A stretch of 64,000 nt of DNA from a virus: the IMG/VR virus record IMGVR_UViG_3300043411_001575, positions 1 to 64,000 of that record. One strand, written 5' to 3'. The position numbers were made by a program, and so were the translations under genes. This document shows, one piece after another, positions 1-64,000 of this stretch (position 1 is its first letter; each line of letters begins with the position of its first letter). A model generated the notes under the pieces. It made no database searches. It was given only the letters and a program-made list of their open reading frames with translations, and had not been told where the DNA came from.

Positions 1-81
1 TCAAATGAAGATTTAAAAATTAAAGATTGGTCAAAGCGTATATATAATCAACCATTCAAACATAAAACTATTAACAAATAA
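1..81 (+). CDS. 3' end of a truncated CDS
   Basis: Reading frame 1 is open from the first base to TAA at 79-81 and encodes 26 residues ending in KHKTINK. The start lies outside the window. It is followed after 10 nt by the next plus-strand gene, so it probably belongs to the same operon. No function can be read from this fragment. Confidence 0.6.
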   Translation, partial: SNEDLKIKDWSKRIYNQPFKHKTINK

Positions 82-91
82 TTTATATTAA

Positions 92-439
92 ATGATAACA
101 ACTATTCCAATTTTAGGAAAAACTTATAATTACTTCGATGATGGCAAAATTAACCAAAGTAGAAGAATGGAAGTGATTATAACAGAAATAATCCCATTTA
201 ACAAAATTGATTCAGAGACTTTAAAAACATGGACAGAAGACGTTGAACAATGTGATTGGTTATACGCAAAAGAAACTGACTATTTTGTAAAGGGTGACTT
301 AAAAGTTTCTGATGACGAAATTGAAAAAATAATTTTTGTTCGAACTATAAATAATAATGGTGGTTGGTTTAGTCTTGGATGGTGGGGTGGCAGATTAGAT
401 ATTGATGGTTCTTTGAATTCTACTTTAAATAATGAATAA
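92..439 (+). CDS. Hypothetical protein, 115 aa, acidic, Trp/Gly-rich C-terminus
   Basis: ATG after an A/T-rich leader. The protein is acidic with a C-terminal aromatic/glycine segment (GGWFSLGWWGG) that looks like a small beta-rich fold. There is no signal peptide or membrane segment. I do not recognise a family. It sits between the truncated gene at the window edge and another hypothetical on the same strand. Confidence 0.65.
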   Translation: MITTIPILGKTYNYFDDGKINQSRRMEVIITEIIPFNKIDSETLKTWTEDVEQCDWLYAKETDYFVKGDLKVSDDEIEKIIFVRTINNNGGWFSLGWWGGRLDIDGSLNSTLNNE

Positions 440-505
440 TTGTTGGAAACGAAATTAAATAATGAAGTATTATTTAATAATAAAAAATCAAAACTATATT
501 AAGAA

Positions 506-1012
506 ATGAAAAAAGTAAAGAAAAAAACATTAAACAAAACTCTTTCTACTAAATCTAAAGAAACAAAAAATAATATTGAAAATTTAAAAACACCTCATAA
601 AATATGGCATAAATTTTCACGTTGGATGATAAAAACATTTGGAAAAGATTTGCATGGAGAATGGCAATATTTGGAAGTTACCAACTCCAATGGTAAAAAA
701 TCAAAAATGAAATATCGTTCTTTTAATGATTTAGAACTCAGTAAGAGATTAGTTGGATATGAAGCTATGTGCAAAGTTGAAAAGTTTATTAAAAGATGCT
801 GCCCTGAAATAAAAATAATTAGATGCGATGATAGCCTTTACGCAAGTTCAGATATTTTACTAATTCCTCACCCTAATCATGGTATTACTGTAATTTTCAT
901 TCCTCAATGCACTAATATACAAAACCAATTTTTCCTTTATAAAAATCATCACAAAGAATTAGTTAAAGTATTAAGAGAAATGGGAAAAGTTTATGGTAAG
1001 AATAATTTGTAA
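506..1012 (+). CDS. Hypothetical protein, 168 aa, Lys-rich N-terminus
   Basis: The N-terminal 25 residues are strongly basic (MKKVKKKTLNKTLSTKSK), suggesting nucleic-acid or membrane-surface contact. The remainder is mixed alpha/beta with two cysteines in the motif RCCPEIKIIRC. It ends 6 nt from the stop of the opposing minus-strand gene, and no terminator hairpin lies between these convergent genes. Function unknown. Confidence 0.65.
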   Translation: MKKVKKKTLNKTLSTKSKETKNNIENLKTPHKIWHKFSRWMIKTFGKDLHGEWQYLEVTNSNGKKSKMKYRSFNDLELSKRLVGYEAMCKVEKFIKRCCPEIKIIRCDDSLYASSDILLIPHPNHGITVIFIPQCTNIQNQFFLYKNHHKELVKVLREMGKVYGKNNL

Positions 1013-1017
1013 TATTG

Positions 1018-1413
1018 CTATTTAATTTTATTTTTTCTTACAACCAATATTTTTTTGTAAAAAGCCAAGAATACTAAATTCCAAATTGCTCCTAGAACAA
1101 AGAAGTCAATTAGTATTCCGAAAACAGGCTCGTAAAGAACTATTGCTAAAATAAAAAGAACTATCATAATCGACTTAGCGATATGCCAAAAGTCAGTAAA
1201 AGCAGCGGGAATATTAAATAGTCCAAAGAACCATTTTCTCATTCGTTTATCTCCATTTCTCCAATCTACATATTTATTTTCCCAACTTATCTCCCCATTG
1301 AAATATTGTGGCTTATTAAATTTTGTAAGTATAGAAGTAGAGTAATGAAACTGACTCACATCCATCAGTGCATTGCATAATGCAGACAGAGCTATTAGAA
1401 TAAATGAAATCAT
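1018..1413 (-). CDS. Integral membrane protein, hypothetical
   Basis: I place the start at the ATG at 1413 (MISFILIALSALCNALMD), which overlaps the stop of the upstream gene as ATGA; an ATG 39 nt further upstream is less likely. There is one hydrophobic segment at the N-terminus and two towards the C-terminus. Between them is a charged loop (FNKPQYFNGEISWENKYVDW). It is the last gene of the minus-strand cluster that contains the tail-fibre-like protein. Role unknown. Confidence 0.65.
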   Translation of the reverse strand: MISFILIALSALCNALMDVSQFHYSTSILTKFNKPQYFNGEISWENKYVDWRNGDKRMRKWFFGLFNIPAAFTDFWHIAKSIMIVLFILAIVLYEPVFGILIDFFVLGAIWNLVFLAFYKKILVVRKNKIK

Positions 1414-1670
1414 TGTACTTTTCCGTTTATAATTGAAAAATGAGATTTGCAACCAACTATCCTATTTATTGAAGGATGAATTGTATTTCCATTAATTATT
1501 TTCCATCTTGGACGAGTATCATCTAATTCATTAAGTTGAATCAAAGCTCCACAACCACAATGGCAAATTAGAGCAATAACCTTATCGTCTGAAAAATGAT
1601 AAACAGTTTTTGATTCGAACTTATCAGGAATGTCTTTCGCCTCTATAAATATGTAGTTATCGCCTATCAT
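1410..1670 (-). CDS. DUF6527 family protein
   Basis: The sequence matches the DUF6527 pattern as I know it: I-P-D-x-F near the start, a CHCGCG metal-binding-like motif around residue 37, and a closing GCKSHFSIINGKV segment. A second member lies at the right edge of the window (63760 onward). In bacteria DUF6527 proteins occur beside ThiF/E2-type ubiquitin-like modules, but none of those genes is visible here. Biochemical role unknown; the four Cys/His positions could bind zinc. Confidence 0.75.
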   Translation of the reverse strand: MIGDNYIFIEAKDIPDKFESKTVYHFSDDKVIALICHCGCGALIQLNELDDTRPRWKIINGNTIHPSINRIVGCKSHFSIINGKVQ

Positions 1671-1972
1671 CTACTATTTCCTTCTTTAAGGTCTTTCCAA
1701 TACTGAAAAAACGCCTTATATGCGATAATTGAAGCTCCTGAAATAGGAATAGCCATTCCAATAGAAACAGCAATAGTTCCAATTACACCATCAGCATGGC
1801 AATCATACCACGTTTCTACACACCAACTATAATTAATTAGTTGTAACACTAATAATGTAAAGAAAACAGCAAATAGCTGAATAAAATGATTCTGCCACAT
1901 TATTTTAAACCACATTTTAAATGAGTGGTCTCCACCTGTATAATCAGGTCTTTGGGGTATTTTATTTTCCAT
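1667..1972 (-). CDS. Small membrane protein, hypothetical
   Basis: A 101-residue protein with two membrane-spanning segments (about residues 32-48 and 64-85), separated by a loop with two cysteines (CVETWYDC) that could be disulfide-bonded outside the cytoplasm. It overlaps both neighbours by a few bases, so it is translationally coupled. It could belong to a lysis or host-envelope module, but no holin signature is decisive. Confidence 0.65.
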   Translation of the reverse strand: MENKIPQRPDYTGGDHSFKMWFKIMWQNHFIQLFAVFFTLLVLQLINYSWCVETWYDCHADGVIGTIAVSIGMAIPISGASIIAYKAFFQYWKDLKEGNSR

Positions 1973-2810
1973 TTTTATTTTTTCTTTTAGGTGATTTTTT
2001 ACCTTCTTTTTTTTCTTTTCTATTTTTGTAAAACCAAACTGCGAATGGTATAATTAACGTTGATAACATCCATTGCCAATAACTTTCAAAGAAGAATTTT
2101 ATTTGAATTTGAATATCTTTTTCTACTTCAACCGAATCTTCGTATACAATATCCTTTTTATTGCCATCACGAATTATTGAGATAACAATTTTAAGTTTAG
2201 AGTTTCCTACTTTAATTGGAGTTACATTCCAACTCCACTCAGTATAAGTATCACCTTCATCAACTATTTGAACCGCATTATTTCCTTCTGTTATTTCAAA
2301 ACATTTTCTATCAGCAGGTGATATATCAACAAGTTTAACCTCCATAGTTTGAGTTACAGGAAGAGTACTTGTCATTATTTTTTTTGAAAGACTATCATAA
2401 ATACTAACAACTGATTTTGATTTTGAAATCCTAACAAGTACTTTATATGTACTACGGATTTTCATTTTCTCAGGAATTTTGTAAACAACTCTCCCTTCAG
2501 ATAAATCAATGATATTAGCAACTACTTTTGTGTTTTTTACATAAACTATTTTTAAATCTTTTCCATGAGCAAAATTCATTGCACTACCACTTAAGTAATT
2601 ACTACTTTCAACAACAATATTACTCATTTCAATATGGTCAGGCTCTATTACATTTGTACTATTGACAAGTAAACTATCTGAAAATACTGAATTGATTGTA
2701 TCTTTTTGAGGATGGTCAAAATGTGGGCTTTTAACAATATTAATTTCTTTTGTTCCTTTAAAACAAGAAACAAAAAACAGAAATGATATTATTAATATTG
2801 AATTTTTCAA
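1962..2810 (-). CDS. Lipoprotein with C-terminal membrane anchor
   Basis: The N-terminus is a type II signal peptide with a lipobox (FFVSC, Cys16). A long periplasmic or extracellular beta-rich region follows, including a W-x-W segment (EWSWNVTPIKVGNSKL). Near residues 243-263 there is a membrane segment (WQWMLSTLIIPFAVWFY), then a strongly basic cytoplasmic tail rich in KK/RK. Lipid at one end and a spanning helix at the other would tether both membranes, as spanins do, although the length and beta content are unusual for a spanin. The W-x-W region before a C-terminal helix also resembles domains in bacterial conflict proteins; this is only an impression. Confidence 0.65.
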   Translation of the reverse strand: MKNSILIISFLFFVSCFKGTKEINIVKSPHFDHPQKDTINSVFSDSLLVNSTNVIEPDHIEMSNIVVESSNYLSGSAMNFAHGKDLKIVYVKNTKVVANIIDLSEGRVVYKIPEKMKIRSTYKVLVRISKSKSVVSIYDSLSKKIMTSTLPVTQTMEVKLVDISPADRKCFEITEGNNAVQIVDEGDTYTEWSWNVTPIKVGNSKLKIVISIIRDGNKKDIVYEDSVEVEKDIQIQIKFFFESYWQWMLSTLIIPFAVWFYKNRKEKKEGKKSPKRKNKNGK

Positions 2811-3044
2811 TTAATTACTATTTTTATAAGCCTGATAATCATTGTATATTCTATAGTAATATCCAATAAACCAAAGGATGCAAAGTGTAATTATAACAAT
2901 TGGATTTTTTATTTCATCTTGTAACCTAATATTTACAGCATAATAAATAGCCATCAAAGGAATTAAGTTTCCCATAATAAACAAAACTACATTTGTCCAC
3001 TTAAGACAAATGAATTTTAAGAATGTTTTTTTTGAATTTTCCAT
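2811..3044 (-). CDS. Small two-helix membrane protein
   Basis: 77 residues with two hydrophobic segments (about 17-37 and 48-63) and a short polar tail ending YNDYQAYKNSN. It directly abuts the lipoprotein gene (stop and start adjacent), so the two are likely co-expressed. Size and topology would fit a holin-like protein next to a spanin-like one, but this is inferred from position only. Confidence 0.6.
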   Translation of the reverse strand: MENSKKTFLKFICLKWTNVVLFIMGNLIPLMAIYYAVNIRLQDEIKNPIVIITLCILWFIGYYYRIYNDYQAYKNSN

Positions 3045-3045
3045 T

Positions 3046-3291
3046 TTAAATTGAAGTTAGTTCGTTTTCAGATACAAATAAATATTTTTTTGATACATCT
3101 AATTCAAATTGATTAATACGAATAGAGTTTGGAATCCAACCTTCTGTATATTCAATAATATATGATTGTTGGATTTCAATTTCTTGACCTTCAAACATTG
3201 GAACTATTGCCGCTACAATTGTTGAAGCAGATTTTGTTACTGCGTTTCTATCAAATTTTACAGGTTGACCTTTTGTGAATTTTGTTGCCAT
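3046..3291 (-). CDS. Hypothetical 81-aa protein
   Basis: A short soluble protein with a KGQPVKF start and beta-strand-like alternation in its second half (YIIEYTEGWIPNSIRI). The opening resembles small KOW/SH3-like phage proteins. It sits just downstream of the tail-fibre-like gene and may be an accessory of it. Function unknown. Confidence 0.55.
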   Translation of the reverse strand: MATKFTKGQPVKFDRNAVTKSASTIVAAIVPMFEGQEIEIQQSYIIEYTEGWIPNSIRINQFELDVSKKYLFVSENELTSI

Positions 3292-3296
3292 TTTTT

Positions 3297-4835
3297 TTAT
3301 GAATTTATTGGAGTTATATATTGTTGGCTTATTCCATTATAGAAAGTTATATAATCAACAACATCAGTTCCTTTAATTATTGTATGATTACCTGAATCAT
3401 AAATAAGTGTTGACAATGAGAAATCAACACCACTAACAAGTGTTTTAAATTCAGCATCTATTAAAGAATCGTTAAAAACAGAATTAATTACAGAAGCATT
3501 GAATAAATTATTTGCACAATCTGTGCCGAATGTGTTACCATCTAATACTGCATTAATTAAATTATATTGAAAGTTTATACCAACTGTGTTACCTCTAAAA
3601 AATTGAAGAATTATATTAAAAGCAAATTCACTATCAATTATATTGTTACTAAAATTAACACTTGTTTTATTACCTGAAAAATTAACAGCTATATTATTAT
3701 TTTGAAAATTATCACCAATATTATTATTACTAAAAGTACCACCTAAAACATTATCTGTAAAACCATACGCTATTGTATTTTGCTGTACTACTCCTTCAAA
3801 CGTATTATCTATAAAATCTCCACCAACATTAGTTCTTACAAAATCAAGAATAATAGAATTATTCTGACAACCTGAGCCAAAGGTATTACTAACACAAACT
3901 TTTAAAAAGGTATTTCCATAAGAGTTTGAATCAAAATAACAATCATTTACTGACTCATCCGTTAAAAAAACATTATTATTAAGCTTAGTTGTAAATAACT
4001 TACCATCTATAAAATTATTAATAACTACATCGTGAACATTAGCTAAAGGGTTAAATGTAGGATAGTCTTTAAAAGCCCCACCATTATCAGTAGTAACAGT
4101 AAATACACCACTTGAAGGTGAAGTTTCCCATCTGCGGAAAATAACATTTCTCCAATCGTACCAAATAGCTATGTTTAGTAAATTATCTTTTCTGAACATA
4201 ATTCTACCTCTGTCACCACCCTGACTTGTCGTGTCGATTAGTTCATAAAGAAGTGTATCATCAGGATAAACAGTACTTATAGCTAAATCAGATAATGTAT
4301 TTATTGATGTAGCTGTAACTATAATAGGTTCTATTGTGCCTGTATGAACATCTGCTGTTTTAGGTATATTTTCTCTTGTTCTAAAATCAGTAATACAATA
4401 TTTTTGACCTTTAACAAGAGAAGAGCCTGTTACAAGTGCGTCCAATTCAGACCATGTAACATCAATGCATGGTAAAGAACTTGCTCCACTTACAACATCT
4501 GAAACAAAAGTGTAATTATTTATTCCACTAATTATTAAAATACCACTCGCTCCATTTGTAGTTACATCAAATTTTTGAACACCATTAACAACATCGTTAT
4601 CCATTCCTTCAAACACGATTTTATTGACCGCTGCATTGTTTCCAATATCCTTAAATCTAAATCCAAAAATAAAACCTGAATTTCCTGAATTATTGTTGAA
4701 GTAGTTAAAAATAGTTTGTATTTTAGGAAGAACAACAGTAACCTCTCCACCTGTACTATCAATATATAATTGGTAATCAGTAGGACTCAAAAAGGTCTTT
4801 CCTGATGTAATATTTCTTGATACCGTTTGGCTCAT
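3297..4835 (-). CDS. Probable tail fibre / receptor-binding protein with beta-helix ladder
   Basis: 512 residues, low in Lys and rich in Asn, Thr, Ser and Phe, unlike its neighbours. The N-terminal ~115 residues form a beta-rich domain (SPTDYQLYIDSTGG). From about residue 280 to 470 there are many short repeats of the form N-N/T-x-F/I (NTFEGV, NNNIGDNF, NNNIAVNF, SGNKTSVNF, GNTFGTDC), typical of a right-handed parallel beta-helix. Repetitive helices of this kind are common in phage tail fibres and receptor-binding proteins. The gene heads the minus-strand cluster after one small membrane-protein gene. Confidence 0.7.
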   Translation of the reverse strand: MSQTVSRNITSGKTFLSPTDYQLYIDSTGGEVTVVLPKIQTIFNYFNNNSGNSGFIFGFRFKDIGNNAAVNKIVFEGMDNDVVNGVQKFDVTTNGASGILIISGINNYTFVSDVVSGASSLPCIDVTWSELDALVTGSSLVKGQKYCITDFRTRENIPKTADVHTGTIEPIIVTATSINTLSDLAISTVYPDDTLLYELIDTTSQGGDRGRIMFRKDNLLNIAIWYDWRNVIFRRWETSPSSGVFTVTTDNGGAFKDYPTFNPLANVHDVVINNFIDGKLFTTKLNNNVFLTDESVNDCYFDSNSYGNTFLKVCVSNTFGSGCQNNSIILDFVRTNVGGDFIDNTFEGVVQQNTIAYGFTDNVLGGTFSNNNIGDNFQNNNIAVNFSGNKTSVNFSNNIIDSEFAFNIILQFFRGNTVGINFQYNLINAVLDGNTFGTDCANNLFNASVINSVFNDSLIDAEFKTLVSGVDFSLSTLIYDSGNHTIIKGTDVVDYITFYNGISQQYITPINS

Positions 4836-4846
4836 TGAATTATAAT

Positions 4847-5050
4847 TTAAGATTTATTTGTATCTTCTCCGTTTTTCTTTTTCAAATCAGCCATTTGCAT
4901 CTTAACATGCTCTCTTTGTAGCAACGTAAGATGTATCAACATTACTGATGAAACAACAGTTAATACAATAGCCGCAACAGAAAGCCATTTTTCCCCCCTG
5001 AATCCTTCACCTGTATAAGGTAATTTTGTTGGTGTTCTTAAAGTAGTCAT
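4847..5050 (-). CDS. Small single-span membrane protein
   Basis: 67 residues with one hydrophobic segment (about 24-45, LSVAAIVLTVVSSVMLIHLTLL) and a basic, Lys-rich C-terminus. It is the first gene of the minus-strand cluster. Its upstream region, shared with the divergent plus-strand operon, has no convincing minus-strand promoter. It may be a pinholin-like or assembly-anchor protein; not resolved. Confidence 0.6.
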   Translation of the reverse strand: MTTLRTPTKLPYTGEGFRGEKWLSVAAIVLTVVSSVMLIHLTLLQREHVKMQMADLKKKNGEDTNKS

Positions 5051-5214
5051 TTTTTTTAATATTAATCCGATGTAAATATAGTGAAAACAAGGCTTTTGCT
5101 TAAAAGATAATCTGTAACACTAACTTGTTGCGTATGTTGCGCTATCTTCGGGAAAACACTACTTTAAAAAACGTAAATTACTGATAATCAACATCTATTT
5201 ATTTTGTAACATGA

Positions 5215-5259
5215 TTGCATAATAATATAATTAATCATATTTTTGTAAAGGTCAAATAC
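5215..5259 (+). promoter_or_regulatory. Bacteroidota-type promoter with GGTCAAATAC start element
   Basis: TTG at 5215-5217, 20 nt, then TATTTTTG at 5238-5245 match the Bacteroidota -33/-7 promoter. Just downstream, GGTCAAATAC (5250-5259) is shared with promoters at 12489 and 56292 and, in a variant, at 35644. It reads into the long plus-strand operon. Confidence 0.75.
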
Positions 5260-5291
5260 AATTTTTAATTCAGTAACAATTTTACTAATTT

Positions 5292-5711
5292 ATGGCAAGT
5301 GTAAAAAAAATGAACATCACTATTGCTGAATGGCTTTATGGAAAAGGTCATATTTTCACTAGTAGTTCTTGGGAAACAGAAGACGGAAAGATTATAGGTA
5401 AAATGGATTTCCATGATAATTACGATGCTTTAATGGAGGCAATGCAAAAAGCGATGGGAGCAGGAATAGAATTTAATAATTCAGACGCATACAAAAGAAC
5501 ACTTTGGTATGCAATATATCCTGAACTTAAAGTTGTGAAATCAAGTGAATTTATTTATACCGTAGATACTTATATCTGTGCATTTACAGAGATTGGCAAG
5601 GGAAGATTGGGATATGGAGAAAAGCTTAATCAAGAATTCAAAAAGGCATCTCCTATTCTTGCTATGCACTACTCTTTGTATCGTTTAATTAAAAATGGAT
5701 TGGAATATTAA
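5292..5711 (+). CDS. Hypothetical protein, 139 aa
   Basis: First gene after the 5215 promoter, so probably expressed at the highest level of this operon. Mixed alpha/beta sequence with a DxHDNYDALMEAMQKAM helix in the middle and an aromatic-rich second half. No recognised domain, signal peptide or membrane span. Confidence 0.65.
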   Translation: MASVKKMNITIAEWLYGKGHIFTSSSWETEDGKIIGKMDFHDNYDALMEAMQKAMGAGIEFNNSDAYKRTLWYAIYPELKVVKSSEFIYTVDTYICAFTEIGKGRLGYGEKLNQEFKKASPILAMHYSLYRLIKNGLEY

Positions 5712-5716
5712 AAAAC

Positions 5717-6022
5717 ATGAAAAGTACAGATAAACAATACATACAAAAGCAAATCGATAAGTTACAGAAGAAAAGAGATAAATCTACTGATACTTTTGAT
5801 ATAGTTAGATTAGCTACTAAAATAAGTAGACTTAAAGAAGATTTAGATTTTTTTTCTGATGAAAGATTTTCAAAAGACGGAAATAGAAAATTCTGCAAAC
5901 ACATGTACTTTACTACAGCAGAAGCAGGAGTTTTATGTAAACATAAAGAAGCGAATTATCTTATGTGCCATGTAGCTAATTTTAGAGGTTGTGATTATTT
6001 TGAAGAAGAAGTTAAAAAATAA
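5717..6022 (+). CDS. Coiled-coil protein with C-terminal Cys/His cluster
   Basis: Residues 1-50 are a charged coiled coil (QIDKLQKKRDK...RLATKISRLKED). The second half holds Cys and His in the order CKH, LCKHK, CH, GCDYF, which could bind zinc. The combination suggests a small dimeric nucleic-acid or protein adaptor. Family not recognised. Confidence 0.6.
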   Translation: MKSTDKQYIQKQIDKLQKKRDKSTDTFDIVRLATKISRLKEDLDFFSDERFSKDGNRKFCKHMYFTTAEAGVLCKHKEANYLMCHVANFRGCDYFEEEVKK

Positions 6023-6026
6023 AATA

Positions 6027-6509
6027 ATGGAAATTCCAAAAGAAATAAAAGCAGGTATATTTTCTCAGTATGTTGGTTCATCAATCATAACTTGGGAAAA
6101 CCTTTTAACAGGAAATATACTGCAATGTCCACTAACCTATCAACATGTATTAAATGTAGCATTAGGAGTAAGAATCAGGTACGATTTAGAACCACAATTG
6201 ATTTTAAAGCCAATTCACGAAATAGAAGATGAAGATATAGGCGAAATAATTAAAATAGAATTTGGTCAGGGAGATTCCCCAACAATTTACAGGAATGAGA
6301 ATTACACTAAAATAGTTTTTAAAGTTAACGGAGTCGAAAAAAGAATTTCATTCGAAAAATACTTTGATGGAGACCCAATTAAATCAGAAGTTAGGTTAAA
6401 CAAAATAATTTTAATATACCAATATCTTCAAACAAAAGGATACGATACACCTCAGTATTTATTAGGAGGTAAAACATTGAATCAATCAGGATTAGCATTA
6501 TACAAATAA
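6027..6509 (+). CDS. Phage protein of the KEIKAxIFxQYxG family
   Basis: Start taken at 6027 (MEIPKEIKAGIFSQYVGSS), because the upstream ATG at 5991 lies inside the previous gene. A paralogue at 54873-55361 on the minus strand has the same opening (KEIKAKIFAQYIGQR), the same EDE-containing centre and a similar ending (YLQTKGY.. versus FLQSKGY..). The shared domain organisation points to a conserved, unknown phage function. Confidence 0.7.
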   Translation: MEIPKEIKAGIFSQYVGSSIITWENLLTGNILQCPLTYQHVLNVALGVRIRYDLEPQLILKPIHEIEDEDIGEIIKIEFGQGDSPTIYRNENYTKIVFKVNGVEKRISFEKYFDGDPIKSEVRLNKIILIYQYLQTKGYDTPQYLLGGKTLNQSGLALYK

Positions 6510-6515
6510 TTAAAA

Positions 6516-6671
6516 ATGAAAAAATACCTACTTAGATTATCGATGGGTTTAATTGCAATCCTAATTCTATTAATTGCGGCAAAATATATTAAATTCGAAA
6601 CGCTTGTAATAGTTACACTAGGGCTATTAATAGGAAGAGTAATAACGAATGAAACATTGAAAGATAAATAA
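6516..6671 (+). CDS. Small membrane protein, 51 aa
   Basis: ATG at 6516, TAA at 6669-6671, two bases before the next start. It encodes MKKYLLRLSMGLIAILILL followed by a second hydrophobic stretch (LVIVTLGLLIG), so two membrane helices joined by a short KYIKFE loop. It fills an otherwise empty gap between coupled genes, which supports it being real. Confidence 0.6.
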   Translation: MKKYLLRLSMGLIAILILLIAAKYIKFETLVIVTLGLLIGRVITNETLKDK

Positions 6672-6672
6672 C

Positions 6673-6903
6673 ATGGAAACCGAACCTATAATAGTTAATT
6701 GTACATGTGGTGCAATTATTCCACACGAAGAAATAGAATATCACAATAAATCAAACGAAGAGGGTGAGGATTTTTTTGAGGTAACTGCGGATTGCCCATC
6801 GTGTAAATTTGGAGTTGAAACTTCAGGTTGGGGAGAGTTAGAAAATAAAATAGAAGCTGCCGAATATTTAAAAGATTATTTTGAATCATTTAAGAAATTT
6901 TAA
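6673..6903 (+). CDS. Small zinc-ribbon-like protein
   Basis: 76 residues with C-T-C-G near the N-terminus and C-P-S-C in the middle, a spacing that fits a four-cysteine zinc ribbon. The rest is acidic. Small phage zinc ribbons of this size are common and mostly uncharacterised. Coupled to the membrane-protein gene before it. Confidence 0.65.
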   Translation: METEPIIVNCTCGAIIPHEEIEYHNKSNEEGEDFFEVTADCPSCKFGVETSGWGELENKIEAAEYLKDYFESFKKF

Positions 6904-6917
6904 AATCAAACAATAAT

Positions 6918-7199
6918 ATGGAAAAATTAAAACATACTGAAGGAGAATGGGAATTAATTGGCAGAGAAATAAAACCAATGGGACTTACTTCTACAATTAC
7001 TGTTGTTCAACTAAGAACTTCAAAAGAAGAGACAGAAGCCAACGCCAAACTAATTTCAGCTTCTCCTAATTTATTGGGAGCTTTAATTAAATTAGTGAAA
7101 AAATATGAGTTCAATATGAATTCTACTCAACGAGCAAACATTGAATTAGATGAAGAATACATTGAATCTATTAATGCAATAAACAAAGCAACTGAATAA
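6918..7199 (+). CDS. Phage protein, HTxGxW...NAKLIxAxPxLL family
   Basis: It shows the familiar phage pattern HTEGEWEL at the start and EANAKLISASPNLLGAL in the middle, seen in many small proteins of tailed phages with unknown function. The C-terminus (INAINKATE) is nearly the same as that of the next gene (NNAINKATK), which suggests a duplication. Confidence 0.7.
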   Translation: MEKLKHTEGEWELIGREIKPMGLTSTITVVQLRTSKEETEANAKLISASPNLLGALIKLVKKYEFNMNSTQRANIELDEEYIESINAINKATE

Positions 7200-7200
7200 C

Positions 7201-7464
7201 ATGGAAAGTAAAAGTAAAGCCGAACAAATAGCAAGATGGGTAATTGATAATAGACATCAAAGCGTATTTAATCAAATTTCATCAAATGAAATATATAATG
7301 AAGTTTTTTTACAAGTTAGAAATATTGAGAAACAAAGAAATGATTTGTTGGAGGCTTTGATTGAATCTAATAAATTCCTTCAAGCCATGAGAGATAATGG
7401 CTATTCTATTTCAAATGAAACATTAAGTAAAAATAACAACGCAATAAACAAAGCAACTAAATAA
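7201..7464 (+). CDS. Hypothetical protein, likely paralogue of the preceding gene
   Basis: 87 residues, mostly helical (RNIEKQRNDLLEALIESNKFL). The last residues, NNAINKATK, match the end of the neighbour at 6918-7199, and LLEALI parallels LLGALI there. The genes are separated by one base. Probably a diverged tandem copy lacking the HTEGEW N-terminus. Confidence 0.6.
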   Translation: MESKSKAEQIARWVIDNRHQSVFNQISSNEIYNEVFLQVRNIEKQRNDLLEALIESNKFLQAMRDNGYSISNETLSKNNNAINKATK

Positions 7465-7465
7465 C

Positions 7466-7747
7466 ATGATAAAAACAGAAAATTCGACTACAAAAGTATT
7501 ATTTGGAAATAACGAAAAAGCAAGTATAGCTGTTAGTGCAAAAAAAGGTACGTTAACCTTACAAATGTTATCAACCGAAAAGCAGATTGGCGATTTGATT
7601 CAAGATACTGATATTAAAGAATTACCAAAAGTGGAAATAGAATTTTTCGACCCAAAAAGTATTGATGTATTAATTGCAGCATTAGAGGCAATTAAGAAAA
7701 ACTACATTCCGCCTCCATCTTATGACCAACTTGCTCTTGCTTGTTAA
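7466..7747 (+). CDS. Hypothetical protein, 93 aa
   Basis: Follows the previous stop by one base. Beta-strand-like first half (SIAVSAKKGTLTLQML) and a helical second half ending in SYDQLALAC. No recognised motif. Confidence 0.55.
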   Translation: MIKTENSTTKVLFGNNEKASIAVSAKKGTLTLQMLSTEKQIGDLIQDTDIKELPKVEIEFFDPKSIDVLIAALEAIKKNYIPPPSYDQLALAC

Positions 7748-7782
7748 TTACGTATTAAAAAAACAACTAAATAATAAAAAAA

Positions 7783-7947
7783 ATGGAAGAAACAATCTGC
7801 TTACAAGTGAGAGTTGTAATAAACTACACAAAAAAGTCAGAACGAAAAGATGCTATTAAAAAAGCTAAACAATGTGCAACATCTTCACGTATATTGGGTT
7901 CAGTGGGATGCGATTCAAAATCAGCAAAAATAATAAAACAAAAATAA
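7783..7947 (+). CDS. Small basic protein, 54 aa
   Basis: ATG at 7783 after an A-rich leader, TAA at 7945-7947 one base before the next ATG. It encodes MEETICLQVRVVINYTKKSE followed by a Lys-rich half with two cysteines (AKQCATS, VGCDSK). Fills the only gap between neighbours; no family recognised. Confidence 0.55.
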   Translation: MEETICLQVRVVINYTKKSERKDAIKKAKQCATSSRILGSVGCDSKSAKIIKQK

Positions 7948-7948
7948 A

Positions 7949-8206
7949 ATGGGAAATAAACAAACAATGAAGCATGCTGAGAAATTAGCAAAAGAGAATG
8001 TAGTATATGGAGAAAGTGTAGGTAACTATGTTTTTGGATACATGAAAGCTATTGAAGAAAATAAAGTTCCTGAAGTTTTACAATCATTAGTAAATCTACA
8101 AAAGAGATTAGAGCTTTTAATCCTATATACTCCATCAGGAGAAGAGAGAAACAGGATGACAGACGAAAACATGTTGGCACTTTCATTAATTAACGAATTA
8201 TCTTAA
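7949..8206 (+). CDS. Hypothetical protein, 85 aa, helical
   Basis: Predicted largely alpha-helical (KHAEKLAKENVVYGESVGNYVFGYMKAIEE). Start chosen because it follows the preceding stop by one base. No motif of known function. Confidence 0.55.
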   Translation: MGNKQTMKHAEKLAKENVVYGESVGNYVFGYMKAIEENKVPEVLQSLVNLQKRLELLILYTPSGEERNRMTDENMLALSLINELS

Positions 8207-8216
8207 ATACTAAAAC

Positions 8217-8822
8217 ATGGAAGTATCAAAACAAATAAACTTTCCTCAAAAATTAGAAGTTCAACAGGAAAAAAATAATATCGGTTTACAGTTAAGTAAA
8301 ATAAGTGTTAATGAAGAGTATGCTAAAAAGTGGAACGTTGACCTTAATGATTTCGTTTGCTTAACTAAAAACGGAGAACTAATTAGTAATAATCTTTATC
8401 GAATTGGCGGATTGAATAATCCTAATTTAGAAAAGGATAAATACTTCATGCTTATAAAGCATGTTGAAGCTATATATGATTTCGACTTTATTAAAAAATG
8501 TTATCCAAATAAAAGTAAAAAAGAACTAGAGATAGAAAGAAATCATCTTGACGGTCTATGGTGTATAATTGATAAGAATGGGATTGAAAAAGTAGAGTGT
8601 AAGAAGTTCTCTAGTCCTTATTTAGTAAAAAACAGTTGTATTTATAGTATTGACAGAAATTATTATAATATCGAAACAGGTCAACTATATTGCCAAGCTT
8701 ATACATCAGTACAAAGTAAAGATTTTTTATTCTTAGAAAATAGTTTTGATGCCGACAAATCAAAACGTGGAGTAATGAAAATAAACAAGAAAGATGGAAG
8801 CTATGAATTGTTTCCTGAATAA
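8217..8822 (+). CDS. Hypothetical protein, 201 aa, WG-repeat-like centre
   Basis: The central segment LWCIIDKNGIEKVECKKFSSP resembles a WG beta-hairpin repeat, followed by a second hairpin-like unit with IDRNYYNIETGQLYC. The N-terminal third is predicted mixed alpha/beta. WG repeats usually mediate protein binding. The assignment is by eye and tentative. Confidence 0.55.
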   Translation: MEVSKQINFPQKLEVQQEKNNIGLQLSKISVNEEYAKKWNVDLNDFVCLTKNGELISNNLYRIGGLNNPNLEKDKYFMLIKHVEAIYDFDFIKKCYPNKSKKELEIERNHLDGLWCIIDKNGIEKVECKKFSSPYLVKNSCIYSIDRNYYNIETGQLYCQAYTSVQSKDFLFLENSFDADKSKRGVMKINKKDGSYELFPE

Positions 8823-8848
8823 GTAAAAAAATAAATTAAAGTAATAAT

Positions 8849-9376
8849 ATGGAAAAACTATTTGACGACACATTGTTAATTCAAAATGAACGACCAACTA
8901 AAATAACTAAGCAACAAGAGGAACAGATGTTTATTGATTTAGCAGAAGAAGTTATAAAAAATCAATATACAGATGAGGATGATGTAGATACTATTGTAGA
9001 AGATTTAAAGCAATTATCTTTAAGTGATAGTGGATTTGAGAAAGCAAAAGACTTAGATTCAAATGGAAGCGCAAGTTATAGTTTCGATGGTGACTTCATT
9101 GATTGGCTAGATAATATGGATTACAAAAAAAGACAAATTTTAAATGATAACATTAAGCTGTGGGTGAAGGCACACAATCCAACACCTAAGTTTGAAAAAG
9201 GTCAAAGATTAATTGTTGATTCCTTCTTAAATCACGAAAAAACAAAAGGAACAATAGTTTTTATTACGGGTTTAGATATTGATAGGGCTACTTACCATGT
9301 GGATACAGACCCAAACCGAAATGGTGGAACTGTTATACCTTACGAGAGAGTTGAAAAATGCTGCTTAATAAATTAA
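8849..9376 (+). CDS. Hypothetical acidic protein, 175 aa
   Basis: Strongly acidic first half (EDDVDTIVEDLKQLSLSDSGFEK). The second half has a K-G-Q-R-L-I-V start and a beta-rich tail with a DxDPNRNGG turn, which looks like a small barrel (KOW/Tudor-like). Family unknown. Confidence 0.55.
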   Translation: MEKLFDDTLLIQNERPTKITKQQEEQMFIDLAEEVIKNQYTDEDDVDTIVEDLKQLSLSDSGFEKAKDLDSNGSASYSFDGDFIDWLDNMDYKKRQILNDNIKLWVKAHNPTPKFEKGQRLIVDSFLNHEKTKGTIVFITGLDIDRATYHVDTDPNRNGGTVIPYERVEKCCLIN

Positions 9377-9383
9377 AAAAAAT

Positions 9384-9710
9384 ATGCAATCATTAAACGA
9401 GAATTATTTAAAAGGATTAATAAATGCCACTAGAATTATATTTGAGAAAAATGATTCTATCGATGAGAAAATGCAAGTTAATTGGAGCTTTGATAAGAAT
9501 GGTAAAGACATGAGAGTTATTTGCGAATTCACCGCTTGTATTGATTACAAAGATGTAATAAACGATGAGATGACTCCAAACTACCTAGAAGAAAAACCTT
9601 ATAATGAAAAGGATGGATTTATAGTTAACGAAGACAAGCATGACGAAGAACATTTTGTTGATTACACAAACGCTGTTCTTGAAAGGCTATCTAAAATTAA
9701 ACTGAGTTAA
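9384..9710 (+). CDS. Hypothetical acidic protein, 108 aa
   Basis: Soluble, acidic, no recognised motif. Its TAA shares the A with the next gene's ATG (TAATG), so the two are translationally coupled. Confidence 0.5.
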   Translation: MQSLNENYLKGLINATRIIFEKNDSIDEKMQVNWSFDKNGKDMRVICEFTACIDYKDVINDEMTPNYLEEKPYNEKDGFIVNEDKHDEEHFVDYTNAVLERLSKIKLS

Positions 9711-9838
9711 TGAAAACAACGTGGATAAGATATACTAGAATATTTAAACATTGGATTAAATATTTTCTAACAGGAAACATGATTCACTTCATGGAAATGG
9801 AACATTATTTTTACATGAAAAAATTCAGAACAAAATGA
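9710..9838 (+). CDS. Small basic/aromatic protein, 42 aa
   Basis: ATG at 9710 overlaps the upstream stop (TAATG) and TGA at 9836-9838 overlaps the downstream ATG (ATGA). Sequence starts MKTTWIRYTRIFKHWIKYFL and is rich in Met, His and Tyr; it may be a membrane-surface peptide. A similar basic/Trp-His-rich 36-aa ORF lies at 11099-11209. Confidence 0.5.
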   Translation: MKTTWIRYTRIFKHWIKYFLTGNMIHFMEMEHYFYMKKFRTK

Positions 9839-10041
9839 AAAAACAAGAAGAAAAAGAAGAGCGTTTTAAGGAAATATTAGATGATGCATGCAATATGCAT
9901 ATGCTAAAAAATGTTTTGTATATAAAGAGTAGATTTTCTTTTGAAGAAGGATTTATGTATAGGCAACCTGAAGTAGATAAAAAAGATGAAGAAATAAATA
10001 GGCTGAAACAAGTAATTAAGGATTTAAAAGATGCAAACTAA
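9835..10041 (+). CDS. Hypothetical coiled-coil protein, 68 aa
   Basis: Charged helices at both ends (MKKQEEKEERFKEILDDACN and DEEINRLKQVIKDLKDAN) suggest a short coiled coil. Overlaps its neighbours on both sides. Function unknown. Confidence 0.5.
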   Translation: MKKQEEKEERFKEILDDACNMHMLKNVLYIKSRFSFEEGFMYRQPEVDKKDEEINRLKQVIKDLKDAN

Positions 10042-10321
10042 AATAATTTCAGAAAAAGATTTAGAAGGAAAGCGAATTATAAAGATTTGGGAGCATGAAT
10101 CTTGGGGAAATAGCATATCTTGGAATAAATATGAAGACAGGAGGATATATGGTTTCTTGTATCGCCTACCTAATGAAGGAGATGTAATTATGTCAAAAAT
10201 GGTCTCAGGTAAAATAGGATGCTTCAAAATAAGTAGCATAAAATATTGTAATGACCCTTCCGATATGTTCTTTGCTACAGTGAGTGATTGGGGATATTTG
10301 AGTGATGATGTTAAAATTTAA
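10031..10321 (+). CDS. Hypothetical protein, 96 aa
   Basis: Aromatic-rich N-terminal half (IWEHESWGNSISWNKYEDRR) and a short C-terminal half ending in SDWGYLSDD. No known motif. Its start overlaps the previous gene by 11 nt. Confidence 0.5.
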   Translation: MQTKIISEKDLEGKRIIKIWEHESWGNSISWNKYEDRRIYGFLYRLPNEGDVIMSKMVSGKIGCFKISSIKYCNDPSDMFFATVSDWGYLSDDVKI

Positions 10322-10331
10322 AAACACAAAA

Positions 10332-10586
10332 ATGCAATACAAAGGAAAATTATTTGGTAAAATAGGTGCAAAATATTTCGATACAGGAAAGACTGCTGAT
10401 GATTGGGACGAACTAGAAAAATTCAAAGAAGATTATAAATCATTTGATATTTCTGTTTTATCTAAAAAAGATAATTATTCAGGAGAAAAAATAAAATCAG
10501 TGCTGAATGAAAAACTAGAAGAGCATATTGGACAACCATTAAGAGGTAGTTTAATAGAGTCAATTTTAGATAGTCTAAAAAAATAA
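10332..10586 (+). CDS. Phage protein, YKGKLFGKIGxKYFDTG family
   Basis: Start set at 10332 (MQYKGKLFGKIGAKYFDTGK), since the upstream ATGs at 10302 lie in the previous gene and the YKGKLFGKIG...FDTGKTADDWD opening is a familiar small-phage-protein pattern. The C-terminus is helical. Role unknown. Confidence 0.6.
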   Translation: MQYKGKLFGKIGAKYFDTGKTADDWDELEKFKEDYKSFDISVLSKKDNYSGEKIKSVLNEKLEEHIGQPLRGSLIESILDSLKK

Positions 10587-10591
10587 ATAAA

Positions 10592-10882
10592 ATGGCTAAA
10601 GAGAATACAAATTCAGAAAGATGTTTTGAATTGGAAATAACAAAGGAATTTAATTTATCCGTTAAACCAATAAAGGAACGAGAATGGATTGATGAATTTT
10701 ATTTTAGCGGACGAACAGGCGTTTTAGGAACTCATTGTTTAGAATCTGAATTAACGGAAAAGAAAAAAGAAGTTGTTGATAAGGCAATTGAAAAATTATC
10801 AATCGAATTTAAAGAAGTAAGTTCGAACATCACTAAGCTAATAAACATAATAAACAATGGTTATAGAAGCATTAACGACTGA
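10592..10882 (+). CDS. Hypothetical protein, 96 aa
   Basis: Mixed N-terminal half and helical C-terminal half (SIEFKEVSSNITKLINIINNGY). No recognised domain. Confidence 0.5.
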   Translation: MAKENTNSERCFELEITKEFNLSVKPIKEREWIDEFYFSGRTGVLGTHCLESELTEKKKEVVDKAIEKLSIEFKEVSSNITKLINIINNGYRSIND

Positions 10883-11102
10883 AAAACAGAAAGGTTACAA
10901 CATGGTTTATTGCGTTAATATTCCTAAAATTAATGGTAGGATTAACGCTAACCAACTAAAGTTTGAAATAAAATATTTTGTTTCGAAGCAAGTTACCTGT
11001 AGTAAAATTGAAGTTACTCCTATATTTTGGAAAGATAACAAAGAAATGGTTTCCGTTTCACTTAGTAAAAAATGTAAATATTTATTCATAATAAATAAAT
11101 GA
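10857..11102 (+). CDS. Hypothetical protein, 81 aa
   Basis: Two starts are possible: 10857, overlapping the previous gene by 26 nt, or 10902 (MVYCVNIPKINGR), 20 nt after its stop. The second half is basic with KKCKYLFIINK at the end. No family recognised. Confidence 0.45.
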   Translation: MVIEALTTEKQKGYNMVYCVNIPKINGRINANQLKFEIKYFVSKQVTCSKIEVTPIFWKDNKEMVSVSLSKKCKYLFIINK

Positions 11103-11209
11103 AAAGAATAATTAGAATATTAAAAGTTAAATGGAAAAGGTATTGGCATTGGCATCATCTACAATGGGTCAAGATAGATGAATGGAGTAGAGATAACGGA
11201 TATTATTAA
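11099..11209 (+). CDS. Small Trp/His-rich peptide, 36 aa
   Basis: ATG at 11099 overlaps the end of the previous gene, TAA at 11207-11209. It begins MKRIIRILKVKWKRYWHWHH, strikingly basic and rich in Trp and His, and ends acidic/polar. It fills the gap and uses the same context as its neighbours. Confidence 0.45.
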   Translation: MKRIIRILKVKWKRYWHWHHLQWVKIDEWSRDNGYY

Positions 11210-11214
11210 AAAAC

Positions 11215-11511
11215 ATGAAAACAAAATTATTTTTTAGAGATGACGATGAGTTTTGCCACACTCTAGGTGTACACATAAAACACATGGAAGAAAACGGAAT
11301 CAAAGAAATGGATGTGTTTGAAGCTAAGGTTGAATACGGAACAGGATTTTTCTTCTGCAAAGAATTTTATCAAGTGGGTGAATCAGGAGAAGGTTGCGGA
11401 AAGTTTTGCGATAAGTATATTCCTAACAATGGTAAAAACGGAAAGTGCAAGCATCATGGAAATGTTTATGAGCAAACTGACAAAGTATTAAAAATTAAAA
11501 TTACTGATTGA
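11215..11511 (+). CDS. Cys-rich hypothetical protein, 98 aa
   Basis: The C-terminal half contains CKEF, GCGKFCDKY and GKCKHHGNVY, giving four to five cysteines plus histidines that could bind one or two metal ions. Its TGA overlaps the next gene's ATG (TGATG). Confidence 0.6.
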   Translation: MKTKLFFRDDDEFCHTLGVHIKHMEENGIKEMDVFEAKVEYGTGFFFCKEFYQVGESGEGCGKFCDKYIPNNGKNGKCKHHGNVYEQTDKVLKIKITD

Positions 11512-11885
11512 TGAAAAAAGAAGGTAAAGAAAATAGAGGAGCTAAACGATGCTTCTATCCTGTTTTTGAGATAATCGAAGATAAACTATCGTACAAAGGA
11601 ACATGTTTAAACAAAAATCATGTTTCAAAAGTTATCGGAAATTATTCTGCAAATGTTGGAATGTACTTAAACTTAGAATTAAATAAGTTAGGTAATTTTG
11701 TTGTTGTAGAAATTGAAGCAAAAGATGATGAATTTATTGATTCCAAAACTTCAATGATTAGAGCTTGGAACGAAGCAGAGAGAAGATACAACAGAAGTAA
11801 ATTAAATTTCACTATTGATAAGATGAAGGATTTGAGTGATGAACAAGTAAACCAAATAAGCAAAATATTAAACGATGGAAAATAA
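11511..11885 (+). CDS. Hypothetical protein, 124 aa
   Basis: Start at the ATG at 11511, coupled to the upstream stop; a TTG three bases earlier is the alternative. Central beta-rich segment (KLGNFVVVEIEAKDDEF) and helical C-terminus (DKMKDLSDEQVNQISKILND). Function unknown. Confidence 0.55.
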   Translation: MKKEGKENRGAKRCFYPVFEIIEDKLSYKGTCLNKNHVSKVIGNYSANVGMYLNLELNKLGNFVVVEIEAKDDEFIDSKTSMIRAWNEAERRYNRSKLNFTIDKMKDLSDEQVNQISKILNDGK

Positions 11886-12462
11886 ACCAATTAAAAAAAA
11901 CTATCAAATACCATACGTAGAAAGATTCACTAGTGTTGGGAATAAATTCCCTAGACAAACAACTCTTTTCAATATTCATGGAATTGGAGTATATGTGGAA
12001 CACGAAAAAGGTAATTTACCAACAGAACAAGAAGTTTCAAGGCATTTGATAGGAATAAGCACTCCACGTAGGATGGATATTCAAGCAGAATCGTTAGAAG
12101 AAGCTTTAAAAGAGTTTTTTAGCTATCCTGCATGTAATACAGGATTTAAGAAAAAGGCTCTCGAAATTGCAGATTCAGAAGGTTATCCTGTGATAGAATA
12201 CTCAGGGTGTAAATGGATGTTAAATGATAAAGATATGAGGAAATGCCAAAGATATGCGGATGAAGACAAAGTAGATAATATGTTCTGCATACTTGATGGA
12301 TTAGACGAGCCGCCATGCGATTGCCCAATTTTAAAGCAAAAACAATTGAATGGTTTTCGCTCAGAGACCATAAATATTGGGACTGTTTGGGTTAAAAAAT
12401 TCCAACCAAATGTAATCCAAATGAGTCCTATTAGAGGCGGAATCAGACCTGTAAAATGTTAA
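11875..12462 (+). CDS. Hypothetical protein, 195 aa, Cys-containing
   Basis: Last gene before the next promoter at 12489. Two C-terminal clusters (MRKCQRYAD...NMFC and PPCDCP) could bind metal. The N-terminal part is mixed alpha/beta with an ESLEEALKEFFSYPACN helix. No recognised domain. Confidence 0.55.
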   Translation: MENKPIKKNYQIPYVERFTSVGNKFPRQTTLFNIHGIGVYVEHEKGNLPTEQEVSRHLIGISTPRRMDIQAESLEEALKEFFSYPACNTGFKKKALEIADSEGYPVIEYSGCKWMLNDKDMRKCQRYADEDKVDNMFCILDGLDEPPCDCPILKQKQLNGFRSETINIGTVWVKKFQPNVIQMSPIRGGIRPVKC

Positions 12463-12488
12463 TAACTTTTTTATCATTAATATCATTT

Positions 12489-12528
12489 TTGTTACAATAA
12501 ATTAATTATATTTGCAAAGGTCAAATAC
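12489..12528 (+). promoter_or_regulatory. Promoter with TATATTTG and GGTCAAATAC
   Basis: TATATTTG at 12507-12514 and GGTCAAATAC at 12519-12528 match the 5215 promoter nearly base for base. The nearest TTG, at 12489-12491, leaves only 15 nt, so the -33 element is less certain. It precedes the 12539 gene and the IscB unit. Confidence 0.65.
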
Positions 12529-12538
12529 TGATTAAAAA

Positions 12539-12805
12539 ATGGATTCAAATTCAAATATCACATCTCACCACATTTTAGGCTTTTGGTTTTATGTAACTTG
12601 GGAAAATGAAAGCGTGGGGCGTGACCAATACGGAAGTGTTTGGACTAACAAATCAAACCCTATATGTCTCAATAATGAAATAGTTGACGTTTGCTTAGAT
12701 AGTTACAATTCAATTTACAAAAAAAATTTGAGGAATATAAATTGTGAAAAAACATTTGAAGATAAATCAAATCCACAGCCTAGAAGTCAATCACCCCCAC
12801 TTTAA
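12539..12805 (+). CDS. Hypothetical protein, probably truncated by the IscB element
   Basis: It begins MDSNSNITSHHILGFWFYVT and has a normal-looking body up to about residue 78. The last residues (PRSQSPPL) are read through the left end of the predicted omega-RNA of the IscB unit. The original C-terminus was therefore probably replaced when the element inserted. Family not recognised. Confidence 0.5.
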   Translation: MDSNSNITSHHILGFWFYVTWENESVGRDQYGSVWTNKSNPICLNNEIVDVCLDSYNSIYKKNLRNINCEKTFEDKSNPQPRSQSPPL

Positions 12806-12879
12806 AATGTGTGGGCTTGAATCGTGAGATTCAAGGGTAACAGGTTGATTAGGGGGTAAGTTTTAAATTAAAAAGTAAA
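12787..12879 (+). ncRNA. Predicted omega-RNA scaffold of the IscB unit
   Basis: Directly upstream of iscB. Hairpin 1 pairs CCCAC (12796-12800) with GTGGG (12811-12815). Hairpin 2 is a perfect 8-bp stem, CTTGAATC (12816-12823) with GATTCAAG (12828-12835), closed by a GTGA tetraloop. ACCCCC (12793-12798) can alternatively pair with GGGGGT (12852-12857) as a pseudoknot. IscB proteins are known to use an omega-RNA encoded just 5' of the gene, with the guide at its 5' end, so the guide would come from about 12770-12787. Confidence 0.7.
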
Positions 12880-14217
12880 ATGCAGAAGTTAAGAAAGAGA
12901 AATACATACACACCTACGGATGCTCCACAAGTCCGTAGCAACTGTGATTTGCAATTAAACAAAGAGGAAACTCTTAGTGTTGCAAGTTCAAAAACCTCTC
13001 TTAACATCCCCGAAGTGGATTTATCGAAGCGTACATCGAAACGTAAAGTTGTTGTGTACGTAGTTGGAATTGATGGGAATCCTTTAATGCCTTGCAAACC
13101 TGCTAAAGCTAAAAAGCTACTAAAATCAGGTAAAGCAAAGGTTTTTAAAATGTTCCCATTTACTATCCAATTAAATTTTGAGTGTGAGAATGTAGTGCAA
13201 AATGTTAGTTTAGGAATCGACACGGGCTTTGAAAATATTGGGTTTTCTTGCGTATCAGAAAAAGAAGAATTGATTTCAGGAACAGTGATTTTAGATGGAA
13301 ACACTTCGAGTAGATTGACTGAGAAAAAAATGTACAGAAGAGGTAGAAGAAACAAATTATGGTATCGCAAACCACGTTTTTTAAACAGAAAAAAGAGGTT
13401 AGGAATGTTACCGCCATCAGTTGAAAGAAGGTACAATGCACATCTTAAAATTATTAATTTGTGTAAAAAAGTTTTACCTATTGTGGATGTAAAAATTGAA
13501 GTTGGAAATTTTGATATTCAGAAAATAAATAATCCTGAAATAAGTGGGACAGATTATCAACAGGGCGATATGTACGGATACCAAAATGTTCGAAGTTATT
13601 TAATGTCTCGTGAAAATGGAAAATGTCAATTATGTAAAAAAGAGTTTTCTAAAGGTCAACCTTCGCATATTCACCATATTTTAGAGCGTAGTAAAAAAGG
13701 CTCTGATATGCCGAAAAACTTAGCAATCCTTCACAAAAAATGCCATGAAAAATTACACAAAAAAGGACTTAAATTGTCTGCTCCGAAAACAATGAAAGCA
13801 GAAACTTTTATGTCGAGTATTTCGAAAAGATTTTATTCTGATTTGAAATTTAAAGCAACTTTTGGCTACATAACTTTTGTTGATAGAAATAAATTAGGAC
13901 TTGAAAAAACACATTACAACGATGCTTTTGTGATTGCAAATGGCACGAATCAAGAAAGAATTACCCCTATTAAAATACGTCAAAAACGTAGAAATAACAG
14001 GGCGATTCAGCTTAATAGAAAAGGATTTAAACCTTCTATTCGCAAACAACGTTATCCAATTCAACCAAAAGATTTAATTTGGATTGATGGTGAAAAATTT
14101 ACAGCAAACGGAACGCATAACAACGGAACTCGTGTGATTGTTGAAGGAACGAAAAAAAGTATTTTACTAAAAAAAGTAGATAAAATTTATAACTTTGGTA
14201 CATTTACATTTGAATAA
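12880..14217 (+). CDS. iscB: IscB RNA-guided nuclease (RuvC/HNH)
   Basis: 445 residues. A PLMP-type N-terminal domain (VVGIDGNPLMPCKPAKAKKL, about 61-80) is followed by RuvC-I (LGIDTGFENIGFS, Asp114) and an arginine-rich bridge helix (MYRRGRRNKLWYRKPR, 151-166). Next come RuvC-II (IEVGNFD, Glu207), an HNH module with CQLC, HIHH and KKCHEKLH (249-292), and RuvC-III (THYNDAF, His345/Asp348). All catalytic positions look intact. IscB proteins are ancestors of Cas9 and cut DNA guided by an omega-RNA, which is predicted just upstream. In a phage this may act as a homing-type element or in competition between phages. Confidence 0.9.
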   Translation: MQKLRKRNTYTPTDAPQVRSNCDLQLNKEETLSVASSKTSLNIPEVDLSKRTSKRKVVVYVVGIDGNPLMPCKPAKAKKLLKSGKAKVFKMFPFTIQLNFECENVVQNVSLGIDTGFENIGFSCVSEKEELISGTVILDGNTSSRLTEKKMYRRGRRNKLWYRKPRFLNRKKRLGMLPPSVERRYNAHLKIINLCKKVLPIVDVKIEVGNFDIQKINNPEISGTDYQQGDMYGYQNVRSYLMSRENGKCQLCKKEFSKGQPSHIHHILERSKKGSDMPKNLAILHKKCHEKLHKKGLKLSAPKTMKAETFMSSISKRFYSDLKFKATFGYITFVDRNKLGLEKTHYNDAFVIANGTNQERITPIKIRQKRRNNRAIQLNRKGFKPSIRKQRYPIQPKDLIWIDGEKFTANGTHNNGTRVIVEGTKKSILLKKVDKIYNFGTFTFE

Positions 14218-14323
14218 TATTAACAAAAAAAAGTAGTTGGAATTCATTCAATCGTTTAAAGCAGAATGAGTGGAGTTTTTTACTGAAATATCGCAAACAT
14301 TAAAAATATACTTCAAAAAATAT

Positions 14324-14818
14324 ATGATTTTAAAAAAAATAAATAATGATTGGTACTTATTTGGAGAAGGAACTATAAACAGAGGAGACTTTTTTCATTG
14401 TAGTATTGACGATAAAATATACCGCTCCTCAATACATAGAATAGGTGATGGTTGGTCTCAAACTACAAATAAATTAATTGCATCTAGTGTAAAAAAAGAC
14501 AACTTACCGCTCATTAATTTATCTGAATTAGAATCGAAAATAGAAGCCTTAAAAATAGAGAATTTAGCTTCTCTTTCAGAAGATGAATCTGATAAGATTG
14601 AAAAACGTTTTTGCAAGGAAGCATTAGACAAAAATAAGTGGAGTCATTTGCCTTACACAGTTCAAAGACCTCATCCTATTTTCTTTTGGCAAGAGGTTGA
14701 TTCTGCAATTATGGAATACAGGATTAAACAAAGTAAAATATCTGAAATTGAAAGAACAGAATTTGAAGCTGAATTCGAAATAGAAAATGGATTATTAAAA
14801 ATAATTTCACTTAAATAA
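14324..14818 (+). CDS. Hypothetical protein, 164 aa
   Basis: The frame is open from a GTG at 14270, but the first ATG in a good A-rich context is at 14324 (MILKKINNDWYLFGEGTINR). The N-terminal part contains WYLFGEG and RIGDGWSQ; the C-terminal half is helical and acidic. It lies immediately downstream of the IscB unit, so its upstream sequence may have been replaced by the insertion. Confidence 0.55.
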   Translation: MILKKINNDWYLFGEGTINRGDFFHCSIDDKIYRSSIHRIGDGWSQTTNKLIASSVKKDNLPLINLSELESKIEALKIENLASLSEDESDKIEKRFCKEALDKNKWSHLPYTVQRPHPIFFWQEVDSAIMEYRIKQSKISEIERTEFEAEFEIENGLLKIISLK

Positions 14819-15123
14819 TGAGCAAAAGTAGTGACTATCTATACAGGTGTCTTGACATCATGAAAGCAGACCCAAAGACATCTGAGGAAACTAAGATAAT
14901 TATGTTTGTTGAGTACGCTCGTTTGTGTATTGAAGAATCTAAGTCAAGCGATTGGTATTCAGTAAAAGAACATAGACCAAATGAAAATGGAGTTTATGAA
15001 GTTTATAGGGCGGGTGCGAAGAAGCAACATTATGAAGTTTGGAATAATACAGGATGGGAATATCATAACAACTATATCACACATTGGAGAGAAATTAAAG
15101 CACCTAAAACAAATAAATACTAA
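14818..15123 (+). CDS. DUF551-like phage protein
   Basis: The second half has the DUF551-type pattern DWYSVKEHRPNENGVYEVY ... HWREIKAP, typical of small phage proteins with unknown function. The N-terminal ~40 residues are helical. Coupled to its neighbours with ATG/TAA overlap. Confidence 0.7.
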   Translation: MSKSSDYLYRCLDIMKADPKTSEETKIIMFVEYARLCIEESKSSDWYSVKEHRPNENGVYEVYRAGAKKQHYEVWNNTGWEYHNNYITHWREIKAPKTNKY

Positions 15124-15125
15124 TC

Positions 15126-15401
15126 ATGACTAAAAAGTTAAATAAAACAATAAAGGAACACGGAGCTGTCACACTCGATGAGATGATGGATAAAAACTTC
15201 GGTAAAAAAGGCACTAAAAAACGTGCTAAAGCTGAATTAAAAATTAAAAAAACTAGAGAAAAATTGGAGGAGAAATTATATAGCAATCAGGATATGATTG
15301 ACATGTATAATGATGCTCAGGAACTAGCTTTAAAAAAAGGAAAATACACAGCAATTTCAGGATTCAAAAAAATAATTTCAAAATTTAAAATCAAAAAATA
15401 A
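15126..15401 (+). CDS. Lys-rich hypothetical protein, 91 aa
   Basis: Very basic and mostly helical (KRAKAELKIKKTREKLEEKL), with a basic C-terminus KFKIKK. Likely nucleic-acid- or membrane-associated. The final A of its stop is the first base of the next ATG. Confidence 0.5.
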   Translation: MTKKLNKTIKEHGAVTLDEMMDKNFGKKGTKKRAKAELKIKKTREKLEEKLYSNQDMIDMYNDAQELALKKGKYTAISGFKKIISKFKIKK

Positions 15402-15781
15402 TGAAGAAAATTTTATTAATAACCCTATTAATCCTTTCTTTTAAGGTTAAATCTCAGGTTTCTTTTAGCTGTACGCATCGTGAAATTTGCTATTGGAATG
15501 AAAAATCACAACAATTTGAAGAGTGTTATAAATACAAAGAGAGTAGTCTTTTTGAATTTAATAAATCTGAAACAATGTTCTATCATACCATAGAGAACAT
15601 GACCTCCACTTATTATGTGAAGTCAAAAGAATATGATGCTCTTAAAAACATTTGGACATATAATGTAGTTAGTGATGTTGGTAATTATTACATCTGTTTT
15701 GTACATCCTGACGCTAACATGATAAAGATGTTAGGAATGGATAATGTTCTTAGTATGTTCTATATTAAGTCTGCTTTTTAA
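15401..15781 (+). CDS. Secreted/periplasmic hypothetical protein
   Basis: A clear Sec signal peptide of Bacteroidota type (MKKILLITLLILSFKVKSQ) with predicted cleavage near residue 18. The mature part has cysteines at CTHREICYW and ECYKY that could form disulfides. It heads a small envelope-related group with the LemA-like and large membrane proteins downstream. Confidence 0.65.
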   Translation: MKKILLITLLILSFKVKSQVSFSCTHREICYWNEKSQQFEECYKYKESSLFEFNKSETMFYHTIENMTSTYYVKSKEYDALKNIWTYNVVSDVGNYYICFVHPDANMIKMLGMDNVLSMFYIKSAF

Positions 15782-15820
15782 AAAAATAAAATAAATAACA
15801 TAAAACAAAAAAACAAAAAC

Positions 15821-16378
15821 ATGAAAAAAATCGTAGCACTAGGAGTATCAGCAGTAGTATTATTACTTTTGATTATCGGAATTTCAATGAATTTCTCAAC
15901 TCAAAATAAAGAGATTGATTTACGAACGCAAACAGAGGCACAAAACAAAAAGTGCGAAGCTTATTTCGATAAGATGTGGAAAATCTTAAAACAGAAGGCA
16001 GGAGTTACCGACCAATACAAAGAAGCTTTTAAAGATATTTACCCTAAATTGATTGAAGGCAGATACTCTAAGGGAGATGGCTCACTAATGAAATGGGTAA
16101 CAGAAAGCAATCCTACATTCGATGCATCTATGTATAAAGACCTTATGAAATCAATAGAAATTGAACGTACAGGATTTTTTAATGAACAAGCTATGTTAAT
16201 CGATTTACAACGTGAACACGCTGCATACATTAAAAAAGCACCTAATCGTTGGTTCTTAGATTCAAACTTAAAACCCGTTGAAATTAAAGTTATCACATCC
16301 GAAGCAACAAAGGAAACATACGCTACAGGAGAAGAAAATGATATTGAATTATTTGAAAAAGATACTACTAAAAAATAA
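15821..16378 (+). CDS. LemA-like membrane-anchored protein
   Basis: An N-terminal membrane anchor (residues 4-26, VALGVSAVVLLLLIIGISMNF) is followed by a helical region typical of LemA-like phage proteins (CEAYFDKMWKILKQKAGVTDQYKEAF) and a conserved RWFLDSNLKPV segment near the end. It sits directly before a large multi-pass protein. LemA-family function is unknown. Confidence 0.7.
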   Translation: MKKIVALGVSAVVLLLLIIGISMNFSTQNKEIDLRTQTEAQNKKCEAYFDKMWKILKQKAGVTDQYKEAFKDIYPKLIEGRYSKGDGSLMKWVTESNPTFDASMYKDLMKSIEIERTGFFNEQAMLIDLQREHAAYIKKAPNRWFLDSNLKPVEIKVITSEATKETYATGEENDIELFEKDTTKK

Positions 16379-16381
16379 AAT

Positions 16382-17686
16382 ATGATTTGGTTTCTAATAT
16401 TCGTACCTGTAATAGCGGCTGCTTTACTTCTAATATTCTTCACTAAGAAAGTTGTTTGGTGGGAAGTAGCTGCTATGATTGTTCCTTCAGCAATTATTAT
16501 TTTGTTGATGAATACTATAATGATTAATTCTAGGACTTCTGATACTGAATATCTTGGTGCTTACACCAAAAAAGTGGTTTACTATGAAGCATGGAATGAA
16601 AGAGTATCATGTAGGCATCCTATTTATTGTACTAGAAGTTATCCATGTGGAAAAAGCACTTGTACAACAACTTATGTTTGTGGTCATCATCATCCATATG
16701 ATGTAGATTATCATCCTGAACATTGGAGTAAAATAGATAACTTAGGAGCAGAATACGATATTAGCAAGGCAGAATACAACAGATTAAAAGAGCAGTTCGA
16801 TACAAAAACTTATTTTGTTGAATTAAACAGGGATTATCATTCAATAGATGGAGATGCATATCATACTAATTTTGCAGGACAGCCTGAAAAATCGGATGTA
16901 ATTAATTCAGAGCATTCTTATACAAACAAAATAAAAGCCTCTCATTCTATTTTTAAGTTCGAAGATATTAGTGAGAAGGAAAAAATAAGATGGAAGCTTT
17001 ATGATTATCCAAGTATTAGAGGATATTATCAACCAATCGTATTGGGGCAAAAAGTTGATGCCGTAACTGAAAAGAAGTTACAATATCTAAATGGATACTT
17101 CGGAGCTAATAAACAATTCAAAACATTCATTTTATTTTTCACAGACCAAAGTGTAGAGGCAGCTTTAAAACAACGTTCATATTGGGAAGGCGGAAATAAA
17201 AACGAATTCATAATTTGCATAGGAAAAGACAAATCAGGCAATTTTGATTGGGTTAAATGTTTCTCTTGGATGAAAAAACCTTCATTAGAAGTTGAAGTTG
17301 AAGATTATTTTAATGCAACAAAAGATTTAGAGCTGTCAAAATTTGCAGATTGGATGCCTCCAAAAATTTCACAACATTGGGAAAGAAGAAACTTCAAGGA
17401 TTTTGAGTACTTAGAAATTGAGGTTACTGAAAATCAAATGTGGATTATACTTATTGTTATTCTTCTATACAATATAGGAATTTCTATTTGGGTAGTAATA
17501 AATGAATTTGAAAATTCAAACATTGAATCCAATAATAATAAAAAAACATTTACAAAAAAGAGTGGATTTCAACAACGATTAGAAGAAATGGAGAGGCAGA
17601 GAAAAATAGCTCGTGGAGAAGATATAGAAGAACCTGAACAATTATCTTTGATGCAAAAAATAAGAAGGAAATACTATGGAGAGTAA
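16382..17686 (+). CDS. Multi-pass membrane protein with Cys/His-rich loop
   Basis: Two N-terminal membrane helices (about 3-22 and 28-47), a large soluble region, and a third helix near residues 363-388. Right after the second helix lies a remarkable Cys/His cluster (VSCRHPIYCTRSYPCGKS, TCTTTYVCGHHHPYD; about residues 76-110) that could bind several metal ions. The C-terminus is basic. Pairing with the LemA-like gene suggests a joint envelope role. Confidence 0.7.
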   Translation: MIWFLIFVPVIAAALLLIFFTKKVVWWEVAAMIVPSAIIILLMNTIMINSRTSDTEYLGAYTKKVVYYEAWNERVSCRHPIYCTRSYPCGKSTCTTTYVCGHHHPYDVDYHPEHWSKIDNLGAEYDISKAEYNRLKEQFDTKTYFVELNRDYHSIDGDAYHTNFAGQPEKSDVINSEHSYTNKIKASHSIFKFEDISEKEKIRWKLYDYPSIRGYYQPIVLGQKVDAVTEKKLQYLNGYFGANKQFKTFILFFTDQSVEAALKQRSYWEGGNKNEFIICIGKDKSGNFDWVKCFSWMKKPSLEVEVEDYFNATKDLELSKFADWMPPKISQHWERRNFKDFEYLEIEVTENQMWIILIVILLYNIGISIWVVINEFENSNIESNNNKKTFTKKSGFQQRLEEMERQRKIARGEDIEEPEQLSLMQKIRRKYYGE

Positions 17687-18329
17687 ACATGAATCATTAC
17701 AAAAAAGAAGTAAAGAAGAAATATACAACATGCTCCGTTATGTATTAACAGATAATGATGTTGAAGATGAAAACTTACTTTCTGATTGGACTGATGTTTT
17801 ATTTGAATTACATAGAATAAGACAAAAGTTCCCAAGACCTACTACTAACCTTATAGAAGTAGATAAGGATATTCACCAAATGAGAGTTATGAATATATCA
17901 AGCGGAGGAGTTAAAATAAGCTCTAATCATTCAGATTTTTGGATTAAAAATGATAATCCTGATATTTCTGTTTTTGGAGACGTAACGATTGAAAATTCAG
18001 AAAAGAATTTGAAGGTAGTTGGAAATGTAAACGGAAATGTTATTAATTCAAAAGGTGATATTATTTCAGATACACTATGTAACGTTGGAAACTTAGTAGT
18101 TAATTGCAACACATTAAACGTCGATTCATTCAGAGTATCAGGTAACATAACAATAAATGCAAAAGATATTATTATTTCGGACTACAAAAGTGATAAATCA
18201 AATATAAATGGCAATGTAACATCCTCTTTCTTTAGTTCAAATGAAACTGAAATTAAAGGTAATGTTAAGTCAACTTTTATTGAAGGAACAAATGATGATA
18301 ATTTTAAAGTAGATTTAAACAAACCATAA
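17676..18329 (+). CDS. Hypothetical protein with beta-solenoid-like half
   Basis: The first ~70 residues are helical. From about residue 75 there are repeated short strands of the form V-x-G-N-V-N-G-N (GDVTIENSEKNLKVVGNVNG, GNITINAKDIII, GNVTSSFF, GNVKSTF), suggesting a bactofilin- or solenoid-like beta structure. It overlaps the membrane-protein gene by 11 nt and may assemble under the membrane with it. Confidence 0.55.
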   Translation: MESKHESLQKRSKEEIYNMLRYVLTDNDVEDENLLSDWTDVLFELHRIRQKFPRPTTNLIEVDKDIHQMRVMNISSGGVKISSNHSDFWIKNDNPDISVFGDVTIENSEKNLKVVGNVNGNVINSKGDIISDTLCNVGNLVVNCNTLNVDSFRVSGNITINAKDIIISDYKSDKSNINGNVTSSFFSSNETEIKGNVKSTFIEGTNDDNFKVDLNKP

Positions 18330-18823
18330 TGAATACTGAATTAAAATTTGAATCAAGTGAAGAACTTTTGGATTTCGCAGATTGGTTCTCTAAAAATTGG
18401 AAAATATTAAGCGAAGGGGAATACACTTCTAATTTAGGAAATTATAAAATTAAATACTTTAATTATTTCCCCAAAAGTAGTTGCTCAGAAAACACAAACT
18501 TTAGAGTTGGATTAACAAGCGGAGTAATTCAGGCTTCAAAAAAAAGATTAGAAGAGTTAGATTCAGAAAATGATTTTGTTTTCTTCATGGTTATTTGGTG
18601 TACAATTGAATTCAAAGTTAGACTACCAATTGAGTCAGATAGAATAGCATTAGAGTTTTACAATAAAACTAGCCGTTCAATAAAAAAAGTTTTAATGGGG
18701 TACATTAATCTTCTTAAGAATATTCCATCAATAGAAAGTGTAAGAAGACTGAAATTAATCATGCGTATTTCAAAAGAAGAAGAACAAAAATTTAATAAAA
18801 ATAGAATTAGAATATTATTATGA
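18329..18823 (+). CDS. Hypothetical protein, 164 aa
   Basis: Mixed alpha/beta with an ELLDFADWFSKNWKIL helix and a hydrophobic strand (DFVFFMVIWCTIEFK). An arginine/lysine-rich helical C-terminus ends RIRILL. The first base overlaps the previous stop (TAATG). Family not recognised. Confidence 0.55.
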   Translation: MNTELKFESSEELLDFADWFSKNWKILSEGEYTSNLGNYKIKYFNYFPKSSCSENTNFRVGLTSGVIQASKKRLEELDSENDFVFFMVIWCTIEFKVRLPIESDRIALEFYNKTSRSIKKVLMGYINLLKNIPSIESVRRLKLIMRISKEEEQKFNKNRIRILL

Positions 18824-19272
18824 GTCAAAAAGTAACAGCAAAAGATTTAGCAATGTACGTTGGATTGCCATGTGCAATTTACGATGGTGGAGACCCTGTT
18901 TCTCACTACATAGAAGGAGTAGATATTTACCTAAATAAAGTTATTTGTGAGAGAGCAAATTACGAACCTGAACAGATTAAACCAATACTTCGTAAATTAG
19001 AAGATATTAAAATTAATGAGTCTGTCCATATAAGTTGTGAAATTATGGGATACGACCAAGAGCCTGAAAAACACAAGAAATGGAATGATAATGACAAACG
19101 TGAAATTCGTGAGTTCGGAATGATTCAATTCGACACGAAAGATAGTATTTTTATGCCTGCTGTAATGAGCTACTTAATTCAACGTGGCTTTAACCTTCAT
19201 TTATTACCAAATGGTAGTTATTTAGAAGTTGATGAAAAAGGATTTATTGATTTGAAAGAAACAAAAATTTAA
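18820..19272 (+). CDS. Hypothetical protein, 150 aa
   Basis: Overlaps its upstream neighbour by 4 nt (ATGA). Soluble, with a YVGLPCAIYDGGDPVS opening reminiscent of small phage proteins that begin with a beta-barrel-like strand set. Unknown function. Confidence 0.55.
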   Translation: MSQKVTAKDLAMYVGLPCAIYDGGDPVSHYIEGVDIYLNKVICERANYEPEQIKPILRKLEDIKINESVHISCEIMGYDQEPEKHKKWNDNDKREIREFGMIQFDTKDSIFMPAVMSYLIQRGFNLHLLPNGSYLEVDEKGFIDLKETKI

Positions 19273-19295
19273 TTTTTAAAAAAAAACAATCAGGC

Positions 19296-19607
19296 ATGGA
19301 TTTAATATCTTCTTACATAAAGATTAAACCAACAGTAGCGGACATTTTGTTAAATAATTTTGAAACAAGAGATGATGATAATCTTCTTTTATTGAAAATT
19401 TGGGATATACAATCGTATGGTAAAATAGAAAGCTACGAAGATTTTAAGAAAATGCTTTTGAGTGGTAAATTAGCTATTCCTGAATCCGTTAGAAGGTCGA
19501 GACAAAAGCTACAAGAGCATAACGTATCTCTAAGAGGAAAGACATACGAAGCTAGAAAAGCGCAAGAGAAATTAATAAGCCAACAAATTAAATTTGATTT
19601 TGAATAA
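19296..19607 (+). CDS. Phage protein with SVRRSRQKLQE...LRGKTYEAR motif
   Basis: The C-terminal half (SVRRSRQKLQEHNVSLRGK, then TYEARKAQEKLI) matches a motif common in uncharacterised phage proteins. The N-terminal half looks like a small helical bundle. The basic arginine-rich helix suggests nucleic-acid contact. Confidence 0.65.
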   Translation: MDLISSYIKIKPTVADILLNNFETRDDDNLLLLKIWDIQSYGKIESYEDFKKMLLSGKLAIPESVRRSRQKLQEHNVSLRGKTYEARKAQEKLISQQIKFDFE

Positions 19608-19610
19608 TCA

Positions 19611-20150
19611 ATGGACAATCTAAACCCCGATTTAAATAAAGTAAAGGAACTTGCACTGAAGCTAAAAGAAATGGCTGATAGAGGCACAGAACATGAAAGA
19701 TTAGTTGCAGAAAACAAACTAAAAACTCTATTAACTAAATACGGACTTACCCTACAGGATATTCAAAATAATGAGATAAAGAAAAGAACATTCATTTTTA
19801 AACATGAAGATGAAACTTTAATATTAGCCCATGTTATTTGGAGTGTTATCCCAAATATAGCAATAAGGAGAATAGGCAAACAAAAAAAAGCTTTTTGCGA
19901 TTTAAGTCCTGAGCAATACATTGAGGTAAAAGAGAAATTAAAATTTTACTTGAGTGATTATGATAAACAAAAAAAGAACTTCACAATAGCTTACATATAT
20001 AAAAACGATTTGGAGGTAAAAGAATCTAATGAAAAAGAAGATATTGATTCAGCGGATAATTATGATACTAAATCAATAGTCGACATGATGAAAGCAATTA
20101 ATGATGTAGATTTTGAATCAACAAAAAAAAGAAAGCAAATAAATAACTAA
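19611..20150 (+). CDS. DUF2786-like protein (paralogue 1 of 3)
   Basis: Residues 8-45 (KELALKLKEMADRGTEHER...KLKTLLTKYGLTLQDI) match the DUF2786-type helical N-terminus shared with genes at 27271 and 31594. Residues 58-125 align with the 31594 protein (DETLILAHVIWSVIPN and DDAFILTNVILSVNPF). Function unknown. Confidence 0.65.
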   Translation: MDNLNPDLNKVKELALKLKEMADRGTEHERLVAENKLKTLLTKYGLTLQDIQNNEIKKRTFIFKHEDETLILAHVIWSVIPNIAIRRIGKQKKAFCDLSPEQYIEVKEKLKFYLSDYDKQKKNFTIAYIYKNDLEVKESNEKEDIDSADNYDTKSIVDMMKAINDVDFESTKKRKQINN

Positions 20151-20162
20151 TTAAAAAATAAA

Positions 20163-20399
20163 ATGAGAACTGAAAACATATACTGCGATTACTGCAAGAA
20201 AATGACAACAGCAGAAGGAGTAAAAAAAGAAACTCTTCATGGCTTTTTAGTTGAATTAGGTTACTCTCTTGGAGGATGGGGCAACAGAAGGAATTTTGTA
20301 AATCCACATACTGTTGAAATATGTACTGATTGTTTTAATTCAGTTAAGAAAAAAGCAGATGAATTAGCACAAGCTATTAAAGATTGTCAAAAGAAATAA
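20163..20399 (+). CDS. Small zinc-finger-like protein, 78 aa
   Basis: C-D-Y-C near the N-terminus and C-T-D-C later, 39 residues apart, with a glycine-rich stretch between (LGYSLGGWGNRRN). The pattern fits a treble-clef or zinc-ribbon fold. The C-terminal helix is basic. Confidence 0.65.
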   Translation: MRTENIYCDYCKKMTTAEGVKKETLHGFLVELGYSLGGWGNRRNFVNPHTVEICTDCFNSVKKKADELAQAIKDCQKK

Positions 20400-20424
20400 A
20401 ATAACAAATTAAAAAATAAAAATC

Positions 20425-20649
20425 ATGAAATTAATTGTAATAGACAAAGGAGACCCACAAGTAGGTATAAAAGAGGCTCAATATGAAGTTGATTCTCCAT
20501 TCGGTAATCCTGATACAGGGGAGTTATACACGACTTCAAAAGAAGAAACAGATTATTTCAAAAATGAGATAATAAACCTATACAAAAACTTTGCTAATGG
20601 AAGAGTAATTGCTCTATACGATTTTGAGTTTAAAAAAATGGAGGATTAA
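20425..20649 (+). CDS. Hypothetical protein, 74 aa
   Basis: Soluble, acidic. Contains DSPFGNPDTGELYTTSKEE. No recognised motif. Followed by another small gene after 3 nt. Confidence 0.5.
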   Translation: MKLIVIDKGDPQVGIKEAQYEVDSPFGNPDTGELYTTSKEETDYFKNEIINLYKNFANGRVIALYDFEFKKMED

Positions 20650-20652
20650 AAA

Positions 20653-20856
20653 ATGGAGCAGGTAAAAAAACACATAACGCTTTTAAATTTTCACTCACAT
20701 GGTCATTCGGAAAAATGGATATTAGATAACATTCCTAATAAAGGTGATTTAATAGATTTAAAAGGGAACGTAGGGATTGTTGATGGAATTACATATCAAT
20801 TTAGTGAAGACGGAAAAAGTTGCAACATATTTATAACAACAACTAAAAAACTATAA
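20653..20856 (+). CDS. Hypothetical protein, 67 aa
   Basis: Contains HGHSEKWIL and a beta-rich C-terminal half (GIVDGITYQFSEDGKSCNIF). No recognised family. Confidence 0.5.
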   Translation: MEQVKKHITLLNFHSHGHSEKWILDNIPNKGDLIDLKGNVGIVDGITYQFSEDGKSCNIFITTTKKL

Positions 20857-20858
20857 AA

Positions 20859-21113
20859 ATGAGTTCGAAAATTATTACTGAAAAACTAAATAATCAATTA
20901 CAGAAAACAGATACTAGTAGCAGATTTATTCCACCTGATAATGATGATATTCGTTGGCAAACAGGCTCAGAAACATTTACAAGGGAAGAAGTAGCTTCTT
21001 TGTTATGGACACAAATTGCAATGATTAGCAATGACCTTAAAATCTGTTGTGGAAATGATTTAACACCATCTATGTATGATGTAATAGATAACCCAAGAAT
21101 ACCTGAGTTTTAA
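20859..21113 (+). CDS. Hypothetical protein, 84 aa
   Basis: Soluble, mostly helical second half (EEVASLLWTQIAMISNDLKICCG). Two adjacent cysteines. No function assigned. Confidence 0.5.
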   Translation: MSSKIITEKLNNQLQKTDTSSRFIPPDNDDIRWQTGSETFTREEVASLLWTQIAMISNDLKICCGNDLTPSMYDVIDNPRIPEF

Positions 21114-21147
21114 AAATAATATTAGCAAAAAAAATAAAATAAATAAC

Positions 21148-21501
21148 ATGAGCGGAATGGAAGTAAACTTCAACAATCTAAGAAAACAGGCAGTATATGC
21201 TATTGATTCTTTAACTCAAAAATTAAATAACGCCATCATAAAAACTGATGATGAATGCGCTAAACCAAATGGATGTGAATGGAGTGTTAATTTAAAAGGA
21301 TATGTACTTGTCGATGCTGAGGATATTCAAAAACAGATGGATAGCCTTAGAAGCATGATTGGTAGTATCGCAATGTGTTACGAACCTGATGATGAAGATT
21401 TCGCTGATGTTTACGCTGAAATTTTCCCTGAAGACAAAGATACACGAATGAAATGTTTTAACGACGAAGAAGATGAATTCATCGAAACACAAAAATTATG
21501 A
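21148..21501 (+). CDS. Acidic hypothetical protein, 117 aa
   Basis: N-terminal helix (NLRKQAVYAIDSLTQKLN), a cysteine pair (DECAKPNGCEWS), and an extremely acidic C-terminus (PDDEDFADVYAEIFPEDKD). A DNA-mimic-like acidity is possible but speculative. Overlaps the next gene by 4 nt. Confidence 0.5.
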   Translation: MSGMEVNFNNLRKQAVYAIDSLTQKLNNAIIKTDDECAKPNGCEWSVNLKGYVLVDAEDIQKQMDSLRSMIGSIAMCYEPDDEDFADVYAEIFPEDKDTRMKCFNDEEDEFIETQKL

Positions 21502-21734
21502 AACCTGAAGATTGGTTAGAAAAACGAGAATTAAACGATATGCAGCTATGTATACAACAAGGAGCGGGAGAACAAACTTTCGCTTCTGATGCTATGCGTA
21601 TGTATGCCAAAGAAATGCTTAATGGATTAGCTAAACATTATAACGAAGAGAAGATTAAAGCTCTTAAAAACGGAGGAACATTGAAAAGCATTGATTATCT
21701 TATTTTGGACTTCATGAAGGAACATTTATCATAA
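21498..21734 (+). CDS. Hypothetical helical protein, 78 aa
   Basis: Predicted all-alpha (SDAMRMYAKEMLNGLAKHYNEEKIKAL). ATGA overlap with the previous gene. Last gene before a promoter-like site at 21775. Confidence 0.5.
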   Translation: MKPEDWLEKRELNDMQLCIQQGAGEQTFASDAMRMYAKEMLNGLAKHYNEEKIKALKNGGTLKSIDYLILDFMKEHLS

Positions 21735-21774
21735 AAAAGTTTTCAACAAATAGTAATAATATTGTAATTAATAT

Positions 21775-21782
21775 TATATTTG
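21775..21782 (+). promoter_or_regulatory. Possible promoter -7 element TATATTTG
   Basis: Exact TATATTTG in a 65-nt gap, 18 nt upstream of the 21800 ATG. A TTG at the proper distance is missing, so the call rests on the -7 box and the gap alone. Confidence 0.4.
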
Positions 21783-21799
21783 TAGTGTAAATAATATTT

Positions 21800-22006
21800 A
21801 TGGAAGAAGGAAACATCATTTTAAGACCAAAGAGCAGTTACGGAATAGATAAAATTTACAAACATGGGTATATGTATTCATTTGTAAAAATAGTTGAAGG
21901 TGGTCAAAGAGGAGATTTTTTAGTTTTACTTCGCTCAAATGAAGATGGGACTAAATTCGTTGTTAAACTAGAATCTGATAAGGATTTTAAAGTAATGCTT
22001 AATTAA
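21800..22006 (+). CDS. Hypothetical protein, 68 aa
   Basis: Beta-rich small protein (MEEGNIILRPKSSYGIDKIY). No motif recognised. Confidence 0.5.
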   Translation: MEEGNIILRPKSSYGIDKIYKHGYMYSFVKIVEGGQRGDFLVLLRSNEDGTKFVVKLESDKDFKVMLN

Positions 22007-22009
22007 AAA

Positions 22010-22177
22010 ATGGAAAAGATAATTGCGCTAGGAATAGTAACACTTATAGGAGCTTTTTACTTTCCTATATTCACTTTAGGATGTGTTCTTATTCATTTCA
22101 ATCATGAGTTTATCGGTGTAATAATTATAATACATTCATTGACCAAATCAAATAAAATAAATGAAAAAGAAGAATAA
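22010..22177 (+). CDS. Small membrane protein, 55 aa
   Basis: ATG at 22010, TAA at 22175-22177, overlapping the next gene by 17 nt. Two hydrophobic segments (IIALGIVTLIGAFYFPIF and EFIGVIIIIHSL) followed by a charged tail. Fills the gap between its neighbours. Confidence 0.55.
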   Translation: MEKIIALGIVTLIGAFYFPIFTLGCVLIHFNHEFIGVIIIIHSLTKSNKINEKEE

Positions 22178-22442
22178 AACATTACCTGAAAAACTAACTT
22201 TAGAAAACCTAAGTGAAATGATTGATGCTTTCCCGAAGAAACATAAACATGGTTTCTTAAGAGTTGAGATTGAATCTATGTTAGATAGATATAGTCTTGA
22301 TAAGAAAAAAGTTTATACTGAAATGGGAGTTAATACCTGCATGATGATTGATGGAGAATCTGTTACTTTCGATAATGATGTTGAATTAGGAATAAGATGC
22401 GTTTTAAGAGGCAGGAGCAAGAGTGCCTTTGAGTGGGATTAA
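22161..22442 (+). CDS. Hypothetical protein, 93 aa
   Basis: Basic N-terminus and helical centre (TLENLSEMIDAFPKKHKHGF). Precedes the Fic gene by 14 nt. Whether it acts as a Fic antitoxin cannot be judged; the Fic protein seems to carry its own inhibitory motif. Confidence 0.5.
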   Translation: MKKKNKTLPEKLTLENLSEMIDAFPKKHKHGFLRVEIESMLDRYSLDKKKVYTEMGVNTCMMIDGESVTFDNDVELGIRCVLRGRSKSAFEWD

Positions 22443-22456
22443 AAAATAAAATTTAT

Positions 22457-23248
22457 ATGGAAAGTTTAAAATTAATAAGTTCAAAATACTTTAATGAGTA
22501 TTCATCTAAATGTGGGGTTTTATACATGCTAAAAAAACTTCGTAGTAAACTTGAATTTACATCAGAAGATTTTGAATATTATGTTATAGCATCATCACTT
22601 TACTCTTCTAAAATAGAAGGTAATACTCTTGATGTAAATAGTTTTTTTAGGAACAGAGGTAAAAGGGATTTCCCAAAGAAAAAAGAGGTTCAAGAAGTTG
22701 AAGATTTAGTTTTAGCGTATAAATTCGCAATGGAGAATGAGTTGAATTTATCAAATATATTAAAAGCTCATCAAATTCTATCCAAATCAATATTACCCGC
22801 TAAAGAGAGAGGTAAAGTTAGAAAAGGAACTATGTCTGTTAGGGATACAAAAACGTTAAGACCTATATATATAGCAGTTGAACCTGAGTATACTAAAATT
22901 GAATTAGATAAATTATTTTATGACATTAACATATTATTAAACAGTAATTTAACTTCTAAAGAGGTTTTTTATTACGCATCGATGATTCATTTATGGTTTG
23001 TAAAAATACATCCTTTAAATGATGGGAATGGAAGAACAGCAAGACTTATAGAAAAATGGTTTTTAGTTTCAATGTCAGGTGCTGAACTATGGTCTATTAA
23101 TTCTGAGAAATACTATTGGGACAATAGACCTGATTATTATAAAAATATTTCATTGGGATTTAATTATTATGCTTTATATTGGGAAAGATGTATTCCTTTC
23201 CTCTTAATGTTACCCGCTGCTTTAAAAGAATCTGCAAAAAAAAATTAG
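22457..23248 (+). CDS. fic: Fic-family (Fic/DOC) protein
   Basis: Start at 22457 (MESLKLISSKYF); an in-frame GTG lies 24 nt upstream. The catalytic motif is complete: HPLNDGNGRTAR, preceded by HLWFVKI. An N-terminal inhibitory-type helix (SSLYSSKIEGN) matches the (S/T)xxxE(G/N) motif of class II Fic proteins. A beta-hairpin flap is likely in the KGTMSVRDTKTLRPIY region. Fic enzymes transfer AMP or related groups onto protein hydroxyls, so a phage enzyme could modify host targets. A degenerate Fic-like protein lies at 28927. Confidence 0.85.
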   Translation: MESLKLISSKYFNEYSSKCGVLYMLKKLRSKLEFTSEDFEYYVIASSLYSSKIEGNTLDVNSFFRNRGKRDFPKKKEVQEVEDLVLAYKFAMENELNLSNILKAHQILSKSILPAKERGKVRKGTMSVRDTKTLRPIYIAVEPEYTKIELDKLFYDINILLNSNLTSKEVFYYASMIHLWFVKIHPLNDGNGRTARLIEKWFLVSMSGAELWSINSEKYYWDNRPDYYKNISLGFNYYALYWERCIPFLLMLPAALKESAKKN

Positions 23249-23269
23249 ATTTATTTCAATTAAAAATAC

Positions 23270-23279
23270 GGTCAAATAA
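23270..23279 (+). promoter_or_regulatory. GGTCAAATAA element before 23281
   Basis: AATACGGTCAAATA matches the start-site element seen at the 35644 promoter (AATACGGTCAAATA) and resembles those at 5215 and 12489. No good -7 box lies at the expected distance, so it may be a promoter remnant or a translation-leader copy. Confidence 0.4.
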
Positions 23280-23280
23280 A

Positions 23281-23562
23281 ATGGAGAAGAAATTTACAAA
23301 AAAGTATTATCAGCTTGGTTTAAATCATTTTCAGGTGCATGTAAGCGAAGATATGTTCCTGCAAGTTAAATTACATAAGGATGGTACTTATGATATGTCT
23401 ATCATTAATCCTAAATTTACTAATCCTAAACTTGGAAAAAAAGTAACGCTATCTTATTTATTAAAAGAAAAAGCAATAGCTAAAGCAAAGTCAAATTATT
23501 TAATACAGGCTTTTTCAACTATTGAAGAAATGGCTAAAGAATTAGTTAAAATGAAAAAATAA
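23281..23562 (+). CDS. Hypothetical protein, 93 aa
   Basis: Start placed at 23281, right after the GGTCAAATAA element; the longer frame would overlap Fic. A beta-rich first half (HFQVHVSEDMFLQVKLHKDG) and a helical second half. Unknown function. Confidence 0.55.
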   Translation: MEKKFTKKYYQLGLNHFQVHVSEDMFLQVKLHKDGTYDMSIINPKFTNPKLGKKVTLSYLLKEKAIAKAKSNYLIQAFSTIEEMAKELVKMKK

Positions 23563-23864
23563 TGAAATTTTTAAAGAAAATATTTTTAAGTCCATTCGCT
23601 TATTTCTTTTATGTTGTAGCTTCTCTTATCATACTAATGAGATGTTGCCACAGAACTCCTAAAAAATACATTGGAACAATTATAAGCATTAGCGAATTTG
23701 ATGGCTCTGCTAAACTAAAAACCAAAACAGAATCAGGAAAAGATACAATAGTTTATGTAGAGCATGCTTATCGTGGAGAAACATTTATAGTCGGACAAAT
23801 AATAACAATATGGGTAGGAGGAGAGTTAATTGGTGATTACGGAACAACTAAACCACAACACTAA
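23562..23864 (+). CDS. Membrane-anchored small beta-barrel-like protein
   Basis: One N-terminal membrane segment (about 10-26), a cysteine pair (RCCHRT), then a beta-rich domain (IGTIISISEFDGSAKLKTK, YVEHAYRGETFIVGQIITIW) resembling an OB or SH3-like barrel. Topology suggests a domain facing the periplasm. Confidence 0.55.
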   Translation: MKFLKKIFLSPFAYFFYVVASLIILMRCCHRTPKKYIGTIISISEFDGSAKLKTKTESGKDTIVYVEHAYRGETFIVGQIITIWVGGELIGDYGTTKPQH

Positions 23865-23865
23865 A

Positions 23866-23997
23866 ATGGAAAAACAAACTTGCAAAGGTGTAATAAAAGA
23901 CTTTTCAAAAGATGGAGTTCTTATAGACTTAGATATTGATGGTATTAAACAAGAACGGTTACAGCTTTGCGTTCGGTTTTGCCCTTCGCAAAACTGA
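23866..23997 (+). CDS. Short ORF, possibly frameshifted by a hairpin insertion
   Basis: ATG at 23866, in-frame TGA at 23995. The first 30 residues (MEKQTCKGVIKDFSKDGVLI...) look like a normal phage protein. The end (LQLCVRFCPSQN) is encoded by a GC-richer stretch containing a near-perfect hairpin (about 23975-23997). After the stop, another frame continues plausibly (GVKFRFSSFFERRILND) to TAA at 24059-24061. This suggests insertion or frameshift in a longer gene. Confidence 0.45.
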   Translation: MEKQTCKGVIKDFSKDGVLIDLDIDGIKQERLQLCVRFCPSQN

Positions 23998-24072
23998 CGA
24001 CAAAGGTGGTGTTAAATTTAGGTTTAGTTCATTTTTTGAGCGTAGGATTTTAAACGACTAAAAACAATAAAT

Positions 24073-24372
24073 ATGGAAAAATATAATGCTTTACTAAATA
24101 AGAAAATCAGTTTGTGTTTTAACAACGATGTTATAAACTCATATAAAATAACGACCATAAGAGAAACTGATAGATTTATGGTTGGGTTGGAAGGAAATGG
24201 AAAAATTTTCAACTGTGATGTAGATTGGGAGAATAAACAAATTAGTGGTGGAAATAAAATTATGGAATTTCCAGAAAGCGTATTTGATGATTTAATAAAT
24301 AAGGGGTGTGCGGAAAACCCAATGATGCCAAATATGTATTTTAAGTGCGAGAGCAAAGAAAAAATGAACTAA
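24073..24372 (+). CDS. Hypothetical protein, 99 aa
   Basis: Begins MEKYNALLNKKISLCFNNDV. Beta-rich centre and a C-terminal NPMMPNMYFKCESK. No family recognised. It follows the broken ORF at 23866. Confidence 0.5.
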   Translation: MEKYNALLNKKISLCFNNDVINSYKITTIRETDRFMVGLEGNGKIFNCDVDWENKQISGGNKIMEFPESVFDDLINKGCAENPMMPNMYFKCESKEKMN

Positions 24373-24447
24373 ACTTGAATTTAACGATTATTTTACGATA
24401 ATCATGAAGTTGTATTTAAAGGACTAGAAGTTGGAGATAAGGTTATT

Positions 24448-26362
<1,915 letters not shown>

Positions 26363-26386
26363 ATTTCAAATTAAATAATAAATATG

Positions 26387-26394
26387 TATATTTG
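26387..26394 (+). promoter_or_regulatory. Possible promoter -7 element TATATTTG
   Basis: Exact TATATTTG between rtcB and the GIY-YIG gene, just upstream of a structured RNA. No TTG at the proper spacing, so moderate support only. Confidence 0.4.
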
Positions 26395-26398
26395 TAGT

Positions 26399-26516
26399 GC
26401 GTAAAATTAATTCTAATGTTAAAAAAAATAGTCATACTTTAAAATAAAGCTCTCTGCGAAATAGGTAAATCCTTCCTTTTGGAATTGATTTTACGCAAAC
26501 CTATTTCAAAGAGAGC
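26399..26516 (+). ncRNA. Structured RNA element upstream of GIY-YIG gene
   Basis: A long hairpin pairs GCTCTCT (26449-26455) and GAAATAGGT (26458-26466) with ACCTATTTC (26499-26507) and AGAGAGC (26510-26516). A smaller inner hairpin has TTCC/GGAA. In competition, GCGTAAAAT (26399-26407) is perfectly complementary to ATTTTACGC (26488-26496) inside the hairpin. Two exclusive folds suggest a riboswitch-like or intron-like element. No known class is recognised. Confidence 0.55.
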
Positions 26517-26528
26517 CTATATTTAATC

Positions 26529-27269
26529 ATGAGTAAATTTAAAGCCAAAAGTAGTAATTCAAATAAAAAAAAGAAATATTATGTTTATCTGTTAATTAAT
26601 AGTTTAGATGATAAAATATTCTATGTTGGTAAAGGATGTGGCAGTAGAATATATGCGCATGTATCACAATCTAAATATGGTAAACATTATAATGAGCATT
26701 TATCAAGAAAAATAATTAAAATATTAGAAAATGGAGGAACTATCATATATAAGAAAATACATAAATCAAACAATGAAAATTATGTATATAAAAAAGAAAT
26801 AGAAATTATAAAAAAAATTGGTTTAGGTAATTTATGCAATAAAACACTTGGTGGAGAAGGTGCAAAAGGAATGAAGCATAGTGAAGAATATTGTAAAATA
26901 ATTTCTGAGAGACTTAAAAATAGAGTTTTATCAGATTACACTAAATTAAAAATAAGCGAAAATCATCATGATGTTTCGGGTAAAAACAATCCGATGTATA
27001 ACAGAAATCATACTGAAGAAACAAGAAGAAAAATATCTGAAACAAGAAAAAAAATGAAGCCAACGCAGGCTATGTTAGACGCTAGAAATAGACCTCAAAG
27101 TATTGGAAGCAAAAATCCTAATTCATTTTTAAATGAAAAAAAAGTATTGAAAATAAGAATGTTATTTAGTAATAATAAAAAGACAAGGAAAGAATTGCAG
27201 AAAATGTTTAATATAACTGAAGGTTGCTTAAATAAAGTATTATCAAGAAGGACATGGAAGCATATATAA
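26529..27269 (+). CDS. GIY-YIG homing endonuclease with NUMOD3 repeats
   Basis: N-terminal GIY-YIG domain in the variant KYYVYLLINSLDDKIFYVGK with G-x-G-S-R-I-Y-A-H following. The C-terminal half has NUMOD3-type DNA-binding repeats (GMKHSEEYCKIISERLKNR, NPMYNRNHTEETRRKISETR) and a final helix-turn-helix-like segment (TRKELQKMFNITEGCLNKVL). Free-standing homing endonucleases of this type spread into neighbouring genomes. The structured RNA in front may belong to the same insertion. Confidence 0.85.
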   Translation: MSKFKAKSSNSNKKKKYYVYLLINSLDDKIFYVGKGCGSRIYAHVSQSKYGKHYNEHLSRKIIKILENGGTIIYKKIHKSNNENYVYKKEIEIIKKIGLGNLCNKTLGGEGAKGMKHSEEYCKIISERLKNRVLSDYTKLKISENHHDVSGKNNPMYNRNHTEETRRKISETRKKMKPTQAMLDARNRPQSIGSKNPNSFLNEKKVLKIRMLFSNNKKTRKELQKMFNITEGCLNKVLSRRTWKHI

Positions 27270-27270
27270 A

Positions 27271-27627
27271 ATGCACGAAAACAGAACTAAAATAATTGAT
27301 AAGGCTCTTAAGCTAAAAGAACTTGCTATACGTGGAGTAGACGGAGAGAAAGAAAATGCTCAACGCATGCTCGATGTATGGAAAGAAAAACATAGTATAA
27401 CAGATGAAGAACTTGAAAAGTCAACATTGTCAAAAAACAGTGAATACGCAGGCATGAATGTAGATGACTTCATGAAAGCTATGCAGGAAGATATTAGAGC
27501 AATAGGTTTTAGTATGTTGATTTTTGCGTTAGGTAAAATATTTAAAAATGAAAATGTTTCTAATCTTGGAAAAAATTTAGTAAGAGATATTGTTAAACAA
27601 CATAAAGAAAAAACTAAAAGTAAATAA
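27271..27627 (+). CDS. DUF2786-like protein (paralogue 2 of 3)
   Basis: Residues 5-45 (KIIDKALKLKELAIRGVDGE, then KENAQRMLDVWKEKHSITDEEL) share the helical N-terminus with genes 19611 and 31594. The C-terminal half differs and includes a hydrophobic helix (AIGFSMLIFALGKIF). Start directly follows the GIY-YIG gene, whose insertion did not disturb it. Confidence 0.6.
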   Translation: MHENRTKIIDKALKLKELAIRGVDGEKENAQRMLDVWKEKHSITDEELEKSTLSKNSEYAGMNVDDFMKAMQEDIRAIGFSMLIFALGKIFKNENVSNLGKNLVRDIVKQHKEKTKSK

Positions 27628-27635
27628 TTTTTTTC

Positions 27636-27776
27636 ATGAGTGCAGATACAACAAAAGGATACATAACTAAACCTAAAAAAATAGAAGGTTATAAAATAGA
27701 AAGATACTATTGCGAATGTGGTTGTAAAAGTGGATATTGGCACTATGTTAAAATTAAAAAAAATAAAAGTAAATAA
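27636..27776 (+). CDS. Small Cys-containing protein, 46 aa
   Basis: ATG at 27636, TAA at 27774-27776 overlapping the next ATG (TAATG). Contains YYCECGCKSGYWHY, three cysteines plus His that could bind one zinc. Lys-rich ends. Confidence 0.55.
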   Translation: MSADTTKGYITKPKKIEGYKIERYYCECGCKSGYWHYVKIKKNKSK

Positions 27777-28348
27777 TGGAACAAAGAAAAATTGGAGAAT
27801 GGAACGCTTTAGTAAGCTTTGATGAAGTAGAAGGATTGCATGTAATAACATTTGATGGGGAGGGTGGCGCATCAATATCATCTCCCGACTTAGAAGAGGC
27901 AGAACGTAAATTTATTGAAATGATGAATTTAGCTGTTATTTCTAATGATTTACTAAAAAATAATAGTAGGGAAAAGTTAGTTGAGCAATTAAATTCTTTA
28001 AGATTGCAACAATCAGAAGTTCGTGAAAAATTAGACAAATTAGATTATACTGAAAGAATTCAAGAAGCAAGTAAATTTATAGGTAAGTGCTTTATTGAAA
28101 AAGAACCTCACGATGAAACCTATGTAAATTGTTTATACGTTTACGGTGTTGATAAAGAAGATTGCCGTGAAGATGCACTTAGAATTTTATATTATAAAAA
28201 TGCACGAAATTATTTTCAAATAGACCATTATTACCAATTTGACAATAATGAAAAAGGTGAATATTCAGAAATAACAAAAGAAGAATTCATGAACCACTAC
28301 AATGAAGTTCAGAAAATAATATCAGATTCGATAAATAAAATTAATTAA
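27776..28348 (+). CDS. Hypothetical protein with coiled coil, 190 aa
   Basis: N-terminal segment resembles a HicB-like strand-helix set (NALVSFDEVEGLHVITFDGE). A coiled coil spans about 60-95 (KLVEQLNSLRLQQSEVREKL), and the C-terminal part is mixed. The HicB resemblance is weak and no HicA partner is visible. Confidence 0.5.
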   Translation: MEQRKIGEWNALVSFDEVEGLHVITFDGEGGASISSPDLEEAERKFIEMMNLAVISNDLLKNNSREKLVEQLNSLRLQQSEVREKLDKLDYTERIQEASKFIGKCFIEKEPHDETYVNCLYVYGVDKEDCREDALRILYYKNARNYFQIDHYYQFDNNEKGEYSEITKEEFMNHYNEVQKIISDSINKIN

Positions 28349-28350
28349 CA

Positions 28351-28635
28351 ATGGCTACAGATAAAACAACAAGTGGTTATACTAAAAACATAAATGTATT
28401 TCAAGCAATTGAATTTGCAAATGGAGATGGAGCAAAAGAAGCTGCTTATCAAGCTGAAAGACAATTCATGGAAGATGATTTTGACAAAAAAGAAATAAAC
28501 GAAGAACTTGGTATTGAAGATGATGGTTTTTCCGAAATGTACTATAAGGACGATGATGGTTATTGGAGAATAACAGGCAAAGATAAAAAGTGGGATACTT
28601 ATGAAGAAATGTGCGTTGAAAATAACATTGATTAA
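28351..28635 (+). CDS. Acidic hypothetical protein, 94 aa
   Basis: Soluble, acidic, with an AYQAERQFMEDDFDKKEINE helix and a C-terminal YYKDDDGYWRITGKD. No recognised domain. Confidence 0.5.
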   Translation: MATDKTTSGYTKNINVFQAIEFANGDGAKEAAYQAERQFMEDDFDKKEINEELGIEDDGFSEMYYKDDDGYWRITGKDKKWDTYEEMCVENNID

Positions 28636-28646
28636 AAATTAACAAA

Positions 28647-28889
28647 ATGATAGATAAAATAATAGATGCCTATTCCGATGAAACATTTTTAAAAGCAGAT
28701 GGTTTTGATGAAGCCATTATCGGAGTTGATGAAACTACAATGCGACTGATATACTCAGTTTCTAAATGCATTCAAATACTTATGAAGGAGATGTCTGAGG
28801 AAGATGCTTTGGAACACTTTAGTTATAATGTAAGCGGTGATTATGTAGGAGATAAAACTCCAATATGGTGTCAAGATAATTTTGAATAA
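28647..28889 (+). CDS. Conserved phage protein, GFDEAIIGVDE...TPIWC family
   Basis: The sequence has the pattern KADGFDEAIIGVDETTMRLI and ends GDYVGDKTPIWCQDNF, which I recognise from many tailed-phage proteins of about 80 residues with unknown function. Confidence 0.7.
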   Translation: MIDKIIDAYSDETFLKADGFDEAIIGVDETTMRLIYSVSKCIQILMKEMSEEDALEHFSYNVSGDYVGDKTPIWCQDNFE

Positions 28890-28926
28890 AAATAATGAAT
28901 CATTAATTAAATATATTAAAAAAAGA

Positions 28927-29391
28927 ATGGATTTAATAGAAACACCAATTATTACAGGAGATTTTAAACCAAAGTTCTATTGGACAGGCAATCTTCATGA
29001 AGACGCTAAACGCATCAATGCTCCTCACATTAAGAAAGAAGGAGTTCAAGAAGATAGGATAGCTGAAACTATTGATATAATGAATGAAATTGATTCATTT
29101 CAAGAGTTTACATTAACCGATGCTTTCAATATTCAGAATAGACTTCTTTCAGTTAATAACTATAAAGGAATTAAATCAGGCTTTAGAACACACAATGTTA
29201 AATTTTCAGACACACCTAAATTCGAAGATGCTCCTGAATTGACAAATAGAATGTTCCCTGTAAAAGTTATGCCGAAGGAACAGCTTTTAGAATGGTATAG
29301 GCAGATTCAATTGATTCATCCATTAAGTGATTTAAATGGAAGAGTATTTGGAATTATAGTAGCAATTTTAAATAAAAACAATTCAAAGTAA
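28927..29391 (+). CDS. Degenerate Fic-like protein
   Basis: ATG at 28927 (MDLIETPIITGDFKPKF); an upstream TTG frame start overlaps the previous gene. Near the C-terminus IHPLSDLNGRVFGI resembles the Fic core HPFxxGNGRxxR, but the GNGR is DLNGR and the last Arg is lost. The protein stops soon after. It may be an inactive paralogue, or a Fic-like fold with another activity. Confidence 0.55.
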   Translation: MDLIETPIITGDFKPKFYWTGNLHEDAKRINAPHIKKEGVQEDRIAETIDIMNEIDSFQEFTLTDAFNIQNRLLSVNNYKGIKSGFRTHNVKFSDTPKFEDAPELTNRMFPVKVMPKEQLLEWYRQIQLIHPLSDLNGRVFGIIVAILNKNNSK

Positions 29392-29627
29392 TGGATGTTA
29401 ACTTGCAAGAAATGTTAGAATTAATTGAAAGTAATAAAAAAGAATTATCTTCACTTAAACTAAAAATATTAGAGATTGACAAGAAAATGGACTTCATGAA
29501 AAAAGATGAACTATTAATTTGCAGTCAAACAATTAGTTATTACAAACCAAATTATATTGGCAACTTAAATAACTCAATCGATTCATTAAAATTTATTTCA
29601 ACATTACTTAAGAATACAATAAAATGA
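29391..29627 (+). CDS. Small coiled-coil protein, 78 aa
   Basis: Helical heptads (NLQEMLELIESNKKELSSLK) and coupling on both sides (TAATG, ATGA). No function recognised. Confidence 0.5.
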   Translation: MDVNLQEMLELIESNKKELSSLKLKILEIDKKMDFMKKDELLICSQTISYYKPNYIGNLNNSIDSLKFISTLLKNTIK

Positions 29628-30253
29628 TTGAATCTTATCAAATAGCTAGAATGCGAAAAGGAAACCACGAGTACATTCATTTGAGTGGATTCGGTGGTAT
29701 CATGTTAACCATTTCAAATTTAAGCAATAAAACAGAGATAGTTGATTTACTTGGTAATCCTAAAAAGAAAAAAAAGATTGATTCAGATAAGATTATAATT
29801 AGCAATAATACTCCAAATTATCACGAAGATGATAATAATTTAACGATGTTAAAAAACTATATAACTTCAGTTGGATATATTGAAATTGTTTTATTTAGAT
29901 TACTTTCTGAAAACCCATCTCAAACTCAACAATTATTTAAAATAAATGATTTTGATAAAGAAGGTGTTGAATATGAAGAATTAGTATTGGGAAGTCCAAA
30001 CCCTTATGCTTTTCAATCAGGCATTGTTGATATTAAAAAAACAAAAAGAGTTGAATCAGAAACTTACTTTTCATTTACAATTTTGGCAAATACAACAATG
30101 AATGTAAATATGTTCTGTGGAAGAAACAGAGGTGATGTACAAGCTAAGGTTAAATCATTCTATGATGAAATGCAAGATAATATAACTGACTGCCAACATT
30201 TTGTTCCTTCAATGGAGAAAGGTAAGAAAAGAATATTAATGCTTAAAAAGTAA
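29624..30253 (+). CDS. Hypothetical protein, 209 aa
   Basis: Overlaps its upstream neighbour by 4 nt. Three parts: strand-rich start (KGNHEYIHLSGFGGIMLTIS), a Lys-rich linker (NPKKKKKID), and a C-termin half with FSFTILANTTMNVNMFCGRN. No known family. Confidence 0.5.
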   Translation: MIESYQIARMRKGNHEYIHLSGFGGIMLTISNLSNKTEIVDLLGNPKKKKKIDSDKIIISNNTPNYHEDDNNLTMLKNYITSVGYIEIVLFRLLSENPSQTQQLFKINDFDKEGVEYEELVLGSPNPYAFQSGIVDIKKTKRVESETYFSFTILANTTMNVNMFCGRNRGDVQAKVKSFYDEMQDNITDCQHFVPSMEKGKKRILMLKK

Positions 30254-30264
30254 AACAAACAAAA

Positions 30265-30654
30265 ATGAAATTTGTAAAAGCAGATGACCAAGAAGAAAAA
30301 AGTATGTTTCAGCGTATTGTTAGCGAAGATGGCACGATTGAAATTGGAATACATCCTGTAATGTTTGGTTTCAGGGTCGTTGGTGGCTACACAAAATCGC
30401 AATGGTACGAAATCGATTGGTGCGGAGGTTCTGACCAAAGCCAAGTAGAATTATTGTATTCTATCGCTAAAAACATTTTAGAAAACAAGGGAACGTTTGA
30501 AGGTTTACCAAATTGCAGTAGAGTCAAACCATTTTATAACGACAGAGAGTTTGTGGATTACGTTAATTCTTTAGTAACAAAACCTATTGAATTAGTTGAA
30601 CTTATGCCGTTGCATTTAGACAAAAAGAAATTATTAAAAAACTTATTTAGATAA
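30265..30654 (+). CDS. Hypothetical protein, 129 aa
   Basis: A beta-rich domain (IVSEDGTIEIGIHPVMFGFR, GYTKSQWYEIDWCGG) followed by helices. Resembles small single-domain phage proteins, with no motif of known function. TAATG coupling to the next gene. Confidence 0.5.
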   Translation: MKFVKADDQEEKSMFQRIVSEDGTIEIGIHPVMFGFRVVGGYTKSQWYEIDWCGGSDQSQVELLYSIAKNILENKGTFEGLPNCSRVKPFYNDREFVDYVNSLVTKPIELVELMPLHLDKKKLLKNLFR

Positions 30655-31592
30655 TGGCAAAAAAGGATAAAAAAACAGAACATTTTGAAGAACTTATTAA
30701 TCAGATTGAAGACCAATATCCTTCTTGGGATAAGTGGGGTAATACCATCTTAATTAAGGATTTTAATTCAAATGAGAAAATTAAATTATCTACTATTAAA
30801 TTATTATGTGACTCAATAAATAAAGCTACTAAAAACGACAGAATTTATAACATAAATTCATATAAAGATGTTGCTAAAAAACATAATTTCAGTAAAGACA
30901 AATCTCATTCTTTTTTTGTTGACTTAACAAGTAGTGGATGGAAATATGAAGGTGTAAATAATGACGTTACTATGTCAAAGGTTTTCTTCTCAATATCAAG
31001 AAGCAAACATAGAACCTTATTTGTTTTTATAAACAAGGAAACGGAAAGCTTTTTTCAAAGAGCTGCTGAAGTCAACTGTGATGTTGAAATAACTTTTAAT
31101 TTAGCAGGGATACCTCAGTTAACGTATAGTAATTATTGTAATTCATTTAATGAAAAAAGATTAAAAAGAAATTATCTATCTTCTAGGGAGGTTCTATGGA
31201 GGTATTTACATGATAAATACTCTATTTTTAATGATAAGCCAATTCAAATTAAAAAGAATGCTTTTCCTAACTTTAAAGGCACTAGAATTGGTTTTTACGA
31301 AGGTTTTGATTTACCTACATTCATGAATCATGCAAGGATACACACTTGCTCTTTTGGTAAAGAAAAATATGTTTTGTGTGATGATGAATTTGAAATTTAT
31401 AAAGAGAAGACTAAAAACAAACAAGGTAAAACAGTTCACTTTGTTGACGTAAAATGTCCCGATTGTAATCACATTGGAGTATATGACATGAGATTCTTAG
31501 TTTGGAAGTTGAATTGTGAAAAATGTAAAAGCACAATAACCACAGAAGATAGAGTTAAGAAAACAAAATTTAAAGAAAGTGATTTTAGATAA
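30654..31592 (+). CDS. Hypothetical protein with C-terminal zinc ribbon, 312 aa
   Basis: Residues ~265-300 contain CPDC (VDVKCPDCNHIG) and CEKC (LNCEKCKSTITTEDR), a typical C4 zinc ribbon. The long N-terminal region has no recognised fold. Such proteins often act in replication or transcription; nothing here proves either. It is the longest uncharacterised gene of the middle block. Confidence 0.6.
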   Translation: MAKKDKKTEHFEELINQIEDQYPSWDKWGNTILIKDFNSNEKIKLSTIKLLCDSINKATKNDRIYNINSYKDVAKKHNFSKDKSHSFFVDLTSSGWKYEGVNNDVTMSKVFFSISRSKHRTLFVFINKETESFFQRAAEVNCDVEITFNLAGIPQLTYSNYCNSFNEKRLKRNYLSSREVLWRYLHDKYSIFNDKPIQIKKNAFPNFKGTRIGFYEGFDLPTFMNHARIHTCSFGKEKYVLCDDEFEIYKEKTKNKQGKTVHFVDVKCPDCNHIGVYDMRFLVWKLNCEKCKSTITTEDRVKKTKFKESDFR

Positions 31593-31593
31593 C

Positions 31594-32262
31594 ATGGAAA
31601 AGGAAACAAACGAAATAAACAAGGAAAAGTTAAAATCCAAAGCTAAGAAGCTAAAGGCACTTGCAGATAAAGGTATTGGTGGAGAAAAAGAAACTGCTGC
31701 CAAGATGTACAAGGAGTTTATGGAAAAACATGGTCTTAATGATGGAGATGTTGACCCATCTGCTAACAATCGTAAATTCAAAGTTAAGACTGAAGATGAT
31801 GCTTTTATTTTAACTAATGTTATTCTTAGTGTTAATCCATTTACTAAGGTTGTAAATAATCCAACTATTATAGAGGCAGAGTTAGATTTAGAAGATTTTA
31901 ATGAAGTAAAAGAAAAGTTTAGGTACTTCATCAAATTATACCGAGTTGAGAAAGAGTTATTAAATATGGCTTTCTTTTCAAAACACAATGACTTCTTTAC
32001 TCCTGATGAACACGCTAAAAGCAAATGGAGAGATAGTAACAAAGAAAATGAAGAGTTAAAAAAAGCTCGTGAAAGAGCAGAAAAATTAAGTAAAACCAAA
32101 GATGAAACAGTAAAAAACTCTACATCTATGGAAGATTTAGAAAAGTTGAAAAAAAACGAGCAAATTCAAAGGTTAAATCAAGCTAGATTTGCTAAATTAG
32201 CAGCTATATTACTAGAAGGTAAATACGTTAGGACTTACCAAACAATTGACAAAGAAAAATAA
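31594..32262 (+). CDS. DUF2786-like protein with coiled-coil tail (paralogue 3 of 3)
   Basis: Start at 31594 (MEKETNEINKEK) after an A-rich leader. The helix SKAKKLKALADKGIGGEKET and MEKHGL match the genes at 19611 and 27271; the centre matches 19611 as well. The last 80 residues form a charged coiled coil (KENEELKKARERAEKLSKTK). Confidence 0.65.
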   Translation: MEKETNEINKEKLKSKAKKLKALADKGIGGEKETAAKMYKEFMEKHGLNDGDVDPSANNRKFKVKTEDDAFILTNVILSVNPFTKVVNNPTIIEAELDLEDFNEVKEKFRYFIKLYRVEKELLNMAFFSKHNDFFTPDEHAKSKWRDSNKENEELKKARERAEKLSKTKDETVKNSTSMEDLEKLKKNEQIQRLNQARFAKLAAILLEGKYVRTYQTIDKEK

Positions 32263-32265
32263 TTT

Positions 32266-32697
32266 ATGCAAGACAATTTAAACTATACCAAAATTAAAGA
32301 AAGATTCCCTTTAGCATTTGAAAAATTAGAATCGGTTGGTAAAGATAAACATGGAGATGTAAATCTAAAAGTTCGTGACAATGGAACTTTGCAATTTATT
32401 GATATAGAAGGATACATATCTGAAAACTATCGTTGGCATGAGAGAATGCTTTTTGATTTTTTTGATGAGTTTCAAATTTCAGTTGAGATACAACCTTCGT
32501 TTGATAGTAAGGTTAGATTTGCTCATGTTGTTTCGTATATGAATGATAGTTGTGACAAAATAATTTTTAAATCAGAAGGAGTTTGGACTCATAGAGAAAC
32601 AGCGGAAAAAGAAGCTTTTGAAGCTGCGTTCAAGTGTTTAAATATACTTTTGGAAAGAGGGAAATTCAAAGACTTAAAATTAAATAAATTAATATAA
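32266..32697 (+). CDS. Phage protein with xxLFDFFDE domain
   Basis: The central MLFDFFDEFQISVEIQPSFD and the C-terminal RETAEKEAFEAAFKCLNILL match the domain plan of the 42746 protein (DLYDFFDVYNVRPFVV ... EERAAAEIAMFIETFQYI). A family common in Bacteroidota phages, unknown role. Confidence 0.65.
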   Translation: MQDNLNYTKIKERFPLAFEKLESVGKDKHGDVNLKVRDNGTLQFIDIEGYISENYRWHERMLFDFFDEFQISVEIQPSFDSKVRFAHVVSYMNDSCDKIIFKSEGVWTHRETAEKEAFEAAFKCLNILLERGKFKDLKLNKLI

Positions 32698-32706
32698 GAA
32701 AAGTCC

Positions 32707-32904
32707 ATGACTAAAGAAGAAAAAATTTGGAATGATGCATGCAAGGCAACATTAAAGTCAATATCAGAAGTGTTTCAGGATGAAAAATACTTAGCTAAAG
32801 TTCCTAGAGAACTTGATAGCGTTGTAATAAAAGCTGTTGGCAAACAAATAATTAACTTTCCGATTCCTGAATACAAAACTAAAAAAACTAAAACGAAAAA
32901 ATGA
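32707..32904 (+). CDS. Small basic protein, 65 aa
   Basis: Helical start and Lys-rich end (YKTKKTKTKK). ATGA overlap with the downstream membrane protein. No family recognised. Confidence 0.45.
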   Translation: MTKEEKIWNDACKATLKSISEVFQDEKYLAKVPRELDSVVIKAVGKQIINFPIPEYKTKKTKTKK

Positions 32905-33116
32905 GTAAAGATGTAATTTTAATATGTGCTTTAATTTGGAGTATTTTGTATCCAATCGCAGCTACTCTTAACGAGACTATGAATTCTTATAGAAGAGTTA
33001 AAATTGAAGGAAAAGAACCGTATTCCGATGAGATTCATGGTACATCTCAGATTATTAATATTGTTTTATATTTATTAGGATTATCTTTATTTATTTACCT
33101 GTTAAATTTGAAATAA
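32901..33116 (+). CDS. Two-span membrane protein, 71 aa
   Basis: Hydrophobic segments at about 4-22 and 51-70 with a polar loop (NSYRRVKIEGKEPYSDEIHG). Overlaps both neighbours. Possibly holin-like by topology; position offers no support. Confidence 0.55.
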   Translation: MSKDVILICALIWSILYPIAATLNETMNSYRRVKIEGKEPYSDEIHGTSQIINIVLYLLGLSLFIYLLNLK

Positions 33117-33397
33117 TGAATAATACTCACTCAGCTTTTATTTCAGGTGAAATTAATGGAAGTAAATTCACTGCCTTTGTAGATGGTATTCCTGATAAGT
33201 GCGAACATGATGATAATGGAGAAATTCTTTCATTTAATGATTTAGGGCAATATTTTAAAGATAGTGAAATGCCTAATCCCAAAACTGATTATGATGCTTG
33301 GGTGGAATTTCAAGAAAAACATAAAATTAATGGAGGATGTGTTTCATGCTCTAAATGCGGAAAACCTTTTGAACCTGACTTTTTTAATATGCCATGA
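33116..33397 (+). CDS. Small protein with C-terminal zinc knuckle
   Basis: 93 residues. The C-terminal GGCVSCSKCGKPFEPDF has three closely spaced cysteines, probably a metal site. The N-terminal half is beta-rich. Coupled on both sides. Confidence 0.55.
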   Translation: MNNTHSAFISGEINGSKFTAFVDGIPDKCEHDDNGEILSFNDLGQYFKDSEMPNPKTDYDAWVEFQEKHKINGGCVSCSKCGKPFEPDFFNMP

Positions 33398-33885
33398 GTA
33401 GAATATCAGAAACATTGGATGCCGACTTAAATGCTTTAGAAATATATCTTAAATTAGGTTACACTAAAAAGGAATATAAAATGGCTTTTGAAAATATTTT
33501 TAAGACAACTCCTGCTATTGTAAATAGAGAAAAAGGAACTATTGAAATATCAAAAAGTGTTTTTTTAAATAAAGAAACTAATAACTTTATACCTATAATA
33601 ACGGAGCATGAAATAGAGCATTTTGACTTTCACGTAAGAAATAAAAAATTAAGGAGAAAACTTAGTGGGAAAAGAGTACAGGAATTTATTGATTACCTTG
33701 AAAAAAGCACTCCGAAAATGGATGAAGTTTTTAATAAATTTCGGGCAAAAATTGAAAACAAAAACATATACTACGACTTTAAATTCAATTACTATATTGA
33801 TAGGTACAAGAAAATATTTTGGTTTAAATTATTAATAAATAAGTTAAAAAATAAAGCATGTTCAATTTTCTCAAGAAAAAAATAA
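33394..33885 (+). CDS. Hypothetical protein with HExxH-like motif
   Basis: Residues 66-76 (IITEHEIEHFDFH) contain H-E-I-E-H, the zinc-metalloprotease HExxH pattern, followed by further His. The C-terminal region is basic and hydrophobic (FWFKLLINKLKNK). A minimal metallopeptidase is possible; a third metal ligand is not certain. Confidence 0.5.
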   Translation: MSRISETLDADLNALEIYLKLGYTKKEYKMAFENIFKTTPAIVNREKGTIEISKSVFLNKETNNFIPIITEHEIEHFDFHVRNKKLRRKLSGKRVQEFIDYLEKSTPKMDEVFNKFRAKIENKNIYYDFKFNYYIDRYKKIFWFKLLINKLKNKACSIFSRKK

Positions 33886-34244
33886 AAGTAAATAATCCTG
33901 ATAATAAATCAGTTTCAGGTGTAGGCTCTTATAATCAATTTTTAATTGATAGAGATTCATTTCGTTCTAAATTAGCTCAAAAAATTCAAGATGATAAAAT
34001 ATCTATTGACATAATAAAAGAAGCTAACAGGTGTTTTCAGGAATGGTTAAATACACCAACTACAAGAATAGCAGGGAAGGATTTGAGACTTTGGATAATT
34101 GTACCTAGAAACATTTATCCTGTGTATTATATACATGATTATGAATCTGCTAAATTTAGAAAAACAGGTATAAGTAAATTAATAAGTGAAGAGTTTCATA
34201 AGCTTATGATTAAACATGAAGAAAAACAATTAATAAACAAATAA
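33858..34244 (+). CDS. Hypothetical protein, 128 aa
   Basis: Overlaps the previous gene by 28 nt. Basic N-terminus (MFNFLKKKIKVNN) and a mixed body with LWIIVPRNIYPVYYIHDYES. No known family. Confidence 0.5.
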   Translation: MFNFLKKKIKVNNPDNKSVSGVGSYNQFLIDRDSFRSKLAQKIQDDKISIDIIKEANRCFQEWLNTPTTRIAGKDLRLWIIVPRNIYPVYYIHDYESAKFRKTGISKLISEEFHKLMIKHEEKQLINK

Positions 34245-34256
34245 AAAAAAGAAAAC

Positions 34257-34703
34257 ATGAGAAGAATGACAGCAACAGGCAACATCGTAAAAGATGCTGA
34301 AGTAAAGAATGTAAATGGAAGCAACGTAATTCAATTTACAGTTTGCGTAAACGAAAAATTCAACGATAAACAAGGTAACAAGCAAGAGAACGCTTACTAC
34401 TATGATTGTTCTATTTGGCGTGATGACACAAATGTATCAAAGTACATGAAAAAAGGAGTAAAAATGCTTGTAGAAGGTACTCCCGAAGTAAATCAATGGA
34501 CTGATAAAGACGGAAAGCCAAGAGCAGGAATTAGAATACGTGTTTCTATGTGGGAATTTTTGAGTAGTTCAAATAACAATAATACTCAAGCAGCAGCAAC
34601 AACTACTAATGCACAATCTAGTAATGGTAATTCAGGAATGCAGCAAAACACAGGGTTTACAAATCAAGGTTCTGCACAAGACGGAAGCGATATGCCGTTT
34701 TAA
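34257..34703 (+). CDS. ssb: Single-stranded DNA-binding protein
   Basis: 148 residues. OB-fold typical of SSB: MRRMTATGNIVKDAEVK, IQFTVCVNEKF, YYYDCSIWRD, KKGVKMLVEGTPEV. A low-complexity Asn/Thr/Gln linker leads to the acidic tip ending DMPF, which in SSBs docks replication and repair partners. The length is close to that of other phage SSBs. Confidence 0.9.
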   Translation: MRRMTATGNIVKDAEVKNVNGSNVIQFTVCVNEKFNDKQGNKQENAYYYDCSIWRDDTNVSKYMKKGVKMLVEGTPEVNQWTDKDGKPRAGIRIRVSMWEFLSSSNNNNTQAAATTTNAQSSNGNSGMQQNTGFTNQGSAQDGSDMPF

Positions 34704-34706
34704 AAT

Positions 34707-34733
34707 GGTAGCGTTAAAATAAAACTACCTTTC
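34707..34733 (+). terminator. Weak terminator-like hairpin after ssb
   Basis: GGTAG (34707-34711) pairs with CTACC (34725-34729) and is followed by TTTCT. A 5-bp stem with a long loop is weak; it may only reduce readthrough. Confidence 0.3.
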
Positions 34734-34757
34734 TAAAAATAAATTAAATTAAAAAAA

Positions 34758-35231
34758 ATGGAAGCAACACACAAAAACATAAAATACAAATTATTTTGGA
34801 ATGGCTTATTTAGCAATTGGCACGAGTGCTACTTCACTGATAACAACATAATGTTTAATTGTGGTGAGCAATACATGATGTATCAAAAAGCAATTACATT
34901 CGGGGACAATGAAACGGCAAATAAAATACTAAAAGAACTATCTCCTAGAAAACAGAAAGAACTTGGGAGACAAGTGAAAAATTTCAATCCTAAAGTTTGG
35001 GACTCTTTAAAGTATATCATAGTTAAAAATGGATTAACCGAAAAGTTCAATCAAAATCCTGAATTTAAAGATTATCTTTTAAAATATAAAGGATATGTTT
35101 TAGTAGAGGCATCTCCTTATGATAGAATTTGGGGCATTGGTTTTTATGACTATGAAGCTATTCAAAACATAGATAATTGGGGAGAAAACTTACTTGGTAA
35201 AATACTAACTGAATTAGCAATGGAATTATGA
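34758..35231 (+). CDS. NADAR-family protein
   Basis: 157 residues with the family landmarks: LFSNWHECYF, CGEQYMMYQKAITFGD, LGRQVKNFNPKVWDS, LVEASPYDRIWGIGF and WGENLLGKIL. NADAR-domain proteins (YbiA/RibX type) act on ADP-ribose-related molecules, and members paired with DarT toxins remove ADP-ribose from guanine in DNA. A phage copy may counter ADP-ribosylating defences; that role is inferred. Confidence 0.88.
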   Translation: MEATHKNIKYKLFWNGLFSNWHECYFTDNNIMFNCGEQYMMYQKAITFGDNETANKILKELSPRKQKELGRQVKNFNPKVWDSLKYIIVKNGLTEKFNQNPEFKDYLLKYKGYVLVEASPYDRIWGIGFYDYEAIQNIDNWGENLLGKILTELAMEL

Positions 35232-35605
35232 TTACAAAAATCTTAAAAAATATAACTAAGTTTTTAGATAAAGTAAATCAATGGTTTGATGAGCAACAGA
35301 AATGCGAAATAATGAATGTTGAATATAATTTGGAGACAGATTATATTCACTGCATAGGTTGGGATGGTAAAATTATTTATCCTTTTTGTGGCAAATTTTC
35401 TTTGGAACTTTGGAGCGAGATTACCAAGTGGTCTCGCTTAACCAAGTTTCCATACACATTGATTTATATCTATGCAGGAAATGATAGAAAACACTTGGCT
35501 TATAGAGAACCGATTGAAGATTATTTAAAAGATGTAAGCCTTTTAAAAACAGGAAATGGTTATCATTATGGTAGCGAAAAAGTCTATAAACACAACTTAA
35601 TGTAA
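35228..35605 (+). CDS. Hypothetical protein, 125 aa
   Basis: Overlaps the NADAR gene by 4 nt (ATGA). Basic N-terminal helix, beta-rich middle (YIHCIGWDGKIIYPFCGKF). No recognised motif. Last gene before the 35644 promoter. Confidence 0.5.
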   Translation: MITKILKNITKFLDKVNQWFDEQQKCEIMNVEYNLETDYIHCIGWDGKIIYPFCGKFSLELWSEITKWSRLTKFPYTLIYIYAGNDRKHLAYREPIEDYLKDVSLLKTGNGYHYGSEKVYKHNLM

Positions 35606-35643
35606 CTATTTTTATCATTGTTAATAAGTTTATTACTATTTTG

Positions 35644-35693
35644 TTGCATAGTAAAAACAGAGTTGTTATTTTTGCAACAATACGGTCAAATAT
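35644..35693 (+). promoter_or_regulatory. Bacteroidota-type promoter with GGTCAAATA element
   Basis: TTG (35644-35646), 20 nt, TATTTTTG (35667-35674), then AATACGGTCAAATA ending at 35692. It drives the AEP-like/RNA-ligase segment. Confidence 0.75.
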
Positions 35694-35729
35694 TTTATTA
35701 ATGGAGCATTCAAAAACATTTTTATTTCA

Positions 35730-36113
35730 ATGGAAATAGCTATTCTTAAAAAAATAAGGGAGAAGCTACGCATTGATTTTCCTGATGAATGGATTGAAAA
35801 TTCTGAGATTAAGTTTTTGGAATATAAAGGCGGTCAGTATGTTTTAGTTTCAGAAAAGATTGTCCATATATATTACAAAATAAAGAGTGATGACCAATTT
35901 GAACAAGGTTACATAATAGCGGAACAAACAGATATTCCTGATGAACTGAAAGCTTTATTTTTAGAAGCTAGTAACGTTTTTGAAGAGAAAGAATTCGACC
36001 CATTAGAAGTTCCATGCAGAAGGTCATTTTTATACGAAGATATGGTTGATAGAGGCGAGTTATTAGGAGATGAACTTTTAGAAAAACACGGATTATCAAA
36101 AAAGCAAAAATAA
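35730..36113 (+). CDS. Hypothetical protein, 127 aa
   Basis: First gene after the 35644 promoter. Mixed alpha/beta, acidic, ends DELLEKHGLSKKQK. Forms a probable operon with the AEP-like and RNA-ligase genes. Unknown function. Confidence 0.55.
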   Translation: MEIAILKKIREKLRIDFPDEWIENSEIKFLEYKGGQYVLVSEKIVHIYYKIKSDDQFEQGYIIAEQTDIPDELKALFLEASNVFEEKEFDPLEVPCRRSFLYEDMVDRGELLGDELLEKHGLSKKQK

Positions 36114-36117
36114 GAAA

Positions 36118-36843
36118 ATGAACTACAAGTTAATACATAACCAAGAGGAACTACAAAAGTTTGTTGACTTCCTACCTGAGCTTAATCCAAATGAAGGTTA
36201 CTTTATTATTCTTATTGCTCGTAAAAAATGGTTTCCTGAAAGTGGAATAGCTTCTGCGCATAAATTAAGAAGAGAAACTGTTGGCAGAAAAGATAAGATT
36301 ATCCCTACTATTAAACAATGGGAAATTGAAGAAAGTGGCTATGATAGTAATGGCACTCCTATTGATATTAAAAACTTAGGTGTTTATATTGGATTTAACC
36401 CTAAGAATCAACACAAAGCTTGTTTTGAGTTAATCAATCAATGCCTAGAGGCTATTAAGTCAAATAAAGAAAATATCAATGTTAAGTCAATGGCTAACGA
36501 TGTTATTCAAGGCTCTAATGGAACTAAAAACTTTATTGATGTAGACGTTGATATTAAAGAAGATGAAAATTACTTAGATATTGTTTCCTACATCAAAGAT
36601 TTGATTAATCCTAGCAGACTAACTTTTATCAAAACAAATGGAGGATTTCATGCCCTTATCAATTTAATTAAATGTGAAGGAGAAGGTAGAATGATGGAGC
36701 TATCTCCTAATCATGGGAATCAATGGTATCAAAAATTACAAAATCATCCTTTTAAAAGTGAATTAAATATCATGAGTAATGACTTAGTTCCTGTTGTAGG
36801 ATGCAATCAGGGTAAGTATATTCCGCATTTTTTAAACGATTAA
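36118..36843 (+). CDS. AEP (primase)-like protein, DxDxD motif
   Basis: 241 residues. FIDVDVDIKED (about 143-153) looks like the acidic D-x-D metal site of archaeo-eukaryotic primases. FIKTNGGFHALINLIK (about 176-191) resembles the following (S/T)xH motif, and the ending VPVVGCNQGKYIPHF is a family signature. I know this family from phages, next to RNA ligases, without a tested function. It could be a primer- or nucleotidyl-transferase working with the ligase downstream. Confidence 0.6.
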   Translation: MNYKLIHNQEELQKFVDFLPELNPNEGYFIILIARKKWFPESGIASAHKLRRETVGRKDKIIPTIKQWEIEESGYDSNGTPIDIKNLGVYIGFNPKNQHKACFELINQCLEAIKSNKENINVKSMANDVIQGSNGTKNFIDVDVDIKEDENYLDIVSYIKDLINPSRLTFIKTNGGFHALINLIKCEGEGRMMELSPNHGNQWYQKLQNHPFKSELNIMSNDLVPVVGCNQGKYIPHFLND

Positions 36844-36853
36844 AACAAATAAA

Positions 36854-37549
36854 ATGGAACAGAATTTAGATTTTTTAGAATTTCCAAAGATGGCTAGACT
36901 GTCGAGAGAAATGATTATTACAGAAAAAATAGATGGTACTAATTCTCAAATTTTCATTTGGGATGAAGAAAAAGATATTAAGATGCTAGATGGTACTATA
37001 CAAAAAAAAGGTAAAAGACCTGACAATATTCCTTTTATATACTCAGATGGTAATTTTCATATTGCAACAGGTAGTAGAACCCGTTGGATTACACCAAAGG
37101 ATGACAATTATGGTTTTTCAAAATGGGTATTTGAAAATTCAGGAAAATTAATTGAACTAAATGACGGGAGACATTTTGGTGAATGGTGGGGAAGCGGTGT
37201 ACAAAGAGGATACGGATTACAGAAAGGCGATAAAAGATTTTCACTATTTAATGTTAGTAGATGGGCATTGCATGGAACACAGCCTAAATTAATTCCAAAT
37301 TCTGACCCAACAATTGAAAAGTTTCAGGATGTACTCCCTGAAATTTGTTCACTCGTTCCTGAACTTTATAGAGGTCAATTTGATACTCAAAAGATTAATG
37401 AAGTGTTAGAAGACTTGAAGATTAATGGTAGTTATGCTTCAAAAGGGTTTATGAAGCCTGAAGGAATTATAACGTTCCATGTTGCTGCAAACATTGGATT
37501 TAAAAAGACTATTGAAAAAGATGAAATACCTAAATCATTAGTCAGATAA
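36854..37549 (+). CDS. RNA ligase, Rnl family
   Basis: 231 residues with the nucleotidyltransferase motifs in order: motif I EKIDGTNSQIF (Lys28 as AMP-accepting residue), a GSRTRW element, a motif III-like HFGEWWGSGVQRGYGL, motif IV PEGIITFH, and motif V-like FKKTIEKDE. It probably seals RNA nicks in an ATP-dependent way. Together with RtcB and the cREC protein it forms an RNA-repair kit. Confidence 0.85.
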   Translation: MEQNLDFLEFPKMARLSREMIITEKIDGTNSQIFIWDEEKDIKMLDGTIQKKGKRPDNIPFIYSDGNFHIATGSRTRWITPKDDNYGFSKWVFENSGKLIELNDGRHFGEWWGSGVQRGYGLQKGDKRFSLFNVSRWALHGTQPKLIPNSDPTIEKFQDVLPEICSLVPELYRGQFDTQKINEVLEDLKINGSYASKGFMKPEGIITFHVAANIGFKKTIEKDEIPKSLVR

Positions 37550-38149
37550 ATGAGTTTATTTGAAAAACATAAATCAATAATTGAAGGAAACGTACCTTTT
37601 GGAGTTGTTATTGAGAACAACACCAACAAGGATGCTTATGTTGATTTTTTTGGTGTAGAAGATACTTATGGGTCTTATAGATGGAATAATGAAAGGGAAT
37701 ACAATTCTCATGGAATAAAAGTTTATCCACTGTATAGAGATATGTATCTTTCAGATATGACAATGTTAATGAATTACATATCATCGAAGGGAGCTATTTT
37801 AGTTGATGTAACTAAATTTCAATCATCAACATCTTTTAATTTAGAAAAAAAATATAGTATTAATATTAGAAAACATGACGCATCAGGATTTATACATACT
37901 CTTCCTATGGAAATAGAGAGTAATGAAGATGGCTCATTGTATACTAAAAAACTTAATAAAAAAATTTTAATTGATATGCACACTTCATTTGGAATGACTA
38001 TCGATAAGTATACAGATATGATTATAAAATTTTATCCGCATAAAATGGAAGAAGTATTTTTTAGTAGTAGTTTTTACAATAATATTAAAAACGAAGATAT
38101 AGAAAAACTAAACAAAGAAAAGAGAAAAAGAATTCGAATAATAATTTAA
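37550..38149 (+). CDS. Hypothetical protein, 199 aa
   Basis: Directly follows the RNA ligase. VPFGVVIENNTNKDAYVDFF gives a strand pattern common in phage structural-like small domains. A basic C-terminus ends EKRKRIRIII. Family unknown. Confidence 0.5.
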   Translation: MSLFEKHKSIIEGNVPFGVVIENNTNKDAYVDFFGVEDTYGSYRWNNEREYNSHGIKVYPLYRDMYLSDMTMLMNYISSKGAILVDVTKFQSSTSFNLEKKYSINIRKHDASGFIHTLPMEIESNEDGSLYTKKLNKKILIDMHTSFGMTIDKYTDMIIKFYPHKMEEVFFSSSFYNNIKNEDIEKLNKEKRKRIRIII

Positions 38150-38176
38150 AAATAACAAACCAAAAAAAACAGCAAA

Positions 38177-38524
38177 ATGTCAAAAACAGCAACAAAAAAA
38201 GCAAAAGGAAACGAGTTAACAACTATAGTTGATTTAAACCGTATCCAAAATTTATCTTTCGATAACATCTACAACATGGATGAGAAAGAATTATCAAAAC
38301 AAAACTCATATAACCAAAAGAAGATTGGTAAAATGGGGCAGTTGAAAGCGAAAATTATTGATATGCAAAACAGAATTGCAAAATGTGAGCAGCAATTCAC
38401 TGTTTCTTTAACTGACCCTACAATGGACAGTGTTGAATTGCGTATTCAAATTGAATGCTACCAAAAAGAAAAGGAAGTTGCAACTACCTTACTTAAATCT
38501 TTATTTCCTGAAGAATTTGCTTAA
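38177..38524 (+). CDS. Coiled-coil protein, 115 aa
   Basis: Basic N-terminus (KTATKKAKGNE), then long helices (KKIGKMGQLKAKIIDMQNRI). Last gene before a strong terminator. Function unknown. Confidence 0.55.
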   Translation: MSKTATKKAKGNELTTIVDLNRIQNLSFDNIYNMDEKELSKQNSYNQKKIGKMGQLKAKIIDMQNRIAKCEQQFTVSLTDPTMDSVELRIQIECYQKEKEVATTLLKSLFPEEFA

Positions 38525-38550
38525 CTATTAAAATAATTAGTTATAAAAAA

Positions 38551-38595
38551 AATAACGTAAATAATTTTGTAAATAACATTATTTACGTTATTTTT
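38551..38595 (+). terminator. Strong intrinsic terminator before GIY-YIG gene
   Basis: AATAACGTAAATAA (38551-38564) and TTATTTACGTTATT (38579-38592) form a perfect 14-bp stem with a 14-nt loop, followed by T-rich sequence. A-rich sequence on the other side could make it bidirectional. Confidence 0.7.
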
Positions 38596-38621
38596 ACAAT
38601 CAGTAAATAAAACTAAAAAAA

Positions 38622-39317
38622 ATGCTGATATATAAAATAACAAATAAAATAAATGGTAAAATATACATTGGATTAACTTCAAAAAAAGATATTACTAATT
38701 ATTGGGGGAGTGGAAAAATAATTATGAAATCCATAAAAAAATATGGAATACATAATTTTACAAAGGAAATTTTAGAATTTTGTGATTCTCAAGAAAAATT
38801 AAACGAAAGAGAAATACATTGGATAGATAAATTAAAGAAGGATGGGTATTCTCTTTATAACATTTCAAATGGTGGAAATGGAGGTAATCTTGGGGAAGAG
38901 GTTAATAAACTAATAAGCGATGCTGTTAAAGGAGAAAAGCATCGATTGTTTGGTAAACAAAATCTTAGCAGAAAAGGTAAAGGAGCTTGGAATAAAGGTA
39001 AAAAGAATGTTTACTCAGATGAAACTATAAATAAAATGAAAAAACCAAAAACAGAAGAGCATAGAAAAGCTCTTTCAGTTTCACATTCAGGAAAAATAAT
39101 ATCCGAAGAGCATAAAAAATCTCTTTCAATAGCTTTTTCAGGTGAAAAAAATCCAAGATGTAAAAAAATTGAAGTAGAAACAATATTTGGCGAAAAAATT
39201 AATTTTGAATTTATTTCTCAATTTTTAAATGAACATAAAATTTCTTGGTATTTATTTAGAAATTTAGAAAAAGGGAAAATAGTTAAAATTTTTAAGTCTG
39301 TAAAATATTTAAAATGA
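38622..39317 (+). CDS. GIY-YIG homing endonuclease with NUMOD repeats
   Basis: Classical GIY-YIG opening (MLIYKITNKINGKIYIGLTS), WGSGKIIMKSIKKYG, and the Glu-containing NEREIHWIDKLK. NUMOD3 repeats follow (AVKGEKHRLFGKQNLSRKGK, KTEEHRKALSVSHSGK, SEEHKKSLSIAFSG), then a C-terminal NUMOD1-like helix-turn-helix. It lies after a terminator and is probably a free-standing mobile gene. Confidence 0.88.
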   Translation: MLIYKITNKINGKIYIGLTSKKDITNYWGSGKIIMKSIKKYGIHNFTKEILEFCDSQEKLNEREIHWIDKLKKDGYSLYNISNGGNGGNLGEEVNKLISDAVKGEKHRLFGKQNLSRKGKGAWNKGKKNVYSDETINKMKKPKTEEHRKALSVSHSGKIISEEHKKSLSIAFSGEKNPRCKKIEVETIFGEKINFEFISQFLNEHKISWYLFRNLEKGKIVKIFKSVKYLK

Positions 39318-39730
39318 AAAAAAACAAATATTCTTATTTTAAAATAGCACTTCCAATGTATTTATTTGGAGTATTTATTTCACTTATTATTTTTATATTA
39401 AATCAAAACTATTATTGTTTTTTGTTTTCCACAATTGGATTTATTTTTCACTTTATATTATTAGGATATAAAAGTCCATTTCAGAAAAAACTGCAAATAT
39501 TAAGTGATAGAATGAATATGTGTATAAATGAATCAGACCCTAAAAAAGAAGCAATAATGCTATCTATAGTGGCAATGAGAAATGCAAATACTTGTGCAGC
39601 AGAATCAAATATTGATAAAGAAAATAAACATCATTGGATGTTTTTGTGCTTATTTTACGATAAACTAAGTAAAATACATAGAGAAAGTTTTTACGAATTA
39701 AATAGCAAAAAACAATGCGAACAGTATTAA
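39314..39730 (+). CDS. Membrane protein, 138 aa
   Basis: Two spans (about 10-28 and 33-51), then a long soluble helical tail containing NTCAAESNIDKENKHH. ATGA overlap with the endonuclease gene. Function unknown. Confidence 0.55.
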   Translation: MKKNKYSYFKIALPMYLFGVFISLIIFILNQNYYCFLFSTIGFIFHFILLGYKSPFQKKLQILSDRMNMCINESDPKKEAIMLSIVAMRNANTCAAESNIDKENKHHWMFLCLFYDKLSKIHRESFYELNSKKQCEQY

Positions 39731-40203
39731 GAAACAGAACCGACTACTCTGAACTAGAACAAGAGGCTATACATAAGTACCATTATTGTAATGATGAAGT
39801 ATTTAAAGAGTTTTTCCATACACTTTCAAAAAAGGATTCACTCATAGTATCAAGAGTACTTAATATCGGTATTTATAATTTGAATTTTAGCAGCATTGAA
39901 TACACTATAAAATACATGCCATCAGAGATTATGTTTACAAAACAAACATCAGATGTAACAGTTAATCATCACTTTAAATTTGAAATTACTATTGAAGGGC
40001 ATCAAATGGTAATGGGCTATAAGCACTACTTATCAGAAATACCTGAAAATGAAATAGGAGGAACTACAGATATTTGGTGCAATCCATTCGAAGGGGATAA
40101 GATTTCTAATTACCTTATTTCAAAAAAGGTTTCAGCTATTGATTATAGAGATGGGCTGATTAGTATTTATGAGTTCTTAATTGAAAATAACATAATCAAA
40201 TAA
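39715..40203 (+). CDS. Hypothetical protein, 162 aa
   Basis: Soluble, mixed alpha/beta. Contains KDSLIVSRVLNIGIYNLNFS and CNPFEGDKISNYL. No recognised family. Confidence 0.5.
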   Translation: MRTVLRNRTDYSELEQEAIHKYHYCNDEVFKEFFHTLSKKDSLIVSRVLNIGIYNLNFSSIEYTIKYMPSEIMFTKQTSDVTVNHHFKFEITIEGHQMVMGYKHYLSEIPENEIGGTTDIWCNPFEGDKISNYLISKKVSAIDYRDGLISIYEFLIENNIIK

Positions 40204-40204
40204 A

Positions 40205-40537
40205 ATGAAGCCGAAATTTAGAATAATAGAAAAGACAACCTTATCAGGAAAAAAGATATTTGTTCCTCAAGTTGGAATATGGGAAGAGACTCATATTACA
40301 GGAATTCTTTGGTGGAAAGAGTCTAACTATGCATACGTTTATTATGGATTAAAACCTCAGCCTAGCTCTATAGTTATTGATTTTAACACTAAATACACAA
40401 CAAGAGGTCATGGTTTTGAATCTACTTCTGAAGCTATGATTTTTCTTAATGAATTTAAGGAAATATTATTAAATCAGTATGAGAAAGATAAAGACAGATT
40501 ATTTCAAGAAGAAATTAAAATAATTGACGTAGAATAA
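40205..40537 (+). CDS. Hypothetical protein, 110 aa
   Basis: Beta-rich protein (KKIFVPQVGIWEETHITGIL) with a helical end. TAATG coupling to the HTH gene that follows. Confidence 0.5.
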   Translation: MKPKFRIIEKTTLSGKKIFVPQVGIWEETHITGILWWKESNYAYVYYGLKPQPSSIVIDFNTKYTTRGHGFESTSEAMIFLNEFKEILLNQYEKDKDRLFQEEIKIIDVE

Positions 40538-41076
40538 TGAGCAATTCATTTATACATAGATTAAGATTAGCAGTAAAGGAGGCTTTAACTAATCCTAAAA
40601 AAATATCTTCAAGGGAGGCGGCAAAGCAAATGGATATTAGCGCAGCTACTTTTTGTAGGTTTCAAAAGGGAGATTTGAGCATGGATGCTTCTACTCTTAT
40701 TAAAATTTGTGTTTGGCTAAGCTCTAAAACTAAATCAGAATTATCTATTGATGATTTTACAGAAGAAAATAATCCAACATACATTGATGTTAAGTTTAAC
40801 GAATCCGAAGAAAGAGATATTTACAACACAATAGAAACTATAAATAAAGCTGTAAACACAGATAGTTTTTCAGGATTATTTTCAGTAAAAGAAAAAATAT
40901 ATTCATACGTTACTATTGAAGGAATTAAAACTAAAATACTAAAAGAGGTTTGCAGAAGACTTGAATTATATGGGAAATGGGAAACGAAATTAATTAGTTT
41001 AAACTCTGATTCTTTTCCTAATAATTCAAATGGAATATGCTTGTTTAAAGAAAAATTTAATACAGATTTAAAATGA
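40537..41076 (+). CDS. XRE-type helix-turn-helix protein
   Basis: An N-terminal HTH (about 22-60): SSREAAKQMDISAATFCRFQ, then SMDASTLIKICVWL, the classic lambda-repressor-like fold. A C-terminal region without known motif follows. Probably a DNA-binding regulator of phage or host genes. Confidence 0.7.
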   Translation: MSNSFIHRLRLAVKEALTNPKKISSREAAKQMDISAATFCRFQKGDLSMDASTLIKICVWLSSKTKSELSIDDFTEENNPTYIDVKFNESEERDIYNTIETINKAVNTDSFSGLFSVKEKIYSYVTIEGIKTKILKEVCRRLELYGKWETKLISLNSDSFPNNSNGICLFKEKFNTDLK

Positions 41077-41450
41077 AAAAAATTGAACTAATAGGAGTAA
41101 TGAATTTATCTTCAAACCTTGTTACTTGGCTCAGAGGAGATAAAAGAGATGTTCCATCAGAAACAATCGTTAGCGCATTAACAGGTGTAATGATTATTCA
41201 GAAAGGAAGCCATCCAACTACCTATGAAAATTTTGAATGCATATTCGATTTAATGGAAAAAGAGCCGCTTGTAAGAACTAACTTTCACTTATTGAAATTT
41301 TTAGATAGAAATTGGAAAGTAATATCTGAAAACATAAATCAGATTGAAGAAATGTTTAAAGAGTGTTATTCTTTAAAAGATATTAATCCGAATAGTTATC
41401 TACTTGAGGTTATAGAGTTTAATGAAATGATTAAAAAACTTTTAAAATAA
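41073..41450 (+). CDS. Hypothetical protein, 125 aa
   Basis: ATGA overlap with the HTH gene, so likely produced with it. Helical; NLVTWLRGDKRDVPSETIVS near the N-terminus and HLLKFLDRNWKVISENINQI later. Could be a partner of the regulator; no direct evidence. Confidence 0.5.
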   Translation: MKKIELIGVMNLSSNLVTWLRGDKRDVPSETIVSALTGVMIIQKGSHPTTYENFECIFDLMEKEPLVRTNFHLLKFLDRNWKVISENINQIEEMFKECYSLKDINPNSYLLEVIEFNEMIKKLLK

Positions 41451-41455
41451 ACAAC

Positions 41456-41944
41456 ATGTTAAACAAAAGCAAAAAAGGATTACTTATTTTTGATAATTTT
41501 AGAGTAGACTACAATTTACCTAAATACAAGAAAAATAGTAAAGAAGAACAGGAATCAACGCCAAATGAAATTGGATTTATTAATATGGATTCTGATGAAT
41601 TTGATGCAGTTGCGGTTGGAGGATGGGGGTCATTTTTTTTCCAATATGTAACAAGAGATAATTATTCATTCTGTATGAAATGTACATACGCAGAATATGA
41701 AATAGACGGGGAGATTGTGGGTATAGACATATTCAAAGACCCTATTACCGATTCAGGAATGAAAAAATCAGCTCGTGGATTAACGGCAGTTTTTAAAGAT
41801 GAAAATGGTGAATACTACTTAAAAGACCAAGCCACTTGGGAAGAAATTAATAACTGTGAATTAAAAACGGTATTTAAAGATGGTAAAATCCTACATGAAA
41901 CTACACTAACTGAAATTCGTGAGCGAATCAAGCAAAACATGTAA
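41456..41944 (+). CDS. Stand-alone C-terminal domain of nicotinamide phosphoribosyltransferase (NAMPT-like)
   Basis: From about residue 50, the sequence follows the C-terminus of phage/bacterial NAMPT (NadV): VGGWGSFFFQYVTRDNYSFC, VGIDIFKDPITDSGMKKSAR, TVFKDGKILHETTLTEIRER. A full NAMPT has about 450-490 residues; here only ~110 match, with an unrelated 45-residue N-terminus. No remaining NAMPT frame exists upstream. It may be a relic, a regulatory fragment, or a binder that forms hybrid oligomers with host or phage NAMPT. NAMPT makes NMN for NAD salvage. Confidence 0.7.
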   Translation: MLNKSKKGLLIFDNFRVDYNLPKYKKNSKEEQESTPNEIGFINMDSDEFDAVAVGGWGSFFFQYVTRDNYSFCMKCTYAEYEIDGEIVGIDIFKDPITDSGMKKSARGLTAVFKDENGEYYLKDQATWEEINNCELKTVFKDGKILHETTLTEIRERIKQNM

Positions 41945-41947
41945 CCA

Positions 41948-42433
41948 ATGGCAGTTCAAAAACATAAAGATATTGACATCGGTGACGTGGTTCTACATAA
42001 AGACAAGGAGTTCTTGGTTGAGTATGTTTGGAATAACGTAATAGGTCAATGGTATTTCGATTTAAAAGCTTTAACTCCTGTATTAGAGGGATTAGATATT
42101 TATGCCAATGAAGTTAGTGTACCTAGTTACGATTGTATTCTAGTTAAAAAGAAAGAGGTTGATGTTCTTTTGTTTGCATTCAAACTAAGTGACTTGAAGC
42201 TAGGTGAAAAATTTAAGTTTAAAGAAGGACAAAAAGCATTTTACTATACTAATGGAACACAATCTCAAGAACTTGAAACAGAGGAACACATTGAGTTTAT
42301 TGTACTAAAACGAAATCCTACATCTGTTAAATGTAAGATGACTTGTGGTAGAATAGAATATACATTCAAGTTTTCAGGTTATTTCTCAGGTTACATACCT
42401 GTTGAAGATAATTTAATTATAGCTAAAACTTAG
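41948..42433 (+). CDS. Hypothetical protein, 161 aa
   Basis: Beta-rich protein (IGDVVLHKDKEFLVEYVWNN, FKLSDLKLGEKFKFKEGQ). Resembles two small barrels in a row. No known family. Confidence 0.5.
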   Translation: MAVQKHKDIDIGDVVLHKDKEFLVEYVWNNVIGQWYFDLKALTPVLEGLDIYANEVSVPSYDCILVKKKEVDVLLFAFKLSDLKLGEKFKFKEGQKAFYYTNGTQSQELETEEHIEFIVLKRNPTSVKCKMTCGRIEYTFKFSGYFSGYIPVEDNLIIAKT

Positions 42434-42436
42434 TTC

Positions 42437-42745
42437 ATGATTATTGAAAATAAAAAATATACTCAGAATTACGATGGTTCTCATTCAATTATGGTTTCCG
42501 TAGATGATGAATGGTGGTGCGGTAAGGATTTATATGAAACAATTTTAGATTTGGATAATCCTAATTGTAAAAATCAACACTTCATGCATCATGAAAATAA
42601 AATTGTAAAAAAACTACATGAAGAAGGAATTATATTCAAAACTGAACATACTACATGTTTAATGATTGGAGATAATAAAGATAAAATAAAAAAGTTTAAA
42701 GTAGAATTAAAAAGTATTATACTACCAATTTTAATAAGTGAATAA
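42437..42745 (+). CDS. Hypothetical protein, 102 aa
   Basis: Contains SIMVSVDDEWWCGKDLYETI and a basic helix towards the end. No function assigned. Confidence 0.5.
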   Translation: MIIENKKYTQNYDGSHSIMVSVDDEWWCGKDLYETILDLDNPNCKNQHFMHHENKIVKKLHEEGIIFKTEHTTCLMIGDNKDKIKKFKVELKSIILPILISE

Positions 42746-43276
42746 ATGCAAGACATAAATGAATTATTAATTCATGATGACTCTGAACTTCAAAAAGATG
42801 ATTGGTTCTCATATGGATTAAAACAACAACAAAAAGAAAAAGAAATGGAAAACACAGAAAATCAAAACGAAGAAAACCAATTAGAAAATATGAATATCAT
42901 TGATTGGTTTAAAATTAAGGAAGATTACCCTCTTTCAGTTCAAGCTGTACAAGATTGGTTTACGGCTAGATATGACCTTGCTGATGCTGAAGTTATAATA
43001 GACCAATACTCAATACTAATAACAAATGGTGTTGGAGGAATGTACTTAAATATTCGTGATTTGTATGACTTCTTTGATGTATATAACGTAAGACCATTTG
43101 TTGTTCCTGAAGGAAATTTCCCGAATGTCAAATATATTATTCAGTCTAAAAAATCTATCATTGAATCAGAAGTTATATTTGAAGAACGAGCTGCTGCTGA
43201 GATAGCAATGTTCATTGAAACTTTTCAGTATATTGAGATTACTATCGAGCATCAAATGAAAACTCAAAAAACATAA
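42746..43276 (+). CDS. Phage protein with DLYDFFDV domain (paralogue of 32266 gene)
   Basis: A 45-residue Gln/Glu-rich start (LKQQQKEKEMENTENQNEEN) is followed by a conserved domain: IDWFKIKEDYPLSVQAVQDW, LNIRDLYDFFDVYNV, and an EERAAAEIAMFIETF helix. Alternative starts inside (MENTENQ, MNIIDWF) are possible. Confidence 0.6.
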   Translation: MQDINELLIHDDSELQKDDWFSYGLKQQQKEKEMENTENQNEENQLENMNIIDWFKIKEDYPLSVQAVQDWFTARYDLADAEVIIDQYSILITNGVGGMYLNIRDLYDFFDVYNVRPFVVPEGNFPNVKYIIQSKKSIIESEVIFEERAAAEIAMFIETFQYIEITIEHQMKTQKT

Positions 43277-43277
43277 A

Positions 43278-43520
43278 ATGGCTAAATTAAAAGGAAAAAA
43301 ATTAGAATTCATTAGCTTCATTAAGAGAGATGGTACAGGCACAATAATGTGCGGTACTGAATGGAATGAAAAAATGAATCATCCAAAGGTAGATGACATG
43401 AGCTACGTTGATGAAGAGGTTTTTAACATACGTGCGCTTTCTTTAAGCAAAGGAACTTTTATTGCAAGTAATTTCAATTGTTTTGTTGTTAAATTGAAAA
43501 ATAAAAATGCGAAAGTATAA
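43278..43520 (+). CDS. Hypothetical protein, 80 aa
   Basis: Begins MAKLKGKKLEFISFIKRDGT; basic and beta-rich. No recognised motif. Confidence 0.5.
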   Translation: MAKLKGKKLEFISFIKRDGTGTIMCGTEWNEKMNHPKVDDMSYVDEEVFNIRALSLSKGTFIASNFNCFVVKLKNKNAKV

Positions 43521-43869
43521 GCCAAGCAACGGAACAGAAGGAGAATGGTTCATCGATAAGTATTGTATGAATTGTTTCCACTGTGACCCTGACCCAAGAG
43601 GAAAGAAGCAATGTATGCTTTTATGTGCCTCCATGTGTTATGATGTGAATGAACCTGAATATCCGAAGGAATGGATTTACGATGATGAAAATAAACCAAC
43701 ATGCACTAAATGGCAAAAATGGGATTGGGATACGGATGGTAATCCTGATGACCCTGATAATCCAAATGCTCCTCAACCTGAAGACCCTAATCAATTAGTT
43801 ATGCCATTTATTTTGGATGAGATTGAAATGAAAATAAATGAAAAAAAACATGAAAAAATTGAATGTTGA
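43507..43869 (+). CDS. Cys-rich hypothetical protein, 120 aa
   Basis: Cysteines in MNCFHCDPDPRGKKQCMLLC and a later C give a possible metal-binding ferredoxin-like cluster. A Pro/Asp/Asn-rich linker follows (DDPDNPNAPQPEDPNQ). Overlaps both neighbours. Confidence 0.55.
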   Translation: MRKYKPSNGTEGEWFIDKYCMNCFHCDPDPRGKKQCMLLCASMCYDVNEPEYPKEWIYDDENKPTCTKWQKWDWDTDGNPDDPDNPNAPQPEDPNQLVMPFILDEIEMKINEKKHEKIEC

Positions 43870-44128
43870 TTATTACGATGTTAAAAACAAATTACCTATA
43901 ATTGGTGAAATTGTAAGCGTGTTTTTTGAAAATAAAGCGTATTCAGGTCATGGTATTTGGTTGAAAGGAATAAGAGTTTCTGATACCACTTTTAAATTAA
44001 ATGAATTAATTGTTAAAATTGATAAAACTGATAGAAGCGAATCAGGAATAGGAGTAACGCATTGGTCTTATTTAGAAGCTAATCATTTACCGAATTTATG
44101 TAGATTGCATAATGGTAATTGTTTTTAA
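43850..44128 (+). CDS. Hypothetical protein, 92 aa
   Basis: Start set at 43850 (MKKLNVDYYDVKNKLP), with an alternative ATG at 43838. PIIGEIVSVFFENKAYSGHG and GVTHWSYLEANHLPNL give a small beta-barrel impression. No family recognised. Confidence 0.5.
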   Translation: MKKLNVDYYDVKNKLPIIGEIVSVFFENKAYSGHGIWLKGIRVSDTTFKLNELIVKIDKTDRSESGIGVTHWSYLEANHLPNLCRLHNGNCF

Positions 44129-44149
44129 AAAAATATAAAATCAAACAAA

Positions 44150-44344
44150 ATGACGAAAGCAGAAATGTTAGTCGCCTTGAAAAAAGGCAAAAAAGTTACG
44201 CATAAAAACTTCATGGATGATGAATACATGTACCTGAAAGATGGCATGATTGTATTCGAAGATGGTATATCTGTAACTGAAGAAGAATTTTGGATAGGTA
44301 GGAGAGATTATGATTGGCTCACAGATTGGGAGCTTTACAAATAA
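44150..44344 (+). CDS. Small phage protein, MTKAEMLVALKKGKKVTH type
   Basis: 64 residues. The pattern MTKAEMLVALKKGKKVTHKN ... EFWIGRRDYDWLTDWELY is common in phages and has a faint similarity to the DUF2829 (Tad2 anti-Thoeris) pattern. I cannot support that identity. It is the last plus-strand gene; its stop overlaps the end of the convergent minus-strand gene by 10 nt. Confidence 0.6.
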   Translation: MTKAEMLVALKKGKKVTHKNFMDDEYMYLKDGMIVFEDGISVTEEEFWIGRRDYDWLTDWELYK

Positions 44345-44568
44345 TTTTTCCAAGCTTCAACAGCAACCTTTTTATATTTTATATTAAATGGATACTCATC
44401 AATTGGTAAATCAAGAAAGCCTCTATATATTTGTCCATGACCATGATTAGAATACATCGTGAAATCATATTCCTTTCCTGTTACAGTAGAAACATAAAAT
44501 TCAGGGTTACTCACTGAATGTTCTTCTTTACATATTAACCTATTGGTTAATTCTTCGTTAGTTAGCAT
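44335..44568 (-). CDS. Hypothetical protein, 77 aa
   Basis: Soluble; contains STVTGKEYDFTMYSNHGHGQ and ends AVEAWKNYL. ATG overlaps the end of the DUF4406-like gene by 11 nt. It lies downstream of tRNA-Gln and so at the end of tRNA operon 1. Confidence 0.55.
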   Translation of the reverse strand: MLTNEELTNRLICKEEHSVSNPEFYVSTVTGKEYDFTMYSNHGHGQIYRGFLDLPIDEYPFNIKYKKVAVEAWKNYL

Positions 44569-44860
44569 CTACATCAAAGTAAATTGAAAAACCAAGCTCT
44601 TTGGCAAGCTCTAATTCTATCATAGCTCCTTTGCTTGTTTTGTAATTTGATAACATAAATATAGCATCACACTCCATCATAGCAATAATATCTTCCTTCA
44701 TATAGGATAGCCAAGTCTTATCATGGGCATGATTTAGCTTAATTGGATTAACAGGGATGTATCCTAATTTTATACATTTAGATTCTGCTTCATTAAATAG
44801 CCATTCGGCATCGCATAATTCTAAACCTGTTATTTTACCACTAATATAAATCTTTTTCAT
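44558..44860 (-). CDS. DUF4406 / nucleoside 2-deoxyribosyltransferase-like protein
   Basis: 100 residues: MKKIYISGKITGLELCDAEW, NPIKLNHAHDKTWLSYMKED, MMECDAIFMLSNYKTSKGAM, IELELAKELGF. This is the DUF4406 pattern, related in fold to nucleoside 2-deoxyribosyltransferases. The start follows tRNA-Gln by 33 nt, so it may be expressed from tRNA operon 1. Confidence 0.8.
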   Translation of the reverse strand: MKKIYISGKITGLELCDAEWLFNEAESKCIKLGYIPVNPIKLNHAHDKTWLSYMKEDIIAMMECDAIFMLSNYKTSKGAMIELELAKELGFSIYFDVDAN

Positions 44861-44892
44861 TCAATTAATTTTGTTATTTTACCGTTAAACCG

Positions 44893-44965
44893 TTGAGCGA
44901 CTAGGAATCGAACCTAGAGTCTCTTGAATCAAAATCAAGCGTGTTGCCTGTTACACTATCGCACA
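44893..44965 (-). tRNA. tRNA-Gln(UUG)
   Basis: Cloverleaf with acceptor TGTGCGA/TCGCTCA (one mismatch), anticodon stem CTTGA/TCAAG, loop TTTTGAT with anticodon TTG, T-arm CTAGG/CCTAG. Last tRNA of operon 1. No CCA encoded. Confidence 0.9.
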
Positions 44966-45009
44966 ATAAATATTTTATTTTCAGAAAACAAATATACAAA
45001 AAAAATTAG

Positions 45010-45081
45010 TGTGAGTAACAGGAATTGAACCTGTGCGGACGGATTTTCAGTCCGTTGCTCTACCTGCTGAGCTATACCCAC
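45010..45081 (-). tRNA. tRNA-Phe(GAA)
   Basis: Acceptor GTGGGTA/TACTCAC, anticodon loop CTGAAAA (GAA), T-arm ACAGG/CCTGT. Member of operon 1. Confidence 0.93.
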
Positions 45082-45120
45082 ATAAGGCTTTTCAGCCTAT
45101 TGTTTGTTGTTAAATTATTA

Positions 45121-45864
45121 TTACCAATTACCCTTACCTGAATGATAATCATTTAATCTGTTTTTTCTTTTTCCGTTACCTATATTCTTTCCGCAATAAG
45201 TAGGAGTCTGAGCATGGCAGTTAGGGCATATGTTTCTTATATTAGAAACTTTGTCATTTTCAGAATCTCCATCTATGTGGTCTAATTGTAATGGTATTTT
45301 ATTTCCCATCCAATCATGTAAACCGCAAACCATGCACTTGTGACCATTTTTATCAATTAGATATAATTTAAGTATTTTATTCTTACTCGTTCCTGATATG
45401 TTACTTTTAAATGTTCCATCTTCTATTTTTTTGAAATTATATAGTTTCCTGTGATAATAACTACATTCACGAGAGCAAAATTTAGCCACATGGTTTTTTA
45501 ATTTTTTTCCACATATTATACAATTTAATTTTTCCCTCCACATTGGATGACTATTTCCTGACATCAAATATTTATTATTACATTCTCTTGAACACGATTT
45601 AAAATCTTTGTTTTTAGAACCAATAGCCTTCTCGTACTCTTTTCCACAATGACATATACAAATTACTCTTTCATACTTTCTTTTATTAATATTTGAATTA
45701 AAATGCTCTATACTTAAATTAAATTTATCTAACAGTTTTTTAATTTTTTTCATGTTAGCTCCGTTAATACTTAATTTTAAAGCTCTACATAAATCACTTT
45801 TTGAATTTGAATTAATTAATATTTTTTCAAATTCTTCTTTTGTTATACTTTTAAAGTCTAGCAT
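45121..45864 (-). CDS. HNH homing endonuclease inserted in tRNA operon 1
   Basis: 247 residues. Several CxxC zinc knuckles (CICHCGKEY, CIICGKKL, FCSRECSYY) precede a C-terminal HNH domain: CMVCGLHDW, IPLQLDHIDGDSENDKVSNI, ICPNCHAQTPTYCGKN. The GNGKRKNR tail is shared in form with the 62318 gene. It separates tRNA-Pro from tRNA-Phe. A weak promoter may lie just upstream. Confidence 0.88.
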   Translation of the reverse strand: MLDFKSITKEEFEKILINSNSKSDLCRALKLSINGANMKKIKKLLDKFNLSIEHFNSNINKRKYERVICICHCGKEYEKAIGSKNKDFKSCSRECNNKYLMSGNSHPMWREKLNCIICGKKLKNHVAKFCSRECSYYHRKLYNFKKIEDGTFKSNISGTSKNKILKLYLIDKNGHKCMVCGLHDWMGNKIPLQLDHIDGDSENDKVSNIRNICPNCHAQTPTYCGKNIGNGKRKNRLNDYHSGKGNW

Positions 45865-45929
45865 TTGGATGTCGATTTAATGTAAAGTTACAAATAAAAT
45901 TAAATAAAACAAACGTCATCTTATACTAA

Positions 45930-46003
45930 GTCGAAAGTATCGGACTTGAACCGCTCCTGATTACCCCAAATAACCTATGCTACCAATTACAACATACTCT
46001 CGA
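45930..46003 (-). tRNA. tRNA-Pro(UGG)
   Basis: Acceptor TCGAGAG/CTTTCGA, anticodon stem GGTTA/TAATC, loop TTTGGGG (TGG). T-stem weakly paired. First tRNA of operon 1, directly after the boxA-like element. Confidence 0.85.
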
Positions 46004-46020
46004 TATTATTAAATAAAATT

Positions 46021-46030
46021 AAAGAACGAA
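46021..46030 (-). promoter_or_regulatory. boxA-like element of operon 1
   Basis: Minus strand reads TTCGTTCTTT, then AATT; one of six copies of (A/C)GTTCTTT(A/G)A in the tRNA region. Lies between the leader terminator and tRNA-Pro. Confidence 0.5.
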
Positions 46031-46041
46031 TTTTTGAACAT

Positions 46042-46068
46042 AAAAAAACCCTGATGATTAGTCAGGGT
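46042..46068 (-). terminator. Attenuator terminator of tRNA operon 1
   Basis: Minus-strand stem ACCCTGA (46068-46062) with TCAGGGT (46054-46048), 7-nt loop, then seven T. It lies 30 nt after the stop codon of leader 1. Its 5' arm (CCTGAC) is complementary to GTCAGG inside the leader ORF (46125-46120). Confidence 0.85.
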
Positions 46069-46097
46069 CTCTTATTGTTTGTTTGTGATATATTTTT

Positions 46098-46190
46098 TCA
46101 CCCACACGGACAATACGCTCCTGACAACTGCAATCTAAACTGCGGTTGTTGAGGAAAAAATTGTTGAGTGTATGTGTTTGTTATTTTCAT
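46098..46190 (-). CDS. Leader peptide 1 (Gln/Phe/Pro), 30 aa
   Basis: ATG at 46190, TGA at 46100-46098. Sequence starts MKITNTYTQQFFPQQPQFRL, then QLSGAYCPCG. Residues 9-18 (QQFFPQQPQF) consist only of Gln, Phe and Pro, exactly the amino acids of the tRNAs in this operon (Pro, Phe, Gln). A promoter lies directly upstream and an intrinsic terminator follows. Codons 22-24 contain GTCAGG, complementary to the terminator's 5' arm. I infer an attenuation leader: ribosome stalling at Gln, Phe or Pro codons would free GTCAGG to form an antiterminator. Confidence 0.85.
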   Translation of the reverse strand: MKITNTYTQQFFPQQPQFRLQLSGAYCPCG

Positions 46191-46194
46191 GATG

Positions 46195-46226
46195 CAAAGT
46201 AACGAAATGTTTTTTAATCTACCAAA
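46195..46226 (-). promoter_or_regulatory. Promoter of tRNA operon 1
   Basis: Minus strand: TTTG (46226-46223), 20 nt, TTACTTTG (46202-46195), then CATC. The TTTGCATC start is shared with operon 2 and is similar in operon 3 (TTTGCAGC). The leader ATG follows within 5 nt, so the transcript is nearly leaderless. Confidence 0.75.
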
Positions 46227-46270
46227 TTTATTTTGAATTATTTTTAAAAATATTTTATTAACTTCGTGAA

Positions 46271-46768
46271 ATGATAGTAATGAAAGGTGTTTGCGAAGTT
46301 TGTAATGATGGAAAAGAAAAGCAATTAGCTAAGAAAAGACCTCCTTTGTGTGGTTATCATTACTCAATTGAACAGCGAAAAAAATCTGCTGAGAAAAACA
46401 AAGACAAGCCAAAGAAAGTTCAAAAGCAATTAAAACGTACTCCATTGTCTTATAAAAGAAAAGCTACAGGAGAGCTTGAACTTATGAAGAGTATTTGGGA
46501 TAACATGGAAGAACATAAATCTTTCATTAGCGGAAATCCAATTTATGAATTCAATGTAAGTTGCATGGCACATGTATTAGCAAAAGCAAAAAATAAGTAT
46601 CCTAAATTTAAATTGAATCCTGATAATATAAAATTACTCACATACGAAGAACACTTCAAATGGGATAATGCTCCACGCTCTGAGTTAATAAAACTTCCTG
46701 AGTGGGACAAAATGTTTAAGTTAGAAGAAGAACTAAAACAAGAATATAAATTATTGTTTGGATTATAA
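46271..46768 (+). CDS. NinG/HNH-like nuclease
   Basis: 165 residues, plus strand inside a minus-strand region. N-terminal cysteines (CEVCNDGKEKQ...LCGYHY), a basic linker (KQLKRTPLSYKRKATGELEL), then MAHVLAKAKNKYPKFKLNPD and LLTYEEHFKWDN, which resemble the degenerate HNH/NinG pattern (H-V-L-x-K-x-x-Y-P ... E-H). Its end abuts the convergent HNH gene at 46770. Possibly a recombination nuclease or homing-type insertion. Confidence 0.65.
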   Translation: MIVMKGVCEVCNDGKEKQLAKKRPPLCGYHYSIEQRKKSAEKNKDKPKKVQKQLKRTPLSYKRKATGELELMKSIWDNMEEHKSFISGNPIYEFNVSCMAHVLAKAKNKYPKFKLNPDNIKLLTYEEHFKWDNAPRSELIKLPEWDKMFKLEEELKQEYKLLFGL

Positions 46769-46769
46769 A

Positions 46770-47264
46770 TTAATGCTTATTGTTATGCTTTTCCCGATGA
46801 TGCTTTCTACACAACCAATTTACTGTTAAAGGCTCATTGTAATCTTCATGATGCGCAAATGTATTTATGCTATCACATCCTTCAGTCTCGCATATTCCAC
46901 GAATTAATTTACCTGTCTTAACTGCGTAATATACCTTTTTTCTTGCTCTTATCTTTTCAGGATACCTTTCGCATTGGATTTTTTTATAGTGGTAATTGTT
47001 ATTTGATATGCCATCCTTCCAATTAGGATTATTTTCACCATCAAATTTATATTTTTCATGTATTATTTTAGCACTTTTTTTACCGTTCTCTATTCTAAGC
47101 TTACTAATTTGTGCAGTTGTTCTTTTAATATTATTCCTCATCATTATCCTTTCAATACCCCAATGAGTCATATTGAATTTTTCAGCGAGTACTGAATTAG
47201 ATAAATGTAAATTATTTGAAATAAATTCAAGCATTTCATTTTTTTGTTCCTTTGTTTTTCTCAT
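46770..47264 (-). CDS. HNH/DNA-binding homing endonuclease at the end of operon 2
   Basis: Start at 47264 (MRKTKEQKNEMLEFISNNLH); a longer frame would run through tRNA-Leu and is rejected. The N-terminal helix-turn-helix (SVLAEKFNMTHWGIERIMMR) is followed by ENNPNWKDGISNNNYHYKKI and a C-terminal HNH-like CETEGCDSINTFAHHEDYNE with WLCRKHHREKH. An excellent promoter lies so close that the mRNA is leaderless. Confidence 0.8.
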   Translation of the reverse strand: MRKTKEQKNEMLEFISNNLHLSNSVLAEKFNMTHWGIERIMMRNNIKRTTAQISKLRIENGKKSAKIIHEKYKFDGENNPNWKDGISNNNYHYKKIQCERYPEKIRARKKVYYAVKTGKLIRGICETEGCDSINTFAHHEDYNEPLTVNWLCRKHHREKHNNKH

Positions 47265-47268
47265 AATA

Positions 47269-47299
47269 CAAATATACATAAATCTTAGTAGTTGTACAA
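47269..47299 (-). promoter_or_regulatory. Promoter of the 46770 homing endonuclease
   Basis: Minus strand: TTG (47299-47297), 20 nt, TATATTTG (47276-47269), then TATT and ATG. Only 4 nt separate the -7 box from the start codon, so the message must be leaderless or start inside the ATG. Confidence 0.75.
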
Positions 47300-47305
47300 T
47301 AAAAA

Positions 47306-47388
47306 GTATCCCTAGCAGAACTCGAATCTGCAAGTCAAAGACAATGGTTTTTAAGACCATCCTGTTTACCAATTTCAGCATAGGGATA
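47306..47388 (-). tRNA. tRNA-Leu(UAA)
   Basis: Class II tRNA: acceptor TATCCCT/AGGGATA, anticodon stem ATGGT/ACCAT, loop CTTAAAA (TAA), long variable arm, T-arm GCAGA/TCTGC. Last tRNA of operon 2. Confidence 0.93.
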
Positions 47389-47393
47389 TTTTG

Positions 47394-47475
47394 TACAGAT
47401 AGAGGTATTCGAAACCTCATGCATTTCTGCGTATGATTCTAAATCATGTGCGTCTTCCAATTCCGCCATATCTGC
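47394..47475 (-). tRNA. tRNA-Leu(UAG)
   Basis: Class II tRNA: acceptor GCAGATA/TATCTGT, anticodon loop TTTAGAA (TAG), T-arm GAGGT/ACCTC. Reads CUN codons, complementing tRNA-Leu(UAA). Confidence 0.9.
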
Positions 47476-47491
47476 ATTTGTTTTTTTATTG

Positions 47492-47564
47492 TTGGAACAC
47501 TAGGAGTCGAACCTAGATTAGCGGTTTTACAGACCGAATTCTTACCCTTAGAAATGATGCTCCA
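47492..47564 (-). tRNA. tRNA-Tyr(GUA), short variable loop
   Basis: Acceptor TGGAGCA/TGTTCCA, anticodon loop CTGTAAA (GTA), T-arm CTAGG/CCTAG. The variable region is only about 4-5 nt, although bacterial tRNA-Tyr normally has a long variable arm. The anticodon stem's first pair is mismatched. Confidence 0.8.
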
Positions 47565-47570
47565 ATTTTG

Positions 47571-47656
47571 CGGAAACAGCAGGACTTCAACCTGCACGGG
47601 CTTTTATACCCCTAGCGTTTTTCAAGAACGTGTACCTCTGTCAATTGGGTGCTTCC
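47571..47656 (-). tRNA. tRNA-Ser(UGA)
   Basis: Class II: acceptor GGAAGCA/TGTTTCC, anticodon loop CTTGAAA (TGA), long variable arm, T-arm GCAGG/CCTGC, discriminator G as expected for Ser. Confidence 0.92.
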
Positions 47657-47685
47657 AAATTATTTTATTTCAATGAACTGTTTTG

Positions 47686-47769
47686 CGGAGAGCAGTGGTC
47701 GTGACCCACACTCGTTTAACCGAGCCGACAACTTAGCAGGTTGCGCCTACCCTGATAGGTTTACTCTCC
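47686..47769 (-). tRNA. tRNA-Ser(GCU)
   Basis: Class II: acceptor GGAGAGT/GCTCTCC, anticodon loop CTGCTAA (GCT), long variable arm, discriminator G. The T-loop is atypical (begins with G and lacks TTC). Confidence 0.85.
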
Positions 47770-47774
47770 TTTTG

Positions 47775-47847
47775 GGTAATATATCGGGATTGAACCGATG
47801 ACCTCTCGAATCACAATCGAGCGTTCTACCACTGAACTAATATCACC
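47775..47847 (-). tRNA. tRNA-His(GUG)
   Basis: Acceptor GTGATAT/ATATTAC with an encoded G at -1 opposite C73, the His identity element. Anticodon loop TTGTGAT (GTG). First tRNA of operon 2. Confidence 0.93.
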
Positions 47848-47859
47848 ATGTATCTTTTT

Positions 47860-47869
47860 AAAGAACGAA
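47860..47869 (-). promoter_or_regulatory. boxA-like element of operon 2
   Basis: Minus strand TTCGTTCTTT followed by AAAAAG, between the leader terminator and tRNA-His; same position as in operon 1. Confidence 0.5.
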
Positions 47870-47881
47870 TTAATATAAAAC

Positions 47882-47911
47882 AAAAAACCCCAAACTTTTC
47901 AGTTCAGGGTT
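47882..47911 (-). terminator. Attenuator terminator of tRNA operon 2
   Basis: Minus strand: AACCCTGAACT (47911-47901), GAAA tetraloop, AGTTTGGGGTT (47896-47886), then six T. An 11-bp stem. CCTGAACTGA in its 5' arm and loop is complementary over 10 bp to TCGGTTCAGG (47963-47954) in the leader ORF. Confidence 0.9.
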
Positions 47912-47933
47912 CTTATCATGTAAACAAATATGT

Positions 47934-48011
47934 TTAACTACAATAGAGATTTTCCTGAACCGATTGCTTCGGATACAGCGACAAATAACTATGTAATGAT
48001 GTATTTTTCAT
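47934..48011 (-). CDS. Leader peptide 2 (Ser/Leu/His/Tyr), 25 aa
   Basis: ATG at 48011, TAA at 47936-47934. Sequence MKNTSLHSYLSLYPKQSVQE then NLYCS. Residues 5-13 (SLHSYLSLY) use only Ser, Leu, His and Tyr, the exact amino acids of the operon's tRNAs. Ser is coded from both boxes (TCA, TCG, AGT) and Leu from both boxes (TTA, TTG, CTG, CTC), matching the two Ser and two Leu tRNAs. TCGGTTCAGG at codons 17-20 can pair over 10 bp with the terminator. Inferred role: attenuation sensor for charged tRNA. Confidence 0.87.
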   Translation of the reverse strand: MKNTSLHSYLSLYPKQSVQENLYCS

Positions 48012-48019
48012 AATGGATG

Positions 48020-48050
48020 CAAATTAAAGGATTATTTATTTATCCGCAAA
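48020..48050 (-). promoter_or_regulatory. Promoter of tRNA operon 2
   Basis: Minus strand: TTTG (48050-48047), 19 nt, TTAATTTG (48027-48020), then CATC. Leader ATG 8 nt downstream. Same TTTGCATC start as operon 1. Confidence 0.75.
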
Positions 48051-48099
48051 ATTTATTTTTAATAAAAATCATATTGAATTGAAAATGAGTGAAATAAAA

Positions 48100-48321
48100 T
48101 TATTCGATGCAAATTAATTCTACTTTTTTGACTTTATCCCAAATCTTACCGAATGCAGTAGGATTCAACCCAACTTTTGCAGTCCAATTTGTAGGGGCAA
48201 TCCATTTCTGTCCATCGTGTAAATTACCCACAGAAGCTACAGAAGTACCTCCTCCTGATTTTTTCTTCCAATAAATACGGTACAAACCACATCTTAATTC
48301 TTTAACGTCTTCTTTTTTCAT
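48100..48321 (-). CDS. Conserved phage protein, CGLYRIYWKKKSGGG family
   Basis: 73 residues. ELRCGLYRIYWKKKSGGGTS and KWIAPTNWTAK match a small protein family common in phages of Bacteroidota, with unknown function. Last gene of the minus-strand block driven from 56318. Confidence 0.7.
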   Translation of the reverse strand: MKKEDVKELRCGLYRIYWKKKSGGGTSVASVGNLHDGQKWIAPTNWTAKVGLNPTAFGKIWDKVKKVELICIE

Positions 48322-48331
48322 CTTATTTTTT

Positions 48332-48652
48332 TTAATTTAAAATACGTCTAACTTCAGGAAAACATTTGTCTAATTTATTCTCCCATTCTACTGAGTAACG
48401 TGAATAATAGTCCATGTTTCTATTTACTCTTTCAATAGCCTGCTCTCTTGTGAAATTGTTACATATCATACAGAATTCAATGTGAGTTTCATGAGCATCT
48501 TTAGCTAATTTAAATTTGTCTTTCATTAAAACATCTTTGAAAAACCAATCCATAAACCAATCATATACGATTGGTAATTCTTTTGTTGGATTAGCATTCC
48601 ATTCTTTTAATTCCTTTAATGATTTTATTCTTTTTTTCATTTTATAATACAT
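48332..48652 (-). CDS. Hypothetical protein, 106 aa
   Basis: Helical. Contains CMICNNFTREQAIERVNRNM (two cysteines) and a basic N-terminus. It follows the HNH-AP2 gene with a short overlap. Confidence 0.55.
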   Translation of the reverse strand: MYYKMKKRIKSLKELKEWNANPTKELPIVYDWFMDWFFKDVLMKDKFKLAKDAHETHIEFCMICNNFTREQAIERVNRNMDYYSRYSVEWENKLDKCFPEVRRILN

Positions 48653-49235
48653 TTAATTCTGAATATTCTGTACCCCAATTTTCAATAGCAGCTTCATTAT
48701 ATGCTTTAGCAGCATCTTCTTCACTTAAAAAATAACCTAAATGCTTTTTCTTGTAGTCTAATTTTATTGACGCAGACCACTTGTTAGCGAACTTATTCCA
48801 ACTGACTCCTTTATAAATACTGCTTGGAACATTACCATTAGCGGTTCTTTGTTTTTTCTCTTTATAGTGAGCTTTTTGATGGCTTATTAATTCAAGATTA
48901 TCTCTTCTTAAATTTAATGGATTCCTGTCTTTATAATGAATTACCGTTTTACCTTCTGCTTCAAGTAATAATTTAGCAAAAGGAGCTACAATTCTTTTTC
49001 CTTCTTTTGAAATCCAAAGTGCCATTACTGCTTGTCTCTGTTCATCAAACCAAATATCTTGTTGCCTGAGAACTTCATAATCAAAATCATCAAACTGAAT
49101 ATTTTTTCCGCAAGTGGTTTTTACCCATCTGAATTGGTCTGCAAAAATACGCATTGCCTTTACCACATCTTCAGATGTAAAACTATTATTCTCTTTCCCA
49201 AATAAATCTTTTATAACCTGTATCTCTGTTTTCAT
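48642..49235 (-). CDS. HNH-AP2 homing endonuclease
   Basis: 197 residues. Centre: VIHYKDRNPLNLRRDNLELI, the H-N-H motif of HNH_3-type nucleases. C-terminus: a complete AP2/ERF DNA-binding domain (SSIYKGVSWNKFANKWSASI, HLGYFLSEEDAAKAYNEAAI, then N-W-G). This architecture is typical of mobile endonucleases. The first ~80 residues may derive from the neighbourhood or bind a target. Confidence 0.85.
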   Translation of the reverse strand: MKTEIQVIKDLFGKENNSFTSEDVVKAMRIFADQFRWVKTTCGKNIQFDDFDYEVLRQQDIWFDEQRQAVMALWISKEGKRIVAPFAKLLLEAEGKTVIHYKDRNPLNLRRDNLELISHQKAHYKEKKQRTANGNVPSSIYKGVSWNKFANKWSASIKLDYKKKHLGYFLSEEDAAKAYNEAAIENWGTEYSELNVL

Positions 49236-49579
49236 CTAGCATAAATATATTTACCGCCATCCCAAAATCTTTCTGATTTATTTTTAATACCTAACCACTC
49301 CCTAAATGAAAGACCACTATCATCACTAAGGAATTCACGGTATCTTATTTGTGAACGAGTTAGTTTTTTAATTGGTGGCTTATGATTAAATGTTTCCAAG
49401 TATTGTACTTCCCATGTTGGATGGCAAGGCAAAGGCTCTGCGGTTACATTATCATAAAAATTAACTCCGATATAGTTTCCCATATCTTTTGTTATTACCC
49501 CTTTTTTACCATTAACAATTACCTCTCTGTGTATTTCAGCAGGAACATTATATCTGTTTTTTATGTATTCGAATTCCAC
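49232..49579 (-). CDS. Conserved phage protein, small-barrel N-terminus
   Basis: 115 residues. NVPAEIHREVIVNGKKGVIT and GNYIGVNFYDN form a small beta-barrel pattern; CHPTWEVQYLE and SRSQIRYREFLS-like C-terminal helices follow (TRSQIRYREFLSDDSGLSFR). A family I know from many phages with unknown function. Confidence 0.65.
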   Translation of the reverse strand: MEFEYIKNRYNVPAEIHREVIVNGKKGVITKDMGNYIGVNFYDNVTAEPLPCHPTWEVQYLETFNHKPPIKKLTRSQIRYREFLSDDSGLSFREWLGIKNKSERFWDGGKYIYAR

Positions 49580-49582
49580 TTT

Positions 49583-49858
49583 TTATTTCGTTTTAAAATC
49601 TTCGTATTCTCCAATATAACAAACTCCATATTCAAGATAATCACCATCCTTAGTAAATTCTTTTTCCATAAATCTAGCTTCTTTATAGGCACTATCTTCT
49701 GTTTCAAATAACTTACTCTTACCAAAGTACTTTTTAAGTTCCTTTTTACGCTTTACACTTCCTTCAGGAAAGAAATAAATATTATCTATGCATTGCGTAT
49801 AAATAACTCTATATCCATCAGGAAACTTAGCTATGTATATCCCATTGTCTGCACTCAT
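49583..49858 (-). CDS. Conserved phage protein, SADNGIYI family
   Basis: 91 residues. MSADNGIYIAKFPDGYRVIY ... EYGVCYIGEYEDF is a well-known pattern of small phage and prophage proteins without assigned function. Confidence 0.72.
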   Translation of the reverse strand: MSADNGIYIAKFPDGYRVIYTQCIDNIYFFPEGSVKRKKELKKYFGKSKLFETEDSAYKEARFMEKEFTKDGDYLEYGVCYIGEYEDFKTK

Positions 49859-50139
49859 TAATTTGTATTTTTATAAAACCAATATAAATCTCCATCAGGC
49901 TCTAAAATCCATTCGCCTAAATAATCTTTTGCGTTATCACAGGTTAAGGTTATTTTACTCATACTATCAATCTTCAAAGTTTTAGTATCCATAATAGTAG
50001 CAGCTCTTATTGTTAACTGCCCATGAATTTCCTTTACAACCACATCAGTACTTCCGATGTGGCTCTTTAGGTCTTTTGGTACACAAATGATAACAGTATT
50101 GTGCCTGTATGTAGTATCTACAATTTTAACTTGAAACAT
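49858..50139 (-). CDS. Hypothetical protein, 93 aa
   Basis: Beta-rich (VKIVDTTYRHNTVIICVPKD). Its stop overlaps the next gene's start. No family recognised. Confidence 0.5.
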   Translation of the reverse strand: MFQVKIVDTTYRHNTVIICVPKDLKSHIGSTDVVVKEIHGQLTIRAATIMDTKTLKIDSMSKITLTCDNAKDYLGEWILEPDGDLYWFYKNTN

Positions 50140-50141
50140 AA

Positions 50142-51194
50142 TTACTCTTCGTTATTGTAAAACACTTTGTAAAACTTCATTCCTTTTTCTTCATCAAAAC
50201 CTTTTTGAACTAGGTCATGTCTTCCATGAATGTAAAGATGAAAGTTCTTGTCTAATTTGATGATTCCTTTAAAATATTTCTCTTGTTTCTTTACCGCTGT
50301 TGCTGAAATTTCGAAGTCTTCAACATCATTTTTTACGTGATTAACTTCTTCACTAATTGTTCGGTATTCTTTGAAGCTATCAATTAATTCAGGTTGAGAT
50401 AAAACTTCTGCTTGAAACTCTTCTATGTTAAATCTATCCTTATCTTTAAAGTAGTTTAGTGACCTGTCTTTAATCAACATTTGGTCAACAGGCTCAACAT
50501 TGTTTTCTTGTGTTAAAACCTCTTCACAGAAATTATTAATTGTAGCTAACATGTTGTTTGTATGAAAGAATCTATCTTCACAAAGTTTTACCCCTAAGAA
50601 ATCTTCTGTCCAATATAAAGCTGCCTGAGCTATTTTATGACTATTATCAATGATGCTGATTTTATAACCATCTTCATTGTTAACATTGAATATCAAACAT
50701 CCCTTGTCAAGTTTATTGATGTTTATTCCATTCTCTGCTTCTACCTCAAAATTATCAAGGTTTTGATTTAATTTTAAGTATGTTTCTTTATTCTCCGACT
50801 TGAAGATTCCAATAGCATCACAAAGTTCTCCATCTACAACACAATCTCTGATATATGTCATAAAGAAATCACCACCTTTAATTTTAGGATGATTACTTTG
50901 GTCATAAAGACGTTGAGCAATCTTCTTAGAGTTTTCAAACATAGTTGATGGGTTATCAAACACATCTCGTACATACGATTGAACATCATAAATTTTAATC
51001 GCATCAGGCTTTCTGAATTGGAAATACACATCAGATTTAAAGGTATTCAGGAAGAAATGGTAAATAGTTTCCTTAACCCATTCATCGCCTATTTTATTAG
51101 GCATGTTTGCGAAGACAATCTCTTCTCCTAATCCTTTGTTACCAACGTAGTGTATTGCGATTTCGTTGGATTCACTTCTTTTAAATTCAATCAT
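50142..51194 (-). CDS. Nucleoid-associated protein NdpA/YejK-like
   Basis: 350 residues. Family landmarks: an N-terminal IAIHYVGNKGLGE, GGDFFMTYIRDCVVDGELCD, AIGIFKSENKETYLKL, INKLDKGCLIFNVNNEDGYK and AALYWTEDFLGVKL. This matches the 37-kDa nucleoid-associated protein family (PF04245 as I know it). The bacterial protein binds the nucleoid. A phage copy could compact phage DNA or interfere with the host nucleoid. Confidence 0.8.
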   Translation of the reverse strand: MIEFKRSESNEIAIHYVGNKGLGEEIVFANMPNKIGDEWVKETIYHFFLNTFKSDVYFQFRKPDAIKIYDVQSYVRDVFDNPSTMFENSKKIAQRLYDQSNHPKIKGGDFFMTYIRDCVVDGELCDAIGIFKSENKETYLKLNQNLDNFEVEAENGININKLDKGCLIFNVNNEDGYKISIIDNSHKIAQAALYWTEDFLGVKLCEDRFFHTNNMLATINNFCEEVLTQENNVEPVDQMLIKDRSLNYFKDKDRFNIEEFQAEVLSQPELIDSFKEYRTISEEVNHVKNDVEDFEISATAVKKQEKYFKGIIKLDKNFHLYIHGRHDLVQKGFDEEKGMKFYKVFYNNEE

Positions 51195-51214
51195 TTTTTT
51201 CTGTTTTTTAATTA

Positions 51215-51433
51215 TTATTTATCTTCTACTTTTTTAATTATTTCACACCATTCAGCTATGAAATCAGTTTCTTCACCTGATTCTAAGCGAACATAAACAC
51301 GATTATTATCCAAGAAGCCATACCCAATAATTTCTCCTTTAGATGAAGTTCCAAATGCTTTTTGCTCGACAATATCACCTACTCTTAAACCATAGTAGCG
51401 ACTTCTGTTTTCGTTATCAAATTCTTTTTGCAT
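51215..51433 (-). CDS. Hypothetical protein, 72 aa, small barrel
   Basis: LRVGDIVEQKAFGTSSKGEI and NNRVYVRLESGEETDF suggest a KOW/SH3-like barrel. No assigned function. Confidence 0.55.
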   Translation of the reverse strand: MQKEFDNENRSRYYGLRVGDIVEQKAFGTSSKGEIIGYGFLDNNRVYVRLESGEETDFIAEWCEIIKKVEDK

Positions 51434-51434
51434 T

Positions 51435-52301
51435 TTAATCCTCCTCAGATAAAACAGGTTCTAACTCTAATTCAAGAAGAGTAGCTAGTTTTTGTTTTTC
51501 TTCTTCTGTTACTTCAATTAATTCTTCTTCATCCCATTTTTCACACAATGTTTTAGTTGGAAGAGAAGTTGGAGAAAAGAACTTATGCTCAATACCATTT
51601 TCATCAATTACAGTAATGATAGTTGTTCCACCATCTCTGTATCTAGTAAAGTTTTTAACTTCAAATTCTTTTACAACTTCATTTTCAATGACAAAAAATC
51701 TGTGGTTTTTATATTGGGAATTGTAAGCAGGTGAATCAACTAAAAAATATTTAGGGTTTTCATCTTTTGTCTTGAAACAATATTGAATTTTTCTAACATC
51801 TTCAGGTATTTTCAAAAACGTCATAGATAAAGCTTTTTCTATCTGTTCGAAATTTACAAAAGTTTCATTTGGGTATGGATGATTAAATGGATTACCCTTG
51901 TCGTAACTAGCAGCTTTTTTCATGAAATTAAATTCAGGTGTCCAATCCATCCTACCAATTAAAAGTATTAAATTATCACCATGTGAATAAACTGTAAATT
52001 GTGATTTATGCACATCATACCAAACGTTTTTACCATCTGCTTGTTTCATATCTCCACGACCTGAACCAAATCCACCACCAATCATTTCAACAAAATAATC
52101 TGTTTTAGGAAATCTAATGTAAACTTGATGGTCTCCACCTTCTAAACCGAATCTTAACAACTCAAAATATTCTTGTGCCGTTTCTCTGTTTTCATCTTCA
52201 ACATCTGTGAAGTAAATAGCAGTATTTTTTAAATCAGAACTTCTAAAAAGTTCCACATCTCTTCCTTTGAATTGTGATAAATCACCGAATTGTTTTTCCA
52301 T
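51435..52301 (-). CDS. Hypothetical protein, 288 aa
   Basis: Mixed protein with an N-terminal domain that includes GGGFGSGRGDMKQADGKNVW and a C-terminal acidic region with helices. No domain recognised. One of the larger proteins in this block and so a candidate effector. Confidence 0.6.
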   Translation of the reverse strand: MEKQFGDLSQFKGRDVELFRSSDLKNTAIYFTDVEDENRETAQEYFELLRFGLEGGDHQVYIRFPKTDYFVEMIGGGFGSGRGDMKQADGKNVWYDVHKSQFTVYSHGDNLILLIGRMDWTPEFNFMKKAASYDKGNPFNHPYPNETFVNFEQIEKALSMTFLKIPEDVRKIQYCFKTKDENPKYFLVDSPAYNSQYKNHRFFVIENEVVKEFEVKNFTRYRDGGTTIITVIDENGIEHKFFSPTSLPTKTLCEKWDEEELIEVTEEEKQKLATLLELELEPVLSEED

Positions 52302-52325
52302 TTTGTTTTCTTTTAATTTAAATTT

Positions 52326-52724
52326 TTAAATATTTTCAAGTTTTTTCAACTCTTTCAATTTTTCATCTCGAAGCTTTCTTACTTCAGATAAAATTAATTC
52401 TTTTGTTTCTTCTAAAGAATATAATTCAGAATGCGCACCTATACCTCCTACAAACATGAATTTATGTTTATACCTATCTCTTATGAATCTAACTGAAAAC
52501 AAAATTGCATCATTAATAAAATGTTCAACTGAATAAAGAGAGTCAATATGTTTATCATAATCTGAATAGTGAACATCCTGATAAGTTGAACTTTCTTTCC
52601 AATAGTGTCCTACTCTAAATCCGATAGAGCGAATCCACCTGTCGAACTCATTGTATTTATCCAAGAAAGCTTGTCTTTCTTCTCTTTCTTTAATTGCTGA
52701 TGTTTTGTATTTTTTCTTTGCCAT
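52326..52724 (-). CDS. Hypothetical protein, 132 aa
   Basis: Basic, helical ends (KKKYKTSAIKEREERQAFLD and KLRDEKLKELKKLENI). Central YSDYDKHIDSLYSVEHFIND. Unknown function. Confidence 0.55.
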   Translation of the reverse strand: MAKKKYKTSAIKEREERQAFLDKYNEFDRWIRSIGFRVGHYWKESSTYQDVHYSDYDKHIDSLYSVEHFINDAILFSVRFIRDRYKHKFMFVGGIGAHSELYSLEETKELILSEVRKLRDEKLKELKKLENI

Positions 52725-52726
52725 AA

Positions 52727-53092
52727 TTATCCAATTTGATTTTTAATAATTTCTTGTTTTGTCATATACTCATCAAATGCATTCATGAAAGCTAATACAT
52801 CATCATCGTAATCTGAATCAGGGTCGTAATAATCAAAATCTAACTTATGTGATATTTCTTTTGAAAAAATCATATCATATTTATTCTTCCATGATAAATC
52901 AGATGCAGCAATTTTTTTAGCTCTTTCGTATATAGCAACTTTTTCACCATAAGTTAATTCAACTTCATTCATTGATTCTTTTGTAGACTCAATAACATCA
53001 TTAACTAAAGTTAATATTTCATCTGTGAACCATTCACTTTCGAAATCATAACCTAATTTCTTTTCTAATATTTTTTTTACTTTCTCATCCAT
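52727..53092 (-). CDS. Acidic hypothetical protein, 121 aa
   Basis: All-helical first half and a very acidic segment (DFDYYDPDSDYDDDVLAF). Unknown. Confidence 0.55.
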   Translation of the reverse strand: MDEKVKKILEKKLGYDFESEWFTDEILTLVNDVIESTKESMNEVELTYGEKVAIYERAKKIAASDLSWKNKYDMIFSKEISHKLDFDYYDPDSDYDDDVLAFMNAFDEYMTKQEIIKNQIG

Positions 53093-53094
53093 GA

Positions 53095-53646
53095 TTATTT
53101 ATTTTCAATTTTATACTCGGTTCTAATTTTTGATGGAGAATAACTAATAGCAGGTAAAGTTTTAATAAATTGATTTAACTCATCTAGTTTATCTTGTAGT
53201 TCTTTTGGTATATCTCCATCTTCAGGCAATTTATCCTCCCAAATACTACTATCAATATTATCCAAATAATTTGAATCGCAAATTACAAGCATAAGGTCTT
53301 TTGGGTCAACTTCTGAGTCTTCACAAAAATCATCAATCTCATCAATATTATAAAAATATTTACTATAGTTCTCAGAATAAACAGGCTGTTTACCATCCCA
53401 CTCTTGAAAAGTATAAGCTTTATATCTTTCTACAGCCGATTTACTTATACAAAAATCACATTTAGTCCAACCTTTAGTTACCTTGTTCCCACACTCACAT
53501 TTATTATGAGTAGAACCATCATGACGAGCAGTACGTTCATCAGAGCCATAAAATCTACCATTACGACTTACCCATCCTGTTACTGTCATTTTTTTTGCAG
53601 CAATTTCATCATCAGGGAATACTACTAATTCTTTTTCCTTTTCCAT
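53095..53646 (-). CDS. Zinc-ribbon phage protein
   Basis: 183 residues. GWVSRNGRFYGSDERTARHD, THNKCECGNKV and WTKCDFC give a C4 zinc ribbon in a pattern I know from phage proteins of unknown role. The acidic C-terminal half has DELNQFIKTLPAISYSPSKI, whose family resemblance is strong among phages. Confidence 0.7.
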   Translation of the reverse strand: MEKEKELVVFPDDEIAAKKMTVTGWVSRNGRFYGSDERTARHDGSTHNKCECGNKVTKGWTKCDFCISKSAVERYKAYTFQEWDGKQPVYSENYSKYFYNIDEIDDFCEDSEVDPKDLMLVICDSNYLDNIDSSIWEDKLPEDGDIPKELQDKLDELNQFIKTLPAISYSPSKIRTEYKIENK

Positions 53647-53660
53647 TCTTTTTTTTTTAA

Positions 53661-53867
53661 TTAAGATTGCTCAGGCAAATTATTAAATTCTTCTTCTGTC
53701 ATCATTACGGGAGTAACAGTGTATTGTAAATCATCAATCTCATATTTACCATCATCTGTTTCAACATCGAAATCTGCTAAAATTATTTCTTCTGCTCTTG
53801 AAATATCTTTAATAGTTACTGATAAATCTCCGTTGCTTTCTACAAGCCAATATAATTTCTTTTCCAT
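53661..53867 (-). CDS. Acidic hypothetical protein, 68 aa
   Basis: Beta-rich start (KKLYWLVESNGDLSVTIKDI) and acidic remainder. No motif. Confidence 0.5.
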   Translation of the reverse strand: MEKKLYWLVESNGDLSVTIKDISRAEEIILADFDVETDDGKYEIDDLQYTVTPVMMTEEEFNNLPEQS

Positions 53868-53883
53868 TTTTAGTTTTTATAGT

Positions 53884-54081
53884 TTATAATAATGAAAGTA
53901 TTTCATGATATTTGTTAGTTAATCTTACAAGTTCTTCAAAATCTTTTTTTGAAAAATCTTTAAATTCATCTATATTATCAATGTTATCAAGAATTAATTC
54001 CATTTGATTCAAGACTTTAAGAACATCCATTTTATGTATAATTCCTAATTGGATTTTTGCTTCTGAAGTTAGTTTACCCAT
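53884..54081 (-). CDS. Hypothetical helical protein, 65 aa
   Basis: Helical (NQMELILDNIDNIDEFKDFS). No recognised family. Confidence 0.5.
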   Translation of the reverse strand: MGKLTSEAKIQLGIIHKMDVLKVLNQMELILDNIDNIDEFKDFSKKDFEELVRLTNKYHEILSLL

Positions 54082-54091
54082 TTTTATTTTT

Positions 54092-54463
54092 TTAGCTAAC
54101 TAAAATTGTTTCTTCAATATAAACAGATGGTCTTCCTCCTGACATCTCTTCATTGTATACCTGAGACTTCTTTTTATCTTCAGCTTTTTCTTTATCAGTA
54201 GTGCATAAGATAAAACCATTATCTCTTGATAAAACGATATAAACTTTTGTATCTTCCATGTATTTATTTTTTAAAAAACTTCTATTAGGTTCTCTTCCAA
54301 ATATTTTTATATAATGTTTAACAGTCCATTTTCTCCACCTTGCGCTCTTTTTATGATGATTTGAAAACAAACAATCTCCACTAGTACATCCGTTTTCTCC
54401 GCCTTCACAAGTAGCACTATTACATAGTTTCACCATAACATATTTTTCTTCTTTACCTTTCAT
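54092..54463 (-). CDS. Cys-rich hypothetical protein, 123 aa
   Basis: CNSATCEGGENGCTSGDCLF near the N-terminus holds four cysteines in a short loop, probably a metal site or disulfide knot. A basic region follows (HHKKSARWRKWTVKHYIK). ATGA overlap with the upstream gene. Confidence 0.55.
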   Translation of the reverse strand: MKGKEEKYVMVKLCNSATCEGGENGCTSGDCLFSNHHKKSARWRKWTVKHYIKIFGREPNRSFLKNKYMEDTKVYIVLSRDNGFILCTTDKEKAEDKKKSQVYNEEMSGGRPSVYIEETILVS

Positions 54464-54870
54464 TTTTTAAAAGTTTTTTTATCAATAAATCCATTTCCTT
54501 CTTTAAGTAGTAGTTTGTATTTATCTTCATTGAATATTTTAATGCAATTATTTTGTTCATCATCTAAAGCAACAAAACCTCTTTTTACTATCAAGTGATG
54601 GTGAAAGTTTTTATTCATGCATTCAAGAACTAATAGATTTTTACCATCACGTTTGGCTGAGTATTCAAACCATTCAAAAACATCATCCAAATGACCATTT
54701 CCAATTTCATCATTCATAACAGAAAGGATAAAATAGCTATCACCCGAATCACCCCATTGACCATGACAAGTACCTACTTTGAATAGCATATGTTTTTTAC
54801 CAACAACGCTGTAAGGACTTTGAGCAACTTGGAAGTCTAAGTTATGTTTTGTTTGAATTACGTTTTCCAT
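54460..54870 (-). CDS. Possible GNAT-like acetyltransferase fold
   Basis: 136 residues. The C-terminal half (GNGHLDDVFEWFEYSAKRDG, LVLECMNKNFHHHLIVKRGF) resembles the end of a GNAT domain (helix, strand, N...GF). The acetyl-CoA loop is not obvious (the centre has DSYFILSVMNDEIGNG). Weak assignment. Confidence 0.45.
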   Translation of the reverse strand: MENVIQTKHNLDFQVAQSPYSVVGKKHMLFKVGTCHGQWGDSGDSYFILSVMNDEIGNGHLDDVFEWFEYSAKRDGKNLLVLECMNKNFHHHLIVKRGFVALDDEQNNCIKIFNEDKYKLLLKEGNGFIDKKTFKK

Positions 54871-54872
54871 AA

Positions 54873-55361
54873 TTAAATCAATTTATAAACTCCTAATTCA
54901 ACTAATTCTTCTACTGAGTAATCCAAGTAAGGTAGAGCGTAACCTTTTGATTGTAAAAACTGAAAGCAATAAGCATATTCTAATGGAGAAGTACTAACCG
55001 AGTCTACCGATTTACCAAAAAAAACTTTTGTTGATTCCTTTCCAACTATAACGTACATCTCTTTAAGGTCATCTATATTTTGGTCTTCCCTAATATCCCC
55101 ATCCAATCTTTTTTTGATAATATCACGACCCCAATTTAAATATTTAGCTACCTCAATGGCATCTTCATCAGAAATATTTTGTATTTCATTCAGAATAACC
55201 TGAATATTTGAAAACATATAATGGTCTTCTTGTATTTTAGAACAAGTTTCATATGTAACTTTGAATAAATCGCTAGGCTCAACAATAGCAGGAGTTAAAA
55301 ATCTTTGCCCTATATATTGAGCAAATATCTTAGCTTTTATTTCTTTCGTTATTTCTTTCAT
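54873..55361 (-). CDS. KEIKAxIFxQYxG family protein (paralogue of 6027 gene)
   Basis: MKEITKEIKAKIFAQYIGQR at the start, ISDEDAIEVAKYL in the middle and CFQFLQSKGYALPYLDYSVE near the end align with the plus-strand gene at 6027. The family seems to occur in both early operons of this phage. Confidence 0.7.
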   Translation of the reverse strand: MKEITKEIKAKIFAQYIGQRFLTPAIVEPSDLFKVTYETCSKIQEDHYMFSNIQVILNEIQNISDEDAIEVAKYLNWGRDIIKKRLDGDIREDQNIDDLKEMYVIVGKESTKVFFGKSVDSVSTSPLEYAYCFQFLQSKGYALPYLDYSVEELVELGVYKLI

Positions 55362-55378
55362 AATTATTTTTAGTTTAA

Positions 55379-55876
55379 CTAAACTTCAAAACAACATTTA
55401 GGATTCATTATTAAAACACTTTCACAATCCCAACCATATAGTGAAATAGGATACGTTAAATGAGTTTCCCCTTGTCCTTTTTCAGTTAACCAAATGGCAT
55501 CACACATTGTTGATAAAAATGAAAAATCAGGATACTCTCTTTTAATTGAACCTAAACCTATATCCAATAGAGGAAGTTCAATAAGGTCTTTTAGGCTATC
55601 AATAAGAATTATCTTAGTATCAGGATTAAACTTCAACTTAAAGCTATTTGATTCATGGCATTGTCTAAATTCAGCACCTTCACACCAATCTTTCCATCCC
55701 CAATTAGAATCAACAGGAGAAGTCCATAAGCCACCTTTAGGTTTAACCCAATTTTCATTTGAAATTGGCTTAATAGATGACTCTATGTATTTTTTTGCTC
55801 CGTAATGAATAACAGTTAGACTACTAACAGCATCAGGATTTGCGAAATTAAGCTTATATTTAGTTTGATTTTCCAT
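55379..55876 (-). CDS. Hypothetical protein, KPxGGLWTSP family
   Basis: 165 residues. The segment VKPKGGLWTSPVDSNWGWKD and an upstream LTVIHYGAKKYIESSIKPI resemble the start of ADP-ribosyltransferase-like folds (H-Y/G-T ... G-L-W/Y). A C-terminal CDAIWLTEKGQGETHL could hold an active-site Glu. The ART idea is speculative. Confidence 0.5.
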   Translation of the reverse strand: MENQTKYKLNFANPDAVSSLTVIHYGAKKYIESSIKPISNENWVKPKGGLWTSPVDSNWGWKDWCEGAEFRQCHESNSFKLKFNPDTKIILIDSLKDLIELPLLDIGLGSIKREYPDFSFLSTMCDAIWLTEKGQGETHLTYPISLYGWDCESVLIMNPKCCFEV

Positions 55877-55882
55877 AACTAA

Positions 55883-56266
55883 TTAATCAATTAATTCAAA
55901 TTCAACAGACTCCGAATAGTAACCATTTGATGAGCCAAACCAACGAATATCTACATATCCTTTTATGGTAGCTAATTTATAGAAAGTCCAAGTGTAAGAA
56001 TCATAACTAGAAGAATTTTTACCTTCATCTGATTCAGCATATTTTTTTTCAAAATCTTCGTTGCTAACTTGTTCAGATAACAAAATTGGACTGCCAACTA
56101 AATCTTGTAAATCACCATTAATATCATCAATCATTACGTTTTCGCAACAATCCTGAGAGTGATACATTTTGTATTGTAAACCTTCTGACGTAACGAAAAT
56201 TATTTCATCATTCCCATCATTAATCACAGAGGTAAGTGTTTTACCAACTAGAACTGAAACATCCAT
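55883..56266 (-). CDS. Hypothetical protein, 127 aa, first gene of the minus block
   Basis: Residues 1-55 form a beta-rich unit (LTSVINDGNDEIIFVTSEGL, MYHSQDCCENVMID). The C-terminal part has WTFYKLATIKGYVDIRWFGS. Patterns like this occur in uncharacterised phage proteins. Directly behind the 56318 promoter. Confidence 0.6.
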   Translation of the reverse strand: MDVSVLVGKTLTSVINDGNDEIIFVTSEGLQYKMYHSQDCCENVMIDDINGDLQDLVGSPILLSEQVSNEDFEKKYAESDEGKNSSSYDSYTWTFYKLATIKGYVDIRWFGSSNGYYSESVEFELID

Positions 56267-56277
56267 AATTGTTTTTA

Positions 56278-56320
56278 GTATTTGACCATTGCAAATATAA
56301 TAACATTTTTGATATTACAA
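56278..56320 (-). promoter_or_regulatory. Promoter of the 56266-48100 operon with GGTCAAATAC
   Basis: Minus strand: TTG (56320-56318), 18 nt, TATATTTG (56299-56292), then CAAT and GGTCAAATAC (56287-56278). The start element is identical to those at 5250 and 12519 on the other strand. Confidence 0.75.
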
Positions 56321-56348
56321 GCAAAAAAGATATTAACAATTTTATAGA

Positions 56349-56424
56349 GTGACTATACAAGGACTCCAACCTTGAATCTTCGAGTTCGTAGCCCGATATG
56401 TTATGCGATTACACTATATAGTCA
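56349..56424 (-). tRNA. tRNA-Arg(ACG)
   Basis: Acceptor TGACTAT/ATAGTCA, anticodon stem TCGGG/CTCGA, loop CTACGAA (ACG), T-arm CAAGG/CCTTG. A34 would need conversion to inosine by the host TadA to read CGU/CGC/CGA. Last tRNA of operon 3. Confidence 0.9.
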
Positions 56425-57487
56425 TTTGTTTTTTATATCTCCTTACCCAAGAAGTAGCTCCACTCTTAGTTAGTCCAAATAAATTCATTATTTTTTTAAC
56501 TATTTTTTTATCATTTATATTAATGTTGTTTTCAGTTAAAATTTGAATTCTATTCTTATTGAACTTAATTGATTCATCTTTCATATTGTCAAAGTATCCT
56601 GATTTAGAACCATATTTCCTAGCCCTTGACAATCCATTTCTATCAGTCTTTTTAAAACACTTTGATTCATAAAAGTCAGGCATAAATTTAGACATCCATC
56701 CTTTAACTTTTTGTGGTATTAAGTCTGTTATTTCACTAACTCTCTTTGCCCATCCAAACTTAGAAAAATCAATATCTGAATTACTTATTATTTCTATTCT
56801 TTTAGAATGTATATTTTTAAAATTAAACTCATTAATACAATCAGTATATTCTTTACGTGATTTACTTTTAAATACTTCTTTTTTCTGTTTAATATAAAAA
56901 GAATAGTCAATATTACCCATATAATATTCATTCTTTAATCCTGAAATTAAATCACTTACAAATGATTTTTTATATATATTTGAATAGTGTATATCAAATA
57001 ATTTCCATCCTAATTCCTCTATTTCTTCTTTTCTTTTTTGATAATATTCTTTTAGAGAACCATCTCTATTATAATGTTGATTTCCATTTACCTCTATACC
57101 TATTTTTTTATCAGGGAATGCAATATCAATACTAAAAAACCTATTATCTAATGGTTTATACTCTTCTACAAAACTAATATCATTTTCAATAAATAACTTT
57201 TTTAAAATTTCACATGGTACAGATTTTAATTTTTCACTTCGTTTCCAAACGCATTTTTCAGGATTTTCTCGTAGATATAAAGACATTTTCAAACTTAAAT
57301 GCTTTCTTAATTCATCACTATGTTTTATTTTATGTTTTATTTTTTTGATGAAACCTTCTCTTTCAGCTCTATTTAATACATTTTTACCAATACCAAATTT
57401 TTTTGTTATTTTAGTCCAAAGTAATCCATTCTCATGTTCTGATTTAATTAAATCCCAATCTATTTTTGTTAAATCTAATCTCTTCAT
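56414..57487 (-). CDS. Vsr-like (EDxHD-type) homing endonuclease
   Basis: 357 residues. Central catalytic pattern: LDNRFFSIDIAFPDKKIGIE, VNGNQHYN, then KRKEEIEELGWKLFDIHYSN; this D...E-x-N-G-x-Q-H motif belongs to Vsr-fold homing endonucleases. The N-terminus (WTKITKKFGIGKNVLNRAER) and C-terminus (RVSEITDLIPQKVKGWMSKF, FGLTKSGATSWVRRYKK) hold helix-turn-helix DNA-binding units. It overlaps the 5' end of tRNA-Arg(ACG). TATATTTG at 57504-57511 (minus) may be its promoter. Confidence 0.8.
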   Translation of the reverse strand: MKRLDLTKIDWDLIKSEHENGLLWTKITKKFGIGKNVLNRAEREGFIKKIKHKIKHSDELRKHLSLKMSLYLRENPEKCVWKRSEKLKSVPCEILKKLFIENDISFVEEYKPLDNRFFSIDIAFPDKKIGIEVNGNQHYNRDGSLKEYYQKRKEEIEELGWKLFDIHYSNIYKKSFVSDLISGLKNEYYMGNIDYSFYIKQKKEVFKSKSRKEYTDCINEFNFKNIHSKRIEIISNSDIDFSKFGWAKRVSEITDLIPQKVKGWMSKFMPDFYESKCFKKTDRNGLSRARKYGSKSGYFDNMKDESIKFNKNRIQILTENNININDKKIVKKIMNLFGLTKSGATSWVRRYKKQMTI

Positions 57488-57527
57488 AATATTTATTTTT
57501 ATACAAATATATGAATATTATTTTTAG

Positions 57528-57617
57528 AATCCCCGATAGGAGTCGAACCTACATTATTCTTTTAAAAAGAAAGCAAAATTAGAAGTTTTGTGCATTATCC
57601 ATTTATGCTACGGGGAC
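57528..57617 (-). tRNA. tRNA-Arg(UCU) with long variable arm
   Basis: Acceptor GTCCCCG/CGGGGAT, anticodon stem CAAAA/TTTTG, loop CTTCTAA (TCT), T-arm GTAGG/CCTAT. The variable region is about 21 nt and can form a TTCTT/AAGAA stem, unusual for tRNA-Arg, which is normally class I. Confidence 0.85.
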
Positions 57618-57623
57618 ATATAT

Positions 57624-57686
57624 TTATCTACCTCTTCGCAATCTGCGAGAAGTAAAAAAAGTTTTTATGTGCCTTGTAGTTAACAT
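57624..57686 (-). CDS. 20-aa Arg-rich peptide before tRNA-Arg(UCU)
   Basis: ATG at 57686, TAA at 57626-57624, 6 nt before tRNA-Arg. It encodes MLTTRHIKTF FTSRRLRRGR, six Arg in 20. A homologous ORF of the same length lies before tRNA-Lys (58191-58253). Conserved pattern MLxTRxIK(S/T) with equal length supports real small genes or paired leaders. Confidence 0.55.
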   Translation of the reverse strand: MLTTRHIKTFFTSRRLRRGR

Positions 57687-57691
57687 TGAAT

Positions 57692-58093
57692 TTAATTTTT
57701 GATATGTTTATTAAAGGATAACATTAATCCATTTATATTTTCTTTTCCAACAGGATTAGCACTTTGAATATTATACAATGGTAATTTTAATTTATTATCC
57801 AAACAATATTCTACTAACCATTTAGCGCAATCATATCCTGTTTTTTCTTCTTTCTTTAATAATCTTGATTTTCTTTTACTCATTCCTTTTGCCCTAGCTT
57901 CTAAAGCAACTTCCATTCCTAAATCATGGTCAAAACAAATAGCTTCAGGTAATCCATTTTGGTTAATCCAATCAACAAATTCATTATAAGATTTAACCCA
58001 AATACAATCAAAAGGTTTTTCAATCGGACTATATGAAAGCCAATCTCCTTCAAAAGGATTTCTCAAATCATCTAACCATAAAAGTTTTTTCAT
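57692..58093 (-). CDS. cREC-type receiver-like protein (cyclic-phosphate processing)
   Basis: 133 residues. KKLLWLDDLRNPFEGDWLSY, EAICFDHDLGMEV, KTGYDCAKWLVEYC and NIQSANPVGKENINGL are hallmarks of the cREC receiver-like family. As I recall it is associated with RNA-repair genes and predicted to process cyclic-phosphate RNA ends. It sits among tRNA genes, and RtcB and an RNA ligase are in the same window, which fits that prediction. Confidence 0.75.
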   Translation of the reverse strand: MKKLLWLDDLRNPFEGDWLSYSPIEKPFDCIWVKSYNEFVDWINQNGLPEAICFDHDLGMEVALEARAKGMSKRKSRLLKKEEKTGYDCAKWLVEYCLDNKLKLPLYNIQSANPVGKENINGLMLSFNKHIKN

Positions 58094-58106
58094 TTTAAAA
58101 ATATTT

Positions 58107-58181
58107 GTGGCTCAGGGGGAACTCGAATCCCCAACCCTCGCATTAAAAGTGCGATGCTCTACCGATTAAGCTACTGAACCA
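58107..58181 (-). tRNA. tRNA-Lys(UUU)
   Basis: Acceptor TGGTTCA/TGAGCCA, anticodon stem TCGCA/TGCGA, loop CTTTTAA (TTT), T-arm GGGGA/TCCCC. Preceded by the 20-aa Lys/Arg-rich ORF. Confidence 0.93.
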
Positions 58182-58190
58182 TATTAATAA

Positions 58191-58253
58191 TTACTTACTC
58201 TTTCGCTTTCGCAAAAAAGAAGATAAAGATTTTATGTTTCTCGTAACTAACAT
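58191..58253 (-). CDS. 20-aa Lys/Arg-rich peptide before tRNA-Lys
   Basis: ATG at 58253, TAA at 58193-58191. It encodes MLVTRNIKSL SSFLRKRKSK, homologous to the ORF at 57624. It ends 9 nt before tRNA-Lys and is Lys-rich at its end. A small hairpin with a GAAA loop lies within its last codons; there is no T-run. Confidence 0.55.
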   Translation of the reverse strand: MLVTRNIKSLSSFLRKRKSK

Positions 58254-58269
58254 TGTTTTATTTTTTTAT

Positions 58270-58343
58270 GTACCCGTTGATAGAATCGAACTACCGACAT
58301 AATCCATGTAAGGGATTCGCTCTACCCCTGAGCTAAACGGGCA
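58270..58343 (-). tRNA. tRNA-Val(UAC)
   Basis: Acceptor TGCCCGT/ACGGGTA, anticodon stem AATCC/GGATT, loop CTTACAT (TAC). T-loop TTCGATT. Confidence 0.93.
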
Positions 58344-58352
58344 TTTATTTTG

Positions 58353-58426
58353 TGGAGCGTACAGGATTCAAACCTGTGTAATCTTTCGTGCAAGGAAAGT
58401 GCATAGTCGGACTCTGCCAACACCCC
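58353..58426 (-). tRNA. tRNA-Ala(UGC)
   Basis: Acceptor GGGGTGT/ACGCTCC with the G3-U70 pair that marks Ala, anticodon stem CTTTC/GAAAG, loop CTTGCAC (TGC), T-arm ACAGG/CCTGT, discriminator A. The D-arm is unusual. Confidence 0.9.
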
Positions 58427-58432
58427 ATTTTG

Positions 58433-58505
58433 TGTTCCCTACTTGAATCGAACAAGTGACCTCTCGGTTATGAGCCGAATGCTTCTACCCCTGAGCTAAA
58501 GGAAC
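58433..58505 (-). tRNA. tRNA with CAU anticodon (elongator Met or lysidine Ile2)
   Basis: Acceptor GTTCCTT/AGGGAAC, anticodon stem TTCGG/CCGAG, loop CTCATAA (CAT). Three CAT tRNAs occur here. The CTCATAA loop and TTAGCTCAG start resemble Ile2, which reads AUA after host TilS modification; leader 3 contains an ATA codon. The Met/Ile2 decision is tentative. Confidence 0.85.
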
Positions 58506-58514
58506 TAATTAATA

Positions 58515-58760
58515 TTATTCTCTCAATGCATCTCTTATAACTTTATTCTTCTGTGTACGTTTATATTTGTTATATCCGCTACATCCAAAACAATTACAAG
58601 GTCTGCTTGTTGTTTTCAAAAAAGTATAACCATTTCCTGTTAATGCTTTCTTAATTTCTTTTTCGTCATTCCAAGATGGATGAGCGAACCAATTTTTTAC
58701 TCTTCTTTTAAATTTTGTTTCTTGTTTATGCCTATTGTAGGCACGACTTAAATTTTTCAT
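58515..58760 (-). CDS. Small basic CxCxxC protein
   Basis: 81 residues. Very basic, with the motif RPCNCFGCSGYNKYKRTQKN, known from small phage proteins that may bind zinc and RNA. It lies between tRNA genes, so a role in tRNA or ribosome binding is conceivable but not shown. Confidence 0.7.
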   Translation of the reverse strand: MKNLSRAYNRHKQETKFKRRVKNWFAHPSWNDEKEIKKALTGNGYTFLKTTSRPCNCFGCSGYNKYKRTQKNKVIRDALRE

Positions 58761-58801
58761 AGCTTCAAGGTTATCACCACTAGCGTAGCTTGGCTAATGG
58801 C

Positions 58802-58837
58802 TTATAGTTTGAATCTATGTTCTTTTATTGTTTTCAT
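58802..58837 (-). CDS. 11-codon ORF coupled to HNH stop
   Basis: ATG at 58837 overlaps the TGA of the HNH gene (ATGA). Encodes MKTIKEHRFKL. Probably too short to be a stand-alone gene; listed because it is coupled and precedes the next gene. Confidence 0.25.
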   Translation of the reverse strand: MKTIKEHRFKL

Positions 58838-59355
58838 TTTTTAGCCTCGATTGATTTTTTAATAATAAAACTTATAGTTCCTTTGCTTTTAATATTTAGT
58901 TTTTCAGCTATTTGCTTATACGAAAGTCCTTCAATATGTAATTTAATTATCTCTTCATGATTGTGCTTCTTTACAAATGAAGTAGCTCTTAAAGCCATTT
59001 TCATTCTAACATCAGAAGGTTTATCCATATTGTTTTCTGAAGCTGTTCCTATTAAAATATTGTCTTTTGAATTATCTTTTTTATTCCCATTTAAATGCCT
59101 AACATGTACACCTTTTTTAAATATTTCATCTCCATATTTTTGATAAGCTACAAGACGATGTACCGAAACTTGTTTTGAAACAGATTTACCATCTATCAAT
59201 ATTCTTCTTGAAATATAGTAATATTTAGTCGTTGTATTAGTGGATAAATTATGCTTTCTTTTTTTATAAAAAACATTCCCTTCTTCATCAACCTTATATC
59301 CTACTCTAACAGCCTCTAATAAAGCTAATGTAGATATTGATTCTTTTATTTTCAT
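58834..59355 (-). CDS. HNH homing endonuclease (HNH_3 type)
   Basis: 173 residues. VSVHRLVAYQKYGDEIFKKG, VHVRHLNGNKKDNSKDNILI, GTASENN form the HNH_3 pattern (H...N...H/N). A C-terminal helix-turn-helix (LSYKQIAEKLNIKSKGTISF) binds DNA. Inserted between tRNA-Cys and the 58760 gene. Confidence 0.85.
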   Translation of the reverse strand: MKIKESISTLALLEAVRVGYKVDEEGNVFYKKRKHNLSTNTTTKYYYISRRILIDGKSVSKQVSVHRLVAYQKYGDEIFKKGVHVRHLNGNKKDNSKDNILIGTASENNMDKPSDVRMKMALRATSFVKKHNHEEIIKLHIEGLSYKQIAEKLNIKSKGTISFIIKKSIEAKK

Positions 59356-59368
59356 TTTGTTATTTTTG

Positions 59369-59442
59369 AGATAATGACCTGAATCGAACAGGTATTTCAG
59401 GTTTTGCAGACCTGTGCCAAAGCCAATATTAGCTACATTATC
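59369..59442 (-). tRNA. tRNA-Cys(GCA)
   Basis: Acceptor GATAATG/CATTATC, anticodon stem CAGGT/ACCTG, loop CTGCAAA (GCA), discriminator U73 as required for Cys identity. Confidence 0.93.
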
Positions 59443-59451
59443 TTTTTATTG

Positions 59452-59524
59452 AGCGAGTAGAGTGAATCGAACACTCATTTCCTGATTGGAAGTCAGGAGT
59501 AATAACACATTATACTATACTCGC
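59452..59524 (-). tRNA. tRNA-Gly(UCC)
   Basis: Acceptor GCGAGTA/TACTCGC, anticodon stem CCTGA/TCAGG, loop CTTCCAA (TCC), T-arm GAGTG/CACTC. Confidence 0.92.
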
Positions 59525-59528
59525 ATTT

Positions 59529-59693
59529 TTGTTATTGGATTCCGTGAGGACAACGTGTACGCAGGTCGTTACCTTCATTATTCTGTCGTTCACAAATGAG
59601 AATCAAATGTATTTACGGATAATTCTGACTACAAAAATTAATTTGCACAGCTTATCAATGGTTGCGCTTACAGGAGCGGATTACCAATAACAA
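59529..59693 (-). ncRNA. Structured spacer RNA between tRNA-Glu and tRNA-Gly
   Basis: A perfect 10-bp closing stem joins TTGTTATTGG (59693-59684) and CCAATAACAA (59538-59529), extended by CCG/CGG. Inside are stems GCGCA/TGTGC, AGAAT/ATTCT and AACG/CGTT. It is GC-richer than the surroundings and has no credible ORF. It may be a stable small RNA, a tRNA-processing scaffold or a relic of tRNA-like genes. No known class is recognised. Confidence 0.55.
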
Positions 59694-59705
59694 TATTTTT
59701 ATTTT

Positions 59706-59715
59706 CAAAGAACTT
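59706..59715 (-). promoter_or_regulatory. boxA-like element after tRNA-Glu
   Basis: Minus strand AGTTCTTTG followed by AAAATA; one of six GTTCTTT copies. Confidence 0.4.
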
Positions 59716-59726
59716 AATTTTGTTAG

Positions 59727-59801
59727 TCACCCGTAGCGTGGTCGAAACGCTTTTTAATGGTTGAAAACCATTTGTCCTAACCTACCGTAGACGAACGGGC
59801 G
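59727..59801 (-). tRNA. tRNA-Glu(UUC)
   Basis: Acceptor CGCCCGT/ACGGGTG, anticodon stem AATGG/CCATT, loop TTTTCAA (TTC), T-arm AGCGT/ACGCT. Confidence 0.9.
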
Positions 59802-59857
59802 TTTTTGAATACCTCAAATGCCTCGTCCGATTCTGTTTTTTCTAATTTTGTTTTCAT
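59777..59857 (-). CDS. 26-codon ORF running into tRNA-Glu
   Basis: ATG at 59857 overlaps the stop of the preceding frame (ATGA) and the ORF ends at TAG inside tRNA-Glu. It begins MKTKLEKTESDEAFEVFKN, rich in Glu. Overlap with a tRNA makes coding doubtful, though four Glu just before tRNA-Glu is noted. Confidence 0.25.
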   Translation of the reverse strand: MKTKLEKTESDEAFEVFKNARSSTVG

Positions 59858-60036
59858 AATGTTTTTATTTTTTTAATCCAATTATCAGTGGATGCTGTTT
59901 TAAATTTATTTTCAAATTCAACCTCTTTAATTTCTTTGTGAGGTTTTATTTCTGTGTACTTTAATTCTTCTTTTACTACTCTTCCTTTTCTCTTTTTAAC
60001 TAATGGTTTCTTTTCTTCGCTATGAATGTTTCCTTC
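59854..60036 (-). pseudogene. Coding-like frame without start codon
   Basis: About 60 codons from 60036 to TGA at 59856-59854 (GNIHSEEKKPLVKKRKGRVV, KEELKYTEIKPHKEIKEVEF) are open and Lys/Glu-rich like other phage genes here, but no ATG precedes them. An ATG one frame away (ATGCGAAGG...) runs into a stop after six codons. A one-base frameshift near the start is the simplest explanation. Confidence 0.4.
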
Positions 60037-60042
60037 GCATTT

Positions 60043-60273
60043 TTATTTTTTAGGAGATAGCCAAACTTTTAACCTATTTAAATACCAATCATCTGATTGT
60101 TTTAAGCTCCTATGAGATTCATGCCTATCAACGTCGTGCATCCATCTTTTAAAGATATTATACTTCGCTACTGGGAACTTTTTTTTAATTGAACTATCAA
60201 ATTCAATTTGAGCCATAATTCCTGTAAGTTTTAAATATTTTTTTCCGTAATCTAAATATTCTTCTTTTGTCAT
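60043..60273 (-). CDS. Hypothetical protein, 76 aa
   Basis: Basic, helical protein (MTKEEYLDYGKKYLKLTGIM; KKKFPVAKYNIFKRWMHDVD). It lies between tRNA-Trp and tRNA-Glu. The motif HESHRSLKQSDDWYLNRLKVW has no known match. Confidence 0.6.
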   Translation of the reverse strand: MTKEEYLDYGKKYLKLTGIMAQIEFDSSIKKKFPVAKYNIFKRWMHDVDRHESHRSLKQSDDWYLNRLKVWLSPKK

Positions 60274-60292
60274 TTTTTTTGTTTTAAAATTG

Positions 60293-60490
60293 TTATTGCA
60301 AATATATGTAATTTAAACTAATCCGTACAAAATCCTGCTTGGCATCCGCTGCCTGTTCCAAAGTTAAAATCCTGTGCAACCCTATTTTTTTAAATTCAAA
60401 GTAACTACCTTCTTTTTTCCATTCACATTTTGTAGTGCCACATCTTTGCTTCTGACCTATTCTGCAAAATTCAATTTCATTTAACCCCAT
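60293..60490 (-). CDS. Hypothetical protein, 65 aa
   Basis: MGLNEIEFCRIGQKQRCGTT, KCEWKKEGSYFEFKKIG; three cysteines in a possible metal-binding arrangement. Located between tRNA-Trp and tRNA-Glu. Confidence 0.55.
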   Translation of the reverse strand: MGLNEIEFCRIGQKQRCGTTKCEWKKEGSYFEFKKIGLHRILTLEQAADAKQDFVRISLNYIYLQ

Positions 60491-60612
60491 TGTATTTTTT
60501 TTATTTTAATACCACTGAGCAATGGAGAGCAATTCATTTCATTTATCTTCATTATTTGCAAATAACAAAGGACTACTTTACTCTGCTCTTTACCCACTAC
60601 TCAATATTTTAA

Positions 60613-60686
60613 GAGTACAATTCAAGCTAACTTCCTACACTGAACACCGCTTCAGCAAGGCTTTGAGCCTATTTTAAATTATACTC
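60613..60686 (-). ncRNA. 74-nt cloverleaf-like RNA after tRNA-Trp
   Basis: Fully paired 10-bp closing stem GAGTATAATT (60686-60677) with AATTGTACTC (60622-60613), one G-U. Inside are AGGCT/AGCCT with a 3-nt loop, CTGAA/TTCAG with a 6-nt loop, and AAG/CTT with a 4-nt loop. It is the size of a tRNA and sits 6 nt from the end of tRNA-Trp, but lacks T-loop and D-loop consensus. Class unknown. Confidence 0.55.
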
Positions 60687-60691
60687 TTTTG

Positions 60692-60776
60692 CACAAGCGG
60701 TAGGAGTCGAACCTACACATCCCTTTCGGGCAACAGATTTGGAGTCTATCCATCTCTCCATTGTATTAGCACTTGC
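60692..60776 (-). tRNA. tRNA-Trp(CCA) with long variable arm
   Basis: Acceptor GCAAGTG/CGCTTGT, anticodon stem ATAGA/TCTGT, loop CTCCAAA (CCA), T-arm GTAGG/CCTAC, discriminator G. The variable region is about 16 nt with a CCC-GAAA-GGG hairpin, so the body is class II (Leu/Ser/Tyr-like), which tRNA-Trp normally is not. Confidence 0.85.
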
Positions 60777-60786
60777 GTTTTTTTTG

Positions 60787-60861
60787 CAGTTATGATGGGA
60801 TTTGAACCCACGACCTCTACCGTGACAGGGTAGCATTCTAACCGAGCTGAACTACATAACT
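60787..60861 (-). tRNA. tRNA-Asp(GUC)
   Basis: Acceptor AGTTATG/CATAACT, anticodon stem CTACC/GGTAG, loop CTGTCAC (GTC), discriminator G. Confidence 0.93.
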
Positions 60862-60873
60862 ATTTTTTATTTT

Positions 60874-60880
60874 AAAGAAC
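60874..60880 (-). promoter_or_regulatory. boxA-like element between tRNA-Asn and tRNA-Asp
   Basis: Minus strand AGTTCTTTAAAATAA; GTTCTTT repeat in the 25-nt spacer between the two tRNAs. Confidence 0.4.
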
Positions 60881-60886
60881 TATTTG

Positions 60887-60958
60887 CGTATAGAAAAGGG
60901 TTCGAACCTCTGTAACCTTCATTAACAGTGAAGTGCTTAGCCACTCAGCCATCTATAC
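60887..60958 (-). tRNA. tRNA-Asn(GUU)
   Basis: Acceptor GTATAGA/TCTATAC, anticodon stem CTTCA/TGAAG, loop CTGTTAA (GTT), discriminator G. Confidence 0.92.
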
Positions 60959-60969
60959 TTTTTTTCAAT

Positions 60970-61044
60970 TGGTAGCGGAAGGGTGACTCTAACACCCGAC
61001 CTTTGGGATATGAACCCAACGAGCTAACCCTGCTCTATTCCGCA
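60970..61044 (-). tRNA. Initiator tRNA-fMet(CAU), CCA encoded
   Basis: TGCGGAA/TTCCGCT with an unpaired T1-T72, D-arm GAGCAGGGTTAGCTC, anticodon stem TTGGG/CCCAA with the three G-C pairs of initiators, loop TTCATAT, and T-arm GGGTG/CACCC. A 3' ACCA is encoded (60973-60970), unlike all other tRNAs here. The missing 1-72 pair, three G-C pairs and CCA together identify an initiator. Confidence 0.92.
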
Positions 61045-61614
61045 CTGTTTCATTTCATAATGTAGTTCTCTATGACAATTAGAACAAACAATTATGCATT
61101 TATCAAGTTCTTTTTTTATCTTTTCCCAACACGTTGTAGAATATCTTGATATATTAAAATCTTTTTGTTTTGGTTCAATATGGTGGAAATCAAACGCCCA
61201 TATACATTTATCATATCCACATTTTTCACATTTACCACCTTTATATTTAACTGCTTTTTCTTTAATTTTTTGCCGTGCTGTTTTTACTCTCAAATAATTT
61301 CTTTTTTTTCTTTCTTGTGTACTTAAAATTACTTTTTTTACTATTAATTTTAAATATCTTTTTATTCCTGATACAGAAACATTAAATTTTTCTGCTGTTT
61401 GTTTTAATGTATGTGTTTTATAATACTCTTGAACTTTTAATATTTTTTCATCAGATAGTTTCCTTGTATCCATAAGACCTATATATGATAGATTATGGTT
61501 TTTGCAATGATAACTAATAGTAGATGAAGAGCATTTTAGCTTATTTTTTATTTTGCTATAACTCCACCCTTTCTCTCTTAAATTTAATATTTTATTCTTC
61601 AAACCTTTACCCAT
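61024..61614 (-). CDS. HNH homing endonuclease between tRNA-Ile and tRNA-fMet
   Basis: Start at 61614 (MGKGLKNKILNLREKGWSYS); the longer frame runs through tRNA-Ile. HTH segments (SYSKIKNKLKCSSSTISYHC; TLKQTAEKFNVSVSGIKRYL) precede the HNH domain KCEKCGYDKCIWAFDFHHIE, PKQKDFNI, CIIVCSNCHRELHYE. Its stop codon lies inside the 5' part of tRNA-fMet, a 21-nt overlap. Confidence 0.88.
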   Translation of the reverse strand: MGKGLKNKILNLREKGWSYSKIKNKLKCSSSTISYHCKNHNLSYIGLMDTRKLSDEKILKVQEYYKTHTLKQTAEKFNVSVSGIKRYLKLIVKKVILSTQERKKRNYLRVKTARQKIKEKAVKYKGGKCEKCGYDKCIWAFDFHHIEPKQKDFNISRYSTTCWEKIKKELDKCIIVCSNCHRELHYEMKQCGIEQG

Positions 61615-61633
61615 ATAAAAATTATTAATGATA

Positions 61634-61641
61634 CAAATATA
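61634..61641 (-). promoter_or_regulatory. Possible promoter of the 61614 HNH gene
   Basis: TATATTTG on the minus strand in the 47-nt spacer after tRNA-Ile; nearest TTG is 24 nt upstream, within tRNA-Ile. Confidence 0.45.
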
Positions 61642-61661
61642 GTTAAAAGTTCGATAAATAG

Positions 61662-61735
61662 TACGCAAAGATGGATTTGAACCACCGACCACATGATTAT
61701 CAGTCATGTATTCTAACCAACTGAACTATTTGCGT
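61662..61735 (-). tRNA. tRNA-Ile(GAU)
   Basis: Acceptor ACGCAAA/TTTGCGT, anticodon stem CATGA/TCATG, loop CTGATAA (GAT), discriminator A. Confidence 0.93.
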
Positions 61736-61961
61736 ATTTAATATTTAAAAATGAGAACGCATGTGTGCTTCTTTGCGTTTTTCTCCAACCGCACAGGAAG
61801 GATTTCCAAAAGTGTTTCTCCACTTCCAAAATAAAATCGTATAGCCTCCAATAAAGAAAAGGTTTTGCGCTTTTCGGTCTTGTACCGCCCTGAAACCTCT
61901 GCTCATCTAAGTTATAGACAATTTTAGTTTCATCCAAATTTGGAGCAGTCCTGTTTTTCAA
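61713..61961 (-). CDS. Doubtful ORF running into tRNA-Ile
   Basis: ATG at 61961, 82 codons, with a plausible start (MKNRTAPNLDETKIVYNLDE) but higher GC and many Trp/Phe. Its last residues (KYANSSVG) are read from tRNA-Ile. Coding is uncertain; the stretch may be non-coding structured sequence. Confidence 0.3.
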   Translation of the reverse strand: MKNRTAPNLDETKIVYNLDEQRFQGGTRPKSAKPFLYWRLYDFILEVEKHFWKSFLCGWRKTQRSTHAFSFLNIKYANSSVG

Positions 61962-61984
61962 CTACATTCATTTATTTTTTTCAT

Positions 61985-62101
61985 AGAGTTTCTATTTCAT
62001 CAGGTCAAGGCTCGAAGCCCCTTTTTCTCACTGACACTCACAGGTAACTCATTCTAATCAATTCAGAAAATTCTGAATGATATTTTAATATTTCAAAGAA
62101 C
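61985..62101 (-). other. Spacer with hairpins and boxA-like element
   Basis: Non-coding stretch after tRNA-Met: GTTCTTT repeat (62101-62095), a hairpin ATTCAGAA/TTCTGAAT, then a GC-rich hairpin GGCT-TCG-AGCC with flanking TCAG/CTGA. No tRNA can be built from it. No function known. Confidence 0.4.
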
Positions 62102-62109
62102 TAAAAACG

Positions 62110-62183
62110 TCCCGACAGCAAGATTTGAACTTGCGACACTTTGGATATGAACCAAATGCTCTACCGAACTGAGCTATGTCGGA
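62110..62183 (-). tRNA. tRNA-Met(CAU), probably elongator
   Basis: Acceptor TCCGACA/TGTCGGG, D-arm TAGCTCAGTTCGGTAGAGC, anticodon stem TTTGG/CCAAA, loop TTCATAT (CAT), T-arm GCAAG/CTTGC. A paired 1-72 and no G-C triple exclude an initiator. Confidence 0.88.
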
Positions 62184-62187
62184 ATAT

Positions 62188-62246
62188 AAGATTCCTTGCT
62201 GCAAGTCCCCGCACTATATCTGCTTTTATGGGGAGGAATCTTTTTG
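62188..62246 (-). ncRNA. Hairpin element between tRNA-Thr and tRNA-Met
   Basis: Minus strand AAGATTCCT pairs with AGGAATCTT; inside, CCCC pairs with GGGG and a small CTTGC/GCAAG hairpin is possible. The element fills the 63-nt spacer exactly and may guide processing of the two tRNAs. Confidence 0.5.
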
Positions 62247-62318
62247 AGCCGTGAGAAGGAATCGAACCCTCGTGCGTAGATTACAAATCTACTGCTTTAC
62301 CAACTAAGCTATTACGGC
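62247..62318 (-). tRNA. tRNA-Thr(UGU)
   Basis: Acceptor GCCGTAA/TCACGGC (one A-C mismatch), anticodon stem GTAGA/TCTAC, loop TTTGTAA (TGT), T-arm GAGGG/CCTTC. First tRNA of operon 3. Confidence 0.9.
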
Positions 62319-63025
62319 TAAAATGACTTACCATCTCTTGCTCTTTGTCTCCTACTATGCCTTCCATTACCTTTATTTAAAGCTTTATAATTCAGTGTTA
62401 GTGAATGGCAATTTGGACAAATTAACTCGACATTATCAGAATTATTATTTTTAGAATTTCCATCTTTATGATTTAGTTCAATTGGAACTTTTTTTGTTGT
62501 TTCATTTATTTCGTTCCAACCACACTTCATACACTTTTCACCATACATCAATATCAATGTTCTCTTTAATACAAAATCACTTAATCCGTCCGTATCATTA
62601 TTATTTATCCTTTCAATTAATTTTTTATTTCTGTAATCAGAGCAGCAAACAATAGAACAATATTTTGTAAAATTAGTTTTACACTCACTCTCACAATTCA
62701 CGCATTTTGGCTTCTCTTTTTTTTTCTTTCTAATTCTAAATTTATTAGAAAATGAAGCTGAACATGAATTATTACAAAATTTAGTTCTTACAACACGTTT
62801 GCCATTAATAAAATCAATATTACTAATAGAATTTCCACAATTTAGACACTCAATAATTTTCCTTTTCAAGTTTTCAGAGTAGTATCCTTCTCTATTCAAA
62901 TGATTTTTTATCAATCCCCATGTAAGATTTAATTCTTCCGATATTTGCATATACGTAAATCCTTCTTTAATCATTTTTTTAGCAAAATTTGATTGCTCAA
63001 TTGTTATTTTTCTATTAACACCCAT
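62318..63025 (-). CDS. HNH homing endonuclease at head of operon 3
   Basis: 235 residues. HTH (TYMQISEELNLTWGLIKNHL), zinc knuckles (CLNCGNSI, CVNCESEC), and an HNH domain: CMKCGWNEI, VPIELNHKDGNSKNNNSDNV, ELICPNCHSLTLNYKALNKG. Its stop shares a base with the 5' end of tRNA-Thr. Own promoter at 63051-63081. Confidence 0.88.
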   Translation of the reverse strand: MGVNRKITIEQSNFAKKMIKEGFTYMQISEELNLTWGLIKNHLNREGYYSENLKRKIIECLNCGNSISNIDFINGKRVVRTKFCNNSCSASFSNKFRIRKKKKEKPKCVNCESECKTNFTKYCSIVCCSDYRNKKLIERINNNDTDGLSDFVLKRTLILMYGEKCMKCGWNEINETTKKVPIELNHKDGNSKNNNSDNVELICPNCHSLTLNYKALNKGNGRHSRRQRARDGKSF

Positions 63026-63050
63026 TTGTTTTTAATAATTAGTTGAAATA

Positions 63051-63081
63051 CAAATTTAACAAAAAAAATAAACAAAGTCAA
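63051..63081 (-). promoter_or_regulatory. Promoter of the 62318 HNH gene (and tRNA-Thr)
   Basis: Minus strand: TTG (63081-63079), 20 nt, TAAATTTG (63058-63051); ATG at 63025. It could bypass the attenuator for the proximal tRNAs. Confidence 0.7.
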
Positions 63082-63118
63082 TAATTCAAATAAAACTATT
63101 GGCTCAATACATATTTTC

Positions 63119-63125
63119 AAAGAAC
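63119..63125 (-). promoter_or_regulatory. boxA-like element of operon 3
   Basis: Minus strand CGTTCTTTGAAAATATG just after the attenuator terminator, as in operons 1 and 2. Confidence 0.5.
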
Positions 63126-63132
63126 GTAAAAC

Positions 63133-63162
63133 AAAAAGCCCCAACTTTTTAGGTTGAGGCTT
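63133..63162 (-). terminator. Attenuator terminator of tRNA operon 3
   Basis: Minus strand AAGCCTCAAC (63162-63153), short loop, GTTGGGGCTT (63145-63136), then T5. The segment CACAGAAGCCTC (63167-63156) can pair at 11 of 12 positions with GGGGCATCTGTG in the leader (63228-63217). Confidence 0.87.
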
Positions 63163-63186
63163 CTGTGTTTGTATTTTTATGTTTTA

Positions 63187-63297
63187 TTACACTCCCATTG
63201 TCGTAATTAAACAATACACAGATGCCCCTTGAGTACACGCCTTATCGCCCGTATTCTCTGACCACATATTTTCCACTATAATATTTCTGCGTTTCAT
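63187..63297 (-). CDS. Leader peptide 3 (13 amino acids of operon 3), 36 aa
   Basis: ATG at 63297, TAA at 63189-63187. Residues 2-12 are KRRNIIVENMW, 13-21 SENTGDKAC, 22-36 TQGASVYCLITTMGV. Residues 2-21 contain every amino acid supplied by operon 3 (Lys, Arg, Asn, Ile, Val, Glu, Met, Trp, Thr, Gly, Asp, Ala, Cys) and only one outsider (Ser13). The two Arg codons are CGC and AGA, suited to the two Arg tRNAs, and both ATT and ATA occur for Ile. Antiterminator codons 24-27 follow. Inferred role: multi-amino-acid attenuation sensor. Confidence 0.87.
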   Translation of the reverse strand: MKRRNIIVENMWSENTGDKACTQGASVYCLITTMGV

Positions 63298-63338
63298 TAT
63301 TTTTATTATTTATTACCACACCATGTAGTAATGAGCTG

Positions 63339-63371
63339 CAAATATACAACTATTGTTTTTTTAAATGCAAA
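63339..63371 (-). promoter_or_regulatory. Promoter of tRNA operon 3
   Basis: Minus strand: TTTG (63371-63368), 21 nt, TATATTTG (63346-63339), then CAGC. The leader ATG is about 42 nt downstream, a longer 5' end than in operons 1 and 2. Confidence 0.75.
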
Positions 63372-63401
63372 TTTATTTTCAATTATTTTTTCATTTTACA
63401 T

Positions 63402-63716
63402 TTAAAACATTGTAAATCTGATGATTAAAATTACATAGACCATCAAACTTATTATCCATCTATTAATTATTTTTCGATTAAAGCTTCTCCAATTAGCTAC
63501 AAATTTATCATCATACGACTGATAAAAAATAAAACGTGCAACACTCATTTTATCTTGATTTAATTTTAATTCAATGAGTACTTTTTCCTTGTATTTCAAT
63601 GCACTCAAGATACCTATAGTATATCGAATAACAAAAGAAAGTATTTTATATGGAAGCAGTATTACGAAGAAAATTAATCTGAAAATGGCTTCAATGAACA
63701 TTAAGTAGAGATACAT
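63402..63716 (-). CDS. Membrane protein, 104 aa
   Basis: One long N-terminal hydrophobic region (about 5-35) and a C-terminal span (about 87-102), separated by a basic soluble part (KYKEKVLIELKLNQDKMSVA). It neighbours the DUF6527 gene, as does the membrane protein at the left edge. Function unknown. Confidence 0.6.
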   Translation of the reverse strand: MYLYLMFIEAIFRLIFFVILLPYKILSFVIRYTIGILSALKYKEKVLIELKLNQDKMSVARFIFYQSYDDKFVANWRSFNRKIINRWIISLMVYVILIIRFTMF

Positions 63717-63759
63717 AGTTTTTATTTTTTGCTGTTATTAATTATTTTATTTTAAATTA

Positions 63760-64000
63760 TTAAACGAAATTAGCGATTCCATTGGTAATAATGTAGTGAC
63801 TCCTACATTCAAATAACTGTTGTAATGATGGCTTCACTGTTAATTTACCATTTTCATTATCAATAGACCACTCGCCTTGTTTAATTGGTATTGGAGCTTT
63901 TACACCACATCCACATAGGCATAAATGATTTGCAACTCCGTATTCTTTTGAATAGTATAGTTTTCCAAATTCTAATTCATCAGGCATAAACTCATCATCA
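63760..64000 (-). CDS. DUF6527 family protein, truncated by window edge
   Basis: The frame is open to the window end; an ATG at 63987 (MPDELEFGKLYYSKEYGVAN) may be internal because DDEF precedes it in frame. Landmarks LCLCGCG and FECRSHYIITNGI match DUF6527 and the paralogue at 1410-1670. Confidence 0.75.
   Translation of the reverse strand, partial: DDEFMPDELEFGKLYYSKEYGVANHLCLCGCGVKAPIPIKQGEWSIDNENGKLTVKPSLQQLFECRSHYIITNGIANFV

Follow-up and report, generated by a model that had tools for sequence, protein, structure and literature searches.

Putative transcription attenuators with tRNA-matching leader peptides ahead of phage tRNA operons

Why should a short open reading frame (ORF) crowded with serine, leucine, tyrosine and histidine codons, followed by a terminator, stand directly ahead of a group of phage tRNA genes? 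The question arises in the uncultured viral record IMGVR_UViG_3300043411_001575, whose first 64,000 nucleotides form the stretch of DNA considered here (the window). A first-pass annotation, made from the letters alone, had drawn attention to this frame, here called leader 2, and had proposed that its segment SLHSYLSLY uses both serine and both leucine codon boxes so as to match two serine and two leucine tRNAs. The observation was confirmed and is larger than first noted, since the window holds three units of leader plus terminator, each placed before tRNA genes (Table 1). The interpretation as a whole is partly supported: a regulatory role for leader 2, with residues that reflect the tRNA content of the operon behind it, is strongly supported, and the argument from codon boxes had to be revised.

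As the annotation had counted, 13 of the 24 residues of leader 2 after Met are Ser, Leu, Tyr or His. The Bacteroidota promoter consensus is TTTG/TAnnTTTG, and we take the TTTG-N19-TTAATTTG ahead of leader 2 to resemble such a promoter; from the position of its -7 element, the mRNA of operon 2 is predicted to be nearly leaderless. An ORF, promoter-like elements and a start context are all found at this site, from which translation of leader 2 is predicted. The terminator stands about 20 bases 3' of the leader stop, and 36 bases beyond the terminator the genes follow in the order His, Ser(GCU), a marginal Ser(UGA), Tyr, Leu(UAG) and Leu(UAA). Both leucine tRNAs and Ser(GCU) were called by ARAGORN, which bears out that part of the proposal. 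The Ser(UGA) candidate is a class-II tRNA-like stretch with the anticodon loop CUUGAAA, which ARAGORN did not call even at an 80% threshold; as it scores under the cut-offs of both ARAGORN and Rfam, the presence of two serine tRNAs is probable but not certain. The tRNA genes for Pro, Phe and Gln had also been considered as members of operon 2, an assignment dropped once leader 3 was discovered. Just 5' of operon 2, an ORF with HNH and AP2 domains occupies 48642-49235.

Table 1. Positions of the three leader-headed tRNA operons in the window and, in the last row, of a related operon on another contig
Feature	Positions	Strand	Remarks
Promoter-like -33 element TTTG, operon 2	48047..48050	-	Read directly; 19-nt spacing to -7 element
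Promoter-like -7 element TTAATTTG, operon 2	48020..48027	-	8 nt 5' of ATG
Leader 2 ORF, MKNTSLHSYLSLYPKQSVQENLYCS	47934..48011	-	Sensor codons Ser5-Tyr13 = S L H S Y L S L Y
Antiterminator 5' segment TCGGTTCAGG	47954..47963	-	Within leader 2 codons 17-20 (Met = 1); 10-nt pairing with 47908-47899
Intrinsic terminator, attenuator 2	47883..47914	-	14-pair stem, GAAA loop, T-run; portion 47908-47899 also complementary to antiterminator segment
tRNA-His(GUG), operon 2 gene 1	47774..47846	-	
tRNA-Ser(GCU)	47685..47769	-	ARAGORN
Candidate tRNA-Ser(UGA), class II	47572..47656	-	Divergent D arm; Rfam tRNA-Sec model 21.9 bits, below cut-off
tRNA-Tyr(GUA)	47491..47564	-	
tRNA-Leu(UAG)	47393..47475	-	ARAGORN
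tRNA-Leu(UAA)	47306..47387	-	ARAGORN
Promoter-like TTTG-N21-TATATTTG, operon 1	63339..63371	-	
Leader 1 ORF, MKRRNIIVENMWSENTGDKACTQGASVYCLITTMGV	63187..63297	-	Antiterminator segments 63228-63224, 63222-63216
Terminator, attenuator 1	63134..63164	-	5' side (63168-63162, 63160-63156) pairs with leader 1
tRNA operon 1	56349..62318	-	ORFs interspersed
Promoter-like TTTG-N20-TTACTTTG, operon 3	46195..46226	-	
Leader 3 ORF, MKITNTYTQQFFPQQPQFRLQLSGAYCPCG	46098..46190	-	Gln/Phe/Pro = 12/29 residues; antiterminator segment TCAGG 46124-46120 pairs with 46066-46062
Terminator, attenuator 3	46043..46073	-	
tRNA-Pro(UGG), operon 3	45930..46002	-	
tRNA-Phe, operon 3	45009-45081	-	
tRNA-Gln, operon 3	44892-44965	-	
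Phe-leader/tRNA-Phe x2/rtcB operon, contig G030	L105 1831-3603	-	

The other two operons of the phage repeat the arrangement with different contents. Operon 1 encodes tRNAs for Thr, Met, Ile, Met, Asn, Asp, Trp and Glu and then for Gly, Cys, Met, Ala, Val, Lys, Arg(UCU) and Arg(ACG), and leader 1 includes all 13 amino acids concerned. A strict scan of all 169,658 bases of the record for a promoter, a short ORF and a terminator picked up leaders 1 and 3 and nothing else; leader 2 was missed by a single promoter base. The partition of residues among the three leaders and their operons was matched or surpassed in two of 1,000,000 trials that divided the 20 amino acids at random into groups of 13, 4 and 3 (p = 3e-6); a two-set version, calculated prior to finding leader 3, had given a Fisher p of 5e-5, with 2 of 77,520 subsets as good. 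No close relatives of the phage were found, and neither a 1656-aa protein nor the upstream 73-aa gene gave useful ones.

Each leader also appears to be able to interfere with the terminator that follows it. The segment TCGGTTCAGG in leader 2 is complementary to CCTGAACTGA in the 5' side of terminator 2, a duplex exceeding that of dinucleotide shuffles (p = 0.02), and the minimum-energy fold of the leader 2 transcript has z = -3.8. The locus combines an intrinsic terminator that separates the leader from the structural genes, an antiterminator in the late leader that competes with it, and control codons for the supplied molecule ahead of the switch. Equilibrium folding of full leaders was rejected as a predictor of the switch for its inconsistent results, and was replaced by a model that folds just the RNA ending at the terminator loop, the form in which polymerase would offer it, with the ribosome placed at successive codons. 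In this model the terminator arm of leader 2 is captured (about 0.8) with the ribosome on codons 2-13 and freed (mostly 0.0-0.3) from codon 15 onwards; the sensor SLHSYLSLY lies entirely inside the captured zone, and capture falls after codon 13, right past its end. Leader 1 switches alike through the pairings GGGGC/GCCUC and UCUGUGU/ACACAGA, and leader 3 similarly. Across many phages, complementarity between leader and arm was above that of dinucleotide shuffles in 18 of 27 leaders at p < 0.05 (combined p = 1e-17), the antiterminator being weak in the remaining nine (p >= 0.05). Because the equilibrium folds of full-length leaders often favour the terminator, the switch must be kinetic, as in known attenuators. 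Furthermore, a ribosome at the stop codon of leader 2 would sit 3' of the antiterminator segment, and its release must therefore come after terminator folding.

Taken together, a ribosome-mediated transcription attenuator with tRNA as its output very probably stands at the head of every tRNA operon in this phage. The components, their order, the complementary switch pairings, the match between leaders and tRNAs and the recurrence across phages can be read directly from sequence; transcription start, coupling, kinetic outcome and trigger are what we infer beyond it. RNA polymerase would start shortly before the leader ATG, with a ribosome trailing behind. When charged tRNAs are ample, the ribosome would run through the leader and cover the late antiterminator, so that the terminator can fold and polymerase is released ahead of the tRNA genes. 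When any one of the sensed tRNAs is scarce (for leader 2 those for Ser, Leu, His or Tyr), the ribosome would stall in the sensor stretch, and the exposed segment would capture the 5' arm of the terminator, allowing the array to be transcribed and the supply to be restored. Since the amino acids sensed by each leader are the ones served by the tRNAs of the same operon, such a circuit would be an autogenous, OR-gated supply controller.

The design recurs in cultured phages, where matching leader units head tRNA arrays in the Cellulophaga phages phi17:2, phi4:1, phi10:1 and Calle_1 and in the Tenacibaculum phage Gundel_1. In both phi17:2 and phi4:1, MKIQRLHLQELEQPIISGGTGV precedes Pro, Glu, Gln, His, Leu, Leu and Arg(ACG), and MKTNYCTYNNSNWSFSYDTGSVCTLGSDGLIG precedes Tyr, Ser, Ser, Asn, Trp, Phe and one further tRNA, perhaps Cys. 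A third leader of phi17:2 (...QLTKTGITVIDKTKGARAYLGDTVIG), which probably starts at GTG, stands before Ala, Lys, Ile, Gly, Met, Asp, Thr, Val and Arg(UCU), so that in this phage three sets of tRNA genes have a leader each. The annotated hypothetical protein gp077 of phi17:2 (L203 38442-38561) overlaps a promoter-like site and this probable third leader, and the TTG start assigned to it is probably an error. Two units each are present in Calle_1 and Gundel_1 and one in phi10:1, whose leader WSYSCFSYSF corresponds to tRNAs for Tyr, Trp, Phe, Ser and Cys; the phi10:1 record annotates Tyr and Phe only, and Trp, Ser and Cys were added by ARAGORN at low threshold (L247, about 2190-2510).

Uncultured phages were surveyed in two leader-blind scans of IMG/VR, in which the sole requirement was a T-run shortly 5' of a tRNA D arm and the ORF was picked by a fixed rule that ignored composition. 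In the 25 non-redundant units obtained, obvious non-members included, the fraction of leader residues encoded by the downstream tRNAs was 0.386, against 0.301 (sd 0.015) after permutation (p = 5e-5, the floor of 20,000 permutations). Members include an Asn-rich leader, MKNRNLNMNTNLTLNVVNITLCNIRRTEGCDQFRLY, ahead of two tRNA-Asn genes, and MRTSSTLSLTSLQHLTRSENSTEV ahead of His, Ser, Arg, Gln, Leu and Leu. Among 17 curated leaders, whose selection was in part guided by the pattern itself and which offer descriptive support rather than an independent test, 65% of residues before the switch are matching ones, against 33% after it (Fisher, 1e-11). Leaders also carry residues without a matching tRNA (K, N and T near the start). 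The 642-kb uncultured phage genome LR756502 (L343, 365000-385000) has two candidate attenuators, with Phe/His/Lys and Arg/Ser leaders. Contig G030, reached through a relative of the RtcB of the window phage, carries the leader MKQSTGIFFNDLHFSYFRSNKWTLFVS, a terminator whose arm CCGCUUGUUACUCC has a match, GGAGUAACAAGUGG, within the leader, two tRNA-Phe genes and rtcB, and is possibly a tRNA repair-and-replace unit. Many leaders have promoter-like elements directly 5' of the ATG; three are preceded by TTGACA...TATAAT-like promoters, which suggests that some hosts are probably outside Bacteroidota. The attenuator is not universal among tRNA-rich phages, since several RtcB-bearing relatives with arrays (G002, G008, G010, G014, G016, G017 and G019) have none at the thresholds used; it was likewise not found in crAss001, phage PAU and T4 by the criteria used.

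How much of this match is written in codons rather than amino acids is a finer question. The codons reported for leader 2 were reproduced (Ser TCA, AGT, TCG, TCG, AGT; Leu TTA, TTG, CTG, CTC), and those the annotation had called unexpected are truly rare: over the 191 ORFs of the 169,658-base record, CTG and CTC make up 1.9% and 1.4% of Leu codons and TCG 3.6% of Ser codons. Compared with synonymous draws, leader 2 uses rarer codons (p = 0.0026) and more that end in G (p = 0.001). The CTN box as a whole, however, provides 33% of Leu codons in the same ORFs, and four Leu and five Ser codons would use both boxes with a chance of 0.79 x 0.89 = 0.70; both-box use alone is therefore unsurprising, and it was rejected as stand-alone evidence, real as the codons are. 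The pattern that the annotation had named as a refutation, relatives reduced to one codon box with both tRNAs kept, did not appear in the tabulated arrays having both isoacceptors. Over 20 leaders, with some reference codon tables small, codons are again rarer than expected synonyms (combined p = 8e-20), and a preference for G-ending codons is seen in 20 units subject to the same small tables (p = 9e-9). Attenuator theory ties control-codon choice to sensitivity (PMC1183508), and the rare-codon preference of the phage leaders agrees with it. For operons whose isoacceptors fall in one box, leader codons match that box in 19 of 26 cases against 15.1 expected (p = 0.056), or in 16 of 21 (p = 0.035) within the sensor part, with the codon table of the window phage substituted for Calle_1, Gundel_1 and phi10:1. 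The best single case is phi17:2, whose leader for the Arg(ACG) operon has CGT and whose leader for the Arg(UCU) operon has AGA. The match of leader to operon is thus firm at the amino-acid level and suggestive across phages at the level of codon boxes. The unusual rarity of the codons in leader 2 is strongly supported; of the selection for codon identity that the annotation had thought plausible, box choice apart from the amino acid is only faintly indicated.

Could the match be a coincidence of ordinary insulating terminators and incidental ORFs? AT-rich DNA has many short ORFs, and terminators before tRNAs without matching leaders do exist, as in the E. coli prophage tRNA-Thr loci and on Bacteroidota chromosomes, where the T-run-before-tRNA pattern occurred in 8 of 296 genomes, in none of them with a leader ORF by the rule used. 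Nevertheless, this reading deserves next to no credence, being already contradicted by the leader-blind permutations, the three-way partition, the combined antiterminator pairings and the promoter-like elements immediately 5' of the ATG in many leaders. It is also very improbable that the leader is a functional micropeptide, acting for example on the ribosome or on a defence protein, and that this constrains its composition. The good ATG-AAA start contexts of the short ORFs would fit such a role, whereas no sequence is evidently common to leaders from different phages beyond a composition fitting their own tRNA genes, and the three leaders of one phage differ as their operons do.

A different doubt concerns the trigger. 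The attenuators might sense amino-acid starvation through low charging, tRNA output being a side effect or a means of adjusting translation in starved hosts; the physical signal, slow decoding, would be identical, and classical attenuators work so (PMC1183508). We consider this unlikely. The outputs are tRNAs, with no biosynthesis enzymes among them, and more tRNA would not cure starvation. Moreover, the multi-amino-acid leaders follow the tRNA supply of their operons, including its split among the operons of one phage, and one operon includes the tRNA ligase gene rtcB. Phage-encoded tRNAs are described as countering host tRNA-targeting defences (PMC10264068, PMC11555353), and it is this literature together with the rtcB operon that favours tRNA loss. 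Depletion of tRNA in infection, by host tRNases or anticodon nucleases or through codon demand, is the most likely trigger rather than starvation, and shut-off of the host may also bring about the shortage. The balance is even on a broader proposition: that a general alarm for tRNA damage is present in unrelated phages rich in tRNA genes, whose leaders, composed of the amino acids of each operon, detect the loss of any host tRNA, for instance to anticodon nucleases, and induce matching replacements, once together with the repair ligase RtcB.

Several known systems resemble these units in part. In the E. coli pheMST operon the leader peptide abounds in the amino acid for which tRNA charging is regulated; the operon is bacterial, responds to a single amino acid and governs a synthetase, unlike the phage leaders, which control tRNA genes. 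T-box riboswitches also sense tRNA state and control termination, binding uncharged tRNA directly and without leader translation; Rfam scans of window positions 44500-64000 and of seven related loci gave only tRNA models above cut-off and no T-box family. With the trp, his, leu, thr and ilv attenuators the phage units share a short control-codon leader ORF, mutually exclusive antiterminator and terminator, and biased control codons (PMC1183508). They differ from these in being phage-borne, in that most leaders are multi-amino-acid OR gates, and in yielding a tRNA array where the others yield enzymes, a product that would directly replace the sensed molecule; downstream of the attenuators are tRNAs, and the neighbouring ORFs searched gave no amino-acid biosynthesis family. 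As with the anti-defence phage tRNAs (PMC10264068, PMC11555353), the phage would supply tRNAs depleted by the host. A search of PMC10264068 by term returned no mention of attenuation or operon control of phage tRNAs, and no earlier description of leader-controlled phage tRNA operons was found by full-text search in a body of literature that lacks many subscription papers and most preprints. The regulatory principle is old; its viral use to ration tRNA arrays, via mixed leaders that spell the content of the operon, appears to be new.

If the default state of the arrays is silent and shortage of the tRNAs they encode induces them, these tRNAs would be emergency replacements rather than constant supplements for codon bias, and the leader residues would reveal which shortages the phage evolved to expect. 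The idea is testable at once, since the cultured phages phi17:2, phi4:1, phi10:1, Calle_1 and Gundel_1 carry the candidate attenuators. A practical rule also follows, namely that leader composition predicts overlooked tRNA genes, as with the three in phi10:1.

Some further features of the record were observed. The tRNA arrays at 44892-63025 (-) are interspersed with ORFs, several of which resemble homing endonucleases, and between tRNA-Lys and tRNA-Arg lies a protein with a cREC_REC domain (Pfam: cyclic-phosphate processing receiver domain; 57692-58093). The phage encodes an RtcB of its own at 25001-26362 (+) of the window, with no leader or tRNA adjacent to it. Elsewhere in the record, at 125757-126926 (L005 1757-2926), is an OrfB_IS605/TnpB-like protein with a Cas12f1-like TNB domain.
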